A stretch of DNA of 64,000 nt from a bacterium. Lineage in GTDB: Bacteria > Bacteroidota > Bacteroidia > Flavobacteriales_D > Sanyastnellaceae. The stretch lies in contig JAPOHG010000002.1 in assembly GCA_029979565.1 (NCBI GenBank), positions 100,953-164,952 of the forward strand. Direction: 5' to 3'. The notes beneath the pieces were generated by a model. The model was given only the letters and a program-made list of their open reading frames with translations, made no database searches and had not been told where the DNA came from. Positions 1 to 64,000 of the stretch are shown here, piece by piece. Numbering within the stretch: the first letter of the stretch is position 1; every line of letters begins with the position of its first letter. Position numbers and translations under genes: made by a program.

Positions 1-585
1 GGTCAATCCTCCAAGGAAGTTTTGAAGGGAAGGCTCACGAAAAAATCGCACCATTTCATCGGGATATTCAAGGAGGTGAAAAAATTTCGCCCCGGCAATT
101 CCTCCGATGGCAGCGGCGGTCACAATTCCCCCAACATGCTGACTTGCAGGAAGTTCAACACTCTTCGTGATGGGTTTTATACCTGCTTTTTGTGCTTCCC
201 GGTAGCGCCATCCGGCGAACAGAGCAGCGAGTAAAAGGCCGAGAATGGGGCTTCCTTCGAGGCTGAAAAGGTGGCGCTGCGGCATCCCAGATTGAAACAA
301 TTCGCCGGCATTGACGGCGAGGTAGATGAACTTCCACCCCAAAATGAAACCCACGAGGGCTTGCGTGAGGTATTCGGTCCATGCGACGGGGCCGCCAATG
401 GTGAGGGTGGCATGCGTCGGTGCGAAGATTCCGGCGCTTTGTTTGCGGTCCATTTCCTTGCGAAGGGTGAATGCAGCTGCCACAAACGCCAAGGCTACGA
501 GCAAGCCAAAACTGTTGATCAGTTTCAATGCGGGAATCTCCCATCCAAACAGGTCGAGCAAGGCGTGGTACAAGGTGGGATACAT
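1..585 (-). CDS. lgt: Prolipoprotein diacylglyceryl transferase, N-terminal part (cut by window edge)
   Basis: This reading frame is missing from the ORF track because it runs off the left edge. From the ATG at 585 it reads 195 codons without a stop and begins MYPTLYHALLDLFGWE. Several hydrophobic segments follow (around LINSFGLLVALAFVAAAF and GFILGWKFIYLAV), and the fragment ends at IGGIAGAKFFHLLEYPDE. The N-terminal pattern fits Bacteroidota Lgt, the inner-membrane enzyme that adds diacylglycerol to the lipobox cysteine of lipoproteins. The catalytic Arg/Asn region lies beyond the window, so the call rests on the N-terminal half. The start lies 2 nt after the mtaB stop, so the two genes are probably co-transcribed. 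The many lipoproteins in this window would be its substrates. Confidence 0.75.
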   Translation of the reverse strand, partial: MYPTLYHALLDLFGWEIPALKLINSFGLLVALAFVAAAFTLRKEMDRKQSAGIFAPTHATLTIGGPVAWTEYLTQALVGFILGWKFIYLAVNAGELFQSGMPQRHLFSLEGSPILGLLLAALFAGWRYREAQKAGIKPITKSVELPASQHVGGIVTAAAIGGIAGAKFFHLLEYPDEMVRFFREPSLQNFLGGLT

Positions 586-587
586 GG

Positions 588-1895
588 TCAGGCAGGCATT
601 GGGTGCGAAATGACGCCGGAAGCAAAGCCTGCGGCATGGACGGTGTTGATTCGGACGGGAACAATTTCATTGGCCGAAGTGGCCATGGCATCAATCCCAA
701 TGCGCACATATTCGGGAGTATAACCAAAGCGCAACCCGTCTTCAACGCTTTCCTCAAACAGGACATGCTTCGTGGTGCCAACAAATTGCTCGTAATGCTG
801 GCGTTGCTTTTTCAACGACAACATTCGCAGTTGCTTGGTTCGGGCTTTGCGCACTTCAACGGGCACGGATTCTTCCATGCGCGGCGCCGTTGTACGGGCG
901 CGTTCAGAGTATGTGAAGACGTGGAGGTAGCTGATGGGCAGGTCCAAAAGAAAAGCTTGGGTTTCCGCAAACGCCGCTTCAGTTTCATTGGGGAAGCCCG
1001 TAATGACATCGACTCCGATGCTTGCGCAGGGGAGCACGTTGCGAATGGCCTCAATGCGTTCCCTGTACAACGCGGTTCGATATCGCCTTCGCATCGCCTT
1101 CAATACCGGGTCGGAGCCACTCTGAAGAGGAATGTGAAAGTGGGGTTGGAACTTATTGCTCTTCGCGACCCATTCAATGATTTCAGGGGTCAAGAGATTG
1201 GGCTCGATGCTGCTGATGCGGAAGCGCTTTGCGGGTACCTCCCGGTCCAGGGCTTGTACGAGCTGCAAAAACGTTTCGCCAGTCGACTTCCCAAAATCGC
1301 CGATGTTGACCCCAGTCAACACAATTTCTTTGGCTCCTTGATCGGTGGCTGCTCGCGCTGTGGCAATTGTTTCTTGAACAGATGCATTTCGGGACCGACC
1401 GCGCGCAAGTGGAATGGTGCAGAAAGAGCAGAAGTAATCACATCCGTCCTGCACCTTCAAAAATGTCCGCGTTCGGTCTTGACTCGAAAATCCGGGAACA
1501 AATGATCGAACTTCCTTGATGGGGCCGACCGTGATTTGGGCTTGCGCTCTTTTGGAGCTGATGTGGTCGAGTAGATTGAATTTTTCAGAGGCACCTAAGA
1601 CGATGTCGACGCCTTCAATTTCGCTGATTTCTTTCGGCTTCAATTGTGCATAACAGCCGATGACAGCCACAAATGCTTCAGGGTTGCTGTTGAGCGCTCG
1701 GCGCACGGCATTTCGACACTTGGCGTCGGCTTGTTCGGTGACGCTGCAGGTGTTAATGACCACTACATCCGGGGCATCATCGATGCCCACCCGAGCGTAT
1801 CCTGCTTCGCTTAAATCGCGCGCAATGGTCGACGTCTCAGAGAAGTTGAGTTTGCAGCCTAAGGTGTGAAATGCAGCCGTTCCGCCGGGAGTCAT
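588..1895 (-). CDS. mtaB: tRNA (N6-threonylcarbamoyladenosine(37)-C2)-methylthiotransferase MtaB
   Basis: This is a radical-SAM methylthiotransferase that turns t6A37 into ms2t6A37 in tRNAs reading ANN codons. The N-terminal UPF0004 region has three cysteines in HTLGCKLNFSE, VINTCSVTEQAD and VIGCYAQLKP, which hold the auxiliary iron-sulfur cluster. The radical-SAM CxxxCxxC motif is in QDGCDYFCSFCTIPLARGRS. The length of 435 aa is normal for the family. The gene is followed by lgt after 2 nt. A -7 box (TAAATTCG) ends 4 nt before the ATG, which suggests a leaderless mRNA. MiaB is the main alternative, but the CKLN signature near the N-terminus favours MtaB. Confidence 0.9.
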   Translation of the reverse strand: MTPGGTAAFHTLGCKLNFSETSTIARDLSEAGYARVGIDDAPDVVVINTCSVTEQADAKCRNAVRRALNSNPEAFVAVIGCYAQLKPKEISEIEGVDIVLGASEKFNLLDHISSKRAQAQITVGPIKEVRSFVPGFSSQDRTRTFLKVQDGCDYFCSFCTIPLARGRSRNASVQETIATARAATDQGAKEIVLTGVNIGDFGKSTGETFLQLVQALDREVPAKRFRISSIEPNLLTPEIIEWVAKSNKFQPHFHIPLQSGSDPVLKAMRRRYRTALYRERIEAIRNVLPCASIGVDVITGFPNETEAAFAETQAFLLDLPISYLHVFTYSERARTTAPRMEESVPVEVRKARTKQLRMLSLKKQRQHYEQFVGTTKHVLFEESVEDGLRFGYTPEYVRIGIDAMATSANEIVPVRINTVHAAGFASGVISHPMPA

Positions 1896-1899
1896 GGTG

Positions 1900-1907
1900 C
1901 GAATTTA
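1900..1907 (-). promoter_or_regulatory. -7 promoter box of mtaB, leaderless geometry
   Basis: Read on the minus strand the sequence is TAAATTCG-CACC-ATG. It matches the Bacteroidota -7 consensus TAnnTTTG with one change and sits 4 nt before the mtaB start. The same 15-base string with one base different precedes glnS. Confidence 0.55.
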
Positions 1908-1996
1908 ATCGAGTTTGAAGCGGCTTGTACACTTGAGCGTGCGAATTGGTGAAGTTCAGGGCTATATTGCACCTCCTGTAATTGAAACACTTTCTC

Positions 1997-4804
1997 ATGA
2001 GAAAACTACTCCTTTCTTTTGTTTTTGCGGCGACGTGTTCGCTGGCAATGGCACAATTGTTTTCCAATGCCTCCTCGGTACTTCCCGGTGATTACAACAG
2101 CGGCAACTGCGTCGGCTTCACAGACATGGATAACGATGGCTTGGATGACATCATTGTTTTGGACCAATCCAAAACCGTAAAAATTCTGTATCAAGACGCA
2201 TCCGGTGGCTTCATTGAGGTGGACTACGGAAATGTATCCAACAGCAATCAATGGGGAATGACCATCGGTGATTACGACAACGATGGGCACAAGGATGTGT
2301 TCTCAGGCGGCGCGTACGACGGCGTACACGTGAAGCACATTGACGCTGTAGGGAGCTGGAGTGATATGGATCTCGAGAATGGTTCCATGTTCATGCAAGC
2401 ATGCAATTTTGCCGACATCGACAACGACGGTCAACTTGATGCCTTTGGCTGCCATGACGATGCCCTGTCGCGCATGTGGAAAGGGAACGGCAGCGATTTG
2501 GATATCGATGCCACCTTGATTGATTTAACCAATTACGATTTCTCCGATTACCCCAACACCGACCACAGCGGAAACTACGGCACGGTGTTCAGTGATTTCG
2601 ATCAGGATGGCGATGTGGATTTAACCATTGCCAAGTGCCGCCAATTCGTGAACGATCCCTTTGATCCGCGTCGCGTCAATCAAATTTGGTTGAACAACGG
2701 AGATGGCACCTTCTCAGAAGTGGCCGAAGAACGAGGATTGGTGTTGAACGAGCAGAGCTGGACCGTAGATTATGCAGATTATGATAACGACGGAGACTTT
2801 GACTGCTTCTTAACCAATCACTCCACCACCATGACGTTGTTGGAGAACGACGGCAACGGCTATTTCAGCGATGTAACGGTACAAGCTGGTCTGGACTTCA
2901 GTGGCTTTGCATTGCAGGCGAAGATGGCGGACTTTGACAACGACGGATTCGTGGATGTCATCGTGTCGGGCGGGGTGCACCGCTATTATCGCAACAACGG
3001 GGACGGTACGTTCACCCAGGACAATCCGTTTACGGCAGGGGATACCATGCACAGCTTTGCCATCGGTGACGTCAACCGAGACGGGTCCATTGATGTATAT
3101 GCCAGCTACGGCAACGGCTACAATTCACCGGACAATGGAAACGATGATATTTTGTGGCTCAACACCGGCAACGACAATCACTGGATTGCGTTCGATTTAG
3201 AGGGCATTGTATCAAACAAAGACGCCGTGGGAACAACGGTGGTGTTGACGGGCGATTTCGGTACGATGATTCGAGAAGTGCGAGCCGGTGAGAGCTATGG
3301 CATCACGAACACCTTTGCCTGCATGTTTGGTTTGGGAGCGCATGAGGCCGTTGAAACGGCGACCATCAAATGGCCAAGCGGGATGGAAACGACCATCGAA
3401 AACCCAGCGATAGACCAATACCACAATTTCTTGGAAGCGCCTTGCATGACGACGGTTGAGCTGACGGTTCCTTCAGAAATGGTGCTTTGCCCGGGCGAAA
3501 CGTTGGAATTGGTGGTCAATGGCGAATTTGAAACGTACGATTGGTCCAACGGAGCTTCAACCCCGTCCATTGAGGTGGGAGAAGCAGGCATGTACAGCGT
3601 TGTCGTGTACGATGCTGAGGGATGTGCAGCCATTTCGGAATCCGTTGCTGTCGACGTCATCACGCCACAAGCGCCAGAGGTGCAAGTCATTGGCGACCTC
3701 ACCTTCTGTGCAGGAAATGCGGTAGAATTCATTGGCCCGAATGGGACGGAATGGACGTGGTCCAACGGCGAAACAACGCAGAGCATTACGGTCACTGAAT
3801 CCGGAGCATATTCATTGATTTTGGTGGATGAGTGCGGAAACGACAACCCTTCCGAATCGTTCGTTGTAGAGGTTTTGGAAGCACCTGAAGTTCCCACCAT
3901 TACGGTTCCCGAAGTAATCAATGCGGATGAGCCTTTCACGCTAACCTCGTCCTCTGCATCAACCCGATGGTATGATGATGAGCTGGCGGTCAATCCGCTG
4001 TTCATTGGCGACACCTACGAGACGTCTGTATCCGCCACAACAACTTTGTGGGTCGAAGACATCAATGATTCAGGACTGGAAGAAGGCAACGGTGGCCGAA
4101 TGGGTATGGGCCAGGGTCAATACCACGACAACAGCGTCCGATGGCTGCTGTTTGATGCCTACCAAGACCTCGTCATTCACACGGTGGATGTGTATGCCAA
4201 CGGGGAAGGAGAAAGAGAAATTGGTGTTATTGACTCGGATGGAAATGTGATTGCATCTGGCGTCTTTGACTTGGCCAATGGATTGAACACATTAACGTTG
4301 GACTTTGAAGTTCCAGAAGGCACCAATTACGGATTGCGGTCTTTCGCAGACAATCCGCAGTTATGGCGTGATGGACCGGGAACGGACATGGCGTACCCTT
4401 ATGAATTAGGCTCATTGGGATCCATCACGCAAAGCACGGCGGGTGGTAACAATGCGACCAATTATTACTACTTCTTCTACAATTGGGTCGTGCAAACGCC
4501 GTTCGATGGGTGTCCATCTGACCGCGTTCCTGTGACCATCACGGTGGTCGGTTTGGACGAAGCTGCTGAAGCTTTACAAGCTGTATTCCCGAACCCATCA
4601 TCAGGTACGATTCAACTCATTGCCCGTCCGTCTTTTGCATCGGCTGAATGGACATTGCTCAATAACGTGGGACAAAGGGTGGCTTCTGGACAACTCAACG
4701 GTACGGTCAATTCCTTGGATTTGACGAACCATGCAGTTGGCCAATACATGCTGCAAGTGCGCAACGAGAAGGAGGTGCACACCGTAAAGCTCATCATTGA
4801 GTAA
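1997..4804 (+). CDS. T9SS-exported FG-GAP/VCBS repeat protein with ASPIC/UnbV domain
   Basis: The track starts at a TTG (1982). The ATG at 1997 is preferred because it opens directly into a signal peptide (MRKLLLSFVFAATCSLAMAQ). The first 400 residues or so carry seven acidic loops of the form DxDNDGxxD, for example DMDNDGLDDI and DFDNDGFVDV. These are the calcium-binding loops of FG-GAP/VCBS beta-propellers. An ASPIC/UnbV-type segment (REVRAGESYG ... IKWPSGMETT) follows, then two Ig/PKD-like modules, each with the phrase WSNG. The last 75 residues are a type A T9SS sorting domain (VFPNPSSGTIQL ... HTVKLIIE). The protein is probably surface-anchored or secreted. Its ligand is unknown. A strong terminator follows the gene. 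Confidence 0.85.
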   Translation: MRKLLLSFVFAATCSLAMAQLFSNASSVLPGDYNSGNCVGFTDMDNDGLDDIIVLDQSKTVKILYQDASGGFIEVDYGNVSNSNQWGMTIGDYDNDGHKDVFSGGAYDGVHVKHIDAVGSWSDMDLENGSMFMQACNFADIDNDGQLDAFGCHDDALSRMWKGNGSDLDIDATLIDLTNYDFSDYPNTDHSGNYGTVFSDFDQDGDVDLTIAKCRQFVNDPFDPRRVNQIWLNNGDGTFSEVAEERGLVLNEQSWTVDYADYDNDGDFDCFLTNHSTTMTLLENDGNGYFSDVTVQAGLDFSGFALQAKMADFDNDGFVDVIVSGGVHRYYRNNGDGTFTQDNPFTAGDTMHSFAIGDVNRDGSIDVYASYGNGYNSPDNGNDDILWLNTGNDNHWIAFDLEGIVSNKDAVGTTVVLTGDFGTMIREVRAGESYGITNTFACMFGLGAHEAVETATIKWPSGMETTIENPAIDQYHNFLEAPCMTTVELTVPSEMVLCPGETLELVVNGEFETYDWSNGASTPSIEVGEAGMYSVVVYDAEGCAAISESVAVDVITPQAPEVQVIGDLTFCAGNAVEFIGPNGTEWTWSNGETTQSITVTESGAYSLILVDECGNDNPSESFVVEVLEAPEVPTITVPEVINADEPFTLTSSSASTRWYDDELAVNPLFIGDTYETSVSATTTLWVEDINDSGLEEGNGGRMGMGQGQYHDNSVRWLLFDAYQDLVIHTVDVYANGEGEREIGVIDSDGNVIASGVFDLANGLNTLTLDFEVPEGTNYGLRSFADNPQLWRDGPGTDMAYPYELGSLGSITQSTAGGNNATNYYYFFYNWVVQTPFDGCPSDRVPVTITVVGLDEAAEALQAVFPNPSSGTIQLIARPSFASAEWTLLNNVGQRVASGQLNGTVNSLDLTNHAVGQYMLQVRNEKEVHTVKLIIE

Positions 4805-4828
4805 TCACCTTAATCCATTGGAAGAAAT

Positions 4829-4856
4829 AGCGGTGGCTTCGGCCACCGCTTTTTTT
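4829..4856 (+). terminator. Intrinsic terminator with TTCG tetraloop
   Basis: A perfect 9-bp stem (AGCGGTGGC / GCCACCGCT) closes a TTCG tetraloop and runs straight into a T tract. It lies 25 nt after the stop of the FG-GAP gene. It may also end the convergent yigZ transcript, but the minus-strand T tract is weak. Confidence 0.9.
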
Positions 4857-4864
4857 ATGCTTGG

Positions 4865-5470
4865 TTATGAGTCGATATGGCAACCGTACAGATCGTCCAA
4901 GGCTCGGTGAAGGGCTGGATACGCTGAAGACCGAACGCTTAATTGCACTGCACAGGAATCGGTGAATGTCTGACCTACGACTCGGGCGTGATGCTTTTCG
5001 CTCAGTGCCATGACCGATCCAAGCAAATCGTACGCGCAGCGAACGGAAATCGATTCTTCAATGTAACGCTGAACAATCTTACCGTTCGCGATGGCCATGT
5101 GCGTGGCCGTTCGATACGCATCAATCAGGCCACCTACTCCCAGCTTGGTTCCTCCAAAGTACCGCACAACCACGCCGAGGCAATTCGTGATTTCCTTCGA
5201 CTTGAGTGCGCCGAGAATCGGGGGTCCTGCACTGTTGGCAGGTTCTCCATCATCCGACGCACGCCAATCATCACCAACCGGTCCGAGTCTATACGCGTAG
5301 GCATGGTGCCTTGCGTCGTGGTGTTTTTTTCGCAATGCTTCGAGGTGGGCTTTCACATGTTCAACGTTCTCAATCGGGAAGACGTACCCAAAATGCTTGG
5401 ACCCCTTCACCTTGTACATTGCTTCGGCAGGAGCCTCCAGGGTGTTGAAAGCGTCGTCTCCTCCCATCAA
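4865..5470 (-). CDS. YigZ/IMPACT family protein (UPF0029)
   Basis: The sequence matches the YigZ/IMPACT family: KGSKHFGYVFPIENVEH near the N-terminus, then ASDDGEPANSAGPPILGAL and VVVRYFGGTKLGVGGLIDAYR, which is the hallmark core. A shorter C-terminal part corresponds to DUF1949. The length of 201 aa is typical. The biochemical role in bacteria is not settled; the eukaryotic homologue IMPACT regulates GCN2. The start codon overlaps the stop of the capD-like gene (ATGA), so it is translated as part of that transcript. Confidence 0.85.
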   Translation of the reverse strand: MMGGDDAFNTLEAPAEAMYKVKGSKHFGYVFPIENVEHVKAHLEALRKKHHDARHHAYAYRLGPVGDDWRASDDGEPANSAGPPILGALKSKEITNCLGVVVRYFGGTKLGVGGLIDAYRTATHMAIANGKIVQRYIEESISVRCAYDLLGSVMALSEKHHARVVGQTFTDSCAVQLSVRSSAYPALHRALDDLYGCHIDS

Positions 5471-7311
5471 CCGTTGTATTCTGGAATGAGCAGAGCAAGC
5501 AACTCTCGGGTCGCAATGTGATTGCCTTGGTTTTGCGCCAGGGCATCAATGGCTTCCATGTTAGTCGCCGAAAGGGTACCGGGAGTTTGTGCCCGCATGA
5601 TCTTTTCATGATGCGTGGGCAACAGGGATTCTTGCTTGGAAAGCAATTCTTCGTGCATTTTCTCGCCCGGTCGCAGTCCGGTGATGACCACTTCAATATC
5701 CCTTCCAGCTTCCATCCCTGCCAAAGCAATCATTTTGTTGGCGAGGTCGAGAATGCGAATCGACTCGCCCATGTCGAACACGAATACATTGTTCTTCTCT
5801 CCAATTGCAGAAGCCTCAAGCACGAGGGATACCGCTTCGGGTATGGTCATAAAGTACCGGGTTACTTCGGAATCAGTGACCGTTATCGGGCCGCCGCGCT
5901 CGATTTGCTCTTTGAACAAGGGGATTACTGAACCGTTGCTGCCCAGTACGTTACCAAACCGCGTAATGACACATCGAATGTTGGATTTGGAGCCCTCATG
6001 AAGAACGAGCAACTCAGCCAGTCGCTTCGTACATCCCATGACGCTTGTCGGATTCACGGCTTTGTCCGTAGAGATCATGACAAAGCGATCGCATCCAGCG
6101 GCAATGGAGGCGCGTAATGCACGCTGTGTGCCAAGCACGTTTGTTTCGAAGGCTTGCCACGGCTGTTTTTCCATCAGTGGAACGTGTTTATAAGCAGCGG
6201 CGTGAAAAACGACATCAGGCGCAAAGGCTACAAGCGTCTCCGTGAGTTGTTTGCTGTCGCGGATGTCGCCGACTTGCAGGTCGACGGCATCTTGGCCCCC
6301 TGTTCGATTGAGCTCCACATGCAAGTCGTGCAGGGGCGTCTCGGCTTGGTCAATGGCTAATACAGCGGAGGGGCGATGGATAAGCACCTGGCGAACAATC
6401 TCTGAGCCGATGGAGCCTGCGGCACCTGTAATGCAGATGCGTTTTCCCGCGATGCTGCTTTCCGCAGCTTCTGCGGATAAAGAAATGGGGGTCCTGCCCA
6501 GGAGGTCTTCGATGTTCAACTCGCGAATCTGTCCAACAGACAGCTCTCCATTGATCCATTTGTCAACAGGCGGAACGTCCAATGGTCGCACGCCGTGCTT
6601 AAGCGCGAGGTCCACCATGCTGCGCCTGCGTTCCCTGCTTAAGTTTTGAATGCTCAGGATGACTCGGTCGACACCGCCGCGCATGAACAAGCGTTCAGCT
6701 TCGTCCGCATTGAATACATCCACACCTTCTAGCTTCTTGCCCACTTTGCTGCGGTCATCATCAATAAAAGCCACGACCCGCATACTCGAGTCGCCAAGTT
6801 CCCGGTCGATCGTGTGCTTTGCGATGAGCCCCGCTTCACCGGCGCCGAAAATGGCCACGAGGGTCTGGGCACCTGGCACCCTTCGGTTGTAGACATACAG
6901 CCACTTCACAAACCAGCGTCCGGAAATCATGGCTCCAGACGCGATGAGCCATTCAATGCCGATAATGGAAAACGGAATGAGATAGGAACCGTCTCCCCAA
7001 GCAGCGACTGCCACGTTTGCAGCCACGAAACAAGTGCTTCCTACTAGATTCGAAATCAACAACCGCCGGGCATCAGCTAGCCCTGTGTGTCGGATAATCC
7101 CAGCGTAGGTTCGAAAGGCCAAGGCACTCCCTAAGCGAACGGCCAAGAAAATTGGCAAGAATGCCTTCCAAACGGTCCATTCGTTGGTGGGAATCGCGAA
7201 TTCGAAACGAAGCAGGGCTGCAGCATACAGCGCAAAGACGGCAATGCTGAGGTCAATGCCCGTAACAATCCATCGCGGCGCATGGGATTGGGGGAGCATT
7301 CCTTTGAACAT
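5467..7311 (-). CDS. Membrane-bound NDP-sugar 4,6-dehydratase, CapD/WbpM/FlaA1 family
   Basis: Four hydrophobic segments fill about residues 15-135. A CoA-binding-like Rossmann region follows (VAIFGAGEAG, about 152-270), then the catalytic SDR domain with the nucleotide loop GAAGSIGSE near residue 295. The family signature STDKAVNPTSVMGCTKR carries the Met-x-x-x-Lys pair that replaces Tyr-x-x-x-Lys in WbpM and PglF. The protein likely acts on UDP-GlcNAc at the inner membrane to make 6-deoxy-4-keto sugars for capsule, O-antigen or glycoprotein glycans. The length of 614 aa is normal. It lies 11 nt after porT and overlaps yigZ by 4 nt. Confidence 0.85.
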   Translation of the reverse strand: MFKGMLPQSHAPRWIVTGIDLSIAVFALYAAALLRFEFAIPTNEWTVWKAFLPIFLAVRLGSALAFRTYAGIIRHTGLADARRLLISNLVGSTCFVAANVAVAAWGDGSYLIPFSIIGIEWLIASGAMISGRWFVKWLYVYNRRVPGAQTLVAIFGAGEAGLIAKHTIDRELGDSSMRVVAFIDDDRSKVGKKLEGVDVFNADEAERLFMRGGVDRVILSIQNLSRERRRSMVDLALKHGVRPLDVPPVDKWINGELSVGQIRELNIEDLLGRTPISLSAEAAESSIAGKRICITGAAGSIGSEIVRQVLIHRPSAVLAIDQAETPLHDLHVELNRTGGQDAVDLQVGDIRDSKQLTETLVAFAPDVVFHAAAYKHVPLMEKQPWQAFETNVLGTQRALRASIAAGCDRFVMISTDKAVNPTSVMGCTKRLAELLVLHEGSKSNIRCVITRFGNVLGSNGSVIPLFKEQIERGGPITVTDSEVTRYFMTIPEAVSLVLEASAIGEKNNVFVFDMGESIRILDLANKMIALAGMEAGRDIEVVITGLRPGEKMHEELLSKQESLLPTHHEKIMRAQTPGTLSATNMEAIDALAQNQGNHIATRELLALLIPEYNG

Positions 7312-7322
7312 TCAGGTGGATT

Positions 7323-8066
7323 TTACCCTTCGAAGCAAAGCGAAAGAATGAAAGAACGGGTTTTGAGCGATTGCAAAGGCGCTGAATACCGGCTTTCATC
7401 TGGAATCAGAATGTTGCGGTTGCCCAGCTCAAATTTACCCTCAATGCTGAATTTGAAAAAAGGGAGGAAAACGTCCACTCCAGCACCCAGATCAATGGAA
7501 CTGTTGCCCGATTCCAGACGTAGGATGAAGTCACTTGCCAATTGTTGGTTTGTTTCTTCTTGTGACTGCATGTCTTTGCTGAATTTTCCTCCGACCAACG
7601 CATACGCGGCAAAGTTTCCTACCCGGTCTGTTCGCAATTTGATGAGCAACGGGAAATTCAAGTATACGGATTCCGTTCTTCGAACCTTTAATTCTGATTC
7701 GCCATCCTTTTCGAATCGATACTCCAAGGATCGGTCTTGAAAGGATAGTCCTGGAATGAATCGTACATGGAAATTCTTCGTGGCATCCCACGATGCCACC
7801 AAGCCCAAGTTGAACCCTGCCTGGGGTTGATTGACGATGGCTTGAAGGCTATCACTGAAACTGTAATCTGGGGTGAGCGTCAGGTTGAAGTCCGATCGAT
7901 TGCCTGACAGCGCAAATCCAAAATGGTACTTTTTCGTGTCGAATGCGGCGAGGTTCTTTCGACCTTGTTGTGCAGCAATCGGCCCAACCGAAGCAAGCAA
8001 GGCGATTCCTAAAATCAAGAGTTGTTGACCTTGAGCAGCTTTGTAAGGGAAGGCAGAGAATCGCAT
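7323..8066 (-). CDS. porT: PorT family outer-membrane protein (T9SS biogenesis)
   Basis: The ATG at 8066 is preferred over the TTG at 8081 used in the track. It gives an N-terminal hydrophobic signal (LLILGIALLASVGPIAAQQ). The mature protein starts with KKYHFGFALSGNRSDFNL, a pattern typical of PorT, and continues with alternating amphipathic strands ending in an aromatic-terminated strand (FILSLCFEG), as expected for an outer-membrane beta-barrel. PorT is needed for T9SS function in gliding and gingipain-type secretion. The presence of four T9SS cargo genes in this window agrees with this. A generic PorT-like barrel of another role cannot be excluded. Confidence 0.75.
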   Translation of the reverse strand: MRFSAFPYKAAQGQQLLILGIALLASVGPIAAQQGRKNLAAFDTKKYHFGFALSGNRSDFNLTLTPDYSFSDSLQAIVNQPQAGFNLGLVASWDATKNFHVRFIPGLSFQDRSLEYRFEKDGESELKVRRTESVYLNFPLLIKLRTDRVGNFAAYALVGGKFSKDMQSQEETNQQLASDFILRLESGNSSIDLGAGVDVFLPFFKFSIEGKFELGNRNILIPDESRYSAPLQSLKTRSFILSLCFEG

Positions 8067-8116
8067 TGGACGGGATTGCAAGGTAAATCTACGAACGGAA
8101 TTTCACCTTCGTTATT

Positions 8117-8665
8117 TCAGGGTGGGCTTCCGTTCCAAATCCGCGGCATGGCGGCGGCAAACAATGCAGAAATTACAGCTGCGGCAAAAATCCACACCAG
8201 AAGGACGGTGCCAATGAAGAACAGGGGGGAGAAAAAGACCTCAATGGTTGCGACTTGTTGGGCGTAGATTTCATCGGCAGATTGGCTGGCCAGACCTGCG
8301 TTTGTGCCATACATGGCGTTCAAGGCATTGGAATCATTCACAAATGCTTCTAGGAGCTCCAATTGCGCTGCTTTGCGCTGGTTGATGGTCTCAGGGACGA
8401 AGATGTAATACCATATTCCCATGGAAGAAGACAGCAGAACACTGTACAAAACTGCTGCTTTAGCGATCTCCTTCCAGCGCTCAAGAAAAGGGGATTTATC
8501 CTTGTGCTCGTAACCGAGGAGGGCAGCAATCCCAATGACACAAGCTAGGTTCAGAAAAATGCCGGCTTGATTGGACTGTTCCCAGGTCCACGTGCCGAGA
8601 CCGTAGAGTTTAATGGCAAACCAGAGGGCGATGCCCGTTGCGAAGACCAGCCGGATTTTAGCCAT
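8117..8665 (-). CDS. DUF4199-like integral membrane protein
   Basis: This 182-aa protein has about four transmembrane segments: residues 5-25, 33-51, a stretch around [21 protein letters not shown], and a C-terminal one around [22 protein letters not shown] soluble, acidic loop lies between the third and fourth. The layout resembles DUF4199 proteins of Bacteroidota, which have no known function. The start overlaps the end of rho by 8 nt, so it is translated from the rho transcript. Confidence 0.6.
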
Positions 8666-10397
8666 TCATGGAGGTTAGGAATTCCTCGTTGCTTCGGGTT
8701 TGTTCCATACGCTCCTTCATGAATTCCATGGCTTCGATGGGGTTCATATCTGCAAGGTGCTTGCGCAAAATCCAGATGCGCTGCAAGGTCTCTTTATCCA
8801 AGAGCAAGTCTTCACGACGCGTTCCAGAGGTCAAGATGTCAATTGCAGGATAAATGCGGCGGTTGGAAATGCGACGGTCGAGTTGCAACTCCATATTACC
8901 GGTGCCTTTGAATTCCTCGAAAATCACCTCGTCCATCTTCGATCCGGTCTCTGTGAGTGCCGTTGCAATGATGGAGAGCGAGCCGCCGTTTTCGATGTTC
9001 CGAGCAGCTCCGAAGAACCGCTTGGGCTTCTGAAGAGCATTCGCTTCAACACCACCGCTCAGAATTTTGCCTGAGCTGGGTGAAACGGTATTGTAGGCCC
9101 TCGCCAATCGCGTGATGGAATCAAGGAGAATACACACATCATGTCCGCATTCAACCATGCGCTTGGCTTTTTCCAAAACAAGGTTGGCGATGCGTACGTG
9201 CCGGTCTGCAGGTTCATCAAACGTTGAGGCTATAACCTCTGCATTTACGCTGCGCTTCATGTCCGTCACTTCTTCGGGACGCTCATCGATGAGCAAAATC
9301 AACAGGTACACTTCGGGGTGGTTCAAGGCGATGGCGTTGGCCACGTCTTTGAGCAAGGTCGTCTTACCGGTTTTCGGTTGTGAAACCAACATGCCCCGTT
9401 GGCCTTTTCCGACAGGAGCAAAGAGGTCCATCAGGCGGGTGCTGATGTTGCCTCCGCGCGTGCTCAAATTGAACCGTTCTTGGGGGAACAAAGGGGTTAA
9501 GAATTTGAAAGGAATGCGATCCCGGACCCATTCAGGTGAACGCCCATTGATGCTCATTACATCGATCAGTGGATAGAATTTCTCTCCGATTCGCGGCGGT
9601 CTAACCTTGGCGATAACCGTGTCTCCCGTTTGAAGCGAAAATTGCTTGATCTGTCGGGAGGTGACATAAACGTCATCCGGTGAATTGAGGTAATTGTAAT
9701 CCGCGGAACGCAAGAAACCATAGCCTTCTTGTTGAATTTCGAGCACACCTTCAGCGGTGATAATGCCATCGAAATTGAAGCCATGTTCTTCCGGCTCGCT
9801 CAAGAATTTGTCTCGGTTATTGCGTCGATCATTGCGTCGATCGCTGTTGCGTCGGTCGTTGTTGCGGTCATTATTACGTCGATCGTTGTTGCGGTCGTTG
9901 CGTCGGTCGTTATTGCGGCGATCGTTGTTGCGTTCGCTGCGGTCGTTACGTCGGTCGCTGTCACGCTCGTTTCGACGTTCCTGGCCTTTCTCTTCATTGG
10001 GACCATCCTTGCCTTCTGTCGGTGCAGGAGCGTCGGATGACTCCTCAGCGGCCTTTCGGCGGGCTCGTCGTTCTCGGATGGCGTCTCCTGGCTTGCGTTC
10101 CTTTTTTTCTTCGGAAGCACCGGATGCCTCTTTGGAATTCTTTTCGCGGGATTCTTCAGAGGAAGGGGCATCCGACTTTTTGGCTCGGGGATTGCGCGTG
10201 CGCTTGCCCTTGTCATCTTCTTTTTTTGCTTTGGCGGGAGCCTTTTTCGCAGCGGCCGGTTGCAATGCTTGTTCGTCCAAGATGCTGTAAACCAAATCTT
10301 GTTTTTTCAGCTTCTCAGCACGTGCAACGCCGAGTTTTTTCGCAATTTCCTTCAGTTCAAGAACCTTCTTTGCGTTCAATTCAATGATGTCGTACAT
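8658..10397 (-). CDS. rho: Transcription termination factor Rho with disordered Arg/Asn/Asp insert
   Basis: Rho is the hexameric RNA helicase that ends transcription. The N-terminal SAP-like Rho_N domain covers about residues 1-45 ([19 protein letters not shown]). The linker, about residues 50-205, is highly charged and ends in a tandem RRNDRNN-type low-complexity repeat. The cold-shock RNA-binding domain follows ([15 protein letters not shown]), then the ATPase with Walker [14 protein letters not shown] and the [12 protein letters not shown] motif. The protein is 579 aa, against about 420 aa in Escherichia coli, and the insert accounts for the difference. Long Rho inserts of this kind occur in other Bacteroidota. 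The gene leads a run with the DUF4199-like gene, porT and capD. Confidence 0.97.
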
Positions 10398-10450
10398 CCA
10401 GTATGTGTGTGTAATCTTGTTAGGTGCATCTACGCTTTTAGCAAGTTCCT

Positions 10451-10467
10451 GTTTCCGATTGGGAAAC
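10451..10467. repeat. Perfect inverted repeat upstream of rho
   Basis: GTTTCC and GGAAAC flank a 5-nt spacer, 54-70 nt upstream of the rho start. It could be a regulator site or a leader hairpin. Nothing ties it to a specific factor. Confidence 0.35.
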
Positions 10468-10498
10468 GATGACTCAGAAAGTGTTTAGGGAAAAGATT

Positions 10499-10517
10499 GC
10501 TGTACCTCGTGTACAGC
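10499..10517 (-). terminator. Possible terminator downstream of the phosphodiesterase gene
   Basis: A perfect 7-bp stem (GCTGTAC / GTACAGC) with a 5-nt loop lies about 40 nt beyond the stop of the minus-strand phosphodiesterase gene. On that strand it is followed by AATCTTTTCCC, a weak T-rich tail. It separates that gene from rho. Confidence 0.4.
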
Positions 10518-10559
10518 CTGCATGCCTGCTCCTCGCATAGACGTTACAAGTATACGCAA

Positions 10560-11093
10560 TTATTCTTTGTTTGGCGCATTTTTCAATCGGTCGCCGAGTT
10601 CAACCACGTGCATTTGATCCAGATGACCCCTGGCAATGCTGAATTTTACCAATGTTCGTGTCCGGTGAAAACCGTGCAAGCCTGCGGCCCCCGGGTTCAC
10701 GTACAGTCCTCCAAAGCTCTCGTCGCGCTGTACCTTGAGCAGGTGGCTGTGGCCACAGATGAATACATCGGGACGGTTGGCATCCAAAAGGCGACGAATT
10801 CCCTTGGCATACCTGCCAGGCCGACCGCCAATGTGGGTCATGCAAAACCGCACCCCTTGAATCTCCCAATGCAGGATTTCATCGGTTTCGGAACGCATCT
10901 TGTGATCGTCGATGTTGCCGAATACCACCCGGAGTTTGACATTGAGTTGCTGCATGGCATCCAGAACAGACAGGCTCCCAACGTCACCGGCGTGCCAAAT
11001 CTCGTCGCAACCTGACAAATGATGTGTCATGCGCTCGTCCCAATGGCTGTGCGTATCCGATAACAACCCAATGTGAACGGTGTCCTTCGGCAT
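10560..11093 (-). CDS. YfcE/MJ0936-type metallophosphoesterase
   Basis: The track extends to 11324, but the internal ATG at 11093 starts the conserved fold directly (MPKDTVHIGLLSDTHSHW). The longer form would run through the divergent gene. Metal ligands of the calcineurin-like fold are visible: DTH near the start, HAGDVG, FGNIDDH, THIGG and CGHSHLL. The length of 177 aa is typical of the small YfcE-like phosphodiesterases. The natural substrate of this group is uncertain. It is divergent from the OmpA-family gene. Confidence 0.85.
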   Translation of the reverse strand: MPKDTVHIGLLSDTHSHWDERMTHHLSGCDEIWHAGDVGSLSVLDAMQQLNVKLRVVFGNIDDHKMRSETDEILHWEIQGVRFCMTHIGGRPGRYAKGIRRLLDANRPDVFICGHSHLLKVQRDESFGGLYVNPGAAGLHGFHRTRTLVKFSIARGHLDQMHVVELGDRLKNAPNKE

Positions 11094-11131
11094 GGTGTTT
11101 GGTTTGGTGCAAGGAAGCCTATTTTCGGAAC

Positions 11132-13072
11132 ATGTACAAGGACCAATCTGCCCACAAATCCATTGCATTTCATCTTGTGAAACACATGCGATGGTTGGTG
11201 CCTTTGATCCTTTTCTTGGCACACGGTTTTGGGGCCGTCGCGCAAACAAAGATTCCCAAACGCGCCCAACGGCAATTGGATGATGCAATTGAAAAGTACA
11301 TGAAACGGGATGTGCGAGGTGCATTTGAAGCGGTCAATGCGGCGTTAAGGGACGCGCCGACCTGCGCGGATGCTTGGATGCTCAAAAGCCAATTGCACGA
11401 GGGTCAATCAGAATGGGTTCCCGCGGCCCATGCCCTGAATCAAGCCATAGCGTCCAACGGCGAATTGCTGCGTAAATGGCGGGAAAAACTTGCTCGACTA
11501 GAATTTCGTGCTGGGTCCTATGAGGCAGCACTTGCTGTGGTTGAAGGAGGCGTAATCACGGATTCTTTGCTCGAGGCATGCATTCGTTTTGCCGCTGACG
11601 CGGTGAAGCAACCCATGGAATTGAATCCAGCGCCGCTAGCGGGAACGCTCAACAGCGATGCACCAGAATATTACCCAGCATTGTATGCGACGGGTGATCG
11701 CATGATTTTCACCCGTCAAATTGGAGGGGATGCTCGTATGACAGGACAAGAAGACTTTTACGAGGCCAGGCTATCGGATGATGGGACTTGGAATGTGTTC
11801 CGGGAACTTGTGGAGATCAACACCCCGGGAAATGAAGGAGCCCCAACGGTAAGGGGGGACGGTCGGCAGCTCATTTTCACCGCTTGTGACGGCTTGGATG
11901 GGGCATACGGCAGACGAACAGGAGAAGGCAGTTGCGATTTGTTTTATGCTGATTTTGACGTTTCCGAAGGTCGGTTTAGACGGGAGATAAACATCGTTGA
12001 CCTCAACAGCAAGGCGTGGGAAAGCCAGCCTTCGCTCAGTTCCGATGGACGTTGGTTGTTTTTTGTTCGCGCCTACAGGAACCAAGACGGTCGGGTGATT
12101 CAGGACATCTACCAGTCTGAGCGCCAATCAGACAATTCATGGAGTCGTCCTGCTCGACTTCCGAAAACCATCAACACGGATGGGCGTGAAGAAAACCCGG
12201 TGCTTCACAGCGACGGCAAGACACTGTATTTTGCATCCAACGGACACGCTGGAATGGGAGGGCTGGACCTTTTCGTTTCAAGGCGGCAACCGGACGGATC
12301 TTGGTCAAAAGCGGAGAACCTCGGATTCCCCATTAATTCAAGTGGCGATGAAAACAGTCTGCAAGTATTTCCGGATGGAAAAACCGCTTTGTTCGCGACC
12401 GATCGAGAAGTACCGGGGAATTTGGATCTATGGCAATTTGAGTTGCCCGGACATGCCACAGCTGAATCGGTAGTGCTCTGGAGCGGTGAGGTTCTGGATG
12501 CGACCTCCAAACGACCCATCCGTGCATCCGTTCAGGTTTTGGACCGATTTGGAAATACGATTGGTCAGCAAACCAGCTCCTCAGTGGATGGCGGTTTTAC
12601 CCTGACCTTTCCTGTAACTGAGCGGGTGATCTTACAGATTGATGAGCCGGGATACGGTTCTTATTCGAAAACCCTCGAACCCGCAGAAGGACAAGACCCT
12701 TTTGTGTCCATTGCGCTGCAGCGTCTTCAAGTTGGAACGGTACTGGTGCTCAATGACGTCCGCTTCGAGCGTTCTTCTGCAGCGCTTGATGCCAGTTTTC
12801 AGCCGGATTTGGAACAGCTTGCGAGGACCCTCAATGGGACCAATCTGCGCATTCGCATCGCCGGCCACACAGATGGGGAGGGAAGTGCCGAGCGCAACCA
12901 GGTACTCAGTGAAAATCGTGCAATGGCTGTTGCCCGTTTTTTGGAAGACTTGGGGATTGATCCAAGCAGGATGGAAACGATCGGTTACGGCATGTCTCAA
13001 CCCATAGCCACCAACGAAACATCGGAAGGACGCGCACAAAACCGCCGCACGGAGATTGAAATCATTCAATAA
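11132..13072 (+). CDS. PorE-like OmpA family protein: TPR, PD40 propeller, CRD, OmpA
   Basis: Four modules are seen in order. A helical TPR-like region comes first (IEKYMKRDVRGAFEAVNAALRDAP). WD40-like PD40 blades follow (SSDGRWLFFVR, HSDGKTLYFASNGHAGMGGLDLF, FPDGKTALFATD). Next is a carboxypeptidase-regulatory-like fold (SGEVLDATSKRPIRASVQVL). The protein ends in an OmpA domain (RIAGHTDGEGSAERNQVLSENRA) that binds peptidoglycan. This order matches PorE, a T9SS component, although no lipobox is seen. Two starts are possible. ATG 11132 sits 4 nt after a TATTTTCG box, which fits the leaderless pattern. ATG 11186 gives a more compact signal peptide (MRWLVPLILFLAHGFGAVAQ). The track start at 11024 overlaps the divergent gene and is unlikely. 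Confidence 0.8.
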   Translation: MYKDQSAHKSIAFHLVKHMRWLVPLILFLAHGFGAVAQTKIPKRAQRQLDDAIEKYMKRDVRGAFEAVNAALRDAPTCADAWMLKSQLHEGQSEWVPAAHALNQAIASNGELLRKWREKLARLEFRAGSYEAALAVVEGGVITDSLLEACIRFAADAVKQPMELNPAPLAGTLNSDAPEYYPALYATGDRMIFTRQIGGDARMTGQEDFYEARLSDDGTWNVFRELVEINTPGNEGAPTVRGDGRQLIFTACDGLDGAYGRRTGEGSCDLFYADFDVSEGRFRREINIVDLNSKAWESQPSLSSDGRWLFFVRAYRNQDGRVIQDIYQSERQSDNSWSRPARLPKTINTDGREENPVLHSDGKTLYFASNGHAGMGGLDLFVSRRQPDGSWSKAENLGFPINSSGDENSLQVFPDGKTALFATDREVPGNLDLWQFELPGHATAESVVLWSGEVLDATSKRPIRASVQVLDRFGNTIGQQTSSSVDGGFTLTFPVTERVILQIDEPGYGSYSKTLEPAEGQDPFVSIALQRLQVGTVLVLNDVRFERSSAALDASFQPDLEQLARTLNGTNLRIRIAGHTDGEGSAERNQVLSENRAMAVARFLEDLGIDPSRMETIGYGMSQPIATNETSEGRAQNRRTEIEIIQ

Positions 13073-15128
13073 GCTTCCATCGCCAGGAGATCCAAATGCT
13101 GCGTGGGGGAGCAGGATTGAAATACCTCCCACCGAAGGCGTTTGTTTGCAACCATCCAGAGAAGTTGGCATCGAGAACGTTCCGAACACCAACTTGAACG
13201 GTATGTGCACCACGGGCGCGTTCTATTGAAGCATTGAGTCGGTGCTGTGATGCGGCCCAATCGTCTCTGCTATTGTGCAATTTGATGCGGTCAAACCAGT
13301 GGTATTGCCACCTCCAAGTCCATGCGCCGTGGGACAGCGCTCCCGCAGTTCCTGCGCTGTGAAGCGGCGTTCCTGGGACCACATCTGCAAACGGGTCGAA
13401 AGCGTGACGGTTGATGTTCAACCAGCCGTTGAAAAGAAACGTAGCCTGATGAGCAATCATGTAAAGCATTTGAGTGGAAGCTTCCACACCAGCCATTCGC
13501 AGGCCTTCCACATTGTCCATAAAAATCCCATCCGTTGGACCGGGTACTTGTGCAATGGCTCCAATAACGCGTTGATGATACGCTTGTATGGAACAATCCA
13601 ATGTGGACGATTCAGTCACATGGGACCATGTTGCGCCAATTTCGAGGGCCTGCGCTTGCTCCGATTGCAAATTGTAGGGTTGGTATCCCTCGGGGTCAAT
13701 CAATTCGAATGAGGTTGGATGGCTTCCTCCGGTTCCCCATTGGGCAAAAACACGAAGTTTCGGCGTGGACTGGTAGGCGACTTGAAGAAATGGAAGCCAT
13801 TCGAAGGCCGTGTATGATTCGGCGTAGATTCCTGTGCTGTCTCCAATGATTCGGCGGATTCCATCTGTGGATCGATTGAAGTTCTCAGCTGCAAGCTGTG
13901 CATCGATTTGCCACTTGTCCTTCCACTCGAAACGGGTGCCAATGCCCGCCCAGTGGCTTTGCGTAAACGATTCAAGGGCATACCGCAATGCGTCGGAGGC
14001 GTATGCATTGTCCTGCTCGTCGAGGGTCAACCATTCATAACGCAGGATGAAAGATTGGTCGAGCGTGAGTTTGCCTTGGGTACCCACCGCCTTGGATTGC
14101 GCTCTCCACAAGCGCATTGAGACGAAGTCCTCGTTTTCCTTTTTGAAGCCATTGAAAAAGGGGGATGTGCCAAAGGGATTGGATTTCTTTGAATGTTGCC
14201 CATACAGCCACATTCCGTTGCGGCTGCGCTCGAATTGGGACGTTCGACTCCAACCTGCCCAAGATCGTTTTCTGTTGACGTGTGCATCGTAGGGCGCACC
14301 TGGGCCTTCGGTGGGGTTCAGCAAGGCATCGCTCTCATTTAATCCGCCGGGAAGCCCCCATTCAGCATCCATCCATCCAAGCCAGGTTCGCTGTTCCACG
14401 CCGGGTCTACCGTTGTGAATCCATTGCGCTTCAGCTTGGTTTTTGCGGTTGTGCTCTTGTTGACGGTAGCCAGGCGATTCATTCCAAAACATCCGAACGT
14501 GCAGTGCGTTGTCGCCACGATTGTCAAGCTTCTGCGTATGCGAAAATCCGGATTCTTGGGACCCGCCACCTGCAGCTCCGGCACCCGGACTGCGCAGCAC
14601 AGCATAACCATTGGTCTCGTTTTTCAGGTTGTGAAACGAGGGCAAGCTCGTACCGATGAGGGCTCCTCCGTACGCATTTCCGTAAAGTGCGCCAACGGGT
14701 CCTTTGACCACTTCCAATCGATGAAGCCATTGCGGATTACAGAGTTCCAACGGACTGTTTCCACTGGCATTCGTAAGCACAAAGCCATCCATGAGCAAAA
14801 GAACGTTGCGCACGCCATAGGGAGAACGTAGCCCGCTGCTTCGCATTTGGAGTCTACGAGAGCCACCGGTTCCTCGCGTTTCCATGTAGACTCCTGGAAC
14901 AGAATTCAGTGCGTCCTGCAGGTCAGGAGAATGACCATTTTGAAGATCTGACGCTTGAAGAACGGCCACATTCGCGGCAGTCCGTGCTTTGGTTGATGGG
15001 ATGCGAAGAGCAAGCACTTCAGCCGGCTGCACCGACGTCGTATCGACGAGTTTATTCGTTTGCGTTTCTGCGACAAATGGGATGGTCAGGAATGCAAAAC
15101 CGGCGATGAGGACCAGTGGTCGATTCAT
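13062..15128 (-). CDS. TonB-dependent outer-membrane receptor
   Basis: A signal peptide (MNRPLVLIAGFAFLTIPFVAETQ) is followed by a plug domain starting near residue 45. Plug features are DLQDALNSVPGVYMETRGTGG and LEVVKGPVGALYGN. A 22-strand-type beta-barrel rich in W/Y/F strands follows and ends in an aromatic strand (SIWISWRWKLIE). The protein is 688 aa and lacks the N-terminal carboxypeptidase-like extension of SusC, so it is a classical receptor for a siderophore, cofactor or similar ligand. No ligand can be read from the sequence. The start overlaps the stop of the upstream sugar dehydrogenase-like gene (ATGA). The 3' end overlaps the convergent OmpA gene by 11 nt. Confidence 0.88.
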   Translation of the reverse strand: MNRPLVLIAGFAFLTIPFVAETQTNKLVDTTSVQPAEVLALRIPSTKARTAANVAVLQASDLQNGHSPDLQDALNSVPGVYMETRGTGGSRRLQMRSSGLRSPYGVRNVLLLMDGFVLTNASGNSPLELCNPQWLHRLEVVKGPVGALYGNAYGGALIGTSLPSFHNLKNETNGYAVLRSPGAGAAGGGSQESGFSHTQKLDNRGDNALHVRMFWNESPGYRQQEHNRKNQAEAQWIHNGRPGVEQRTWLGWMDAEWGLPGGLNESDALLNPTEGPGAPYDAHVNRKRSWAGWSRTSQFERSRNGMWLYGQHSKKSNPFGTSPFFNGFKKENEDFVSMRLWRAQSKAVGTQGKLTLDQSFILRYEWLTLDEQDNAYASDALRYALESFTQSHWAGIGTRFEWKDKWQIDAQLAAENFNRSTDGIRRIIGDSTGIYAESYTAFEWLPFLQVAYQSTPKLRVFAQWGTGGSHPTSFELIDPEGYQPYNLQSEQAQALEIGATWSHVTESSTLDCSIQAYHQRVIGAIAQVPGPTDGIFMDNVEGLRMAGVEASTQMLYMIAHQATFLFNGWLNINRHAFDPFADVVPGTPLHSAGTAGALSHGAWTWRWQYHWFDRIKLHNSRDDWAASQHRLNASIERARGAHTVQVGVRNVLDANFSGWLQTNAFGGRYFNPAPPRSIWISWRWKLIE

Positions 15129-16525
15129 TCCGCATGGACGACTTGAAAGGATGCCGTTCGGGTGCCCTGCGCATGGGTCAAGGCGATGAAGTACGATCCA
15201 TCAGACCATCCCTCGGTTTCAAGCGTCAATGGGCTGTTGCTTACTCGTCCTTGGGCCACCGCTTCACCGGTGAATGAATACACCGTGTACTCCGCATTGT
15301 GTACATCATGATTCCATGCGAACTGAATGCGGTCTGTACAAGGATTGGGGAACGCTACCGGTCTCAATTCATCTGGTCGCTCCGATACGGTGGACGCGAA
15401 GGCCTCATTTCGGAATTCTTTGATGATGTTGGGGCCGCTCCCGGGGTAAGAGGGACCATTAAACGCCACGTAGACCGATCCCGTGTAGGGATTGATGGCT
15501 ACGTCGCGGATGCGCTGGTTGAAGCTCGAAAAGAACTGGTCTTCACTGGTGACACTCAATCCATCTTCCGAAAGGTGAAGAACGCTCAAGCGCTCGTATT
15601 GCGCTCCCAATCCCCCAAGCACTGAAAGCAAGACGCTGTGCTGCCATTCCGGAATGGCTTCGTGGTTGTAGTATTCGATGCCATTGACGGCGATGCACGG
15701 TGTCCATGCTTTGAGGGGTTCAACCACGTTGTTCTCCACGCAGAAATCTTGCTCGGCTGGCGTGTTGCAAAATCCTTCCACCTGTGGCCAGCCGTAATTG
15801 CCCCCGGCTTCGATGATGTTGAATTCATCATTGGAATTTTGCCCGTGTTCGCTCGCGTAGATGATGCCATTCGGCCCCAATGCCAATCCTTGGCTGTTGC
15901 GGTTGCCCAAGGTGTAGATGTACGAGTCGGGGAAGGGGTTGTCTTCGGGAATGCTGCCGTCCAAGTTCAAACGCAAGGTCTTACCCTGAAGGGAATTCAT
16001 CGATTGGGAAAGTCCTGATGCTCCCACATCTCCGGCCGTCATCAGGAGTGTATTGTCCGGCAAGACGAGGAGCCGGCTGCCGTTGTGAATGCCTCCTGCA
16101 TCAAGGGTGAGCAGGAATTCTTCATTGACCAGCTCGGTTCCATTCCAATCGAAAACACTGAGGTATTCTTGGCCATTCCAGGAGCTTCCAGCGCAGTAGA
16201 CCACATAAACTTTAGGCGACGTTTCCCAGTCGGGATGCATGACCATTCCCAGCATTCCCGGTTCACCGTTTCCACTGTTCATGACGTTTTTCTCCAACAC
16301 GGTGGTGTAGTCACCGGTCGTGGGATCGATGCGCAGGACCTCGCCTTTACGGGAGGTCATCCACAGGTGGTCGTCGGGCCCCCACAGGATTTCCCAAGGG
16401 ATTTGCATGCCGGTGACCAGGTCGTATTCCGTCAACGTCGTATTGCCGATTTCCCAGGTTGGCTGGCCGGTGGCAGTCATGGCTAAAAAGCCAAAGACAC
16501 TGAGGAGTGCAGGTTTCAATTTCAT
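15125..16525 (-). CDS. PQQ-dependent sugar dehydrogenase-like (GSDH) protein with T9SS sorting domain
   Basis: A signal peptide (MKLKPALLSVFGFLAMTATGQ) leads into a six-bladed GSDH-type propeller. Typical phrases are MQIPWEILWGPDDHLWMTSRKGEVLRI, NGSRLLVLPDNTLLMTAGD, YTLGNRNSQGLALGPNG and EHGQNSNDEFNIIEAGGNYGWP. In known members this fold binds PQQ and oxidises aldoses or sorbosone. The last 85 residues are a T9SS sorting domain (VAFPNPCTDRIQF ... TASFQVVHAE). The protein is therefore likely exported to the cell surface. It is the first gene of a two-gene unit with the TonB receptor. A TAAATTTC box lies 4 nt before the ATG. Confidence 0.82.
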   Translation of the reverse strand: MKLKPALLSVFGFLAMTATGQPTWEIGNTTLTEYDLVTGMQIPWEILWGPDDHLWMTSRKGEVLRIDPTTGDYTTVLEKNVMNSGNGEPGMLGMVMHPDWETSPKVYVVYCAGSSWNGQEYLSVFDWNGTELVNEEFLLTLDAGGIHNGSRLLVLPDNTLLMTAGDVGASGLSQSMNSLQGKTLRLNLDGSIPEDNPFPDSYIYTLGNRNSQGLALGPNGIIYASEHGQNSNDEFNIIEAGGNYGWPQVEGFCNTPAEQDFCVENNVVEPLKAWTPCIAVNGIEYYNHEAIPEWQHSVLLSVLGGLGAQYERLSVLHLSEDGLSVTSEDQFFSSFNQRIRDVAINPYTGSVYVAFNGPSYPGSGPNIIKEFRNEAFASTVSERPDELRPVAFPNPCTDRIQFAWNHDVHNAEYTVYSFTGEAVAQGRVSNSPLTLETEGWSDGSYFIALTHAQGTRTASFQVVHAE

Positions 16526-16529
16526 GACC

Positions 16530-16537
16530 GAAATTTA
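16530..16537 (-). promoter_or_regulatory. -7 promoter box of the GSDH-like gene, leaderless geometry
   Basis: On the minus strand the sequence is TAAATTTC-GGTC-ATG. It differs from TAnnTTTG at the last base and has the same 4-nt gap to the start codon as several other genes here. Confidence 0.45.
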
Positions 16538-16555
16538 AGCCACAAACCTTTCTTG

Positions 16556-17092
16556 ATGATGATTGAGTTCCACCGTTGGTTCGCCCTTGCATTTTTCGTT
16601 TTGGCTGCAATGCTATTCCCTTCGATTTCTTCGGCCCAAGCCCCCGACTGGATGTTTGCATTGGAAGGCTCGTATGTTGGTCGTTTTGAGATGCCGTCAG
16701 GAGAAGACGATGTCATGACTACTGTGGATGCACGTTTGGATGGCAAACGCAGTGGCGCCGAAGATGGTTTCGTGCTTCAGTTCGCACGAGAAGCCGCTTC
16801 GGGCATTGTGAAGGAAGCACAAATGTGGTCGTGGAATGACGCTGCTGGCACCCTCGATGTTACCGCCATTTCAGATGGACAGCGTGCCGAGAGCCAATGG
16901 TTTGCTTCACCGAAGGGCCTCGCGGTGAACCTCACCAGAGGGGGGACGGTCGCTGGCGCTGCAGCGATCGAACGATTGCGCCTGGAACGCCTGCCTGGTC
17001 AATTGCGGTTGACGAAGCAGTACAACCTCGGTGACGGCGAATGGACCATGCAATGGCGCTACATTCTCGACGATTACGTGGGGGAGGAATGA
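16556..17092 (+). CDS. Hypothetical exported protein
   Basis: I do not recognise this protein. It is about 178 aa. The track begins at a TTG (16553), and ATG codons follow at 16556 and 16559. A clear signal peptide (WFALAFFVLAAMLFPSISSAQ) precedes a mature part that looks all-beta: LEGSYVGRFEMPSGED, MTTVDARLDGKRSG, and the C-terminal LRLTKQYNLGDGEWTMQWRYIL. The pattern of alternating strands around a repeated amphipathic motif resembles small lipocalin-like or DUF1579-like barrels, but this is only an impression. It stands alone between two minus-strand units, convergent with the GH13 gene. Confidence 0.7.
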   Translation: MMIEFHRWFALAFFVLAAMLFPSISSAQAPDWMFALEGSYVGRFEMPSGEDDVMTTVDARLDGKRSGAEDGFVLQFAREAASGIVKEAQMWSWNDAAGTLDVTAISDGQRAESQWFASPKGLAVNLTRGGTVAGAAAIERLRLERLPGQLRLTKQYNLGDGEWTMQWRYILDDYVGEE

Positions 17093-17100
17093 GCCTGGTA

Positions 17101-19503
17101 TCAGGGGAACCTGCGCACTTGCGGGCGAACATCAAAAGCGGCAGCTCCCCAGGGTTTAATGGCGAAGCCACCTGAAGGGACCGATTCCAATGTGCCGAGC
17201 AATGGGTGAAGAGGTTCTCCTGTCTCAACCGAAAGGTTGTACGGCTGTCCGGTTGTGTTGATCAGCACCCACGTGTTTTCGTCGAGGTAGCTACGGTGAA
17301 TAGCGAGCAGACCATGTGCCAATTCAGAATAGGCTGTTTGGCCGTACATCATGCTCATTCTTCTATTTCGAAGGGTTATCCAATTTTTGGTCCATTGGTG
17401 CATCCACTTTTCCTCGTCGGTCCATTCGTCAAAACGCATCATGCGGCGGTTATCAGGATCATTGCCTCCTACGTCTGCAATTTCATCGCCGTAATAGATG
17501 CAGGGAATGCCAGGGCTCGACATCAAAAAGGCCATGAGCCAGCTCATTTTTCGGTACCCAACGTTGCCCTGGTGTTCAATTTCACGGGTCCATCCAGCGA
17601 ATTTGGTGTCTTCCGACGGATCGAGTGCCCCGTCAGCTAGGGATGTGAAACGGGGGCGGTCTTGGTTGCCCGTAATGTTGCCCATGAGGTGGTGGGCACC
17701 GTATGTGTCTAAGCTTTGGTTGGCCACCGCAATCAATGCCGACAAATTGGCTGTTTCAGCGGTAAAGGCCGCGACCAAGGCGTCGTAGAGGTTGAAATCA
17801 AACTGGGCATCCAACATGCCATTCGAGAGGTAGCTGCGAATCAACTCAGGAGCGCCGTATGTCTCGCCGATTTGGAACATAGGTTGCTGCTGCTTGCTGC
17901 GCACTTTTTGGGTTAGCGTTCTCCAGAACACCTCGGGGATGTGTTTGGTCGCATCGTGTCGGAAGCCGTCGATGTTGGTGTTTTCCACCCACCACACCGC
18001 GCTGTCGGTCATGGTTTGGTAGACCTCCGGTCGTTCCAAGTCCAACGTGGGCATGAAGGTGTCAAACCATGTGGTCAAGCGCTGTTCGTCCCACAATTGA
18101 GTATTCAACGAGCCATCGGGCAAGTACAGGTTGGTGACCCAATCGGGGTGTTCTTTGTAAACGGGATGTTCTTCGTGCACGTGGTTGGCAACGTAATCGA
18201 CTAAAATGTTTTGGTCCCTTTCGTGAATGGCTTCGACCAAGGCATTGAATTCTTCCATCGTTCCAAACCGGCGGTCGGTTCCGGTCGAAGCGATGGGCCA
18301 GTAGCCGTGGTAGCCACTGAATTTGCTCGTGACGTCCGTATTGGGGTCAGACCAGTAGCCCCAGGCACCGTCGGGGTTCGGGGTGATGGGGCTGACCCAG
18401 ATGGTGTTGGCGCCGAGGTCCTGGATGTAATCCAGCGATGAAGCGATGCCGGCGAAATCTCCTCCGTAGTGGTTGGCTTCAGGTCGAATGCCGGGATCTT
18501 CGCATGCCCAGTCATTCGCGGTATCGCCATTTTTGAATCGATCAACCATCAAGAAATACATAACCATGGCGTGCCAGTCGTGTCGGTTGAGCTGGCTCGT
18601 CTGGGTGATGGGTTCGCCTGCTTGCAGGGGGATGAGTTGGGACTGACTCTTGTTGGATTCGGTGGAAGTCCAAATGCGTACAAAGGATCGCTCTTGAGCG
18701 TATGCGGCTGCTGGGATGCCCAATGAAAACAACCCGGTCGAATCCGTTTGGCCGAACCCGTAGATTTCATTGTTCCACCATGCGTAGAAGTGTGCGTTGG
18801 GTGCAGTGCGTCCCAAGAAACCAGCGGCTTGCTGAACGTTCCCAGCGGGCACGCTTGGAATGTATTCCAGCTTCATCGGAAGTGGGGATTCGTCTGAACC
18901 CACTTGAAGCATGGAGTTGAATCCGCCAAATCCGTTGGGGACCCGGTTCAGATGAGAGGGGTCCGGTTGCTCCACACCATCAATGACCAATTGGTACAGG
19001 TGGGTTCCTTTATCGAGCATCAGTTCCACTCTGTGATAGCCTTGGCTTCCGTCCATTTCGATTGGGTTCGCTTGCCAATTGGTGAAACTTCCGATGACTT
19101 GAACTGACTCGTGTGCCTGGTAGTCGAGGAGCATGAGTTCAACCGGTTCTTTGGTGGTTTTGAAAACGGGGACTTCCGTGTGTCCACCTCCTGACCACAA
19201 TTGGAGAAAGCCAAGCTGTCGGCGTGGTTGTTCGGTCAACTGGACCACGCGATCTTCGCCCAGTTCGGAAATGGGCAGCAACGTGCCATTTTCCCATTTA
19301 ACGGAGTCGATGACCGGGAGAATGCTGGCGAAGTCACTCAAATAGAGCGTGGTGGTATCCGCATTCATTTGAATGGGCGTCAAGGGTCTAGCGACTGATT
19401 GGGGCGAAGGCGCAGAAGTGCAGCCGAACCAAAGTGTGCCGACTAGCGCAGCAAAAAGCCATGCGGAGGCATGGCTTTTCAATGGGAGTTGGATTCGAGT
19501 CAT
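17101..19503 (-). CDS. SusA-like GH13 alpha-glucan hydrolase, lipoprotein
   Basis: A lipobox (LVGTLWFGCTSA, Cys about residue 28) predicts a lipid-anchored envelope enzyme. N-terminal beta modules include a CBM48-like stretch (VQVIGSFTNWQANPIEMDG). The GH13 barrel starts at about residue 310 (MVMYFLMVDRFKNGD). The conserved regions are DYVANHVHEEHP, GFRHDATKHIP (nucleophile Asp), QIGETYG (acid/base Glu) and GNQDRPRF, which holds the third catalytic Asp. The last one usually reads NHD. The enzyme probably cuts maltooligosaccharides to maltose, like neopullulanase or cyclomaltodextrinase. It is the last gene of the sus-type run, 15 nt after the accessory gene. Confidence 0.85.
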   Translation of the reverse strand: MTRIQLPLKSHASAWLFAALVGTLWFGCTSAPSPQSVARPLTPIQMNADTTTLYLSDFASILPVIDSVKWENGTLLPISELGEDRVVQLTEQPRRQLGFLQLWSGGGHTEVPVFKTTKEPVELMLLDYQAHESVQVIGSFTNWQANPIEMDGSQGYHRVELMLDKGTHLYQLVIDGVEQPDPSHLNRVPNGFGGFNSMLQVGSDESPLPMKLEYIPSVPAGNVQQAAGFLGRTAPNAHFYAWWNNEIYGFGQTDSTGLFSLGIPAAAYAQERSFVRIWTSTESNKSQSQLIPLQAGEPITQTSQLNRHDWHAMVMYFLMVDRFKNGDTANDWACEDPGIRPEANHYGGDFAGIASSLDYIQDLGANTIWVSPITPNPDGAWGYWSDPNTDVTSKFSGYHGYWPIASTGTDRRFGTMEEFNALVEAIHERDQNILVDYVANHVHEEHPVYKEHPDWVTNLYLPDGSLNTQLWDEQRLTTWFDTFMPTLDLERPEVYQTMTDSAVWWVENTNIDGFRHDATKHIPEVFWRTLTQKVRSKQQQPMFQIGETYGAPELIRSYLSNGMLDAQFDFNLYDALVAAFTAETANLSALIAVANQSLDTYGAHHLMGNITGNQDRPRFTSLADGALDPSEDTKFAGWTREIEHQGNVGYRKMSWLMAFLMSSPGIPCIYYGDEIADVGGNDPDNRRMMRFDEWTDEEKWMHQWTKNWITLRNRRMSMMYGQTAYSELAHGLLAIHRSYLDENTWVLINTTGQPYNLSVETGEPLHPLLGTLESVPSGGFAIKPWGAAAFDVRPQVRRFP

Positions 19504-19518
19504 GTGGCGATGAAATGC

Positions 19519-20370
19519 TTATTCGCAATCGAGCAATGAGATGATTTCGAAAGGGGGTGGTCCGGGAGGGTAGGTAAATCCTTCACGGACGATGTAATAC
19601 CAAATTTCGGACAAAGACTCTCCTTCGCTCAGGATTCCCGCAAACAGGTCCTCCGGAATCATGGTGGTTCTGAATTTTCCTTCTCCAATGGAGGTCAATT
19701 TCAATTCAGGGTACGCGTACACATCGGTTTCCGGGGCATATTCGTAACTCGTGAAGGCGTCGACTTTGCCCAGTAAGTAGATGTAGCAATCGTCATCGCC
19801 CATGTTTTGCAATCCTTCGTAAAGGACCTCTTTGGTGTTGTCATAGGTAATGGTCAAGAAATCATCGGGCTCCCGCAATTCGGGGAACACGCAGATGCGC
19901 GCAGCACACAGTTTTGGAATGATGTCCACGTGCATGTCTTCCGATTTAGCCTCAAAGTTGAATCCATCGACGGGGTATCCGTTTTTAAGCTTGGCCAGGC
20001 ACGAAATGCCGCGGGAGAACAGCTGTGGTCCGTCGACGCCGTAGTATTCCGTTGGAACAAAGGTCATGGAGTACAACTTGGGACCCACTTTGGTCATGAC
20101 TTGGTGATCTGCGCTGTTGTCCCAATCGCCATTGCCGGCTGCAGGACCGGAGGGGTTCCAAGTCCAGAGGTAAACCGTCGTATCCGGGAAAGCGTCCAGA
20201 ATGGCGGAGAGTCCGTTGTTTTGTATGCCATCTTCACTTTGGTTCATGTCGATGAACAACGTCAGCTCTGAATTGGCATCGGTCGGAGATGGAAGAACAT
20301 ACGCTTTTTGAGCATGGGCCGTTGCGTGCATGCAGGCAAAGGCGAGCAGGGAGAATAAGATCTTCTTCAT
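19519..20370 (-). CDS. SusE/F-position exported protein with two related beta modules
   Basis: I do not recognise a named family. A signal peptide (MKKILFSLLAFACMHATAHAQ) is followed by two copies of one module. The first has LTLFIDMN, VYLWTWNPSG and KLYSMTFVPTEYYG. The second has LTITYDNT, CYIYLLGKVD and KFRTTMIPEDLFAG. The same pattern occurs at the N-terminus of the T9SS amylase in this run (VTLYYNSAL, VYIHTGV, ISDYYQL). The operon position between SusD and the GH13 gene suggests a starch-binding accessory role like SusE/SusF, but that is inference. The start overlaps the preceding stop by one base. There is no lipobox, unlike SusE and SusF. Confidence 0.75.
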   Translation of the reverse strand: MKKILFSLLAFACMHATAHAQKAYVLPSPTDANSELTLFIDMNQSEDGIQNNGLSAILDAFPDTTVYLWTWNPSGPAAGNGDWDNSADHQVMTKVGPKLYSMTFVPTEYYGVDGPQLFSRGISCLAKLKNGYPVDGFNFEAKSEDMHVDIIPKLCAARICVFPELREPDDFLTITYDNTKEVLYEGLQNMGDDDCYIYLLGKVDAFTSYEYAPETDVYAYPELKLTSIGEGKFRTTMIPEDLFAGILSEGESLSEIWYYIVREGFTYPPGPPPFEIISLLDCE

Positions 20371-20870
20371 CAGTTCAGGCGATTGAATTCAAAGGTGTAA
20401 ATGTTGGTGGCTGTTCCGCCGCAATCCCGTCGGTACTCGATGGCGAGTTGTTGGTCAAACTCGCGAACCATGCCGCCGAGGTTGTAAACCAAGGTATCAG
20501 TGGCTGAGAAGAGCTCAAGGTAGGTGGGATAAAGGTCATCATCGAAACCCCACGTGCCGCCTTCGCCGAAATAATTCTTGCCCATCTCCAATGCAATGGA
20601 GTAGGTGCGGTCGGCGTTGAAGGTCAACTGGAGCGGCGTCACGGTACCGTCAATGTAGAAAGCGCTGAGGTCTCGGGTTTCCTTGACCGGGCTGTTCAAG
20701 TCCTGTTGGGTAAAGCTGTTGAGTTCCCAGGTGCCCGTCATCCCGGCAACCTTGTCGAACGGCTCACCCAATTCGCCAGTGGATTCGGGCTTGCACGCAT
20801 TGAAGGCCATGGCCACGACGGCCAATGTCAGCACGGAGCTCAATGCAGTGTATGTGGTGTTCTTGTTCAT
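20370..20870 (-). CDS. Small lipoprotein of the sus-type run (lipocalin/DUF5004-like)
   Basis: The N-terminus (ALSSVLTLAVVAMAFNACKPES) has a lipobox with Cys at about residue 26. The rest is about 140 aa with the phrase GTWELNSFTQQDL and a later GTWGFDDDLYPTYLELF, as in small lipocalin-like or DUF5004 proteins often found beside SusC/SusD pairs. It has no catalytic motif I can see. It lies 12 nt after susD and overlaps the next gene by one base. It likely sits at the outer membrane as part of the glycan-capture complex. Its function is unknown. Confidence 0.7.
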   Translation of the reverse strand: MNKNTTYTALSSVLTLAVVAMAFNACKPESTGELGEPFDKVAGMTGTWELNSFTQQDLNSPVKETRDLSAFYIDGTVTPLQLTFNADRTYSIALEMGKNYFGEGGTWGFDDDLYPTYLELFSATDTLVYNLGGMVREFDQQLAIEYRRDCGGTATNIYTFEFNRLN

Positions 20871-20882
20871 TCGGTAATTGGA

Positions 20883-22247
20883 TTAGAGGCAACCGCCTTC
20901 TTCGTTCAACTCAAAGCCTTGGACGGTGGACTCGGTATTGGAAAACTGCAAGGACATGCCCGGGCAATCCCATGCGGCATCGCGAATCGTGATGTCTTCG
21001 CCCATGGCGCCACGTCGCAGCAGCTGGTCGGTCCAGAGCCCTTCACAGGCGGTCTCTTTGCGGAATTCGTCGCGAGCAGCATCAATCACTTCTTGCGCAG
21101 TAGCCGATTCACTCAAGTCGTTGTTCCCAGCGCCAAAAGCGCGTGCACGGATGGCATTGATGTCGGCAATGGCCGTGGCCAAATCCGTGTTCAATTCCCC
21201 ATAGGCTTCCGCACGGATCAGGTGCATCAACGTCAAGTGTGCGAGCGGTACATTGAAGTATTCTTTTTCATTGAATCGGTTGATGAGCGCTCGTGTACCC
21301 GCCGTCAACCAGGCTGATCGTCCGTCACCGCCGCCCGAGAGGCTCATGAAGAAGGCGAAGTCTTCGCTGAAGGCCAATTGCGGACTGGGGTTGTTGTCCG
21401 AACGAAGGTTGTCGCGGAACCAAGAGCTGCGGAAGTCATTGGGCATGCTGACGATGCCGAACACCGTTTCGGTGTTGATGATATCGGTTTCAAAGCGATC
21501 GAGGTCTTCATCAAGCGTGTAGCGCCCGGAATTGATGACGTCGCTGGCGAAGTTCGCGGCTTCCGTGTAATTGCCCATGAGGAAGTGAACCTGGGCGAGG
21601 TAGGCACGAGCGGCGTCTTGTGTTGCGTAAACGCCGTTTTCCACCGGCAAGTAGTCGGCTGCGAAAGTCAAGTCTTCGACGATTTGAGTGTAGACGTCGC
21701 CGACGCTCGCACGTGGCAACGGATCCTGACTCGGTGCAATCCGCAAAGGCACGCCGGGATGGCTATTGTCTGCCGTATAGCCGTAGGGCCGGGCAAACAT
21801 TTTGACGGCTCCCCAATGGCAGATGGCCCGAATGAACCGGGCTTCGGCCTCCAAGCGCGTTCGTTCGGCTTCGTCGAGGTTTTCGACAATGTCGAAATTC
21901 TTGATGACCACATTCGATCGGTAAATCGCGTAGTAGAAATCCGTGTAAATGCCGCCATTGATGCCCGTGAAGAACGTCGTCTCGCGGTTGTAAACAGCCG
22001 TGAAATCCAAGCTGTTGTCGGGTTGCCCAAAATTGGGGCCGCGCAATTCATTGACAATCTGGACCCGTCCGCCGTAGAGGTTGGCGACGACATCGTAGTT
22101 GCTCACCAACAAGCGCTGGAGGTCTTCCGCGTCTTGGATGGCGTCTTCCGCAAGGATGACATCCCCGGGTTCAAATTCGAGCAAGTGGTCGCATGAGGTT
22201 AACCCAGCGGCCAATCCGGCAAAAAGAAGGAGGTGTTTGATGTTCAT
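20883..22247 (-). CDS. susD: SusD/RagB family starch-binding outer-membrane lipoprotein
   Basis: The lipobox is LAAGLTSCDHLLEFEPGD (Cys about residue 19). The SusD/RagB fold follows: AEDLQRLLVSNYDVVANLYGG, EAERTRLEAEARFIRAICHWGAVKMFARPYG, YLAQVHFLMGNYTEAANFASDVI, and the C-terminal LIRAEAYGELN ... INAIRARAFG with the usual TPR-like helices. It forms a lid over SusC and delivers maltooligosaccharides. The length of 454 aa is a little short but normal. It lies 9 nt after susC. Starch as ligand is inferred from the neighbouring amylases and maltose phosphorylase. Confidence 0.92.
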   Translation of the reverse strand: MNIKHLLLFAGLAAGLTSCDHLLEFEPGDVILAEDAIQDAEDLQRLLVSNYDVVANLYGGRVQIVNELRGPNFGQPDNSLDFTAVYNRETTFFTGINGGIYTDFYYAIYRSNVVIKNFDIVENLDEAERTRLEAEARFIRAICHWGAVKMFARPYGYTADNSHPGVPLRIAPSQDPLPRASVGDVYTQIVEDLTFAADYLPVENGVYATQDAARAYLAQVHFLMGNYTEAANFASDVINSGRYTLDEDLDRFETDIINTETVFGIVSMPNDFRSSWFRDNLRSDNNPSPQLAFSEDFAFFMSLSGGGDGRSAWLTAGTRALINRFNEKEYFNVPLAHLTLMHLIRAEAYGELNTDLATAIADINAIRARAFGAGNNDLSESATAQEVIDAARDEFRKETACEGLWTDQLLRRGAMGEDITIRDAAWDCPGMSLQFSNTESTVQGFELNEEGGCL

Positions 22248-22256
22248 GGTTGCCGA

Positions 22257-25200
22257 TTAGAAGTTGGTGGAAATGGAAAGGGTGAATGCGCGCTCTTGAG
22301 GCGGCGTCAGGTAGGTGACGTTCGGGCTCATGTTTCGATCCTGAGCGTTTTCAAAGTCACGAACGACCTCCGGATCCAAGCCTGGGAAGTTGGTGATGGT
22401 GAAGACGTTGGTCGCGTTCAGCGCGATTCGACAATTCTGCAAGCCGCTGTCTTTGCCGAGGGGCACGTTGTAGCCCAAGGTCACATTGCGTAGGCGTAAG
22501 TACGACGCATCGAAGATGAACAAGCTGGTGTTCCACCAAGGAAAGCCGGAAGGCAAGCTGTACGTGGTTTCATCCAATGTGAGACGTGGGTACGTGGCGA
22601 TGTCGCCTGGTTGACGCCAGCGGTCCAGTTTTTCGTCGCGCATATTCCAACCGGTCACAACGCCCAATTGGCGCTTTGCGGAGGAGTCGAAGATCTTGGC
22701 TCCGACGCTGAAGGTTGCCAAGGCGCTCAAGTCCCAATTGCCGTAGCGGAAGGTATTGTTGATGCCGCCAATAAGGTCTGGCAAGCCATCACCGACGTAC
22801 TTGCGGATGTCGTTGTTGTAGTCATACGTTTCGTTGCCTTCCAAGTCGAGGTAAACCGGGAGACCCGTTTCCGGATCTACATGGCTGTGTTCAACAAGGA
22901 AGAACGAGCCGACAGGACGGCCTACAATGACCCGGGAGTCATTGGTTCCGCCGCTCACGGCGTCTGGCGTGTAGTTTCCGATGTCCACCAACTCATTGTA
23001 GTTGCGTGCCACATTCAGGTCGGTGGTCCATTGGAACTTGCCAATGAGGTTGCGCGACTTGATGGAGAGTTCCACGCCGCGGTTCAAGATGGTGCCCACG
23101 TTGTCCCAGAAATTGGTGAAACCGGTGCTGGCCGGCGTGCTCACGTTCATCAATACATCGGTGGAATACTTGTGATAGAACGCCAACTCGGTGGTGATTC
23201 GGTCGTCCAACAGCCCCGCTTCCACACTAGCATCTACCGTGCGGGACGTTTCCCAGCGCAGGGTTGGATTTTCCGGTTGGATGGGGAAGAGGATGGAGTC
23301 AGCAGCGTACGTAATACCGTTGTTCGCTGCTGAGTAGGTTCCGAAACGTGCGTAATCAGGTAGCGCCGCGTTCCCTGTGTAACCAATGCTCGATCGTACT
23401 TTCAAGAAGCTGACGCGCTTGCTGTTGAACCAATCTTCGTCGGATACGACCCATCCGGCTGACAGCGATGGGAAGAAACCGTAACGGCTCTCGCGTCCGA
23501 AACGTGAACTGCCATCCACACGTGCCGTTGCTTGGAAGAAGTAGCGGTCTTTCAGCGTGTAATTTAAACGTCCGAAGTACGAAAGGAAGCTGTGTTGAGA
23601 GGGCAAGTTCACGGTCGTGTTGACGTTGGCCGCATCTTCGGACAAGGAGTCGTTTTCAAAGATGGGACCTTCTACTTGACCGTAGAAAAGGCTGTAGCCG
23701 TAGTTGTCGGTGCGTTGGAATTCACTGCCCACCAAGAAGTTGAACGCTTGTGTATCATCTAGCTCCCAGCGGTAGTCTGCAGTCGCACTGTAATTCCAGT
23801 TCAAGACGTAGTTCGCGTACCGATTGGCGCTGCCGAGTTCTGTTGTGATGGACAGGGCACCGGGATTGAAGACGTCTTCGCGCAAGTGGAGGTAGTCAAA
23901 TCCGCCGCTGACTTTCAAGTTCAAGTTGGCAACGGGCGAGTAGATCAATTGCGCGTTGCTGATGGAACGGTCTTCCGTCGTTTTCCATTTCTTCAATTCG
24001 CGAACGGCAACGGGATTTTTCGTCCCGCCCCACTCATCGAACCACAAGAAGTACTCACCGGCTTCGTGCTCGATGTTGCCGTTGGCATCGTAGACATCCT
24101 CGTCGTAGCGGACAGGATAATAGGGAAGGGCATTGGACATGGCATCACCTAAACCGCCTGACCACGCTGCATCGATGCGGTTGTTTTCGCCTCGGCTCAA
24201 TGAGGAACTGAGGAGGACTTTCACTTTGTTCGAAGGACTCCAGTCGAGGTTGACTCGGCCGCTGGTGCGGTCGTAGCTGTTCCCGAGGAGGTAGCTCTGG
24301 TTGTTGTCCTTCGATACCCCTGCGTACAAGTTGTAGCGCTCGCCGCCTTGTCGAACGCCAAAATTCACTGCATTCTTGTTGCCAACGCCAATGGTCTGGT
24401 CCACCCAATCGGTGTTTGTTTCCATAGCCCGGAGGTAGGCTTCACGGCGGGTAGCGGGGTCATCGGCCGCAGAAGTCATGTTCGGCAACCAAACGTATCC
24501 AGTCCCGCCGTCGTTTTCCCATGCTTCCTGGCGCAGAGCCAAGTACGTCTCCGTATCCATCATGTTCGGACGGGTAGCAGCGGTGCCGATGCCAGCGCGT
24601 GTGCTGAATTCGAATGACGTTCCCTTCTTTCCGCGCTTGGTGGTGATGAGGATGACGCCGTTGGCGCCACGGGATCCGTAGATGCCCGTCGCTGCGGCAT
24701 CCTTTAGAATTTCAACGGATTCGATATCATTTGGGTTGATGGCGGCGAGCGGGTTGTTGTTCAGAGCGCCGCTGTTACCACGCAAAAAGTACTCTTGGGT
24801 GATGGGGATGCCATCAACAACGTAGAGCGGGTCACCCGCAGCGGAAACCGATGCCACTCCGCGAACACGGATGAGGGATGGTGCTCCGGCCACGCCGGAT
24901 GATTGGCTTACTTGTACGCCTGCTGCTTGTCCTTGGAGGGCCGCTTCAAACGATGGGGTCTGGACCCCAGTGATTTGCTTCGAAGTGACTTTGACGATGC
25001 TGCCGGTGACCTCCTTTTTCCGTTGAACGCCATAGCCCACTACGACGACGTCCTCGATCAAAACAGCGTCGTCGGCGAGGGAAACGTTGAGGGTCATGTC
25101 TTCAGTTCCCATGGTCACCTCCTTGGTTTGGCTGATGTAGCCAATGTAGGAGAATTGGACCGTATGGGCGCCGGGTGATAGGCTCAAGACATACGCGCCA

Positions 25201-25358
25201 TCGGCGTCTGTGAATTGCCCATTGGTACCGTCGGCAACAACCGATGCTCCAGGCAGCGGATTGCCTTGGGCATCTGAGATCGTACCGCGCAGGGATTGCG
25301 CTTGCAGTGCGCAATACATGCCAAGGGTGGCGAACAGCGTAAGGGTGAATCTGGTCAT
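22257..25358 (-). CDS. susC: SusC/RagA family TonB-linked outer-membrane transporter
   Basis: The ATG at 25358 opens the signal peptide MTRFTLTLFATLGMYCALQAQ. The track's upstream extension to 25433 covers the promoter region and is not used. A carboxypeptidase-regulatory-like domain (RGTISDAQGNPLPGASVVADG) is followed by a TonB box/plug (DVVVVGYGVQRKKEVTGSIVKV; ILKDAAATGIYGSRGANGVILITTK). A long barrel ends at ERAFTLSISTNF. The length of 1033 aa is normal. With SusD it imports maltooligosaccharides across the outer membrane using TonB energy. The upstream region holds the 22-bp element shared with the regulator gene, and a TACCTTCG -7 box spaced 20 nt from the TTG inside that element. Confidence 0.93.
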   Translation of the reverse strand: MTRFTLTLFATLGMYCALQAQSLRGTISDAQGNPLPGASVVADGTNGQFTDADGAYVLSLSPGAHTVQFSYIGYISQTKEVTMGTEDMTLNVSLADDAVLIEDVVVVGYGVQRKKEVTGSIVKVTSKQITGVQTPSFEAALQGQAAGVQVSQSSGVAGAPSLIRVRGVASVSAAGDPLYVVDGIPITQEYFLRGNSGALNNNPLAAINPNDIESVEILKDAAATGIYGSRGANGVILITTKRGKKGTSFEFSTRAGIGTAATRPNMMDTETYLALRQEAWENDGGTGYVWLPNMTSAADDPATRREAYLRAMETNTDWVDQTIGVGNKNAVNFGVRQGGERYNLYAGVSKDNNQSYLLGNSYDRTSGRVNLDWSPSNKVKVLLSSSLSRGENNRIDAAWSGGLGDAMSNALPYYPVRYDEDVYDANGNIEHEAGEYFLWFDEWGGTKNPVAVRELKKWKTTEDRSISNAQLIYSPVANLNLKVSGGFDYLHLREDVFNPGALSITTELGSANRYANYVLNWNYSATADYRWELDDTQAFNFLVGSEFQRTDNYGYSLFYGQVEGPIFENDSLSEDAANVNTTVNLPSQHSFLSYFGRLNYTLKDRYFFQATARVDGSSRFGRESRYGFFPSLSAGWVVSDEDWFNSKRVSFLKVRSSIGYTGNAALPDYARFGTYSAANNGITYAADSILFPIQPENPTLRWETSRTVDASVEAGLLDDRITTELAFYHKYSTDVLMNVSTPASTGFTNFWDNVGTILNRGVELSIKSRNLIGKFQWTTDLNVARNYNELVDIGNYTPDAVSGGTNDSRVIVGRPVGSFFLVEHSHVDPETGLPVYLDLEGNETYDYNNDIRKYVGDGLPDLIGGINNTFRYGNWDLSALATFSVGAKIFDSSAKRQLGVVTGWNMRDEKLDRWRQPGDIATYPRLTLDETTYSLPSGFPWWNTSLFIFDASYLRLRNVTLGYNVPLGKDSGLQNCRIALNATNVFTITNFPGLDPEVVRDFENAQDRNMSPNVTYLTPPQERAFTLSISTNF

Positions 25359-25377
25359 CAGAAATGATTTAGTGGGT

Positions 25378-25385
25378 CGAAGGTA
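25378..25385 (-). promoter_or_regulatory. Probable -7 box of susC
   Basis: On the minus strand TACCTTCG lies 19 nt before the susC ATG. A TTG lies 20 nt further upstream, matching the -33/-7 spacing reported for Bacteroidota. That TTG is part of the shared 22-bp element, so a bound protein would touch the promoter. Confidence 0.5.
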
Positions 25386-25396
25386 AGGTCTAGTAG

Positions 25397-25418
25397 GTGT
25401 ATTTTCAACACGAAGTGT
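25397..25418 (-). promoter_or_regulatory. Shared 22-bp element, susC copy (putative operator)
   Basis: Read toward susC the sequence is ACACT, two variable bases, GTGTTGAAA, A, TACAC. The copy before the Nudix regulator gene matches at 19 of 22 positions. Gaps to the start codons are 38 nt here and 37 nt there. It contains GTGT/ACAC inverted half-sites (GTGTTGAAAATACAC). Confidence 0.65.
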
Positions 25419-25429
25419 CTTGCGACTTG

Positions 25430-28252
25430 TCAACGGCTATTGGAAAGCACCACGCGGGCGGTGAATAGTTGCGTTTGGGAAAGTACCCGTACGGTGTACA
25501 CGCCTTGCGATAAGGAGTTGTTAACGAATTGAATAACGTTTTCCTGTTGCTGCACCGTCGCGCTGATTCCAGGTGTTACATCCCGGCCGTTCAGATCAAA
25601 AATTTGAAGCGAGGTCATGTCCACCTGCTCGGGGAATTCAATGGCAAAGGTTCCTGCCGCGGGATTGGGAAACGCCACGGCATCGAACCGACTAAGGGTG
25701 GTCTCAGGGATAGTGGAAGGGAAGTTGACCGGTTGATCGACGTACACGTGGTATTCGCCTGGAGCGAATGACATGAATGCACTCACATCCGTCACTTCCA
25801 TGGCTTCGCCTGTGAAGTAGTCGTACCAGGTTCCTGTATGCTGGAATCCGGGGATCATGCTCAACTCGCTGACACGGAAATTCGCGACCACCACGGCGTC
25901 CATGGTGTTGCCGTTGAGGTGCAAGCGCTTGCCATAGCCTCCCACATCCCAGTTGTAATTGGTACCTTGGAAGGGGTCGGGGTAGTCCATTTTGAGCTGG
26001 CACAGACCGGCAATGACTTCGTGGATGCGGTATCGATTGGGGTTGTCACGGTAATCCCAACGCACCGGTTTAGCTGTGGTCCGGCAATCCTCGCTGATGG
26101 TCACGCCATCGCTGCATGTATTGATGCTGTAATCGTACCCGAGCTCTTCGAATTGCCAGAGCATCTTCGGTCCGGGCAATAGGATGTTGAAGCATTGAAT
26201 CGCTTCTTGGCGCGCCAGGGCCGTATTGAGATCGGTTACTTGGTACGATCCTTCGCCGTTGCCGTATTGCAGGGCTTTGTACATCAACCGCTCTTCGTCA
26301 TGGCTTTCAGGGTAGGAGATGACCCCGGGATTGGACATGCTTTGGTTTTGGTAGCTCGCCCAGCCAAAATCAGAAGGGTACCCCATGGAGGCCTCGTTGT
26401 AATCGTGCGTCACATTGGCCCACACCATGAACTCGTCGTTGACCAGGGTTTGGTTCTCGGACAAATCCACCCAGTGTTCCAGGATCATGTAGATGTGGGA
26501 TTCGTCCTGCCAGAGGTGGTTGGCGTATTCATTGAGCAAGTTGATGCGGGCTTGGTCATAGCCCCAAACGTTGCCAGGAGTTTGGGTCATGCCTTTGGAA
26601 AAGTCGAGGCGGTAGCCGTCAATGTGGTATTCGTCTACCCAGTACTTCAATGCTCGTTTCATGAAATACTTTGTGGCTGGACTGTCGTGGTTCCAATCGA
26701 AGAACCACGTCTCCGGACTGGGCGATATTTCGTTGAACCAGGGGTTGTTCTCCGCAGGTTGAAAGGAAGCAGCATTCCAGTACATTTTCAAAAATGGATT
26801 CGGGTAATCGGCGTGGTTGAGCACGACGTCAAGAAGCACAGCAATCCCGCGCTCGTGGCAGGCATTGACCAATGCTTTAAACGCCGATTTGTCACCGTAC
26901 GCTTTGTCCAAGGCCAAATAAAATGTGGGGTTGTATCCCCAGCTGTCGTTGCCATTGAATTCATTGACAGGCATGAATTCGATTGCGTTGATGCCCAAGC
27001 GATCGAGGTAATCGAGGGTGTCGAGGATGGTCTGGTAGTTGCGCTCGTCCGTGAAATCACGCACCAGCAATTCGTAAATGACCAATGATGATTTGGCGGG
27101 TCGCTCAAATTCCTGATCGGACCAATCAAAGGCAGGCGCCCCGGGTTGAAAGACGGAGACCGGCGTGTTTTCCGTCAGCATATTGGGGAACGCCGGCATA
27201 TTGGGGTACGTCGCCTCGGGAATCCATTGGTCATTCCACGGGTCGAGCACCACTTCCGTGTAGGGATCGGCCACGCGCATATCGTCCGGCATGATGTGGT
27301 AGTGGAAGCGGTATTCGGTTCCGGCTTCGAGGCCTTCAATTTCGATCCAGTGCTTGTTGCCATCGGGCGTTTGGGTCATGAGGTAATCGAAGCTCAATTG
27401 CCAATCATTGAAGTCACCGACGACAAAAACGAATTCTTTGCCCGGTGCGTGAAGCTGCAAAAAGGTACTCGTGCTTGATGGATAATGAATGCCGTCTTCG
27501 GACCCCGCGGGTGGCCATCCGGTGATGGGGGATTCAGGCAAAACGGCAATGCTCGCTTCATCCGAAGCGGAGCCTGCATCGGTCGTTCCCACCAAGGAGA
27601 CGTCGAATTGCCCGGCATCGTCGGCTTGAAAATCGTACGAAAGGGACGTGCCCGTCACGGTGGTGACAACCTCCCCATTGATTTCCAAACTGAGCTCGCA
27701 TGATTCACTCGCTTGTCCGAGAATGGTGTAGGTGTCGCCCAAGTCGAGTACGGCGTATCCGTTTTCTGGGGTTTGCAATGAAGTGCTGAACGAACCGCTG
27801 CTGACTTCGTAGAAAATATCGGATCCATCGGCATTTCGGCCTACCAATGAGCCGGTGCTGTTTCGGAAGACCATGGCCAGGCTTTCGACGGTTTCCCCTT
27901 CGTCGAGTTGGTAATAATCGCTGATGGTCAACCCATTGAAATCAAAGGTGTGGATGCCGTTGCCTTCAGGATCCATGAGGGCGAGCGGGTCTGCCGTTCC
28001 CCACGCAGTCTGAACATTTTGCCAATCGCTCGGTCCGCTCGAATTGCTCGTGATGACCCCGGTGTGGATATAGACAGGAATGACCCCTTGCAATTCACCG
28101 TTCCCCAATGCACTGTTGTAATAAAGAGTGACTTGGTCGTCAACGGTTGGGAAAGCGGGTTCGGTCCAGACCACTTGACTTTGAAGCACACCCGGAATCA
28201 GTATGCCCAAGAAAATGAAAATGCAGCAATGGAATCGGTGAAAAGTATTCAT
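25430..28252 (-). CDS. Secreted GH13 alpha-amylase with T9SS sorting domain
   Basis: The ATG at 28252 overlaps the cotH-like stop (ATGA) and opens a signal peptide (CCIFIFLGILIPGVLQSQ). The track's extension to 28600 lies inside cotH in another frame. Order: an N-terminal module (VDDQVTLYYNS ... DGSDIFYEV), an Ig-like stretch, a CBM48-like module (FVFVVGDFNDW), and the GH13 barrel. Catalytic regions are VLLDVVLNHAD, GYRLDFSKGM (nucleophile), YMILEHWVD (acid/base) and YPESHDEERL. The C-terminus is a T9SS sorting domain (VAFPNPAAGTFAIEF ... ARVVLSNSR). The protein is 940 aa. It is probably the surface endo-acting amylase that starts starch breakdown ahead of SusC/SusD. Confidence 0.88.
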   Translation of the reverse strand: MNTFHRFHCCIFIFLGILIPGVLQSQVVWTEPAFPTVDDQVTLYYNSALGNGELQGVIPVYIHTGVITSNSSGPSDWQNVQTAWGTADPLALMDPEGNGIHTFDFNGLTISDYYQLDEGETVESLAMVFRNSTGSLVGRNADGSDIFYEVSSGSFSTSLQTPENGYAVLDLGDTYTILGQASESCELSLEINGEVVTTVTGTSLSYDFQADDAGQFDVSLVGTTDAGSASDEASIAVLPESPITGWPPAGSEDGIHYPSSTSTFLQLHAPGKEFVFVVGDFNDWQLSFDYLMTQTPDGNKHWIEIEGLEAGTEYRFHYHIMPDDMRVADPYTEVVLDPWNDQWIPEATYPNMPAFPNMLTENTPVSVFQPGAPAFDWSDQEFERPAKSSLVIYELLVRDFTDERNYQTILDTLDYLDRLGINAIEFMPVNEFNGNDSWGYNPTFYLALDKAYGDKSAFKALVNACHERGIAVLLDVVLNHADYPNPFLKMYWNAASFQPAENNPWFNEISPSPETWFFDWNHDSPATKYFMKRALKYWVDEYHIDGYRLDFSKGMTQTPGNVWGYDQARINLLNEYANHLWQDESHIYMILEHWVDLSENQTLVNDEFMVWANVTHDYNEASMGYPSDFGWASYQNQSMSNPGVISYPESHDEERLMYKALQYGNGEGSYQVTDLNTALARQEAIQCFNILLPGPKMLWQFEELGYDYSINTCSDGVTISEDCRTTAKPVRWDYRDNPNRYRIHEVIAGLCQLKMDYPDPFQGTNYNWDVGGYGKRLHLNGNTMDAVVVANFRVSELSMIPGFQHTGTWYDYFTGEAMEVTDVSAFMSFAPGEYHVYVDQPVNFPSTIPETTLSRFDAVAFPNPAAGTFAIEFPEQVDMTSLQIFDLNGRDVTPGISATVQQQENVIQFVNNSLSQGVYTVRVLSQTQLFTARVVLSNSR

Positions 28253-30534
28253 CGCAAAATAATTTTTTGAGTCGTCAAGCCTCTTTTGACTTCTGAAGTG
28301 AGCAGGTAAATACCTTTTGGATAACCGTTGATTGAAATGGACGAACCGGCAGACTCCTTGACGAGGTGTCCGTTTAGGTTGTGCAATGATGCACGTGTTC
28401 CTTGTGGAAGGGCGACCGTGCACGGTTGATTGCACACAGTTGGCAATGGTGTGGATGCGCCGTGGCCATTGACAGCCAATGTCGTTCCGTTGGCGGCATT
28501 GGGTGTCGGCGGGTTGGAGGAATTGGGGTTGAACCACACCCAGTTTGGCGCACCATCGGTCGAACGGCCGAGGCTGAAATCGCCGACGGCATCGTTCCAA
28601 TCGATGGCATCCACGGTACGCCAGGCACCATCCTCCTTGGTGGAGAGGTACACCTCATCCTCCGACCCGGACAGGGTGAAATTGGCGTGCACTGGGCCGG
28701 CATCGGGGTTGTCGTCGCACCAGAGGAGCAAATGCTGACCCGGTTCCAAGGTGACGCTCGGCAGCGGCCAACGCCAAGGTTCCATCAGCCGATTGCTGAG
28801 GTAGAATCCATTGCAGTTGAACGGAGCAGTTCCTGCGTTGAACAGTTCCACCCAATCGCCAGTGTTGCCGTTTTCATCGGTCGCGAACCCATTGTTGATG
28901 GGCATAACCTCATTGATCCGAAGTGGGGAGTTGGCCATGGTGTTCCATACCCGCGCCAAGGTGCAAGGCGAGTGCTGGACCGCGCCCGATGGGTCGGTTG
29001 CCGAAGCCCTCCAGAAAACTTCTTCTGCACCCTCAAGCGGTATGGCAGCAGCCCAGCCATAGCCGTGTAGGTTTCCTCCGGCGGGATCGAGGATAACAGT
29101 CTCCACGTTGCCGTCCTGTTCAACTTCGGCTTCAACCATCCATCCTGTGGACGCTGTCAGCTCAGGTGCCCAGCATTGGATGTGCAATGTGTCATTGCGT
29201 ACCGGCCCTTCTGCCCAGCACTGGACGATCGGGCTGGAACTTTCAGGCAGAGGATCCGACTGAACATCGGCCCAAAAAATCCGTGAGTTAGCGTAGTCCA
29301 ATAAGGAATGCGCCACGTGGCTGCCCCAAGCTTCCGTGATGGAATTTTCAAAATCATCCGCATCGAACCCGTAGCTCAACGGGTAGTAGGTGTCCTCATC
29401 GATGGCTTGACTCATCAAATCGACCAACCACGTTCCCCGCGTCTCAACCCATTCGGCCGTGTAATAGGTATCCATCCACCAATGGATGTACCACGTGAGT
29501 CGATCTCGGTAGGCCTCGACATCAAGCAATCGAGTGTACAGGACTCGGTCGTTTTCGAAGTTCCAGCTGTAGATGTCGCGGTCCGTCCATTCACCAAACC
29601 ACTGAATGCCAGCGGTGTTGTCCATGTCATAAGGGATGTACATCAGCCGGCCGTCGGTGGTGCGCTCGTACAAGTAAAAGTTGTTCTTGTTCCCAATGTA
29701 ATTGTCCCAATGGCCGAAGAGGATTTCACCAGCCGCTGTTTTGAGGTAGGCATCGACATCGAAAATGGCTTCCAGCGCACAGGGCAACTCGTCCATTGGC
29801 GTGTTGTTAAGGACATCAATGAACTCGGCTAAGCTGCTGTAGTCGTCATTCAGATTGTTGGTTTTCAGTTCGTAAACGCGCTGGTCTGACCAACTTGGGG
29901 TGAACTTGTAGGCTTCGGGGTTATTGCTGATGAAGGCCAGGTTTGCGGGGTAGGTGCACTTCCACAGGTTGCCGTGGGCATGGTCAAATCGCTTTTCCAG
30001 CCATTCGCCATCGATGTGTTCGGTGTTGGAGTACAACCCGTAGTATTCGCCATTGATAAAGAGCTTCACGTGCGTGCTTCTCGAGACCGGCACACCGGCA
30101 TCACGCAAGCACTCCCAAGCAAGTCGGGCACGCATGGCACTGGGGTCATTGTGTTCACCGTTGAGGTTCATTTTTTTCAACCCCTCCCAAGATTGGTCTT
30201 CTTCGAAAGCATTGAAAGACACCTTGTACGATTTCTTCGGCGCGCCGCGGGAGGTGTTCCCGCGTAGGCGAAATCCTACGTTTTCGACAGTATCTGTTCC
30301 CAATGGACTGATGAACACGAATGTTGCGGGATGTTCAATGTTGGAATACCAATTTTCCTGTTGCAGGATCCAGCCCATTTGATCGCACGTCACATGCACC
30401 TCTGGAAGCCCTTCGCTTTGGTAAGCAGTACCATCCAATGGATGCCAATTGACACCCACTTCCTGAGCCGTTGCAACAGTAAAGCTGCACAGGACCATCA
30501 ACACCTCAACCCACCTTGGCTTGTGTTCAATCAT
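28249..30534 (-). CDS. Secreted CotH-like kinase with lamin-tail and T9SS sorting domains
   Basis: The ATG at 30534 starts MIEHKPRWVEVLMVLCSFTVATAQ, a signal peptide. The track's earlier start lies inside the regulator gene. The CotH-kinase region spans about residues 40-430: VGFRLRGNTSRGAPKKSYKVSF, MNLNGEHNDPSAMRARLAWE, LFINGEYYGLYSNTEHID and YIPYDMDNTAGIQW, which includes the metal-binding DMDN. A lamin-tail domain follows (LRINEVMPINNGFATDENGN ... DWVELFNAGT), then a short T9SS sorting tail (KGIYLLTSEVKRGLTTQKIILR). CotH proteins are atypical protein kinases in spore coats and also occur as exported proteins. The role in a starch locus is unknown. It overlaps the regulator by 8 nt and the amylase by 4 nt. 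Confidence 0.82.
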   Translation of the reverse strand: MIEHKPRWVEVLMVLCSFTVATAQEVGVNWHPLDGTAYQSEGLPEVHVTCDQMGWILQQENWYSNIEHPATFVFISPLGTDTVENVGFRLRGNTSRGAPKKSYKVSFNAFEEDQSWEGLKKMNLNGEHNDPSAMRARLAWECLRDAGVPVSRSTHVKLFINGEYYGLYSNTEHIDGEWLEKRFDHAHGNLWKCTYPANLAFISNNPEAYKFTPSWSDQRVYELKTNNLNDDYSSLAEFIDVLNNTPMDELPCALEAIFDVDAYLKTAAGEILFGHWDNYIGNKNNFYLYERTTDGRLMYIPYDMDNTAGIQWFGEWTDRDIYSWNFENDRVLYTRLLDVEAYRDRLTWYIHWWMDTYYTAEWVETRGTWLVDLMSQAIDEDTYYPLSYGFDADDFENSITEAWGSHVAHSLLDYANSRIFWADVQSDPLPESSSPIVQCWAEGPVRNDTLHIQCWAPELTASTGWMVEAEVEQDGNVETVILDPAGGNLHGYGWAAAIPLEGAEEVFWRASATDPSGAVQHSPCTLARVWNTMANSPLRINEVMPINNGFATDENGNTGDWVELFNAGTAPFNCNGFYLSNRLMEPWRWPLPSVTLEPGQHLLLWCDDNPDAGPVHANFTLSGSEDEVYLSTKEDGAWRTVDAIDWNDAVGDFSLGRSTDGAPNWVWFNPNSSNPPTPNAANGTTLAVNGHGASTPLPTVCNQPCTVALPQGTRASLHNLNGHLVKESAGSSISINGYPKGIYLLTSEVKRGLTTQKIILR

Positions 30535-31240
30535 GTTCAATCTGATCAGGATTGAAACTGAACAGCTGGGCAGGTTTGTGCATGACACCCTGTTGCTTCT
30601 CATCAAGTGGCACCACGTGGCTCATCTTTTTGACGTTTTTCCGGAAATTCCGCTTGTCAAATTTTTTGTCCAAAACGGTTTCATAGAGCGCTTGCAGCTG
30701 ACTCAACGTGAACTTCTTCGGGAGCAATTCAAAACTGATGTGATGGCTTTCCAATTGCGTTTGGAGCGCCTCAATGGCTCCATTCAAAATGGCATTATGA
30801 TCAAAAGCGAGCGGTCCAACTTCATTGACGTCCACCCAGTTCACCCCTCCAGCGAAAGAAGCGGGTTGAGGATCGTGATCATGCAAGCTCACCAGCCCTA
30901 AGTAACCAACGGTGATGACCCGTTGATCAGGTTGGGTGCGCACGGAACGAAGCCATGCTCGGTCTTTATGTTCTTTCACCCTGTTGGGATCGCCATAGGC
31001 ATGGAACTGTTTCAAGTACACTCCGTTGACTTGTGTGAGTTCAAACAACACCCGTTCTGCAGCTTCATCCAGTCCTTCTTCGATGAGGATGAGGTCCCCC
31101 GGAAGTTGGGACATGGGTTGCCCGTTTTCGTGGACATAGGTGTCTTTTTTTTGATTGATTAAGAGCACCTTGAGCCCGTCATCATCGTATCCAAAAAGTA
31201 CACAATCAACAGAAAGGTGGAGGGACTCATTGGGTTGCAT
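30527..31240 (-). CDS. NrtR-type transcriptional regulator (degenerate Nudix plus winged helix)
   Basis: The N-terminal 140 residues are a Nudix fold (LSVDCVLFGYDDDGLKVLLINQ; LPGDLILIEEGLDEAAERV). The Nudix box should read RExxEExG at its end but reads ERVLFELTQVNG, so catalytic acids are missing. The C-terminal 90 residues (FTLSQLQALYETVLDKKFDKRNFRKNV) match the winged-helix part of NrtR-like regulators. In Bacteroidota such proteins often control sugar-use genes and sense a sugar or a derivative. The gene heads the starch run and is divergent from pfkA. The shared 22-bp element lies 37 nt upstream, and a TACTTTTG -7 box ends 5 nt before the ATG. Autoregulation and control of both runs are inferred. 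Confidence 0.85.
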   Translation of the reverse strand: MQPNESLHLSVDCVLFGYDDDGLKVLLINQKKDTYVHENGQPMSQLPGDLILIEEGLDEAAERVLFELTQVNGVYLKQFHAYGDPNRVKEHKDRAWLRSVRTQPDQRVITVGYLGLVSLHDHDPQPASFAGGVNWVDVNEVGPLAFDHNAILNGAIEALQTQLESHHISFELLPKKFTLSQLQALYETVLDKKFDKRNFRKNVKKMSHVVPLDEKQQGVMHKPAQLFSFNPDQIEHD

Positions 31241-31245
31241 AGTGT

Positions 31246-31253
31246 CAAAAGTA
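31246..31253 (-). promoter_or_regulatory. -7 promoter box of the Nudix regulator, near-leaderless
   Basis: The minus strand reads TACTTTTG-ACACT-ATG, a full match to TAnnTTTG with 5 nt to the start codon. Confidence 0.55.
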
Positions 31254-31277
31254 CAATAAAGCCTTTCACGAATAAAA

Positions 31278-31299
31278 GTGTAATTTCAACACTTAGTGT
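31278..31299 (-). promoter_or_regulatory. Shared 22-bp element, regulator/pfkA copy (putative operator)
   Basis: Read toward the regulator gene the sequence is ACACT, two variable bases, GTGTTGAAA, T, TACAC, as at susC. The core AAGTGT-N7-ACACTT is a perfect inverted repeat (31276-31294). The site lies in the regulator/pfkA divergent region, so one bound protein could affect both directions. Confidence 0.7.
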
Positions 31300-31321
31300 G
31301 GGATGGTGTTATTTCCGGTGT

Positions 31322-31329
31322 TAACTTCG
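31322..31329 (+). promoter_or_regulatory. Possible -7 box of the pfkA run
   Basis: TAACTTCG lies 44 nt before the pfkA ATG and 22 nt after the shared 22-bp element. The same octamer precedes the gldFG gene. This would leave a leader of about 40 nt. Confidence 0.4.
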
Positions 31330-31373
31330 CCGCCGTTCCTTCAAGCGTTGGGACATCGAATCACAAGGTAGAT

Positions 31374-32345
31374 ATGAAGAAAATCGCAGTTTTAACGTCT
31401 GGAGGTGATGCTCCCGGAATGAATGCGGCCATTCGCGCTGTAGTGCGAACGGCGGTATACCATGGATGTGAAGCAGTGGGTGTGTTTCAGGGATATCAAG
31501 GATTGATTGATGGGGACTTCAAGCGACTGCATGTTCGTTCCGTAGCGAAGATCTTGGGACGAGGCGGAACCATTTTAAAATCAGCGCGTTGTGAGGCTTT
31601 TCGAAAAGAAGAAGTTCGGCGAAAAGCGCATCAAGCGCTTCTAGAAAATGACGTGGATGCGTTGGTGGTGATTGGAGGAAACGGCACGTTCACAGGAGCC
31701 ATGTTGTTGGCCCGGGAGACTGGCTTTCCAATCATCGGCTTACCCGGAACCATTGATAATGACTTGTCCGGAACGGATTTTACCATAGGTTTCGATACCG
31801 CAACAAACACCGTGGTCGAGGCCGTTGACAAAATCCGTGACACTGCCGATAGCCACAACCGATTGTTTTTCGTTGAAGTCATGGGACGGGACAGCGGGTT
31901 CATAGCCTTGAACGCGGGCATTGCCACCGGTGCGGTAGCCGTCATGACACCTGAGACGGGGTTGTCCATCCAAGACTTGGTCGACATCCTGAACCTGGGT
32001 CAAGCTTCGAATAAGACATCAAGCATCGTCATTGTAGCGGAAGGTCACCCGGAAGGAGGGGCCTTTGAAATCGCTACGAAGGTTCACGCCATTGATAACA
32101 AGTACGAAACACGCGTCACGGTGCTGGGACACCTGCAACGCGGCGGAGACCCGAGTTGTGCGGATCGCGTGCTGGCTTCCCGCATGGGCGTCGCCGCAGT
32201 TGAAGGATTGCTCTCCGGTAAGAAGACTGTGATGGCCGGGGTCGTGAATGATCAGCTGGTGTATTATCCGTTTGAAGAAGCCATTCAGAATAAAACGGCC
32301 ACGCTCGAAGACGAGGTCCGTATAGCCAAAATACTTTCCATCTAA
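31374..32345 (+). CDS. pfkA: ATP-dependent 6-phosphofructokinase
   Basis: The ATG at 31374 gives the standard PfkA start MKKIAVLTSGGDAPGMNAAIR. The track start at 31296 would include the operator region. The enzyme phosphorylates fructose-6-phosphate, the committed step of glycolysis. The substrate loop PGTIDNDLSGTDFTIGFDTA has the catalytic Asp and the Gly that marks ATP-type enzymes. At the ATP/Mg loop the sequence is IGGNGTF with Asn at codon 103, where E. coli has Asp103. The length of 323 aa is typical. It heads a run with gapA, a sugar kinase, pgmB and the maltose phosphorylase, which ties glycolytic flux to maltose supply. Confidence 0.93.
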   Translation: MKKIAVLTSGGDAPGMNAAIRAVVRTAVYHGCEAVGVFQGYQGLIDGDFKRLHVRSVAKILGRGGTILKSARCEAFRKEEVRRKAHQALLENDVDALVVIGGNGTFTGAMLLARETGFPIIGLPGTIDNDLSGTDFTIGFDTATNTVVEAVDKIRDTADSHNRLFFVEVMGRDSGFIALNAGIATGAVAVMTPETGLSIQDLVDILNLGQASNKTSSIVIVAEGHPEGGAFEIATKVHAIDNKYETRVTVLGHLQRGGDPSCADRVLASRMGVAAVEGLLSGKKTVMAGVVNDQLVYYPFEEAIQNKTATLEDEVRIAKILSI

Positions 32346-32354
32346 CCGAATTGA

Positions 32355-33350
<996 letters not shown>

Positions 33351-33373
33351 TTTTTTGAATAAACGGTTCGGTT

Positions 33374-34234
33374 TTGAAAATCTTAATAGCAGATAGTGGT
33401 TCCACCAAATGCGACTGGATGGTGATTGATGAAGAGGGGAGTGCCCTGTCTGAATTTCACACCATGGGATTCAATCCCTATTTCCATGACGCCGGCGTGG
33501 TCGAGTCGAAAATGCGTGAATCCGAAGAAGCCATGGCCCTGGCTGAGCAGGTGTCCAAGGTATACTTTTATGGTGCCGGAAGCAGTTCGGAGGCGTTATG
33601 CGCCATCATACGGGAAGGGTTGGAGCGCGTTTTTTCCGCTGCAGATGTTCACGTCGGTCACGATTTGGATGGTGCAGCTTACAGCACATACGCCGGGGAT
33701 CCAGCCATAACGTGCATCATTGGTACCGGTTCGAACTCCTGCTATTTTGACGGAACTGTTACCTCGGAAAAGGTGCCAGCATTGGCTTACATACTCGGTG
33801 ACGAAGCCAGTGGGTCTTGGTTCGGTAAGCGTCTCCTAGCACTTCATTTGTACCACAAACTTGACCCCACAGTAGATGAAGACTTTGTGAGCACTTTTGG
33901 TTTTAGCAAAGACGACATTGTTAATCGGGTGTACCAAGAGCCGAATGCCAATGTTTTTCTGGCATCTTTTATGACCTTCATCGGACGTCACCAAGAGGTA
34001 CCTCAAATCATCTCCTTGCTCGAAGAAGGTTTCCAGGCCTTCATTGACGTGCACGTTAAGTGTTACGACAATTACCAAGACGTTCCCGTTCACTTCGTAG
34101 GTTCCGTTGCTTATCACTTCCAGCCAGTGCTTCGCCACGTCTGCGAGCGTGAGGGCATCGAGGTGGGTCACATCATCAAACGTCCGATCGACGGATTGGC
34201 GGAATACCACGTGAAATACATCTTAAACGCCTGA
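33374..34234 (+). CDS. BadF/BadG-type sugar kinase (N-acetylglucosamine kinase/glucokinase-like)
   Basis: The frame opens with a TTG (33374): MKILIADSGSTKCDWMVIDEEG. No ATG exists nearby upstream, so TTG is probably the true start. ASKHA-fold motifs are DSGSTKCDW (phosphate 1), IIGTGSNSCYFDG (phosphate 2) and LGDEASGSWFGKR. The length of 286 aa fits the small N-acetylglucosamine kinase-like proteins of Bacteroidota. Maltose phosphorylase releases free glucose, and no other hexokinase is seen in this run, so the natural substrate may be glucose. That is inference. The gene ends 3 nt before pgmB. Confidence 0.8.
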   Translation: MKILIADSGSTKCDWMVIDEEGSALSEFHTMGFNPYFHDAGVVESKMRESEEAMALAEQVSKVYFYGAGSSSEALCAIIREGLERVFSAADVHVGHDLDGAAYSTYAGDPAITCIIGTGSNSCYFDGTVTSEKVPALAYILGDEASGSWFGKRLLALHLYHKLDPTVDEDFVSTFGFSKDDIVNRVYQEPNANVFLASFMTFIGRHQEVPQIISLLEEGFQAFIDVHVKCYDNYQDVPVHFVGSVAYHFQPVLRHVCEREGIEVGHIIKRPIDGLAEYHVKYILNA

Positions 34235-34237
34235 GCG

Positions 34238-34891
34238 ATGAAGGCGATACGCGCATGCATATTCGACTTGGATGGTGTGATTGTGGATACCGCTTCGCAC
34301 CACTTTGTTGCATGGCGGCGACTCGCTGACGAGCTCGGTATCCCTTTCTCAGCTGAGGACAATGAGGCTCTCAAAGGGGTGTCGAGGGTAGACAGCTTGG
34401 AGTATATCTTGAATAAGGGTGGATTGATTTTGGATGCCGGGACCAAGGTGCGTCTCATGGATCGTAAGAACACGCATTATTTGGAATTGGCGGGAGCAAC
34501 CACTCCAGCGGACGCATTGCCCGGTGTCGTGAAGTTGATTGATGAACTCAAAGAGGAAGGAATAAAAGTAGCCCTCGGCTCTTCCTCCAAAAACGCGGAA
34601 ATGATTCTTACGCGGTTGAGTTTAATTGACCGCTTCGACGTGCTGGTTGATGGCAACCACATCACCCTTTCGAAGCCTGATCCTGAGGTGTTTGTCATGG
34701 GTGCGAAAGCCTTGGAACTAGCTCCCGAGCATTGCCTCGTTTTCGAAGATGCTCAATCCGGTATCGATGCGGCAAATGCAGGTGGATTTTCAGTAATTGG
34801 CATTGGCCGCGCCGATGCACTCAAGGGATCGGCTGCCGTCATTCCTGGATTCGATGGAATGACTTGGGAGGGGATTAAGGCGTTATTGTAA
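34238..34891 (+). CDS. pgmB: Beta-phosphoglucomutase
   Basis: A HAD-superfamily enzyme with a cap domain. Motif I is FDLDGVIVDTASHHFVAWRRL, with the nucleophile and acid/base aspartates (DLD). Motif II is LGSSSKN, the Lys is in TLSKPDPEVF, and motif IV is VFEDAQSGIDAA. The cap phrase LKGVSRVDSLEYIL is typical of beta-PGM. It converts beta-glucose-1-phosphate, the product of inverting maltose phosphorylase, to glucose-6-phosphate. The length of 217 aa is normal. It sits between the sugar kinase (3-nt gap) and the phosphorylase gene (16-nt gap). Confidence 0.93.
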   Translation: MKAIRACIFDLDGVIVDTASHHFVAWRRLADELGIPFSAEDNEALKGVSRVDSLEYILNKGGLILDAGTKVRLMDRKNTHYLELAGATTPADALPGVVKLIDELKEEGIKVALGSSSKNAEMILTRLSLIDRFDVLVDGNHITLSKPDPEVFVMGAKALELAPEHCLVFEDAQSGIDAANAGGFSVIGIGRADALKGSAAVIPGFDGMTWEGIKALL

Positions 34892-34907
34892 CACGGAAAC
34901 ACTCGCC

Positions 34908-37205
34908 ATGACAGGTACCATAGACCACTGGGAATTGGGGCTCAAGGCTTGGGATTCGGCTATGGTACAAGGGTTTGAGTCCATCCTGTCCATTGGGAAC
35001 GGAAGGATTGGACAGCGCGCCAATTTTGAAGAATCATATACAGGGCAATCCTTGCAAGGATCCTACTTGGCTGGCGTGTACTACCCGGATAAAACGAAAG
35101 TGGGGTGGTGGAAGAACGGGTACCCGGAGTATTTCGCTAAGGTCCTGAATTCTACAAATTGGATTGGTATAGAAGTCAAAATCGATGGTGAATCATTGGA
35201 TTTGGCTATGGCAAGGTCGGTAGACGAGTTCAACTGGGAGTTGGACATGAGGGAAGGGGTGTTGAAACGCTCATTCACTTGCATGATGCAAAATGGAGCC
35301 ACGGTTCGCGTCATTGCTGAGCGGTTTTGCTCGATGCATAATCCTGTATTGGGCTGCCTGCGTTACACTGTCCATACTGAAGGACATCGGGTTGAGCTGC
35401 TTCCATACCTCGATGCAGGGGTGACCAACGCAGACTCCAATTGGAATGATGCGTTTTGGTCCATCCATGATGTGAAACACCAAGCGCCAGGACGAGCTTA
35501 TGTCCGAACAGAAACGAATAAAACCCATTTCGGAGCGGCTTTTGCCATGACTGCCCTTGCGCACGTAACGGACGGTACAGCGATACGCAGGCTTGAACAA
35601 TCTGCCGCACAAGCCGATGAAGTTCGGGTAGGCATCGGTTTTGAGGCCATGCTCACCAATGGACAAGCCATTACCCTGGAAAAATACGTGGGCATTTGTA
35701 CCACACTTCAGCACGCTGAGGGGGATCTGGTTGCTGCGGCGTCAGAACACAGCGAATCGGCTGCCTCCATTGGCTGGGCATCGCTGGTGAATCGTCACGG
35801 CGAGGCTTGGGAGCGCATTTGGAAGCAAGCGGACATCGAAATTGAGGGAGATGTGGCCTCCCAACAAGCGATTCGGTTCAACATATTCCATCTCAACCAG
35901 ACGTACCGCGGCGATGATGCCCGTTTGAACATTGGTCCGAAAGGATTCACTGGTGAGAAATACGGAGGCGCGAGCTACTGGGACACCGAAGCGTATTGCA
36001 TCCCTTTCTTCCTCGCGGGTCATCCCGAAAAGGTGGCGCGGCAATTGCTGGTTTACCGCTACAACCATTTGCAAAAAGCCATCGAAAACGCACAAAAATT
36101 AGGGTTTTCAGACGGTGCTGCGCTCTATCCCATGGTGACGATGAATGGGGAAGAATGCCACAACGAATGGGAGATCACCTTCGAGGAAATTCACCGAAAT
36201 GGCGCCATGTCGTATGCCATTTGGAATTACGTCAATTACACGGGCGATCAAAACTACCTCAGAAACTGCGGGTTCCCTGTCTTGCTCGGTGTCGCTCGCT
36301 TTTGGCAGCAACGGGTGCAATGGTCGGAAGCCAAGAAGGCCTATGTTATTCTCGGCGTGACCGGTCCCAATGAATACGAGAACAACGTCAATAACAATTG
36401 GTACACCAATTACCTCGCAGCGTGGTGCATGCGGTATGCATTGCAAGTTGCGAATTGGCTCAAATCCGAGCACGTGGATGATTGGGCCCAGCTAGCAGCG
36501 AAATACGACATCGACGAGGATGCTACGTTTGCAGCGTGGACTGAAATTTCAGAGAAAATCTACTTGCCTCAGTTGGAAGGCACCGGGGTGTTCCTGCAAC
36601 AGGATGGCTTCATGGATAAGGAGCAACTTTCGGTGGAGGATTTGGCGGATGAACAGCGGCCTATTAACCAGAAGTGGAGTTGGGATCGAATATTGCGCTC
36701 GATCTTCATTAAACAGGCCGACGTACTGCAAGGGTTGTACTTTTTCTGGGACCACTTCGACCTGAGCACGCACCAAGCCAATTACGATTTCTATGAGCCC
36801 AAAACGGTCCATGAATCGAGCCTCTCGCCTTGTGTTCATTCCATCATCGCTTCCCGATTGGACCGCATGGACGATGCGTATAAGCACTACCTCAGGACGT
36901 CGCGCCTCGATCTAGATGACTACAACAAGGAGGTCCATGAAGGGCTCCATATTACTTCAATGGCTGGAACGTGGTTGTCTGTAGTTGAGGGCTTTGGAGG
37001 GTTCAAGGTCAGGGATGGAGTGCCCTGTTTCAACGGAAAGCTTCCCAAAGCTTGGACAAGCCTCCGGTTCAAAATCAACTTCCGAAATCGTTTGATGGAC
37101 GTGCTTGTAACCAAGGAAGGGACCGAAGTTTCTTTGCTCCAAGGGGATTCCATCGAGGTTGAAGTCAATGGCTCGGCGATTCAGTTGAATCCACCAAGCC
37201 ACTGA
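34908..37205 (+). CDS. mapA: GH65 maltose phosphorylase
   Basis: A GH65 protein of 765 aa. The N-terminal beta-sandwich starts at about residue 12 (AWDSAMVQGFESILSIGNGRIGQRANFEE). The (alpha/alpha)6 barrel contains YWDTEAYCIPFFLAGHPEKV and the catalytic acid in GPNEYENNVNNNWYTN (Glu at codon 489, matching Glu487 of the Lactobacillus brevis enzyme). The later phrase TVHESSLSPCVHSIIAS is also a family block. The enzyme splits maltose with phosphate into beta-glucose-1-phosphate and glucose in the cytoplasm. Trehalose or kojibiose phosphorylase are alternatives in GH65, but the starch context favours maltose. It is the last gene of the pfkA run. Confidence 0.9.
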   Translation: MTGTIDHWELGLKAWDSAMVQGFESILSIGNGRIGQRANFEESYTGQSLQGSYLAGVYYPDKTKVGWWKNGYPEYFAKVLNSTNWIGIEVKIDGESLDLAMARSVDEFNWELDMREGVLKRSFTCMMQNGATVRVIAERFCSMHNPVLGCLRYTVHTEGHRVELLPYLDAGVTNADSNWNDAFWSIHDVKHQAPGRAYVRTETNKTHFGAAFAMTALAHVTDGTAIRRLEQSAAQADEVRVGIGFEAMLTNGQAITLEKYVGICTTLQHAEGDLVAAASEHSESAASIGWASLVNRHGEAWERIWKQADIEIEGDVASQQAIRFNIFHLNQTYRGDDARLNIGPKGFTGEKYGGASYWDTEAYCIPFFLAGHPEKVARQLLVYRYNHLQKAIENAQKLGFSDGAALYPMVTMNGEECHNEWEITFEEIHRNGAMSYAIWNYVNYTGDQNYLRNCGFPVLLGVARFWQQRVQWSEAKKAYVILGVTGPNEYENNVNNNWYTNYLAAWCMRYALQVANWLKSEHVDDWAQLAAKYDIDEDATFAAWTEISEKIYLPQLEGTGVFLQQDGFMDKEQLSVEDLADEQRPINQKWSWDRILRSIFIKQADVLQGLYFFWDHFDLSTHQANYDFYEPKTVHESSLSPCVHSIIASRLDRMDDAYKHYLRTSRLDLDDYNKEVHEGLHITSMAGTWLSVVEGFGGFKVRDGVPCFNGKLPKAWTSLRFKINFRNRLMDVLVTKEGTEVSLLQGDSIEVEVNGSAIQLNPPSH

Positions 37206-37221
37206 CCTACTCCCCGGTACT

Positions 37222-37896
37222 TCATTCTGGATCGGAAAGTCCCCAAGCACTATTGGCCATTCCCGGTGTGCCCCCAAAAACCAAAGAATAGGTCCAGGAA
37301 TCTGCTGATTCATTGGGAAGTCCCACATCAAACCACTCGAGGCTCGGTCCTTGCCCGTCCGGTTCGGTAGACCAGCCGTCATTGTCCTCATACGCCACAG
37401 CCATTTGAATCACGTCATCTGGTGATCGAAGTTCAATGGTCTCGCCAGAATTGTTGAGGCCTTCGCCGCTGTTCCATTGGGCACAGCGCGCACTGACAGG
37501 AAGCACGGTCAGTAGGGAGTCTAAATTTCGTGCCACCGTAAAGAAGCCGAGCGAGGGAATGGTATCGTCGATTTGGAAGACCATAGCAACAGCGTTGGAC
37601 AATCGCCAGCCTTCAAGTGCGATGGGCTCCGAGTTGGGATTGTACAATTCCAAGAATTCCCAATCGCTGTCGTTTCCTTGCGCAGAATTGGGGTTGTAAT
37701 GAATCTCCGATATCTGCAGAAGCGGATAGCTATCAGGTGCTTCAAGGCAACTATCTCCGTAATGCACGAGCAGACTGAGCAGGTCATGCAGGTCTACGGT
37801 TTGATCGTGGTTCAAATCACCGGTACATTGGGCATGCATCGGTTCTGTAATGGCCATCAATAGAAGGGTGGCCAGCCCTGGTGCTTTTCTCCTCAT
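37222..37896 (-). CDS. Exported dockerin-like/lamin-tail domain protein
   Basis: The ATG at 37896 (MRRKAPGLATLLLMAITEPMHAQ) gives a signal peptide. The mature part begins with GDLNHDQTVDLHDLLSLLVHYG, one dockerin-like calcium loop with helix. A lamin-tail domain follows: LLQISEIHYNPNSAQGNDSDWEFLELYNPNSEPIALEGWRL in family order. The end (YSLVFGGTPGMANSAW) belongs to the same domain. No T9SS sorting domain is seen. The length is 224 aa. The function is unknown; such proteins are often cell-surface or extracellular. It is convergent with mapA, 16 nt away. Confidence 0.72.
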   Translation of the reverse strand: MRRKAPGLATLLLMAITEPMHAQCTGDLNHDQTVDLHDLLSLLVHYGDSCLEAPDSYPLLQISEIHYNPNSAQGNDSDWEFLELYNPNSEPIALEGWRLSNAVAMVFQIDDTIPSLGFFTVARNLDSLLTVLPVSARCAQWNSGEGLNNSGETIELRSPDDVIQMAVAYEDNDGWSTEPDGQGPSLEWFDVGLPNESADSWTYSLVFGGTPGMANSAWGLSDPE

Positions 37897-37987
37897 GCGT
37901 TCTGTTTTTACGCTACAAATCAAGAAAAGCGAAACCTACTTGATCACCAAGACCTCATCTGTGGTGCTTTGTTTTTTGCCAATGGTG

Positions 37988-38764
37988 CTAGATGACAAGC
38001 TCAACTGAAACCGGACAGTGATCCGAACCGTAGGTCGTACTATGAATGGCGGGGTTGTGAATGTGCGAACTCAATCGATCACTGACCAGGACATAATCCA
38101 ACCGCCAGCCCACGTTTTTTTCGCGAGCACCTCCTCGGTAACTCCACCAAGAGTATCCGACTTCATTGGGATGGGCATCCCTCCATGAATCGCGCAACTG
38201 TGCTCCTTGCAGCAAGGCACTCATGCCGTCAATTTCTTCCTGGGTATAACCAGGGGTTTTGTTGTAGTTCGCATCGGGACGAGCCAGGTCAATTGCTTGA
38301 TGGGCCACATTCAAGTCACCGGTTACGACAACGGGTTTGCGTGCGTCAAGCTTCTGGATGTAGGCGAGAAATGCGTTGTCCCATTCCTTTCGAAAGGGAA
38401 GCCGCTTCAGGCCAGAAGACGAATTGGGTGTGTACACGGTCACGAAAAAGAACGAGTCAAATTCAGCACACAGCACACGTCCTTCCTGGTCCAGCGCTTC
38501 AACCCCGATGCCAGCGGTTACCGAAAGGGGGGAGACTTTGGTCAGAATGGCGGTGCCTGAATATCCTTTTTTGACGGCTGAGCTGGAATAAACTTCATAT
38601 CCAGCTGTTCCCTCGAGACCAAAAAGTGCTTCTCGGACTTGGTCGTCTTGCGCTTTGGTTTCCTGAAGCCCAAGTACGTCGGGATTCAACGATTCAAGAA
38701 TGGACCCAAAATCTTTTTTGACCACGGCGCGTATGCCGTTTACATTCCATGAATACAATCTCAT
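37988..38764 (-). CDS. xthA: Exodeoxyribonuclease III
   Basis: An EEP-fold nuclease of 258 aa. Motifs are MRLYSWNVNGIRA (Asn), DVLGLQETKAQ (metal Glu), VTGDLNVAHQAIDLARPDANYNKTPGYT (catalytic Asp/Asn) and YGSDHCPVSVEL (catalytic Asp-His). It is the AP endonuclease/3'-exonuclease of base excision repair. The start overlaps the stop of the arginyltransferase-like gene by 4 nt. Confidence 0.95.
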   Translation of the reverse strand: MRLYSWNVNGIRAVVKKDFGSILESLNPDVLGLQETKAQDDQVREALFGLEGTAGYEVYSSSAVKKGYSGTAILTKVSPLSVTAGIGVEALDQEGRVLCAEFDSFFFVTVYTPNSSSGLKRLPFRKEWDNAFLAYIQKLDARKPVVVTGDLNVAHQAIDLARPDANYNKTPGYTQEEIDGMSALLQGAQLRDSWRDAHPNEVGYSWWSYRGGAREKNVGWRLDYVLVSDRLSSHIHNPAIHSTTYGSDHCPVSVELVI

Positions 38765-39834
38765 ACCGGCGGGATTTTATCGGATCGGGATGACCAGAGT
38801 TGAATGTGGCGTAATATCTCAGTGAGGCTTCCTTGAGCGACAGGCACGCCGTATTCCATCAAGTGCCCGAGGTAGGTTTGATGGTCACCAAATTCCCTTG
38901 CTTGTTCCATGTTGATGAAATGTTGTTCATCCGGACAAGGATTCACATGGGCGAGCACATAGGCATCTCGTTCGGCGCAATACCCGACTGCGCACATACC
39001 ATCCAAATCGTGTCCCAGTTCAAAAATCCACGGTAGGTGCAAGAATCTGTCTTTCCACAGGGGCATGTAACCCATGCTGAAATAGGGATAGTACCATGTT
39101 CTTGCGGGAATGCTTTCTTCTCTCAGAGCACTTTCCAGCTGATGCATAGCTGTGCGTAAGCGGTGTGCGACACTTTGCTCCTTTTTGAAATTGGCGTATT
39201 TGCCCCAGCGCTTGTTCGGCGTGTAGCATTCCATTTCACCGAGTTTCAACTTGTAATCAAATGCAGACGGAAGGTCTAGCACGTACCCCGGGTAATACCA
39301 CTTTCGGTTGGTATGTTGGCCATATTCCACTTCTTTGAGCATGGTATACATGCCCAAACTGTATTCACTGTACGCATCGTCGTAAAGTGCCAGAAGGGAC
39401 GCCATGGAACGATCGCCCAAATCGAAAAACGAAACAGCAATGAGGCGATCCCCGTCGTAGACACATACCTCCTGCGTGTCAAAGACAGTGGAGTGAAATC
39501 CGGCATGCAGGTACTCATCCAACGTGTCGTGGATGAACCCTTTAAAACGCGTTTTGTGAGCGGCGTAGAGCCGTTGACGGCTTTGGCTGATCTTGGCAGG
39601 CCCAATGGCAACGGTAAAACGCGATTCTACTTTGCGTTTGATCTTGCGCTGGGACTTGCTGGGTGCGTGTTTGTTCAGGTCCATCCGGATGTTCACTACG
39701 GAGTAGACCCGTGCATCGATGCACAACAGGTCCATTTTGTAGAGCATGACGGACCCTCGAAACCACCCCGAGGCCAAGTATTGGTCGTACCGCGTATGGG
39801 TTAGCTTTCGAGGGAAGTGGGTTTGAACAAGCAC
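38761..39834 (-). CDS. Arginyl-tRNA--protein transferase-like protein (ATE C-terminal fold)
   Basis: The C-terminal two thirds match the ATE_C/GNAT fold: VCVYDGDRLIAVSFFDLGDRSMASLLALYDD, LGMYTMLKEVEYGQ and KWYYPGYVLDLPSAFDYKLKLGEMECYTPNKRW. In known enzymes this fold moves Arg or Leu from tRNA to a protein N-terminus, creating a degradation signal. The N-terminal cysteine pairs that bind an iron-sulfur cluster in ATE1 are absent here, so substrate choice may differ. The length is 357 aa. It shares a transcript with xthA (ATGA overlap). clpS, the adaptor that reads N-degrons, lies 3 kb away. Confidence 0.75.
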   Translation of the reverse strand: MLVQTHFPRKLTHTRYDQYLASGWFRGSVMLYKMDLLCIDARVYSVVNIRMDLNKHAPSKSQRKIKRKVESRFTVAIGPAKISQSRQRLYAAHKTRFKGFIHDTLDEYLHAGFHSTVFDTQEVCVYDGDRLIAVSFFDLGDRSMASLLALYDDAYSEYSLGMYTMLKEVEYGQHTNRKWYYPGYVLDLPSAFDYKLKLGEMECYTPNKRWGKYANFKKEQSVAHRLRTAMHQLESALREESIPARTWYYPYFSMGYMPLWKDRFLHLPWIFELGHDLDGMCAVGYCAERDAYVLAHVNPCPDEQHFINMEQAREFGDHQTYLGHLMEYGVPVAQGSLTEILRHIQLWSSRSDKIPPV

Positions 39835-39845
39835 GCTTCGGCGAA

Positions 39846-40841
39846 TTAGTCAGCGGTGGCGTTCATCAATTCTTTCAAACCGCCTACGCTGCTCATCAAT
39901 CCGCTTGCTTCGTACGGCATGAAGACGGTTTTGCTTCCGGCCCCTCCTTCTTTCAGCACTTCTTCAATGGTCTCGATGTACTTCACCGCAATTAAGTATT
40001 GGGTCGGGTCGGCTTTGGTGTCTGCTACGGCAGCAGCAATTTTCTGAATGGCCTCGGCTTCGGCTTGTGCAACGGCCAATCGGGCGGTAGCTTCACCTTC
40101 CGCCTTCAATATGCGGGCCTGCTTTTGACCTTCAGCTTCGTTGATGTCTGCGCCCTTTTGCCCCTCAGCTTGTAAGATGGCGGCGCGCTTGGTTCCTTCA
40201 GCCTCAATGATTTGAGCACGGCGCGTGCGCTCAGCGCGCATTTGCTTCTCCATGGCTTCTTTGATGTCTACAGGCGGGTTGATGTCCTGCAATTCGACAC
40301 GGTTCACTTTAACACCCCACTTGTTGGTGGCTTCATCCAAGATGGATCGCAACTTCATGTTGATGGTGTCACGGGAAGTCAAGCATTCATCCAATTCCAA
40401 TTCTCCAATGACATTCCGCAAGGTGGTCTGCGTCAATTTCTCAATCGCGTTGGGCAGGTTGTTGATCTCGTACACCGCTTTCACGGGATCCGTAATCTGA
40501 AAGTAAATCAACGCGTTGATTTCGGTTACGACGTTGTCTTTGGTGATGACACCCTGCTTAGGGAAATCAAATACGGTCTCCCTCAGGTCCACGCGGTCCT
40601 TCAATTTGTACTGCACCACCTTCTGGCCATTGGGACGCTCAGCGATGACACGCCACGCGATGTCACGCGGACGGTCGATGATGGGAATGATGACATTGAT
40701 TCCGGCCGTGAGGGTGGTTCGGTATTTTCCTAAGCGCTCAATTACCATGGCTTCGCTTTGGCGAACGATGCGAACGCCTTTGACAATGATGACCGTGGCG
40801 AAGAGGAAAAATAACGTGGCGAGGACTGTTGTAGCCGTCAT
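39846..40841 (-). CDS. SPFH/Band 7 (stomatin, QmcA-like) membrane protein
   Basis: The ATG at 40841 opens a single N-terminal membrane anchor (TVLATLFFLFATVIIVKGVRIV). The SPFH domain follows at about residues 28-190 (QSEAMVIERLGKYRTTLTAGINVIIPIIDRP; ALIYFQITDPVKAVYEI; LDECLTSRDTINMKLRSIL). An Ala/Glu-rich coiled coil covers about 200-290 with the repeat EAEGQK. The track extension to 40958 lies inside the nfeD gene. Such proteins form large membrane rings or scaffolds and pair with NfeD, as here: the start overlaps the nfeD stop (ATGA). The length is 331 aa. Confidence 0.9.
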   Translation of the reverse strand: MTATTVLATLFFLFATVIIVKGVRIVRQSEAMVIERLGKYRTTLTAGINVIIPIIDRPRDIAWRVIAERPNGQKVVQYKLKDRVDLRETVFDFPKQGVITKDNVVTEINALIYFQITDPVKAVYEINNLPNAIEKLTQTTLRNVIGELELDECLTSRDTINMKLRSILDEATNKWGVKVNRVELQDINPPVDIKEAMEKQMRAERTRRAQIIEAEGTKRAAILQAEGQKGADINEAEGQKQARILKAEGEATARLAVAQAEAEAIQKIAAAVADTKADPTQYLIAVKYIETIEEVLKEGGAGSKTVFMPYEASGLMSSVGGLKELMNATAD

Positions 40842-41296
40842 GACGAAGAAGGTTTCAATGAAACAATAAGGGTGTTGCTTTCGACTTTGTTGATGACGAC
40901 GATTTGGCCCGATGTGGCTCGATCGGCTTCTTCCCGAACGAGAAGTTCTGCGCGCCAATCGTCACCGTCGACCTTGCATCGGCCAAGCCCGGTAGCAGCG
41001 TCAAAGGCTTGTGTCACGATGCACTCCCTGCCCAGTAATGCATCGACACCGGACAGACGTTCATTGCCAGAGAAACCCATTTTTAAGGCAAAAGGACGGA
41101 GGAATATGAAAGCCACCAAAGCCGTTAGTGCGGAAACGATCAACTGCATTTCGAACGAGGCGTCCAAGTAGGCGGCGATGGCTCCTCCAAAGCTTCCCAA
41201 ACCTAGACAAGCCAGGACGAAGCCAGGGACGAAAACTTCGAATACCATAAGACCGAGTCCGACCGCAATCCAGATTTGCCATGCTTCCCATACCAT
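40838..41296 (-). CDS. NfeD family protein
   Basis: Three hydrophobic segments cover about residues 7-75 (IWIAVGLGLMVFEVFVPGFVLACLG; FGGAIAAYLDASFEMQLIVSALTALVAFIFLRPF). A soluble OB-fold domain follows (SGVDALLGRECIVTQAFDAATGLGRCKVDGDDWRAEL). The length of 152 aa is the short NfeD1b type. It partners the SPFH protein encoded directly downstream. A TAACTTTC box lies 5 nt before the ATG. Confidence 0.9.
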   Translation of the reverse strand: MVWEAWQIWIAVGLGLMVFEVFVPGFVLACLGLGSFGGAIAAYLDASFEMQLIVSALTALVAFIFLRPFALKMGFSGNERLSGVDALLGRECIVTQAFDAATGLGRCKVDGDDWRAELLVREEADRATSGQIVVINKVESNTLIVSLKPSSS

Positions 41297-41301
41297 GCAG
41301 C

Positions 41302-41309
41302 GAAAGTTA
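41302..41309 (-). promoter_or_regulatory. -7 promoter box of nfeD, leaderless geometry
   Basis: The minus strand reads TAACTTTC-GCTGC-ATG, matching TAnnTTTG except for the last base. Confidence 0.4.
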
Positions 41310-41975
41310 AGGCGTTTTCCCGTCTTCTGGGGTATACACGGCTACAAGTGATGCGTGCAGTTCAAGCACTTGATGAAGCAAGTGATTGTCCTCTGCATTT
41401 TCGATGATGAAATCCGAATATTTTCCACGAGCCTCATCGGAAAGCTGCTGGTTCATCCGTTTTTCGATGTGGGCTGGATTGGCGTTCATGCGTTGTGCAG
41501 CTCTGTCCAGTCGAAGGGATTTGGGTGCGTGCACAGCAATCACTTTGTCGCATCCTTTATGGCTTCCTGATTCAATCAAAATGGCCGCCTCACGGATAGC
41601 ATAAGGGGCATATGAATGCTGGGACTGGTGGACATGCCACGTGCCAAAATCGCGATGAACAGCCGGATGAACGGCTTCATTCAATTCCACCAATGCATTC
41701 GAATCAGAAAAGACGATTTCCGCGAGCTCATTGCTATTGATGTCAACGAGCAATCCATTTTTGAGGATTCCACACCGATCTCCGAAGCGATTCACTACCC
41801 AGGTTCTCAATGCCGCGTCCCGACGGTACAACGTCTTTGCCCGCTCGTCTGCGTTGTATACAGGAATCCCAATGGTTTCGAAAATGCCCGCCACGGTTGT
41901 TTTTCCGCTGCCGATTCCTCCCGTTAATCCCACGACAGGCAAAAGGTCACGTGACGATGTGGAAAAATCACCCAT
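41307..41975 (-). CDS. coaE: Dephospho-CoA kinase
   Basis: The ATG at 41975 is chosen because it sits 4 nt after a GACCTTTG box and starts MGDFSTSSRDLLPVVGLTGG. The longer track start at 42041 would run through the divergent rpe start. The P-loop is GLTGGIGSGKTTVA, and the CoA-binding phrase IPVYNADERAKTLY and REAAILIESGSHKGCDKVIAV follow. The enzyme adds the 3'-phosphate in the last step of CoA synthesis. The length is 222 aa. It ends 10 nt upstream of nfeD. Confidence 0.92.
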   Translation of the reverse strand: MGDFSTSSRDLLPVVGLTGGIGSGKTTVAGIFETIGIPVYNADERAKTLYRRDAALRTWVVNRFGDRCGILKNGLLVDINSNELAEIVFSDSNALVELNEAVHPAVHRDFGTWHVHQSQHSYAPYAIREAAILIESGSHKGCDKVIAVHAPKSLRLDRAAQRMNANPAHIEKRMNQQLSDEARGKYSDFIIENAEDNHLLHQVLELHASLVAVYTPEDGKTP

Positions 41976-41979
41976 ACCA

Positions 41980-42015
41980 CAAAGGTCTATCAATTCATGC
42001 AATGCCTGACCTTTG
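41980..42015. promoter_or_regulatory. Divergent leaderless promoters of coaE and rpe
   Basis: The 44-bp gap between coaE and rpe has GACCTTTG on both strands (41980-41987 minus, 42008-42015 plus). Each lies exactly 4 nt before the respective ATG (TGGT-ATG and CACC-ATG). The first base differs from TAnnTTTG. Confidence 0.55.
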
Positions 42016-42019
42016 CACC

Positions 42020-42682
42020 ATGGGACACCTTTTAGCACCATCCATTTTAGCCGCGGACTTTGCCAATTTGCAACGCGATATCGAAACCGTCAACGCGTCG
42101 GATGCCGATTGGTTTCATCTCGATGTCATGGATGGGGTCTTCGTTCCCAACATCAGCTTCGGCATGCCTGTGGTCCAAGCCATCGCGAAACATGCCCAAA
42201 AGCCGTTGGACGTGCACCTCATGATTGTAGATCCCGACCGCTACATTGACGCATTTCATGCATTGGGAGCCGACGTTTTAACGGTACACATTGAGGCGAC
42301 TACCCACTTACATCGCACGCTTCAGGCCATTCGTGCCAAAGGCATGAAAGCAGGTGTTGCTTTGAATCCGCATAGCCCGGTTTCTTTATTGCAGGATGTC
42401 ATTGGGGAGTTCGACTTGGTGTGCTTGATGTCAGTGAATCCTGGATTTGGCGGACAGAAGTTCATCGAACGCACGTATCAAAAGGTCCGGGAAATGCGGG
42501 CGATGCTATATGAAGGCGGCGCATCCGCTCTGATTGAAATTGACGGCGGCGTTGGAGCCGATAATTGGGCGAAACTCGTAGATGCAGGAGCAGACGTTTT
42601 GGTCGCAGGTTCTTCGACATTCAATTCGCCAGCGCCTGCGGATGCTATTCGCGTCATGAAAGGGCTGCCTGTAGACGCCTAA
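42020..42682 (+). CDS. rpe: Ribulose-phosphate 3-epimerase
   Basis: The ATG at 42020 starts MGHLLAPSILAADFANLQRD, the normal Rpe beginning. The track start at 41810 lies inside coaE. Metal and catalytic residues are in FHLDVMDGVFVPN, VHLMIVDPDRYI, VHIEA and IEIDGGVGADN, and the phosphate loop is VAGSSTF. The enzyme interconverts ribulose-5-phosphate and xylulose-5-phosphate in the pentose phosphate pathway. The length of 220 aa is typical. Its stop overlaps the clpS stop by 4 nt. Confidence 0.95.
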   Translation: MGHLLAPSILAADFANLQRDIETVNASDADWFHLDVMDGVFVPNISFGMPVVQAIAKHAQKPLDVHLMIVDPDRYIDAFHALGADVLTVHIEATTHLHRTLQAIRAKGMKAGVALNPHSPVSLLQDVIGEFDLVCLMSVNPGFGGQKFIERTYQKVREMRAMLYEGGASALIEIDGGVGADNWAKLVDAGADVLVAGSSTFNSPAPADAIRVMKGLPVDA

Positions 42683-43008
42683 GCTTCAATTTCAGCTGTT
42701 AGGTCAGCATCCAGTAATTTGGTGCATTTGGGTTCGAGCTCGTCGTAAGAGCCACTCAACACGGTACATTTTCCCTTGAAGTGCACCAAAAGCGCACATT
42801 GCTCGGCCTGGGTGGGTTCATGACCGCATACCGACACCAACATATCTATGACATGGTCGAATGTGTTGTGTTCGTCGTTGTAGAGCACAAGATTGAACCC
42901 ATCTGATTCCACTGTTTGCAGTACCGGGTCCACAGCCACCTCTTCTAAGGTACTGGAATACAATGCGCTGCACGCTTGTGTCAAATAAATACGGTCCTGT
43001 GACTTCAT
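42679..43008 (-). CDS. clpS: ATP-dependent Clp protease adaptor ClpS
   Basis: The ATG at 43008 lies 6 nt after a TATTTTTG box and is preferred over the track start at 43068. The core FNLVLYNDEHNTFDHVIDML is the N-degron binding strand-helix, and the later HFKGKCTVLSGSYDELEPKC and the C-terminal helix complete the fold. ClpS brings proteins with destabilising N-terminal residues to ClpAP. The length of 109 aa is normal. No clpA is seen in the window. Confidence 0.93.
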   Translation of the reverse strand: MKSQDRIYLTQACSALYSSTLEEVAVDPVLQTVESDGFNLVLYNDEHNTFDHVIDMLVSVCGHEPTQAEQCALLVHFKGKCTVLSGSYDELEPKCTKLLDADLTAEIEA

Positions 43009-43014
43009 ATCTGA

Positions 43015-43022
43015 CAAAAATA
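43015..43022 (-). promoter_or_regulatory. -7 promoter box of clpS
   Basis: The minus strand reads TATTTTTG-TCAGAT-ATG, a full TAnnTTTG match with a 6-nt gap. Confidence 0.55.
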
Positions 43023-43085
43023 GACCAATGTGCGTAGGTTGTTGTTTTTTGGAGAACAAACAATGCATCGGTGGGTTTTAATGAC

Positions 43086-43787
43086 ATGAATAAAGCCAAG
43101 GTGTTGTTTATCACTCCCTCCAGCACGAGATCTGGACACGGCGTTTCCCAAGCATTAACGGATCTGGGTTACGAGGTGAGCAGTGCCTCGACACCTGAAG
43201 AAACGGTGCTGACGGCGATGGAATTGGAACCGGAAGTAGTCATTTGGCACGATTCCTTGAACGGCGAGAGCGCTTGGAATCGGGTAAAATCAATTTTGGA
43301 AGCACGAAATCCACTCATTTCGCTGGCCAACGACTTCAATCCCGCAGCATTGAATGATGACGCAATAACTGGAGTATCCAAAGAAACAGTCGATTCAGTA
43401 AATGTACCCCTTGCAACGATGAATGCGTTGGTGGAGCAATTGGAGCACATCGGCACCTCGGGAAATGGCAATCATCAATTCTACACGAAAGTTGGCAACA
43501 AATTGCGTCGAATTGAACTGGATCAAATCCGTTACATCCAAGTTGAAGGGAAGTACAGTGCCATCCAGTTGGAATCACGACAATACCACGTCAAAGCTTC
43601 CCTGAAAGACTTGTTGGTCATCTTAGGATCTGATGAGTTTGTTCGGGTCAGCCGCAACTTTGTGGTGAACCTTAAGCACATCGACCACATCGATGTCTAT
43701 CAAAGCACGGTCCACGTGGCTGGAGAAGATGTTCCAGTAAGTCGGACATACAAGGATAACTTGATGAAAAACGTACGACTTCTTTAA
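43086..43787 (+). CDS. LytTR-family DNA-binding protein with a degenerate receiver domain
   Basis: The ATG at 43086 is preferred to the GTG at 43071. The first 125 residues fold like a response-regulator receiver (KVLFITPSSTRSGHGVSQALTDLGYEVSSAS). The acidic pair at the start is absent, and the phosphoacceptor strand reads VVIWHDSLNG, with His where Asp normally sits. The C-terminal LytTR domain is intact (YTKVGNKLRRIELDQIRYIQVEGKYSAIQLESRQYHV; FVRVSRNFVVNLKHIDHI). It probably binds DNA without phosphorylation control. No sensor kinase is next to it. The target genes are unknown. Confidence 0.82.
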   Translation: MNKAKVLFITPSSTRSGHGVSQALTDLGYEVSSASTPEETVLTAMELEPEVVIWHDSLNGESAWNRVKSILEARNPLISLANDFNPAALNDDAITGVSKETVDSVNVPLATMNALVEQLEHIGTSGNGNHQFYTKVGNKLRRIELDQIRYIQVEGKYSAIQLESRQYHVKASLKDLLVILGSDEFVRVSRNFVVNLKHIDHIDVYQSTVHVAGEDVPVSRTYKDNLMKNVRLL

Positions 43788-43821
43788 GTCGTAGGGGCCA
43801 TTTTTTCACTGGCTTGAGCGT

Positions 43822-43829
43822 TAAATTTG
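43822..43829 (+). promoter_or_regulatory. -7 promoter box of glnS, leaderless geometry
   Basis: TAAATTTG-CACC-ATG is a perfect TAnnTTTG box with 4 nt to the start codon. It is nearly identical to the mtaB promoter. Confidence 0.6.
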
Positions 43830-43833
43830 CACC

Positions 43834-45507
43834 ATGTCGAATACGTCCATGGAAGGCGAAGCACGCGCGCTGAACTTCATTGAACAAAAGATTGAAGCAG
43901 ACATTGCCGCTGGAAAACACGGGGGGAGAGTCCACACGCGATTTCCTCCAGAGCCCAACGGATACCTGCACATTGGCCATGCGAAAGCCATTTGTGTCAG
44001 TTTTGGACTAGCGCAGCAATATGGTGGTAAAACCAACCTGCGTTTCGATGACACCAATCCAGAAAAGGAAAGCGTCGAGTACGTCAACGCCATCCGAGAG
44101 GATATCGCGTGGTTGGGGTTTGAATGGAACGGTGGGGAGTATTACACCAGCGACTATTTCCAGCAACTGTTTGATTACGCCTGCGACCTCATCGGGAAAG
44201 GCTTAGCATACATCGACGACCAAACGGCTGAACAAATTGCTTCACAAAAGGGCGCACCGGGGACCCCCGGGATCAATAGTCCGTTTCGGGAACGCTCGCC
44301 AGAGGAAAACCGTCGGTTGTTTGAAGAAATGAAGGCCGGCCAATGCAAGGAAGGAGAACGGGTATTACGCGCCAAAATTGACATGGCTCATGACAACATG
44401 CTCATGCGCGATCCGGTGATTTATCGGATCAAGTTTGTCGATCACCACCGTACCGGAAACGATTGGGTTATTTACCCCATGTATGACTTCGCCCATGGAC
44501 AATCGGATTCCATTGAACGAATCTCCCATAGCCTTTGTTCACTGGAGTTTGAGAACCATCGACCCCTTTACAATTGGTTTATTCAAGCGTTGGGTATTTA
44601 CCCCAGTGAACAGACGGAATTTGCTCGACTGAACTTGAATTACACCATCATGTCGAAGCGCAAATTGCTTCGCTTGGTCGAGGAGGGGGTAGTGGACGGT
44701 TGGGACGATCCACGCATGCCGACCATTTCGGGATTGCGCAGGCGGGGGTACACTCCCGAGAGCATCCGGGTGTTTGCGGACCGCGTAGGCGTAGCCAAGC
44801 GCAACAACACCATCGATGTGAGTTTGTTGGAGTGGTCCCTGCGCGATGATTTGAACCGAAGGGCCCCTCGCGTTATGGCCGTCTTGAACCCCATTCGATT
44901 GCGGGTTTTGAACTATCCTGAAGGCGAGACGGAAATGCTAACCACCGTGAACAACCCGGAGGATGAATCAGCGGGTACGCGCGAGATTCCTTTCGGTCGT
45001 GAACTTTGGATGGAGGCCGATGATTTCCGTGTGGAGGTAAACAAGAAATGGTTTCGTCTGGCCCCAGGGAGAACGGTGCGATTGAAATCTGCATACATCG
45101 TCGAATACGCGGATCACGTGGAGGATGAACATGGCAATGTGACCGAAGTGCACGTGAACTACATTCCGAACAGCCGCAGCGGCCAAGACACCTCAGGGGT
45201 AAAACCCAAAGGCACCCTTCATTGGGTCGCGGCTGGTCAAGCGGATGAGGCGGAGGTGCGGCTTTACGACCGGTTGTTCCGGGAGGCTTCGCCTGAAGCG
45301 GACGGGGACTTTATGGACGCCTTGAACCCCAATAGTTTGGAAGTACTAAAGGGGTGTAAAGTGGAGCCTTCATTGGCCCAAGCCGAAGTTGGAACGGTTT
45401 TTCAATTCACGCGACTGGGCTACTTTACCTTGGATTCAAAATACAGCAAGCCCGGATCACCGGTGTTCAATCGTGCTGTGACGTTGAAGGATGGTTGGAA
45501 GGGATGA
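43834..45507 (+). CDS. glnS: Glutaminyl-tRNA synthetase
   Basis: A class I aminoacyl-tRNA synthetase of 557 aa. The HIGH motif is in RFPPEPNGYLHIGHAKAI and the KMSKS-like loop is YTIMSKRKL. The block VYPMYDFAHGQSD-like stretch (IYPMYDFAHGQSDSIERISHSLCSLEFE) is typical of GlnRS rather than GluRS. Two C-terminal anticodon-binding beta-barrels follow. It charges tRNA-Gln directly, so this organism need not rely on the GatCAB amidotransferase for Gln. Its 3' end is 17 nt from the convergent cca gene. Confidence 0.95.
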   Translation: MSNTSMEGEARALNFIEQKIEADIAAGKHGGRVHTRFPPEPNGYLHIGHAKAICVSFGLAQQYGGKTNLRFDDTNPEKESVEYVNAIREDIAWLGFEWNGGEYYTSDYFQQLFDYACDLIGKGLAYIDDQTAEQIASQKGAPGTPGINSPFRERSPEENRRLFEEMKAGQCKEGERVLRAKIDMAHDNMLMRDPVIYRIKFVDHHRTGNDWVIYPMYDFAHGQSDSIERISHSLCSLEFENHRPLYNWFIQALGIYPSEQTEFARLNLNYTIMSKRKLLRLVEEGVVDGWDDPRMPTISGLRRRGYTPESIRVFADRVGVAKRNNTIDVSLLEWSLRDDLNRRAPRVMAVLNPIRLRVLNYPEGETEMLTTVNNPEDESAGTREIPFGRELWMEADDFRVEVNKKWFRLAPGRTVRLKSAYIVEYADHVEDEHGNVTEVHVNYIPNSRSGQDTSGVKPKGTLHWVAAGQADEAEVRLYDRLFREASPEADGDFMDALNPNSLEVLKGCKVEPSLAQAEVGTVFQFTRLGYFTLDSKYSKPGSPVFNRAVTLKDGWKG

Positions 45508-45524
45508 GCTCGCCGCAGCGAGAA

Positions 45525-46949
45525 TCACTTTGGAGATAAGCCCATTTTAGCCGCCAATTCGAGCATGAGTTCTTTCGCTGGACCCGGCTCATTGGGGATG
45601 TGACCGTCTAAAATCGCCTCCTTGATGGCGTTTTTCAAATCACCGATGGGTTTGCTGGGCGGAATCCCGAACGTCTCCATGATTTCCTCACCGGAGATGG
45701 GTGGTTGGAAATTGCGCAGGTGATCTTTCTCCTCAACGTCTTTCAATTTCTGAACCACGATGTCGTAATTGGCGAGGTACCGCTTGACACGCGCTTCATT
45801 TTTCGAGGTGATGTCCGCTCGGCACAAAATCATCAAGGCGTCGATATCGTCGCCTGCATCGAAGAGCAGCCGGCGCACGGCGCTGTCCGTGATTTGATTT
45901 TTTGTCAATGCGATGGGCCGCAAATGCAGGAGCACCAATTTTTGGACAAACTTCATTTTGTGGTCCAAGGGCAGTTTCATCCGCTTGAAAATCTTCGGCA
46001 CCATGCGTGCACCCTTGTCCTCGTGACCGTGAAATGTCCAGCCGTGGTTGCGTTGGAATCGTTTGGTGGCGGGCTTGGCTATATCGTGAAGGATGGCCGC
46101 CCAGCGGAGCCAAAGGTCATTGGAAACCTTCGCTACATTGTCCAATACTTCTAGGGTATGGTAGAAATTGTCCTTGTGCCCTACACCATCGCGCCATTCG
46201 ATGCCTTTCAAGGCTTCCATTTCTGGAAATATGATCCCCAACAATCCGCACTTATCGAGCAATTTGAATCCAATCGACGGTCGAGGGCTTAAAATGATCT
46301 TGTGGAGTTCGGTGTGGATCCGCTCTTGGCTGATGATTTCCATGCGGTTGGCGTTTCGCTGAATGGATGCCAGGTTGGAGTCGGTGATGCGAAAGTGCAA
46401 TTGGGTGGCGAAGCGAATGGCTCTCAGCATTCGAAGTGGATCATCGCAGAACGTGATGTCTGGATCCAAAGGGGTTTGGATGCACTGATTTTCCAAATCG
46501 CGAACCCCATTGAATGGATCGACCAAGTCTCCAAACGTCGATTCATTTAGACTGATGGCAAGGGCGTTGATGGTGAAATCCCTTCGGTTCTGGTCGTCTT
46601 CGATGGTGCCGTCTTCGACGATTGGCTTTCGGCTACCGCGTTCGTAGGATTCCTTGCGAGCACCTACAAATTCCACCTCCCAGTCGCGGTAACGAAACAT
46701 GGCCGTCCCGAAGTTTTTGAAGACGGTCACTTTGCCAGCATTAAGCGCTTGAGAGGCCTTCTTAGCCAATTCGATGCCGCTTCCTTCAACGACCACGTCG
46801 ATGTCTTTGCAACGGCGTTGGAGCAAGAGATCCCGCACGAACCCGCCAATGGCATAAGCAGACTTGCCTTCTTCGTCCGCAATTTTTCCAATGGTCTTGA
46901 ACAGCGGATGGTTCAGGTGGGCCGAGTAGTTCATGGCTTCTGCGGACAT
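45525..46949 (-). CDS. cca: CCA tRNA nucleotidyltransferase with HD domain
   Basis: A class II nucleotidyltransferase head (AYAIGGFVRDLLLQRRCKDIDVVVEGSG) with the DxD metal site, followed by RRDFTINALAISLNE and the tRNA-binding neck (DPLRMLRAIRFATQLHFRI). An HD domain follows at about residues 255-370 (GHKDNFYHTLEVLDNVAKV; RWAAILHDIAKPATKRF). The enzyme builds or repairs the 3' CCA end of tRNAs. This matters here because the tRNA gene in this window does not encode CCA. The length of 474 aa fits the Bacteroidota form. A TACCTTTG box lies 5 nt before the ATG. Confidence 0.93.
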   Translation of the reverse strand: MSAEAMNYSAHLNHPLFKTIGKIADEEGKSAYAIGGFVRDLLLQRRCKDIDVVVEGSGIELAKKASQALNAGKVTVFKNFGTAMFRYRDWEVEFVGARKESYERGSRKPIVEDGTIEDDQNRRDFTINALAISLNESTFGDLVDPFNGVRDLENQCIQTPLDPDITFCDDPLRMLRAIRFATQLHFRITDSNLASIQRNANRMEIISQERIHTELHKIILSPRPSIGFKLLDKCGLLGIIFPEMEALKGIEWRDGVGHKDNFYHTLEVLDNVAKVSNDLWLRWAAILHDIAKPATKRFQRNHGWTFHGHEDKGARMVPKIFKRMKLPLDHKMKFVQKLVLLHLRPIALTKNQITDSAVRRLLFDAGDDIDALMILCRADITSKNEARVKRYLANYDIVVQKLKDVEEKDHLRNFQPPISGEEIMETFGIPPSKPIGDLKNAIKEAILDGHIPNEPGPAKELMLELAAKMGLSPK

Positions 46950-46954
46950 GGGGT

Positions 46955-46962
46955 CAAAGGTA
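46955..46962 (-). promoter_or_regulatory. -7 promoter box of cca, leaderless geometry
   Basis: The minus strand reads TACCTTTG-ACCCC-ATG, a full TAnnTTTG match with 5 nt to the start. Confidence 0.55.
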
Positions 46963-46974
46963 CGCGGATAGCGA

Positions 46975-47571
46975 TTAGCTCCTCAAGATGCGCATTCGTC
47001 CCGCATCGTCAAAAAGAACGAGCATGGAGGATTGATTGGAATTCAATTCATCACGTCGGTAGGCTGCGTTGTAGTCGACCGCCGATGTTACCTGTTGATT
47101 GACTTCGTTGAAGGTGCGCGGCGTGGGTTGTTTGGCGAGGTTGGCGCTTGTGGAAGCGAGAGGGGCTCCAACGCCGTGTATCAGAAAGCGCAAGTACGGA
47201 TCGGTTACGAGGCGCACTGCGATGGATTCATCGTCCCGCACCATGCCGGGAGCGAAAGTGTACCGGACGCGGCTGCCAATCGTCCCGACCAGCGTAACAG
47301 GACGGTCACTCACTTCCAATAATTCCCATGCCGCTTCCGGTAGGTTGGGGAGGAGTTGTTCCAATTCTTGCTCTGAATCCACCAACATGAGCAACGTCTC
47401 TGAAATCGACCGTTGCTTGATGTCAAAAATGCGCTGAACTCCCTCGGCAGACGTGGCGTCCGCGGCGAGTCCCCAGACCGTATCGGTCGGATGGGAAATG
47501 ACACCGTTGTTGCGCAACGTGCGAACAGCGGCCAGGGCGTCTTCGTGCCAAGGGGGCCGCTTTTTACCCAT
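46975..47571 (-). CDS. L-threonylcarbamoyladenylate synthase (Sua5/YrdC/YwlC)
   Basis: The ATG at 47571 starts MGKKRPPWHEDALAAVRTLRNNG and overlaps the purC stop by 8 nt. The YrdC core is visible: GVISHPTDTVWGLAADATS, IFDIKQRSISETLLMLV, VTLVGTIGSRVRYTFAPGMVRDDESIAVRLV and PLASTSANLA. It makes threonylcarbamoyl-AMP, the first step of t6A in tRNA. MtaB, in this same window, acts on that t6A. The length of 198 aa is the short TsaC-like form without the Sua5 C-terminal domain. It is the last gene of the phoH-purC run. Confidence 0.9.
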   Translation of the reverse strand: MGKKRPPWHEDALAAVRTLRNNGVISHPTDTVWGLAADATSAEGVQRIFDIKQRSISETLLMLVDSEQELEQLLPNLPEAAWELLEVSDRPVTLVGTIGSRVRYTFAPGMVRDDESIAVRLVTDPYLRFLIHGVGAPLASTSANLAKQPTPRTFNEVNQQVTSAVDYNAAYRRDELNSNQSSMLVLFDDAGRMRILRS

Positions 47572-48520
47572 GGCATTCGGTTGCAATCCAATCGCCCACT
47601 GCGGCCTCGATTTCACCTTCTAGGTTTTCAGCTTCCTGCCGCTCAAAAGGCTTCCCTGTCACCTGCTCATACAAGCCGATGTATCGGTCGCTCACCTGCT
47701 TGATAAAGCTGTCCGGCATTTCCGGGACGGATTGGCCATCAAGGCCCATGAAATCATGGTCCATCAACCACTCACGGACGAATTCTTTGCTGAGTTGTTT
47801 TTGCTGCTCCCCTCGGTCTTGTCGTTCTTGGTAGCCTTTAGCAATGAAATACCGCGAGCTATCCGGCGTATGGATTTCATCGATTAAGAACAGTTGGCCA
47901 TCGCGTAATCCAAATTCATACTTGGTATCCACAAGAATAAGCCCTTGTTCACGGGCCATTTCAGTGCCTCGTTGGAACAAGGCTCGGGTCACCCGTTCGA
48001 GTTCCGCATAAAGGTCGGGAGATACGATGTTGCGTTTCAGAATGTCTTCCTTGCTGATGTCTTCATCGTGACCTTCTTCCGCCTTTGTGGCCGGTGTGAT
48101 GATGGGCTCAGGAAAGCGGTCGTGTTCTTTCATTCCTTCGGGTAGGGTCACACCGCACAGGATCCGCTTGCCGGATTTATAGGTACGCCAGGCGTGACCC
48201 GTGAGGTAGCCGCGGATGACCATCTCCAACCGAATCGGCTCACATGCGTGTCCAATGGTTACTTGAGGGTGTGGCGTGTCCACCTTCCACGTCGGCACGA
48301 TGTCGGATACGGCATCGAGAAAATAGCTGGCAATGCCATTCAGGACCTGTCCTTTGAACGGGATGGGCTTCGGCAAGATGACGTCAAAAGCACTGATGCG
48401 ATCGGATACCACGGCTACAATCATGTTGTTCGCAATGGAATACATGTCGCGTACCTTTCCATGGTAGGCGCGGGTTTGGGTTGGGAAGTTGAAGCGCGAA
48501 TCGTGAAGGGACTGGCTCAT
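47564..48520 (-). CDS. purC: Phosphoribosylaminoimidazole-succinocarboxamide synthase
   Basis: SAICAR synthetase of 318 aa, the longer form. Blocks are YHGKVRDMYSIANNMIVAVVSDRISAFDVILP, GKGQVLNGIASYF-like FKGQVLNGIASYFLD, MVIRGYLTGHAWRTYKSG, LILVDTKYEFGL and FLIDEIHTPDSSRYF. It ligates Asp to CAIR in purine synthesis. The start overlaps the phoH stop (ATGA). Confidence 0.95.
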   Translation of the reverse strand: MSQSLHDSRFNFPTQTRAYHGKVRDMYSIANNMIVAVVSDRISAFDVILPKPIPFKGQVLNGIASYFLDAVSDIVPTWKVDTPHPQVTIGHACEPIRLEMVIRGYLTGHAWRTYKSGKRILCGVTLPEGMKEHDRFPEPIITPATKAEEGHDEDISKEDILKRNIVSPDLYAELERVTRALFQRGTEMAREQGLILVDTKYEFGLRDGQLFLIDEIHTPDSSRYFIAKGYQERQDRGEQQKQLSKEFVREWLMDHDFMGLDGQSVPEMPDSFIKQVSDRYIGLYEQVTGKPFERQEAENLEGEIEAAVGDWIATECHG

Positions 48521-49479
48521 GCTTTCGTGGATGGTATTTCTTCAGATTTTTCAAACGCCTGGATCACAGCCTTGACCAAACGGTGACGAATGACATCTGA
48601 CCCGTCCAATTCGATGAACGTAATGCCATCGATCCCGGGCAGCAGACGTCTAGCGTATTTTAGACCGGAGGCTTGTTTGTGGGGAAGGTCGATTTGTGAA
48701 GCATCGCCCGTCACGACAAACTTGGCTTCCTTGCCCATGCGCGTGAGGAACATTTTGATCTGTGCAACCGTGGTGTTTTGGGCTTCATCCAATATGACAA
48801 ACGCTTTGTCCAATGTGCGCCCGCGCATGAATGCAAGCGGGGCGATTTCGATGACTCCTTTTTCGAGGTGATCAGCCACTTTATCATACGGCAACATATC
48901 TGTGAGCGCATCATAAAGTGGCTGTAAATAGGGGTCTAATTTTTCCTTTAAGTCACCGGGCAAGAAACCGAGGTTTTCACCGGCTTCCACCGCTGGACGG
49001 GTCAGGATGATTTTTTTGACGCGTTTGTCTTTCAAGGCAGCAACGGCCATGGCCACTGCGGTGTAAGTCTTCCCTGTTCCCGCCGGGCCGATGGCGAAGA
49101 CCATATCGTCTTTGCGAATGGCATCGACGAGACGTTGCTGGTTCCGGGTTCGTGCCGTGATTCGATTTCCGTTCGGACCGTAGACCAACGTATCGTCTTT
49201 TTTGGACTGGGTCAACACGTGGGATTCATCTGCACCAATGAGGCGGTGGATGTCATCTTCGCCCAGGGCATTGTACCGCTCTATGTGCCAAAGGATCATG
49301 CGCAACACTTCATCAAACCGACCCACATCCTCCGCCGCACCTTGCGCGAAAACGATGTCGCCCCGTGCAATCAAGTGCAGCTTTGGAAAAGCTGATTTGA
49401 GGATTCGCCAGTTTGCATTTTCCGGGCCCAATAGCAACAAGGGATCAACACCTTCAATGGATATCTCTTTCTTTTGCAT
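48517..49479 (-). CDS. phoH: PhoH family ATPase/RNA helicase-like protein
   Basis: The ATG at 49479 starts MQKKEISIEGVDPLLLLGPEN and lies 9 nt after a TATTTTTG box. An N-terminal KH-like part covers about 110 residues. The PhoH ATPase follows: Walker A FAIGPAGTGKTYTAVAMAVA, LTRPAVEAGENLGFLPGDLKEK, Walker B FVILDEAQNTT and VTGDASQIDLP. The length of 320 aa is typical. PhoH proteins are linked to RNA metabolism, but the exact role is unsettled. It heads the phoH-purC-tsaC run. Confidence 0.92.
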   Translation of the reverse strand: MQKKEISIEGVDPLLLLGPENANWRILKSAFPKLHLIARGDIVFAQGAAEDVGRFDEVLRMILWHIERYNALGEDDIHRLIGADESHVLTQSKKDDTLVYGPNGNRITARTRNQQRLVDAIRKDDMVFAIGPAGTGKTYTAVAMAVAALKDKRVKKIILTRPAVEAGENLGFLPGDLKEKLDPYLQPLYDALTDMLPYDKVADHLEKGVIEIAPLAFMRGRTLDKAFVILDEAQNTTVAQIKMFLTRMGKEAKFVVTGDASQIDLPHKQASGLKYARRLLPGIDGITFIELDGSDVIRHRLVKAVIQAFEKSEEIPSTKA

Positions 49480-49488
49480 GTGCGGACA

Positions 49489-49511
49489 CAAAAATAGGTT
49501 CCCCACCTTTG
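49489..49511. promoter_or_regulatory. Divergent overlapping promoters of phoH and the SAM hydrolase-family gene
   Basis: In a 36-bp gap the minus strand has TATTTTTG (49489-49496), 9 nt before the phoH ATG. The plus strand has CACCTTTG (49504-49511), 4 nt before the ATG at 49516. The -7 boxes are 7 nt apart, so the two promoters cannot be open at once. Confidence 0.55.
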
Positions 49512-49515
49512 TAAA

Positions 49516-50334
49516 ATGCCAATCGTTACGCTAACATCTGACTTTGGATTGGACAGCCATTACACGGCCGTGATCAAAGGAGCACTGCACAAGCGCGTGG
49601 AGGGTTTGCGAATCGTGGACATTTCGCATCGCATACGAAAATTCGATGCTGTTGAAGCCGCTTTTGTTTTGCGGTCGGTGTACCCAGAATTTCCAGCGGG
49701 TACCATTCATCTTATATGCGTTCGCAGCGCAGATTCACCGGAATGTCCCCATCGATTGGTCCGTCTGGATGGCCATTATTTCATCGGCGCAGATACGGGC
49801 GTATTTCGGCTGCTGTCGGACAAGAAACCGGAAGGGGTTTTCGATTTTTCGGGATTGAATTTGGATGTCGCGGCACCGACGTTTCCCGAGCGAGAGGTGT
49901 TTGTTCCAGCGGCAGCCCATTTGGCGCGAGGCGGAAAAGAAGACCTCATTGGTCGAACGACGGGGGGCCTGAAAGAGGCCCAGCCGCGCCGATTGAGTTA
50001 CGACGAAGACACGCTGGTCGGCCACGTTGTTTACATCGACGATTACGGGAACGTCATAACCAACATTTCCCGAACGGCTTTCAAGGAATTTGGAAAGGGC
50101 CGCCCGTTCGAAATCCAGTTGCGCACCAGCCGGATGTCCATTCGAAAGGTTTCCGAACACTACGAGGATGTACAAGTAGGAAAGGAGGTCGCTGTTTTTA
50201 ATTATGCTGGATTGCTTGAGATTGCCATGAACAACCACAGTGCACCGGGGGATCGAGGAGGGGCTGATGCATTGCTCGGTTTGAAGCGCGATCAAGTTGT
50301 CCGTGTTCAGTTTGAGTCCGGATCCCTGTTGTAA
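49516..50334 (+). CDS. SAM hydroxide adenosyltransferase family protein (DUF62)
   Basis: The DUF62 start MPIVTLTSDFGLDSHYTAVIKGAL has the Asp that contacts the ribose of SAM. Other blocks are IVDISHRIRKFDAVEAAFVLRSVYPEFPAGTIHLICV and HYFIGADTGVFRLL, and the C-terminal beta-barrel contains VVYIDDYGNVITNI. The family hydrolyses S-adenosylmethionine to adenosine and methionine. The fluorinases and chlorinases are relatives but have an extra loop that I do not see. The length is 272 aa. The stop overlaps the next start by one base (TAATG). Confidence 0.88.
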   Translation: MPIVTLTSDFGLDSHYTAVIKGALHKRVEGLRIVDISHRIRKFDAVEAAFVLRSVYPEFPAGTIHLICVRSADSPECPHRLVRLDGHYFIGADTGVFRLLSDKKPEGVFDFSGLNLDVAAPTFPEREVFVPAAAHLARGGKEDLIGRTTGGLKEAQPRRLSYDEDTLVGHVVYIDDYGNVITNISRTAFKEFGKGRPFEIQLRTSRMSIRKVSEHYEDVQVGKEVAVFNYAGLLEIAMNNHSAPGDRGGADALLGLKRDQVVRVQFESGSLL

Positions 50335-50648
50335 TGCTGTTACGCATCGTGAAAATGGAATTCAGACCGTCGCAAGTGAAGGCATTTGACGACTTGTTCG
50401 TTCGGGTTCATTCGCGCATAGAGACCATGCCGGGCTGCCGCAAGGTCCTCCTGCTTCATGGAGCGGAGAGTGAATGCGTTCGAACGACGTTGAGCTGGTG
50501 GGATGACGCATCCCATTTGGAGGCTTACCGCAAGTCACCTTTTTTCGGAGAGGTTTGGCCAAAAACGAAGGCCATGCTCAATGCTCCAGCAATCGCTTGG
50601 TCGTCTGCATGGCCGGAGGGCGAGGCGATTCCAAATGCTGCCGAATGA
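50334..50648 (+). CDS. Small ABM-fold (antibiotic biosynthesis monooxygenase-like) protein
   Basis: This 104-aa protein begins MLLRIVKMEFRPSQVKAFDDLFVRVHSRIETMPGCRKVLLLHG and contains RTTLSWWDDASHLEAYRKSPFF, the standard order of a ferredoxin-like ABM fold. The family includes monooxygenases and many uncharacterised members. The start overlaps the stop of the SAM hydrolase-family gene by one base, so they are co-translated. The role is unknown. Confidence 0.8.
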   Translation: MLLRIVKMEFRPSQVKAFDDLFVRVHSRIETMPGCRKVLLLHGAESECVRTTLSWWDDASHLEAYRKSPFFGEVWPKTKAMLNAPAIAWSSAWPEGEAIPNAAE

Positions 50649-50659
50649 AGGCAAAGCCC

Positions 50660-50667
50660 TAACTTCG
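50660..50667 (+). promoter_or_regulatory. -7 promoter box of gldFG
   Basis: TAACTTCG lies 8 nt before the ATG at 50676. It differs from TAnnTTTG at one base. Confidence 0.45.
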
Positions 50668-50675
50668 CCCTTACG

Positions 50676-53150
50676 ATGATCGCACTGGTTCGCAAGGAAT
50701 TTCAAGCCTTTTTCAGCACCCTTTTGGGCTACGTTGTGGTGTCCATGTTTCTCCTGCTCAACGGATTGTTTCTGTGGGTATTCCCGGGAGAGTCCAATGT
50801 ATTTGATGCCGGTCAAGCTTCGTTGGAACCGTTTTTTGTCATGGCGCCATGGGTATTGATGATTCTTGTGCCGGCAATCACCATGCGATCATTCTCGGAG
50901 GAATACCGAACCGGCACCATGGAGCTGCTTGCGACGAAACCCATTCGGCCCATGGAAATTGTGGGAGCCAAGTTTCTCGGTGCGTTTTCGGTGCTCTTGT
51001 TTGCCCTAATGCCTACATTGTTGTTCATCCCGATCATCGGGTGGCTGGGGCAACCGCAGTGGAATTTCGACGCTGGGGCAATCAAGGGTAGTTACCTCGG
51101 TTTGGTTCTGTTGTGCGGTGCGTTTACCTCGATCGGTATTGCGATATCGGCTTTATCGAAGAATGCGCTTGTTGCCTACTTGGCCACCATGGTGACATTG
51201 GTTTTTGGATTCATCGGTTTTCAAGCGCTAGCGAGCTTTGACGCTTTGGGCACGTGGGATTTGGTGTTCAGTCAATTGGGGATGAGTGCCCATTATCAAG
51301 CACTGAGCCGGGGATTGATTGGTTCCGGTGATTTGGTCTATTTCCTGTTGATGGTGTCGGTGTTTCTTCTGTTGGCGCGGTTCGCCTTTGTTTGCCAGCG
51401 GCTGAACAACCGGGATCAAATCATGGAGTGGTTGTTGGGCACAGCGATTGCAGGGGTGTTGGCTTGGGGGTTTTCATTTGCTTCATTCCAGATCGATTTC
51501 ACCGAAGAGAAGCGTTTCACCATGACAAAGGCGACCCAATCCTTGCTGGAGTCGTTAGAGGATGAAGTGTTCATCACCTGCTACCTGACCGGAGATTACC
51601 CGGCTCAATGGAAACGTCTCGAACGGGCCATCCGCTACCAATTGGAGGACATGGCAGGGATTTCGGAGGGCAACCTGCGTTTTCAATTTGTTGATATCTA
51701 TGAAATTGACGACCGCCAGACCATCGGCCAAAATGAGGAGAAACTGGTCGAGCAGGGATTGAATTATTCCCGCATAGCCTTTACCGAGTCGGGAGCGCAA
51801 GCGTTTAAGACCATCTGGCCTGCAGCATTGATTTCATACCAAGGCAAAACAGAACCGGTGCAGTTTTTCCGTTCGGAAATGCCCGAACCCACCGAAGCCA
51901 TGATCCAGGGCTCGATCAACGCCCTGGAATACGAACTATCCAGAGCGATGAGGAAGCTCATTGCACTGGAACGTCCTCGGATTGCCATCATCGGCGGTCA
52001 CGGTGAACTAAACGAGGCGGAAAGGGCAGATTTTGTAATGGATTTGGAAACGGATTACGACGTATTCGATGTCAACATCGATGGCCAGTTGAATATGCTG
52101 TCTGAAAAGATTGAAGGAATGGCACGGCGGGTGAACCGATTTGACCTCGCAATCATCGCCAAGCCAGATTCCTCGTTCGATGCCAAGGATCAAGTCATTA
52201 TCGACCAATTTATCATGAACGGTGGTCGGGTGATGTGGTTGGTCGACCCCATTGCCATCGACCTGGACAGCTTGGCGCAAAACCAAGTCACCATGGGGGT
52301 GACCAACGAATTGGGTATTTACGATCAGCTGTTTCAATACGGGGTGCGGTTTAACCGCAACCTGGTCATTGACTTTCAATGCGCGCCCATCGTCATGGGG
52401 GCCGGGCCATTGGGCAATCAGCAAAACATGCAGCTATTCAATTGGTATTATGCACCCGTGGCCATGCCCCTTGGGATGAGCCATCCCATCACCACCAACT
52501 TGGACCCGGTGAAATTCGATTTTGCGTCGCGGTTGGATACGGTCCAGGTTGGCGGAGATTTGCGCAAACACGTGTTGCTTGCTTCCTCAGAAATGTCGCG
52601 TGAATACAAGGCACCCGTTCGGATTTCAAGCAATGTCGTTGAATTGAACCCGGAATATTTCATCCAAAACAACCTGCCCAATCAGCCACTTGCGGTGTTG
52701 GTTGAAGGAACCTTCGAGTCGGCATTTCAGCATCGTTTGCCGGATGCGTTGAAAAACGACGAAGACTTTGCGTTCCAGTCCACGAGTGTTCCGACCGCTC
52801 AGGTTATGATCGGAGATGGAGACCTCATGCGCAACCAAGTCAAGGACGGACCGAACGGGCCGATGATCCTGCCTTTGGGTTACGACCGCAACGCTCGTCG
52901 CGTCGTGTACGATAACAAAGAGTTTTTGCGCAACGCGGTTAGTTATCTGCTCAACGAAACCGCTTCCATTTCGGTAAGGTCTCGGGCGATTGCCCTTCGG
53001 CCACTTCACATCGAACGAATTCGCTCAGAGCGTCTAGGATGGCAAACCATGGCATTGGCTTTGCCCATCGGGCTTGTTTTAAGTTTGGGATGGACTTTTA
53101 CCATCCGCCGACGACGACGCTATGCCAGACGAATACCATCCGCGGCCTAA
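50676..53150 (+). CDS. GldF-GldG fusion: gliding-associated ABC transporter permease and GldG domain
   Basis: One uninterrupted frame of 824 aa joins two proteins that are usually separate. Residues 1-245 match GldF, an ABC-2 type permease: FFSTLLGYVVVSMFLLLNGLFLW, APWVLMILVPAITMRSFSEEYRTGTMELLATKPI. From about 250 (WLLGTAIAGVLAWGFSFASFQIDFTEEKRFTM) it matches GldG, with its periplasmic part (PRIAIIGGHGELNEAERADF; VMWLVDPIAIDLDSL) and a C-terminal membrane helix (MALALPIGLVLSLGWTFTI). GldA, GldF and GldG form an ABC transporter in Flavobacterium gliding. No gldA ATPase gene is beside it. The C-terminus overlaps a possible start of the next gene. Confidence 0.88.
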   Translation: MIALVRKEFQAFFSTLLGYVVVSMFLLLNGLFLWVFPGESNVFDAGQASLEPFFVMAPWVLMILVPAITMRSFSEEYRTGTMELLATKPIRPMEIVGAKFLGAFSVLLFALMPTLLFIPIIGWLGQPQWNFDAGAIKGSYLGLVLLCGAFTSIGIAISALSKNALVAYLATMVTLVFGFIGFQALASFDALGTWDLVFSQLGMSAHYQALSRGLIGSGDLVYFLLMVSVFLLLARFAFVCQRLNNRDQIMEWLLGTAIAGVLAWGFSFASFQIDFTEEKRFTMTKATQSLLESLEDEVFITCYLTGDYPAQWKRLERAIRYQLEDMAGISEGNLRFQFVDIYEIDDRQTIGQNEEKLVEQGLNYSRIAFTESGAQAFKTIWPAALISYQGKTEPVQFFRSEMPEPTEAMIQGSINALEYELSRAMRKLIALERPRIAIIGGHGELNEAERADFVMDLETDYDVFDVNIDGQLNMLSEKIEGMARRVNRFDLAIIAKPDSSFDAKDQVIIDQFIMNGGRVMWLVDPIAIDLDSLAQNQVTMGVTNELGIYDQLFQYGVRFNRNLVIDFQCAPIVMGAGPLGNQQNMQLFNWYYAPVAMPLGMSHPITTNLDPVKFDFASRLDTVQVGGDLRKHVLLASSEMSREYKAPVRISSNVVELNPEYFIQNNLPNQPLAVLVEGTFESAFQHRLPDALKNDEDFAFQSTSVPTAQVMIGDGDLMRNQVKDGPNGPMILPLGYDRNARRVVYDNKEFLRNAVSYLLNETASISVRSRAIALRPLHIERIRSERLGWQTMALALPIGLVLSLGWTFTIRRRRRYARRIPSAA

Positions 53151-53160
53151 ACGAGAACGC

Positions 53161-54171
53161 ATGCACAAGAACCTTCGACTCTTTTATTTTTTGCTTCTGG
53201 CTACGGCCATTGCCGCTGGTGTTCGTTACATGGACACCCAAGAAGCTGCCGAGATATCAATGGCGGAAAACGCCGCGGATTTTGCTGTAGCAGATACAGC
53301 GGCTGTGGACAAGATTTTCATTGCTGACAAGGACGGAAAACAAGCGTTGCTCGAACGAACGGCAGACCGGTACTGGAAGCTCAATGGCACTTATTTTGCT
53401 CGCAAGGATGCCGTGGATTTATTGCTCAAGACCTTCTTACGCGCGCGCGTTCAACGTCCTGTGCCAAAAGGCGAATTGGACAACGTGAACCGATTGCTGG
53501 CGGGTCGTGGGAAGAAGGTGGAAATTTACCAAGGTGGGGACACACCGGTGAAGACGTGGTACATTGGTACGTCGACCCAGAACCATACCGGTACATACAT
53601 GGTACTTGCCGATGCCAACGGTCAAATTGCGGAGGAGCCTTTCATTGTGCACATGGAAGGCTTTACCGGTTTTCTTTCCACGCGGTTTTTTACCGATGTA
53701 CGCGAATGGCGCTACACGGGCATGTTCGATTATCCTGGCAATTCACTTCGTCGAATTGAGATTGAAATGACGGATGCTGGCGGACATGTTTATTCCATGG
53801 AAGTAGATAGCACTGGAACCATACGTGTCGAAGGGGCCCCGCTGCTGAGCCGTGCGGATACGATGTTTTGGCAAGACCGATTCAACCGGTTTCGAAAGGT
53901 TCACTTGGAGACCTACAACAACCATTTGACTGAATCGGCGGAGGACAGTTTGCTAAATCGGGCAGAACCGGCCTTTCGCCTCCGTGCGTGGAGCCGTCAA
54001 GGCGAGGCCCCCAATGAAATCGAGTTGTACTGGAAAGCCCCGATTTCGGAGACGTACAACGACGATGGCGAGCTCAACAAGTGGGACGGGGCGCGGATGT
54101 ATGCAGTCTACAAAGGCGAAGCCGTCCTCGTGCAACGCTTTGTATTTGATCCCTTGCTCGAGGGGCTTTAA
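53161..54171 (+). CDS. DUF4340-like membrane-anchored protein downstream of gldFG
   Basis: The ATG at 53161 starts MHKNLRLFYFLLLATAIAAGVRYMDTQ, a single membrane anchor or signal. The track start at 53122 overlaps the gldFG end by 29 nt and is less likely. The rest is a periplasmic beta-rich domain with repeated units such as VDKIFIADKDGKQALLERTADRYWKLNGTYFARKDAVDLLLKTF. This resembles DUF4340, which often follows GldG-type genes. The length is about 336 aa. It probably works with the GldFG complex. Its last 4 bases overlap the convergent glycosyltransferase gene. Confidence 0.75.
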   Translation: MHKNLRLFYFLLLATAIAAGVRYMDTQEAAEISMAENAADFAVADTAAVDKIFIADKDGKQALLERTADRYWKLNGTYFARKDAVDLLLKTFLRARVQRPVPKGELDNVNRLLAGRGKKVEIYQGGDTPVKTWYIGTSTQNHTGTYMVLADANGQIAEEPFIVHMEGFTGFLSTRFFTDVREWRYTGMFDYPGNSLRRIEIEMTDAGGHVYSMEVDSTGTIRVEGAPLLSRADTMFWQDRFNRFRKVHLETYNNHLTESAEDSLLNRAEPAFRLRAWSRQGEAPNEIELYWKAPISETYNDDGELNKWDGARMYAVYKGEAVLVQRFVFDPLLEGL

Positions 54172-55196
54172 GGCAGCGGTACTTCACGAATTTCACCGAT
54201 GGTCGAATCCCGTCGTTTGAGGACTTTTACGATGAAGAATTCGCTCAGCAGTCCTTTGCCGTAGCTCGAGATTTGAATGAATCCAGCCAGAACTGAAAGC
54301 GAGGCTATCCGCAGGCTGCGGGTTTTCGCCACGGCATGGAGATACAAGAGCATCGTCCATGTAAAAAGCGGCAAGGGTGCCATCCATGCAACAGCAGTAT
54401 TTTGCAATGCAAGCATGCCGGGTACAATGAGCACAAGTGAGCGCGTATACAGGAAAAACCCGACGGGCATCCAGTGCAACAATTTCAATTCTCGCGGATA
54501 GAATTTTTGGATGTTGATGCGTGCTCGGCCAAAAAACTCGACCTGATCGCGAAATTGAGTGAACGAGGTTCTTCGCTTATGAAAAACGAATGCCTCAGGA
54601 ATCAACGCTGATTTCAGCCCATGTTCGATGAGGCGAAGAGAAAACTCAATGTCCTCCCCTTTGACGGTGATGCGGTACCCTTGCGAGACCTCCCAAGCCT
54701 TTCGAGAAATGCCCATGTTGAATGAACGCGGATGGAAGGTCCCAACGTTTTTCTTCCCTCCACGAATACCACCCGTAGTCAATGGAGAGGTCATGGAGTA
54801 ACTAATGGCCTTTTGCAAAGGGGAAAATTCCGGTGCTGCTGCATCGGGGCCACCATAAACATCAACATCAGGATGGGCCATCAAAAAGGCCTCTACCGCT
54901 TCGAAGTAACGAGGAGGAATGATGCAATCCGAATCGAAAACTACCATCCATTGTCCTTTTGCCCGTTCGAACCCGTAATTCCGAGCAAACCCTTGCCTCC
55001 CGTTTGTTTTGTAGTGGTAGTGAATCGCCAACCGATCGGAATAATCCATGACGATGTCCTCGGCCTTATCGCTGCTGCCATCTTCAATAACCAGCACTTC
55101 AAAATCCTGAAAAGTCTGCTTCGTCAGGGAAGCAAGCAACTCATCGATTTCGCTGGGTCGATTGAATAGAGGAATTATGACGGAATACTTCATCAC
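54168..55196 (-). CDS. Family 2 glycosyltransferase, membrane-anchored
   Basis: A GT-A fold starts at the N-terminus: YSVIIPLFNRPSEIDELLASL, VLVIEDGSSDKAEDIV, FARNYGFERAKGQWMVVFDSDCIIP (DxD-type metal site) and FHPRSFNMGISRKAWEVSQGYRITVKGEDIEFSLRL. The C-terminal 100 residues hold about three hydrophobic segments (LKLLHWMPVGFFLYTRSLVLIVPGML; LFTWTMLLYLHAV; IASLSVLAGFI). It likely adds a sugar at the inner membrane for a surface glycan. The length is 342 aa. Donor and acceptor are unknown. The gene stands alone. Confidence 0.87.
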   Translation of the reverse strand: MMKYSVIIPLFNRPSEIDELLASLTKQTFQDFEVLVIEDGSSDKAEDIVMDYSDRLAIHYHYKTNGRQGFARNYGFERAKGQWMVVFDSDCIIPPRYFEAVEAFLMAHPDVDVYGGPDAAAPEFSPLQKAISYSMTSPLTTGGIRGGKKNVGTFHPRSFNMGISRKAWEVSQGYRITVKGEDIEFSLRLIEHGLKSALIPEAFVFHKRRTSFTQFRDQVEFFGRARINIQKFYPRELKLLHWMPVGFFLYTRSLVLIVPGMLALQNTAVAWMAPLPLFTWTMLLYLHAVAKTRSLRIASLSVLAGFIQISSYGKGLLSEFFIVKVLKRRDSTIGEIREVPLP

Positions 55197-55254
55197 TGCT
55201 TTTCTTCAATCCAAATTATGCGGAGATATCTCACCACAGAGTGCTGGTCGCCGC

Positions 55255-55262
55255 TATCTTTG
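55255..55262 (+). promoter_or_regulatory. -7 promoter box of the thiolase gene
   Basis: TATCTTTG is a full TAnnTTTG match, 20 nt before the ATG at 55283, giving a short leader. Confidence 0.5.
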
Positions 55263-55282
55263 ACCAGACCACAGTGAATAAT

Positions 55283-56485
55283 ATGGACGCATTTATAGTT
55301 GATGGAGTCCGAACTGCCATCGGTAATTTCGGAGGAACTTTGTCGCCGGTTCGTACGGATGATCTTGGGGCACATGTTCTGCAATGCCTGTTGCAACGCC
55401 ACCCTGAACTGGACACAAAGGCCATAGGGGATGTATTGTTGGGGTGTGCGAATCAGGCGGGCGAAGACAACAGAAACGTTGCCAGGATGGCCTTGTTATT
55501 GGCGGGGTATCCTCACGAAATTCCGGGCGAGACCGTGAATCGGCTTTGTGCTTCTGGGATGGCCGCTGCTGTGAATGCCTCGCGTATGTTGGCATGTGAC
55601 GATGCCCAAATTGTTATAGCCGGAGGCGTTGAACACATGACGCGTGGACCTTGGGTGATATCGAAAGCCTCACGGGCTTACGGCAGGGATAGCCAGTTGT
55701 TTGACTCGAGTTTTGGATGGCGTTTTGTAAATCCCAAAATGAAGGCCAGCTTTGGCGTAGACGGGATGGGTGAGACGGCAGAAAATTTGGTGGAACACTA
55801 TGGAATTTCAAGGCAAGATCAGGATGCTTTTGCAGCCTGGTCCCAACGAAAAGCAGCTGCAGCACGTGCGGCGTTGGCGGAGGAGATTGTTCCGATAGAG
55901 ATTCCGCGTCGAAAACAAGAGGCATTGGTCTTCGCAGAGGACGAATTTGTCAAGCCCAATACAACGCCCGAAGGGTTATTGAACCTGAAATCTGCATTTC
56001 GCTCTGGTGGTAGTGTGACTGCAGGGAATTCATCGGGCCTCAATGACGGAGCTGCTGCACTGCTGTTAGCTTCTTCAAAGGGCTTGAAAAATCATCGATT
56101 GAATCCGCTGACCCGGATTTTGTCTTCGGGTGTGGTCGGTGTGGAGCCTCGAGTCATGGGCATAGGCCCGGTTGGTGCTTCGAGACTGGCCTTGGAGCGG
56201 GCGGGACTGAAACTGAGTGATATGGACTTGATCGAACTCAATGAAGCCTTCGCGGCGCAGGCGCTTGCCTGCACCCGAACGTTGGGATTGGATGATTTTG
56301 ATGCTCGCATCAACCCGCAAGGGGGAGCAATTGCATTGGGGCATCCACTGGGCATGACCGGAGCGCGTTTGCTATTGACGGCCTCGAAGCAGTTGGTACG
56401 CGCGAACAAGCGTTACGCCCTCGTGACCTTGTGCATTGGTGTTGGGCAGGGATACGCCGTGGTATTGGAAAACATGCAGCGCTGA
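55283..56485 (+). CDS. Thiolase, 3-oxoadipyl-CoA (PaaJ/PcaF) type
   Basis: The ATG at 55283 starts MDAFIVDGVRTAIGNFGGTL. Catalytic blocks are NRLCASGMAAAVNASRML (nucleophile Cys), GGAIALGHPLGMTGAR (His) and VTLCIGVGQGYAVVLE (second Cys). The phrases GCANQAGEDNRNVARMALLLAG and SSFGWRFVNPKMKASFGVDGMGETAENL closely follow PaaJ/PcaF thiolases, which cleave 3-oxoadipyl-CoA. A general acetyl-CoA acetyltransferase is the alternative. The length is 400 aa. A paaY-like gene follows after 7 nt, which supports a phenylacetate link. Confidence 0.87.
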   Translation: MDAFIVDGVRTAIGNFGGTLSPVRTDDLGAHVLQCLLQRHPELDTKAIGDVLLGCANQAGEDNRNVARMALLLAGYPHEIPGETVNRLCASGMAAAVNASRMLACDDAQIVIAGGVEHMTRGPWVISKASRAYGRDSQLFDSSFGWRFVNPKMKASFGVDGMGETAENLVEHYGISRQDQDAFAAWSQRKAAAARAALAEEIVPIEIPRRKQEALVFAEDEFVKPNTTPEGLLNLKSAFRSGGSVTAGNSSGLNDGAAALLLASSKGLKNHRLNPLTRILSSGVVGVEPRVMGIGPVGASRLALERAGLKLSDMDLIELNEAFAAQALACTRTLGLDDFDARINPQGGAIALGHPLGMTGARLLLTASKQLVRANKRYALVTLCIGVGQGYAVVLENMQR

Positions 56486-56492
56486 GGTTCCG

Positions 56493-57095
56493 ATGGTCCA
56501 GTCCTTCAAAAACATGATTCCTGTCGTCGATCCCTCGGCGTATGTCCATCCCATGGCTGTGGTCATTGGGCACGTATCCATTGGTCCGAACTGCTACATC
56601 GGGCCCGGTGCGGTGTTGCGCGGTGATTGGGGAAAAATCACCTTGGAAAAGGGATGCAACGTGCAGGAGAACGCCGTTTTGCACATGTTTCCTAAGGACG
56701 AAGTACGACTCAAAGAAGGGGCGCACATCGGACACGGAGCGATGATCCACGGCGCGACCATCGGCGTTCAAGCCATGGTTGGGATGAATGCGGTTGTGCT
56801 GGACCATGCAGTGATTGGAGACGGGTGCATAGTAGGGGCATTGGCGTTGGTCAAAGCCCGGTCGGAGTGGGAGGATAGAAGCCTCATCGTTGGCAATCCT
56901 GCGGAAAAGATTGGCGATGTTTCGGATGAGATGTTTGAGCACAAGGTGGAGGGCACGGCCTTGTACCAGCAACTGCCGCAGGACATGCAGCGCTTTGCGC
57001 AAGAGGTAAAACCCTTGGCGGCCGATCCAGGCAATCGCGTAGAGGATTTTCCCGATTTCGAAACGTGGCAGCAGCGCCGTCAGAAAAATTCCTGA
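56493..57095 (+). CDS. PaaY/gamma-carbonic anhydrase-like hexapeptide-repeat protein
   Basis: The ATG at 56493 follows the thiolase stop by 7 nt. The left-handed beta-helix is visible as hexapeptide repeats from about residue 18: IPVVDPSAYVHPMAVVIGHVSIGPNCYIGPGAVLRGDWG in family order. The metal-binding histidines of gamma-carbonic anhydrases are in VQENAVLHMF and GAHIGHGAMIHGATIG. The C-terminal helices (LPQDMQRFAQEVKPL) are as in PaaY, a thioesterase of phenylacetate degradation. Role by family and neighbour only; no other paa genes are in the window. The length is 200 aa. Confidence 0.83.
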   Translation: MVQSFKNMIPVVDPSAYVHPMAVVIGHVSIGPNCYIGPGAVLRGDWGKITLEKGCNVQENAVLHMFPKDEVRLKEGAHIGHGAMIHGATIGVQAMVGMNAVVLDHAVIGDGCIVGALALVKARSEWEDRSLIVGNPAEKIGDVSDEMFEHKVEGTALYQQLPQDMQRFAQEVKPLAADPGNRVEDFPDFETWQQRRQKNS

Positions 57096-57098
57096 AGC

Positions 57099-57857
57099 GT
57101 GGGAAGGTCCGGTAGGAGAAAGGTGGTCTTCAAGCAATTTGAAGTGCACGATGCATATTGTGCGATGAAGGTGGGGACCGATGCCTTGTTGTTGGGTTCG
57201 TGGTCCGATGTGTCGGATGCTCGAAAAATCATTGATGCAGGCACGGGAAGTGGCATTGTGGCCTTGATGGCGGCTCAGCGCGCACCCATCGCAGAAGTCA
57301 CTGGTGTAGAATTGGAGCCCAATGCCGTTGTTGAGGCGAAAGCAAATGGGGCACGAAGCCCATGGTCAGATCGTTTCTACGTTGTCGAAGGAACCATCCA
57401 GGCGTTTGCAGCAATGACAGAAAACCAAGGGGTATTCGATGTCTTTTTGATCAACCCGCCTTTTTTCCACGGCAAACCCAAGTCGCCGGATGAGGCGCGC
57501 AACCTTGCTCGACACGACGACGCTATGCCATATGCTGAGTTTCTCGACGCCGCTTGGAACCTGTTGAATCCAGAAGGAGCGTTGCAGGTGGTGTGGCCTT
57601 GGGAGCGGTGGGCCGAATTGAGAATCGGAGCTGAAGTGCGCGGATTCCATTTGCTTCGGCAAGCCGAAGTCTGCGGTCGGGAAGGACACGAACCGCGTCG
57701 GGTACTCAGTCATTGGATCAAGCTCCCGCCGACAGAGGCGCCTCAACACGAGGTGATTTGCATTGAACGTGGGGAGCGGGTCGACGGCCAGCCTCAACTA
57801 AGCAAACGGTACAAGGACTTACTGAGTCCGTTTGTGTTGACTTGGCCTGAGCCTTAG
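57099..57857 (+). CDS. tRNA1(Val) (adenine37-N6)-methyltransferase-like (TrmN6/YfiC)
   Basis: The start is uncertain. The track's GTG (57099) lies 3 nt after the paaY-like stop, and a second GTG lies at 57123 directly before the conserved VFKQFEVHDAYCAMKVGTDALLLGSW. That opening is diagnostic of TrmN6. The SAM loop is IDAGTGSGIVALMAAQ and the adenine-methylating motif is LINPPFF (NPPF). The C-terminus has a C-terminal strand block (HWIKLPPTEAPQHEVICIERG). It methylates A37 of tRNA-Val. The length is 244-252 aa. Its stop overlaps the stop of the convergent START-like gene by 4 nt. Confidence 0.87.
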   Translation: MGRSGRRKVVFKQFEVHDAYCAMKVGTDALLLGSWSDVSDARKIIDAGTGSGIVALMAAQRAPIAEVTGVELEPNAVVEAKANGARSPWSDRFYVVEGTIQAFAAMTENQGVFDVFLINPPFFHGKPKSPDEARNLARHDDAMPYAEFLDAAWNLLNPEGALQVVWPWERWAELRIGAEVRGFHLLRQAEVCGREGHEPRRVLSHWIKLPPTEAPQHEVICIERGERVDGQPQLSKRYKDLLSPFVLTWPEP

Positions 57858-58240
57858 GCGCCCAGCACTTGCTTCAAGCGATCGACTTGAGCGGCCCACA
57901 ATTCCTTGGTATCGTCGATTTCATCTTCTTCGGCAAAGTCGGTGATGACCAATGCTGTATCGCCTGTCAAGTCATCAATTTTGATGCGGAATTCAAAGAA
58001 ACTATTGATGCCTTCTTCTTCGTCTTCTAACCAACGAAATTTGGCAAACTCATCGCGTTTCTTGGAGATCAACCGCGCGCTTTCTTCGCTGCCGTCCCAA
58101 ATGAAAATGTGAACGTCTTTCTTGATGTTGACATCATCGCAGAACCACTCAGAAAGACCACTGGGAGTGCTGAAAATATTAAACAGTACGCCTTTGGAAC
58201 TGTTAATCGGAATTTCAATTTGAAACTTTTCTTTCTCCAT
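57854..58240 (-). CDS. START-like (SRPBCC) domain protein
   Basis: A 128-aa protein with the SRPBCC pattern: EKFQIEIPINSSKGVLFNIFSTPSGLSEWFCDDVNI, HIFIWDGSEESARLISKKRDEFAKFRWL, and the C-terminal helix ELWAAQVDRLKQVLGA. It resembles the small START-like proteins widespread in Bacteroidota, related to AHSA1. It could bind a hydrophobic ligand in a helix-grip cavity. No function is assigned. It stands between trmN6 and the tRNA gene. Confidence 0.82.
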   Translation of the reverse strand: MEKEKFQIEIPINSSKGVLFNIFSTPSGLSEWFCDDVNIKKDVHIFIWDGSEESARLISKKRDEFAKFRWLEDEEEGINSFFEFRIKIDDLTGDTALVITDFAEEDEIDDTKELWAAQVDRLKQVLGA

Positions 58241-58344
58241 CCTGTACCGCTAATTCGGGGAAGAGCAATATAAGCAGAATTGCGCGAACCACCGGAAGCT
58301 TTTGGGAATTTTGTACGCGTCATCGATATTCCTATTCCCTGAAC

Positions 58345-58352
58345 TATATTTG
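58345..58352 (+). promoter_or_regulatory. -7 promoter box of the tRNA gene
   Basis: TATATTTG is a full TAnnTTTG match. It ends 9 nt before the first base of the mature tRNA, as expected for a short 5' leader. Confidence 0.55.
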
Positions 58353-58361
58353 CGCCCGCTT

Positions 58362-58435
58362 GGCGGGATAGCTCAGCCGGTTAGAGCGCAGGATTCATAA
58401 TCCTGAGGTCGAGAGTTCGAGTCTCTCTCCCGCTA
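58362..58435 (+). tRNA. tRNA-Met (CAU anticodon)
   Basis: The cloverleaf can be drawn in full. The acceptor stem is GGCGGGA with TCCCGCT (one G-U pair at the end). T8-A9, then a D arm GCTC...GAGC, an anticodon stem CAGGA/TCCTG with loop TTCATAA (anticodon CAT), and a T arm GAGAG-TTCGAGT-CTCTC. The discriminator is A. CCA is not encoded, so the cca gene product must add it. The features fit an elongator Met tRNA. A tRNA-Ile that is modified to read AUA (also CAU) is the alternative; an initiator is unlikely given the paired first base. Confidence 0.93.
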
Positions 58436-58442
58436 CAATGGA

Positions 58443-58477
58443 AAGCTACTGACAGATGTCGGTGGCTTTTTCTTTTC
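58443..58477 (+). terminator. Intrinsic terminator after the tRNA
   Basis: AAGCTACTGA and TCGGTGGCTT pair around a 6-nt loop with G-U pairs, then a T-rich tract (TTTTTCTTTT). It starts 7 nt after the tRNA. Confidence 0.75.
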
Positions 58478-58696
58478 CATAATGCACAGGTCTCCGCTTT
58501 TCGTATTGGTAAAGACCGGGTACAATTGACACAAAAGGAGGTGTAAAAATCCGCTGAATCGACGAATGCATGTGGTAAATCCAATGGCTAACGCTATTTT
58601 CGCTGCGCTGTTAACGCACGGCACCGGGCTAGATGTTTATTGTTGCATTGACACCGTCACTGCAGAGGCCCATAGACAACCGACGACTACGTTGAA
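58478..58696. other. Non-coding stretch before the phosphorylase gene
   Basis: About 220 bp between the tRNA terminator and the next start. I found no convincing ORF, tRNA or clear TAnnTTTG box. The promoter of the glucan cluster must lie here, but I could not point to it. No copy of the 22-bp starch element is present. Confidence 0.5.
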
Positions 58697-61600
58697 ATGA
58701 GCGAGACGGAACACCGTAAAACCATATACCTCGGGCAACAGCCCTTACACCCATCCGATGCTGCTACATCAGGAGAGGAGGTCACCATAAAAGGAGAGAC
58801 TTTTTACAAAATCACGGCTGTGGACCGCATGCGTCCATTTTTCATGAGTATCGTCAGCCATTCTGACCACTGGATGTTCATCTCCAGCACCGGCGGATTG
58901 ACCGCTGGTCGGAAAAACAGCGACTTCGCCCTTTTCCCGTATTACACCGACGACAAGATTACCGAGTCTGCTGAGACCACCGGAAGCAAGACCATCATAC
59001 TCGTGGAGGAATCCAACCGGGAGTTGCTCTGGGAACCGTTCTCTTCTTTGTACCAAGGTGTGTACCGAATTGAGCGGAACTTGTACAAAAACGCCTACGG
59101 CAACAAGATCATTTTTGAGGAAATCAATGCGGATTTGAACCTGACATTCCGGTACCAATGGGCGCCCAGTGAACGCTTTGGTTTTGTGCGTCACGCCACG
59201 CTGGAATCAACGGCGAATGCGGCGATGTCGGTTCGTGTACTTGACGGGGTTCAAAACCTCCTACCATATGGAGTCCCACAAGGCCTTCAAGGCGGTTCAA
59301 GCAACCTCGTTGATGCGTACAAAAAGAGCGAGCTGGAAGGGGATACGCTCGGGATTTATGCCTTGAGTGCGCTGATTTCCGACAAAGCCGAACCCAGTGA
59401 ATCCCTGAAAGCCAATGTGGTTTGGTCCTTGGGGATGGAGCAACCGAAGGTGTTGTTGTGCTCCAAACAAGTAGCAGCATTTCGAACCGGAGCTGCCGTG
59501 GTGACTGAACGGGACCTCAAAGCAGAACGGGGTGCCTACCTCATTCAAGCGGACTTCGTGTTGGAGGCCGGCGCACCGAAGGACTGGATGATGGCTGCGG
59601 ACTTGGGCAAATCCATCCGTGACGTGATTCGGTTGCGGAGCGACTTGGAATCAATGAAGTCCTTGAAGCAGGACATTTTGGATGACATTGAAAAAGGATC
59701 GAAGGGGCTGATTTCGTTGATCGCGGCCAGTGACGGGTTGCAATTGACCGCCGATCGCCGCCGCAACATTCGCCACTTTGCGAACACCATGTTCAACGTG
59801 ATGCGCGGCGGGATTTTCGATGAAAACTATACCATTGAGAAAGCGGACTTCATGGCCTACATCGACCAGGCCAATCACAAGGTCTTCTTCAAGAAGTCAC
59901 CAGCCATGGCAACTTGGCCTGACCAGTTTGATTTGTTCTTCTTGCAAGATCAAGCGCGTGCAGACGACGACTTAAATTTCAAGCGACTTTGTGCGGAATA
60001 CCTGCCGTTGAAGTTCAGCCGTCGTCACGGCGACCCCAGTCGTCCTTGGAACAAGTTTAGCATCAACCTGCGAAACGAAGACGACGGCTCCAAAATCTTG
60101 GATTACCAGGGCAACTGGCGGGACATCTTCCAAAATTGGGAAGCGCTGGTGCACTCATACCCTGAGTTCATTGAGGGTATGATTTTTAAGTTTTTGAACG
60201 CGACGACATTTGATGGGTACAATCCATACCGCGTCTTCAAGGACGGGTTTGAGTGGGAGACCATTGAGCCGGACAATCCCTGGTCTTACATCGGATACTG
60301 GGGCGACCACCAGATCATTTACCTCTTGAAGTTCCTCGAGTTCTTGCAAGCGTATCACCCGGAGAAGCTCGACGAATATTTCGCCAACGACTCATTTGTT
60401 TACGCTAACGTTCCCTACCGCATCAAGCCGTACGAGGAATTGCTCAAGGATCCCAAGAACACCATTGAGTTCGATCACGAGCGTGAGGCTAGAATTGGAT
60501 TCAAGAAAGAGGAAATTGGCGGTGATGGAGCCTTGCTGCGTGAAGCGCACGTTTTTATCTACAAAGTGAATTTCGTTGAGAAAATCATGGCGACCATGCT
60601 GGCCAAAGTGGCCAACTTCATTCCGGAAGGAGGCATTTGGATGAACACCCAACGTCCCGAATGGAACGATGCCAACAACGCACTCGTTGGCAACGGGGTA
60701 TCCATGGTCACCTTGTGCTACTTGCGGCGCTTCATGGTGTATTTCCAAGATGTATTGTCTGCAACCGGTCACGAGGTAGTGCAGGTATCAGACGAGTTGC
60801 TGGCATGCTTCAATCGCATGAAGGCAACGTTATCCAACCAAGACGTCCTCTCTTCCCCTCGCATGACCAATGCCGATCGAAGGACCATTCTCGATGGGTT
60901 GGGGCGTGCAGCGAGCGACTACCGAGAGCAGATCTACACTTCGAATTTCGCTGGGCATAAATCGGCATTGAAGTTGTCTGATCTGGCAGATTTCATTGAC
61001 TCAGCATTGGCGTACTTAGAACACTCCATTGCCGCCAACAAGCGGGACGATGGACTTTACCACGCGTACAATTTGGTGACTGTTCAGTCCGATGGCGGAT
61101 TGGACATTACGTATCTGCCAGAAATGCTTGAAGGGCAAGTAGCGGTATTGAGTTCGGGATTGTTGGATGCAGAGGAGAGTTTAAGCGTATTGGACGCATT
61201 AAAAGCAAGTGCGCTCTTCCGAGAGGACCAATACAGCTACATCCTATACCCGAACAAGTCACTCCCTCGGTTCTTGGAAAAGAACAACATAGACCAGGAT
61301 GTCGTGGCAAAATCCCCATTGTTGTCAACGCTCGTGGCGGATGGAAATTCGGACATTGTGACACAGGATTGCAACGGAGGCTACCACTTCAATGGGAATT
61401 TCAACAACGTCAACGCCCTGCGTGCGGCATTGAAAACGCTCCCAGATTCCTATCAACCCCTTGTCGGAGCTCACCAATCTGAGGTTGAGGCCGCTTATGA
61501 GGGGATATTCAATCACAAAGCGTTCACAGGCCGTTCAGGCACGTTTTTCGGATACGAGGGCTTGGGGTCAATCTACTGGCACATGGTATCCAAGCTCCGA

Positions 61601-62158
61601 TTGGCAGCGTTTGAGGTGACCAATTCTGCTGTAGAATCAGGGGCTAGCGCTGATGTGGTGGGCCGCCTGTTTGATCACTACTTTGAAATCAATGCCGGCA
61701 TCGGTGCGCACAAATCCCCGGAGCTGTACGGCGCGTTCCCAACCGATCCGTATTCACACACGCCAGGAGGGAAGGGAGCTCAACAACCTGGCATGACCGG
61801 ACAGGTGAAGGAAGATTTGCTTTGCCGCTTTGGTGAACTCGGCGTTCGGGTTCAAGGAGGGCAGCTTCATTTTGATCGCTCCCTGATGCATGCTGAAGAA
61901 TTCCTCACCGCACCTGCGGTATTTGAGTATGTCGATGTAACCCAGCAAACGCAATCAATCGAATTGACTGCGGATAGCCTGGTGTACACCGTATGCCAAG
62001 TACCCGTTGTACACCAGCGAGGTGAAAAGGAAAGCATCGAAATCTCATGGAACGATGGCCGCACATCCCATGTCGATGGATTGGCATTGGACCGCGAGAC
62101 GAGCCGTAAGATTTTCCGAAGGTTGCACGAGGTTGTTCGATTGACAGTAACAGCTTAA
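58697..62158 (+). CDS. Putative GH149-type beta-1,3-oligoglucan phosphorylase
   Basis: A 1153-aa cytoplasmic protein without a signal peptide. The N-terminal beta region (MRPFFMSIVSHSDHWMFISSTGGLTAGR; WAPSERFGFVRHATLES) precedes an (alpha/alpha)6-type barrel (GFEWETIEPDNPWSYIGYWGDHQIIYLLKFLEF). The phrase QRPEWNDANNALVGNG has the Asp placed like the catalytic acid in GH94-type phosphorylases. Length and layout fit GH149, which phosphorolyses beta-1,3-glucan oligosaccharides to glucose-1-phosphate. GH161 is the main alternative. The next gene encodes a GH17-like lipoprotein, which supports a laminarin role. Family assignment is from memory of motifs, not from a search. Confidence 0.68.
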   Translation: MSETEHRKTIYLGQQPLHPSDAATSGEEVTIKGETFYKITAVDRMRPFFMSIVSHSDHWMFISSTGGLTAGRKNSDFALFPYYTDDKITESAETTGSKTIILVEESNRELLWEPFSSLYQGVYRIERNLYKNAYGNKIIFEEINADLNLTFRYQWAPSERFGFVRHATLESTANAAMSVRVLDGVQNLLPYGVPQGLQGGSSNLVDAYKKSELEGDTLGIYALSALISDKAEPSESLKANVVWSLGMEQPKVLLCSKQVAAFRTGAAVVTERDLKAERGAYLIQADFVLEAGAPKDWMMAADLGKSIRDVIRLRSDLESMKSLKQDILDDIEKGSKGLISLIAASDGLQLTADRRRNIRHFANTMFNVMRGGIFDENYTIEKADFMAYIDQANHKVFFKKSPAMATWPDQFDLFFLQDQARADDDLNFKRLCAEYLPLKFSRRHGDPSRPWNKFSINLRNEDDGSKILDYQGNWRDIFQNWEALVHSYPEFIEGMIFKFLNATTFDGYNPYRVFKDGFEWETIEPDNPWSYIGYWGDHQIIYLLKFLEFLQAYHPEKLDEYFANDSFVYANVPYRIKPYEELLKDPKNTIEFDHEREARIGFKKEEIGGDGALLREAHVFIYKVNFVEKIMATMLAKVANFIPEGGIWMNTQRPEWNDANNALVGNGVSMVTLCYLRRFMVYFQDVLSATGHEVVQVSDELLACFNRMKATLSNQDVLSSPRMTNADRRTILDGLGRAASDYREQIYTSNFAGHKSALKLSDLADFIDSALAYLEHSIAANKRDDGLYHAYNLVTVQSDGGLDITYLPEMLEGQVAVLSSGLLDAEESLSVLDALKASALFREDQYSYILYPNKSLPRFLEKNNIDQDVVAKSPLLSTLVADGNSDIVTQDCNGGYHFNGNFNNVNALRAALKTLPDSYQPLVGAHQSEVEAAYEGIFNHKAFTGRSGTFFGYEGLGSIYWHMVSKLRLAAFEVTNSAVESGASADVVGRLFDHYFEINAGIGAHKSPELYGAFPTDPYSHTPGGKGAQQPGMTGQVKEDLLCRFGELGVRVQGGQLHFDRSLMHAEEFLTAPAVFEYVDVTQQTQSIELTADSLVYTVCQVPVVHQRGEKESIEISWNDGRTSHVDGLALDRETSRKIFRRLHEVVRLTVTA

Positions 62159-62165
62159 TTCCGAG

Positions 62166-63473
62166 ATGATGTGGCGATTCTCAGTTTCGAATGATAGCTT
62201 TATAGGCTTCAGGCTGCCGATATGGACAACGCGCCTTTCTGTGTTGTTTTTGAGCGCATTGGCTTCTTGTGGAATGGAAAATGAAATGAAGACGACGAAC
62301 GACCGCACGGCCGCTGAACTTCTTGGAAACCCTAGTTTTCCGGCTATGTCTTACGGCGGATACCGCGGGCTGAGTCGCACAGAACAACCTTCTTTGGACG
62401 AGTTGAAGGAAGACATGAAGATCCTTCATGCGATGGGGATTCGATTCTTGCGTACGTACAATGTGCAACTCCCACATGCTGGAAACGTGGTGCAAGCGAT
62501 TCACGATTTGAAGGAAGAGGACAAAAGCTTCGAGATGTACGTAATGCTCGGAGCGTGGATTGATTGCGCAGGTGCGTGGACGGATTCACCGGATCACAGC
62601 GTGGAAGACGCGGAGGCCAACACACAAGAAATCGAACGGGCTGTGGCATTGGCGGGGCAGTACCCGGACATTGTCAAGGTTATTGCCGTGGGCAATGAAG
62701 CGATGGTGCACTGGGCAGCTTCCTATTTTGTGGCACCGGGCGTGATTCTCCATTGGGTTAACCACCTGCAGTCGTTAAAGGCCGATGGCAGCCTGCCATC
62801 GGATTTGTGGATCACGTGCTCAGATAACTTTGCTTCTTGGGGCGGCGGCGGCTCGGAATACCACAATGAAGATTTGAATGCGCTGATTCAGGCGGTTGAC
62901 TACGTGTCGATGCACACATACCCGTTCCACGATACACATTACAATCCCGTGTTTTGGAGCGGTGAAGCCTTGGACGGCGTCGAAGCAGGCAAAGACAACA
63001 GCAGTGCGGTTGAAAACGCCATGGCCAGAGCAGTTGCCTATAGCCAAAACCAGTACGCTCAGGTGGTGGCTTATGTGCAAAGCATCGATGAGGACAAGCC
63101 TGTACACATTGGTGAAACGGGCTGGGCGAGCATCAGCGATGGATTCTATGGTCCAGAGGGCTCTCGGGCAGCAGACGAATTCAAACAAGCTTTGTTTTAC
63201 CATGGGATGCGGGATTGGACTCAAAGCGCGGGAATCAGTTGCTTCTTCTTCGAGGCCTTTGACGAACCTTGGAAAAGCGCTGCCAACCCTACGGATTCAG
63301 AAAATCATTTTGGCCTGTTCACGGTCGACGGCGAGGCGAAGTACGCCCTCTGGCCGTTGGTCAAAGACGGAGTCTTTGATGGACTCACCCGCAATGGACA
63401 TCCCATTCAAAGCTCGTACAACGGGGAGACCGAGCTGCTGAATCGTCACGTCTTGCACCCTGCACACCATTGA
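62166..63473 (+). CDS. GH17-like beta-1,3-glucanase lipoprotein
   Basis: A long signal (TRLSVLFLSALASCGMENE) has a lipobox with Cys at about residue 37. The TIM-barrel follows: PAMSYGGYRGLSRTEQPSLDELKEDMKILHAMGIRFLRTYNV in family order, VIAVGNEAMVHWAASY (acid/base Glu in GNE), VDYVSMHTYPFHD, and VHIGETGWASISDG (nucleophile Glu in GETGW). These are the GH17 catalytic signatures. The enzyme cuts beta-1,3-glucans or transfers glucan chains. It starts 7 nt after the phosphorylase stop. The length is 435 aa. Confidence 0.82.
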   Translation: MMWRFSVSNDSFIGFRLPIWTTRLSVLFLSALASCGMENEMKTTNDRTAAELLGNPSFPAMSYGGYRGLSRTEQPSLDELKEDMKILHAMGIRFLRTYNVQLPHAGNVVQAIHDLKEEDKSFEMYVMLGAWIDCAGAWTDSPDHSVEDAEANTQEIERAVALAGQYPDIVKVIAVGNEAMVHWAASYFVAPGVILHWVNHLQSLKADGSLPSDLWITCSDNFASWGGGGSEYHNEDLNALIQAVDYVSMHTYPFHDTHYNPVFWSGEALDGVEAGKDNSSAVENAMARAVAYSQNQYAQVVAYVQSIDEDKPVHIGETGWASISDGFYGPEGSRAADEFKQALFYHGMRDWTQSAGISCFFFEAFDEPWKSAANPTDSENHFGLFTVDGEAKYALWPLVKDGVFDGLTRNGHPIQSSYNGETELLNRHVLHPAHH

Positions 63474-63480
63474 ACGCCGC

Positions 63481-64000
63481 ATGAAATTCATTCAGTACAT
63501 CGCATTGGCCTCCATAGCGGGATTCCTCATCACCAGCGCGGTTTCTTGTCGATCGAACACCAGCACAAAGGTTTGGACCGCAGATGGTCAACTTCGCACG
63601 TCCAAAGGTATCCATCGCATTCAGGGCGTGTGCTACCATCCCGTAGCCATTGGAGATTCCGTGCGAAGCTTTTCCAATCTGTCCCAAGACTTGGCTCTGA
63701 TGAACGAGTTGGGGGTCAACACCATCCGCGTATATGAGCCCATTGCCTCTAAAGAAGTGCTCGATGAAATCAGCGAGGCCGGTGTGCGTGTCATCATGGG
63801 CTTCGGATACAACCAGAGCGGCACATTTGACATTCAATCAGGAACGTTCATTGATTATGTCAAGATGTTCAAGGACCATCCCGCTATTCTGGTATGGGAA
63901 TTGGGCAACGAGTACAATTTCCATCCCGAGTGGTTTGAGGGTGATATTCAAACGTGGTACGATGCTTTGTCAGCTGCCGTTGATGCCATTCACGCGGAGG
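63481..64000 (+). CDS. TIM-barrel glycoside hydrolase lipoprotein, N-terminal part (cut by window edge)
   Basis: This frame is not in the ORF track because it runs off the right edge. From the ATG at 63481, 7 nt after the previous stop, it reads MKFIQYIALASIAGFLITSAVSCRSN with a lipobox. The fold then starts: TSKGIHRIQGVCYHPVAIGDS, LALMNELGVNTIRVYEPI, AGVRVIMGFGYNQ, and DHPAILVWELGNEYNFHPEWF, where the Glu of GNE is the likely acid/base. The pattern fits clan GH-A enzymes such as GH2/GH5 or glucanosyltransferase-like GH72. The family cannot be fixed from 173 residues. It is the third gene of the glucan cluster. Confidence 0.8.
   Translation, partial: MKFIQYIALASIAGFLITSAVSCRSNTSTKVWTADGQLRTSKGIHRIQGVCYHPVAIGDSVRSFSNLSQDLALMNELGVNTIRVYEPIASKEVLDEISEAGVRVIMGFGYNQSGTFDIQSGTFIDYVKMFKDHPAILVWELGNEYNFHPEWFEGDIQTWYDALSAAVDAIHAE

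Follow-up and report, generated by a model that had tools for sequence, protein, structure and literature searches.

NrtR-family proteins have hitherto been known for local control, of genes for NAD, arabinose or xylose metabolism. One of them, AraR (BT0354) of Bacteroides thetaiotaomicron, has been crystallised on the operator GCAAAAGTGTTACTTTTACACCCATGC, which has the form GTGT-N7-ACAC (PMC4666351), and XylR (BT0791) of Bacteroides is likewise an NrtR-family sugar regulator of Bacteroidota, with a xylose regulon (PMC3878776, PMC4666351). A literature search for Nudix/NrtR regulators of starch or glycolysis in Bacteroidota returned AraR and XylR alone, and no global central-carbon regulator described for Flavobacteriales was found in the literature searched. 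Two other systems are relevant by function: SusR, for which binding to long-spaced direct repeats is predicted and which activates with starch and maltose (PMC3878776); and Cra, which represses glycolytic and activates gluconeogenic genes, as is also predicted for PckR (PMC4052901).

The 64,000-nucleotide stretch of DNA analysed here (the window) carries a gene for an NrtR-family regulator, P0001, with starch genes downstream and a divergent run headed by pfkA on its other side:

31276–31294, no strand: predicted operator O1, the perfect palindrome AAGTGT-N7-ACACTT between the nrtR-like gene and divergent pfkA.
25395–25413, no strand: predicted operator O2 before susC, TCGTGT-TGAAAAT-ACACCT read on the minus strand.
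30527–31240, minus: NrtR-family regulator P0001, 237 aa (Nudix domain and NrtR/AraR winged helix-turn-helix; Nudix box degenerate).
31246–31253, minus: probable −7 box of the regulator gene, TACTTTTG, 5 nt before the ATG.
31322–31329, plus: probable −7 box of pfkA, TAACTTCG, 27 nt from O1.
25378–25385, minus: probable −7 box of susC, TACCTTCG, 9 nt from O2.
31374–32345, plus: pfkA, 6-phosphofructokinase, heading the divergent run (PF00365).
32367–33350, plus: gap, glyceraldehyde-3-phosphate dehydrogenase (domain match).
33374–34234, plus: BadF/BadG-type sugar-kinase-like ATPase (from a Pfam match that is weak and short of the cut-off).
34238–34891, plus: HAD hydrolase, probable beta-phosphoglucomutase (named from the HAD family and the GH65 partner).
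34908–37205, plus: GH65 family enzyme, probable maltose phosphorylase (substrate presumed).
22257–25358, minus: susC, TonB-dependent receptor, putative target of O2 (domain match).
20883–22247, minus: susD (domain match).
19519–20870, minus: two small genes after susD, in a SusE/F-like position (DUF4961-like, below cut-off; DUF5004).
17101–19503, minus: alpha-amylase family protein with AMPK1_CBM (domain match).
25430–28600, minus: alpha-amylase family protein with a T9SS sorting tail (start codon uncertain).
28249–30606, minus: CotH-kinase and LTD protein, downstream of the regulator (start uncertain).

The first-pass annotation of this DNA had pointed to a near-identical pair of 22-mers at 31278–31299 and 25397–25418. 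Their places are correct and they agree at 19 of 22 positions: the minus strand reads ACACTAAGTGTTGAAATTACAC at 31299–31278, before the regulator gene, and ACACTTCGTGTTGAAAATACAC at 25418–25397, before susC. The gaps to the start codons are also as it gave them (37 nt to the regulator ATG at 31240, 38 nt to the susC ATG at 25358), and the perfect inverted repeat AAGTGT-N7-ACACTT is present at 31276–31294, abutting the pfkA promoter region. With up to three mismatches the 22-mer matches these two copies alone in the window, where 0.01 are expected; a scan of the whole assembly (1.96 Mb, about 80% complete by estimate), which had been proposed as a check, returned the same two alone, with none for the reversed control. 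The shared orientation and near-equal distance to the ATG are as described but incidental: orientation says little because the core is palindromic, and the equal distances are coincidental, since the gap to the −7 box differs between the two genes and the gap to the regulator ATG varies in relatives. The 5′ ACACT that had been counted as part of the element occurs in both copies but is unconserved in relatives, except for a frequent CT. What matters functionally is the palindromic core GTGT-N7-ACAC, perfect in O2 at 25397–25411 and found in relatives mostly within WAGTGT-N7-ACACTW.

Elsewhere in the same genome, the strict palindrome with two mismatches occurs at 34 places versus 60 for the control, which is uninformative. 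The bare core occurs at 16 places versus 15, so that most of these are due to chance, and three sites are retained: O1, O2 and a core outside the window (G000:C22:51902–51916; L153, L242) before the gene of a CBM48/CBM20 starch-binding protein. The latter lies 3 nt after a TACTTTTG box and overlaps the predicted transcription start. A further perfect core (G000:C10:3543–3557; L149) is intergenic to divergent GH3 and GH2 genes.

By its domain matches, P0001 is an NrtR-family member in which a Nudix-like domain is joined to a winged helix: Pfam reports NUDIX (PF00293, 24.6 bits, cut-off 21.1), NrtR_WHD (PF21906, 87.3 bits, cut-off 27) and AraR_C, and the closest solved structure is AraR 5bs6 (E 3e-33). 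All 47 aligned orthologs share D178, K179, R180, N181, R183 and K184 (AraR numbering), every major-groove residue of AraR being kept. Among the AraR DNA contacts K179, R180, N181, K184, K204 and R205, the first four are unchanged, and the wing residues K204 and R205 are uniformly replaced by His and Lys, respectively. The Nudix catalytic signature is impaired, with AraR positions 48, 63 and 67 occupied by D/N, mainly V, and L in the orthologs. Of the arabinose contacts, R34 is replaced by Gln in 45 of the 47, and R86 and H131 align as kept, the former in a gap-dependent alignment that the pairwise comparison of P0001 with AraR places differently. Relative to AraR, the Nudix domain of the orthologs also contains a basic insertion of ~15 residues; together with the change at R34, this makes a sugar-like ligand other than arabinose likely. 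In-frame stops are reported inside some matches to regulator homologs (G007:C9, G012:C114, G094:C382, G089:C47, G284:C143 and G285:C24).

A comparison of relatives that keep this locus, also suggested beforehand, places a perfect core no more than 350 nt upstream of the regulator gene in 43 of 47 ortholog loci, one of the remaining four (L064) beginning just upstream of the gene, where it could not show a core. From base composition alone, the chance of a core in a few hundred bases is below 1%. The eight half-site bases of these 43 sites are fixed by the selection criterion; the W and A/T flanking each half-site, which were unselected, are enriched, and the centre drifts. The core also precedes the regulator ortholog in other families of the order, and its distance from the regulator ATG among relatives ranges from ~0 to 210 nt. 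No such site accompanies some distant orthologs (L228, L235–L238) or the order-level paralogs (~43% identity) beside other susC genes (L240, L241), and no upstream core was found for the named Runella and other distant homologs (26–38% identity). The gene order, with nrtR and divergent pfkA-gap-kinase-HAD-GH65 and with amylase and susCD (often CotH) opposite, is common to most of the family. The CotH-kinase/LTD protein (28249–30606), encoded between regulator and amylase, is retained in many relatives. The susC site persists in nine genus loci among those listed and, outside the genus, in the closest genus and some others; several genus members lack it. Of 19 genus members, 14 have the starch-binding-protein site.

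In a flavobacterial map of transcription starts, the −7 consensus is TAnnTTTG at −12 to −5 (PMC9723704); the susC and pfkA boxes (TAnnTTCG) differ from it by one base. O1 is 22 nt from the regulator −7 box, whereas O2 is only 9 nt from that of susC and so spans the −33 region and spacer. With the probable regulator box only 5 nt before the ATG (31241–31253), an almost leaderless mRNA is expected. In the genus and nearest genus, 26–28 nt separate the operator from the pfkA −7 box in all readable cases, and in most the operator lies directly beside a (T)TTG-like −33 sequence of pfkA; this makes plausible the earlier suggestion that the glycolytic run may be part of the circuit. The corresponding gap to the regulator −7 box is usually 21–26 nt (one of 32; 16 in the nearest genus), and the susC operator is 9 nt from its box in most genus members where a box is recognisable.

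Relatives with larger genomes carry up to 16 exact sites. In twenty relatives the exact 19-mer occurs at up to 16 sites per genome, versus 0–5 for the reversed control. Across 14 other genera with larger regulons, 43 genomes together have 268 exact sites, compared with 59 control matches, this group having been picked after the counts were known (330 versus 106 for the whole family). For the strict palindrome, the own genus exceeds the control only slightly (21 versus 11), so the regulon of the present genus rests on the three individually conserved sites. G047, a single-contig genome, has 16 sites, of which 15 lie between genes; the genes they precede include pgi, an alpha-amylase with a SusG-like C-terminus, a GlgE-like protein, pckA, icd, gdhA and an IPExxxVDY-pyk operon. 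Recurrent targets are pckA (7 genomes), the amylase family (6), the pyk operon (6), gdhA (5), pgi (4), pdhA (4) and pdhB (4), counts that are not fully independent because some genomes are closely related. NAD biosynthesis genes are not among these recurrent targets, some site neighbours, such as dnaA, are probably not targets, and no operator site was found at pckA in the own genus.

With −7 boxes chosen by pattern, and several sites lacking one, the distances from operator end to box fall into two classes. The near class comprises susC (9 nt), pgi (4–6), amylase (6) and the glgE-like gene (8); at pyk and the starch-binding protein gene the operator comes just past the box. This placement suggests repression. 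The far class comprises pdhA (32–37 nt), pdhB (47), icd (59), gdhA (76 or 88) and pckA (100–101 or 110–111, with an outlier at 167), the pckA positions being about one helical turn apart between genera; by position and by analogy with Cra and PckR, these would suit activation.

The regulator has been lost naturally in one sister species. G048, which is 99% complete and belongs to the genus of G047 and G049, has no regulator match at E 1e-10 and no exact operator site, versus 16 and 15 in the two congeners (L284, L285, L286); its pckA retains the TAATTTTG box without the operator that both congeners have. The seven genomes of the family that lack a regulator match, most of them incomplete, hold 2 sites in total versus 5 control matches.

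The proposal that the adjacent NrtR-family regulator has its operator in this element is well supported by the element's rarity and conservation, by the AraR-like geometry and contact residues, and by the absence of sites where the regulator is missing; we give it a probability of about 0.9, with binding, the effector and the direction of regulation inferred. A regulator dimer would bind GTGT-N7-ACAC through its winged helix, as AraR does. O2, on the −33/spacer region of susC, and the third site, over the transcription start of the starch-binding protein gene, would both mediate repression, as their positions imply. O1 would overlap the −33 region of the regulator itself, giving autorepression, and also abut the −33 box of the divergent pfkA-gap-kinase-HAD-GH65 run, so that a single site may couple both promoters. 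Binding of a starch- or maltose-derived sugar or sugar-phosphate to the degenerate Nudix domain would release the regulator from DNA, upon which starch uptake, maltose phosphorolysis and glycolysis would rise together.

That the 22-mer might instead be a promoter element for a dedicated sigma factor, the alternative raised in the first-pass annotation, was suggested by two copies in the same written orientation and at similar distances from the ATG of co-functional genes. This now appears very improbable: the core is palindromic, relatives place it anywhere from ~0 to 210 nt from the regulator ATG, the gap to the −7 box differs by target with the element upstream or downstream of it, ordinary TAnnTTTG-like boxes lie close to most sites, and genomes without the regulator lack sites. 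Even less credit is due to chance similarity, or to a recently duplicated stretch of promoter DNA that plays no part in regulation, to which the variable centre TTGAAA, shared by the two copies besides the palindrome, might point. Against the 0.01 matches expected, the persistence of half-sites across the family while centre and flanks drift, and the excess of exact sites over control in other genera, this explanation is in practice refuted by the conservation data.

A less remote, though still unlikely, alternative concerns which protein binds. A second NrtR-family paralog (G000:C38:6141–6788; L088), convergent with metK, matches NrtR_WHD/AraR_C and carries an identical recognition helix, DKRNFRK, so that binding by either protein is possible, and the paralog, or both, might be the main occupant of the operator. 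However, the element immediately precedes the starch-locus regulator gene and tracks that ortholog through the order; five genomes with a single NrtR-family gene at E≤1e-10 (G047, G045, G014, G015 and G044) nevertheless have 7–16 sites, and two that hold only a more distant homolog of 43% identity (G028 and G029) have 0–1. The starch-locus regulator stays the preferred binder.

Since, in relatives with larger genomes, the regulator's ortholog retains this operator before genes such as pgi, pyk, pdhA/B, pckA, gdhA, icd and those of amylases, the local circuit of this small-genome genus is apparently contracted from a central-carbon regulon. More tentatively, and at somewhat less than even odds, the orthologs could constitute a global carbon-flow switch of Flavobacteriales built on the NrtR fold, which would repress starch and glycolytic genes (pgi, pyk, amylases, susC) from promoter-overlapping operators and activate pckA, gdhA, icd and pdh from upstream ones, with a glycolytic sugar phosphate as the signal. 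In marine bacteria the sites tie starch uptake to glycolysis, to gluconeogenesis and to the assimilation of nitrogen, and the explicit target list and natural loss case make the hypothesis testable.

Compared with known systems, P0001 is closest to AraR (PDB 5bs6, 5dd4, 5ddg and 5deq), with which it shares the Nudix/winged-helix architecture, the operator form, identical major-groove contact residues and sites both before susC-type and sugar genes and before the operon holding the regulator gene. It differs in having Gln, Leu and His at R34, F49 and wing position K204, in a locus without arabinose genes (its neighbours being sus, amylase, pfkA, gap and GH65) and in a predicted regulon of starch, maltose and glycolysis. 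The ADP-ribose-responsive NrtR of NAD metabolism from Shewanella oneidensis (3gz5) has the same fold and family (NrtR_WHD) but lower similarity (2e-13 versus 3e-33 for AraR), and the P0001 locus lacks NAD genes. SusR of B. thetaiotaomicron controls a starch susC operon but is a membrane protein of an unrelated family. Cra/FruR, PckR, HexR and CceR are global regulators whose regulons combine glycolytic genes with pckA; they are LacI- or RpiR-family proteins of Proteobacteria, so the resemblance is one of function only, and Pfam found no LacI-type DNA- or sugar-binding domains in P0001, only the Nudix and NrtR/AraR domains. What is new here is reach: judged from their predicted sites, these NrtR-family orthologs look like global central-carbon regulators with a Cra-like logic.
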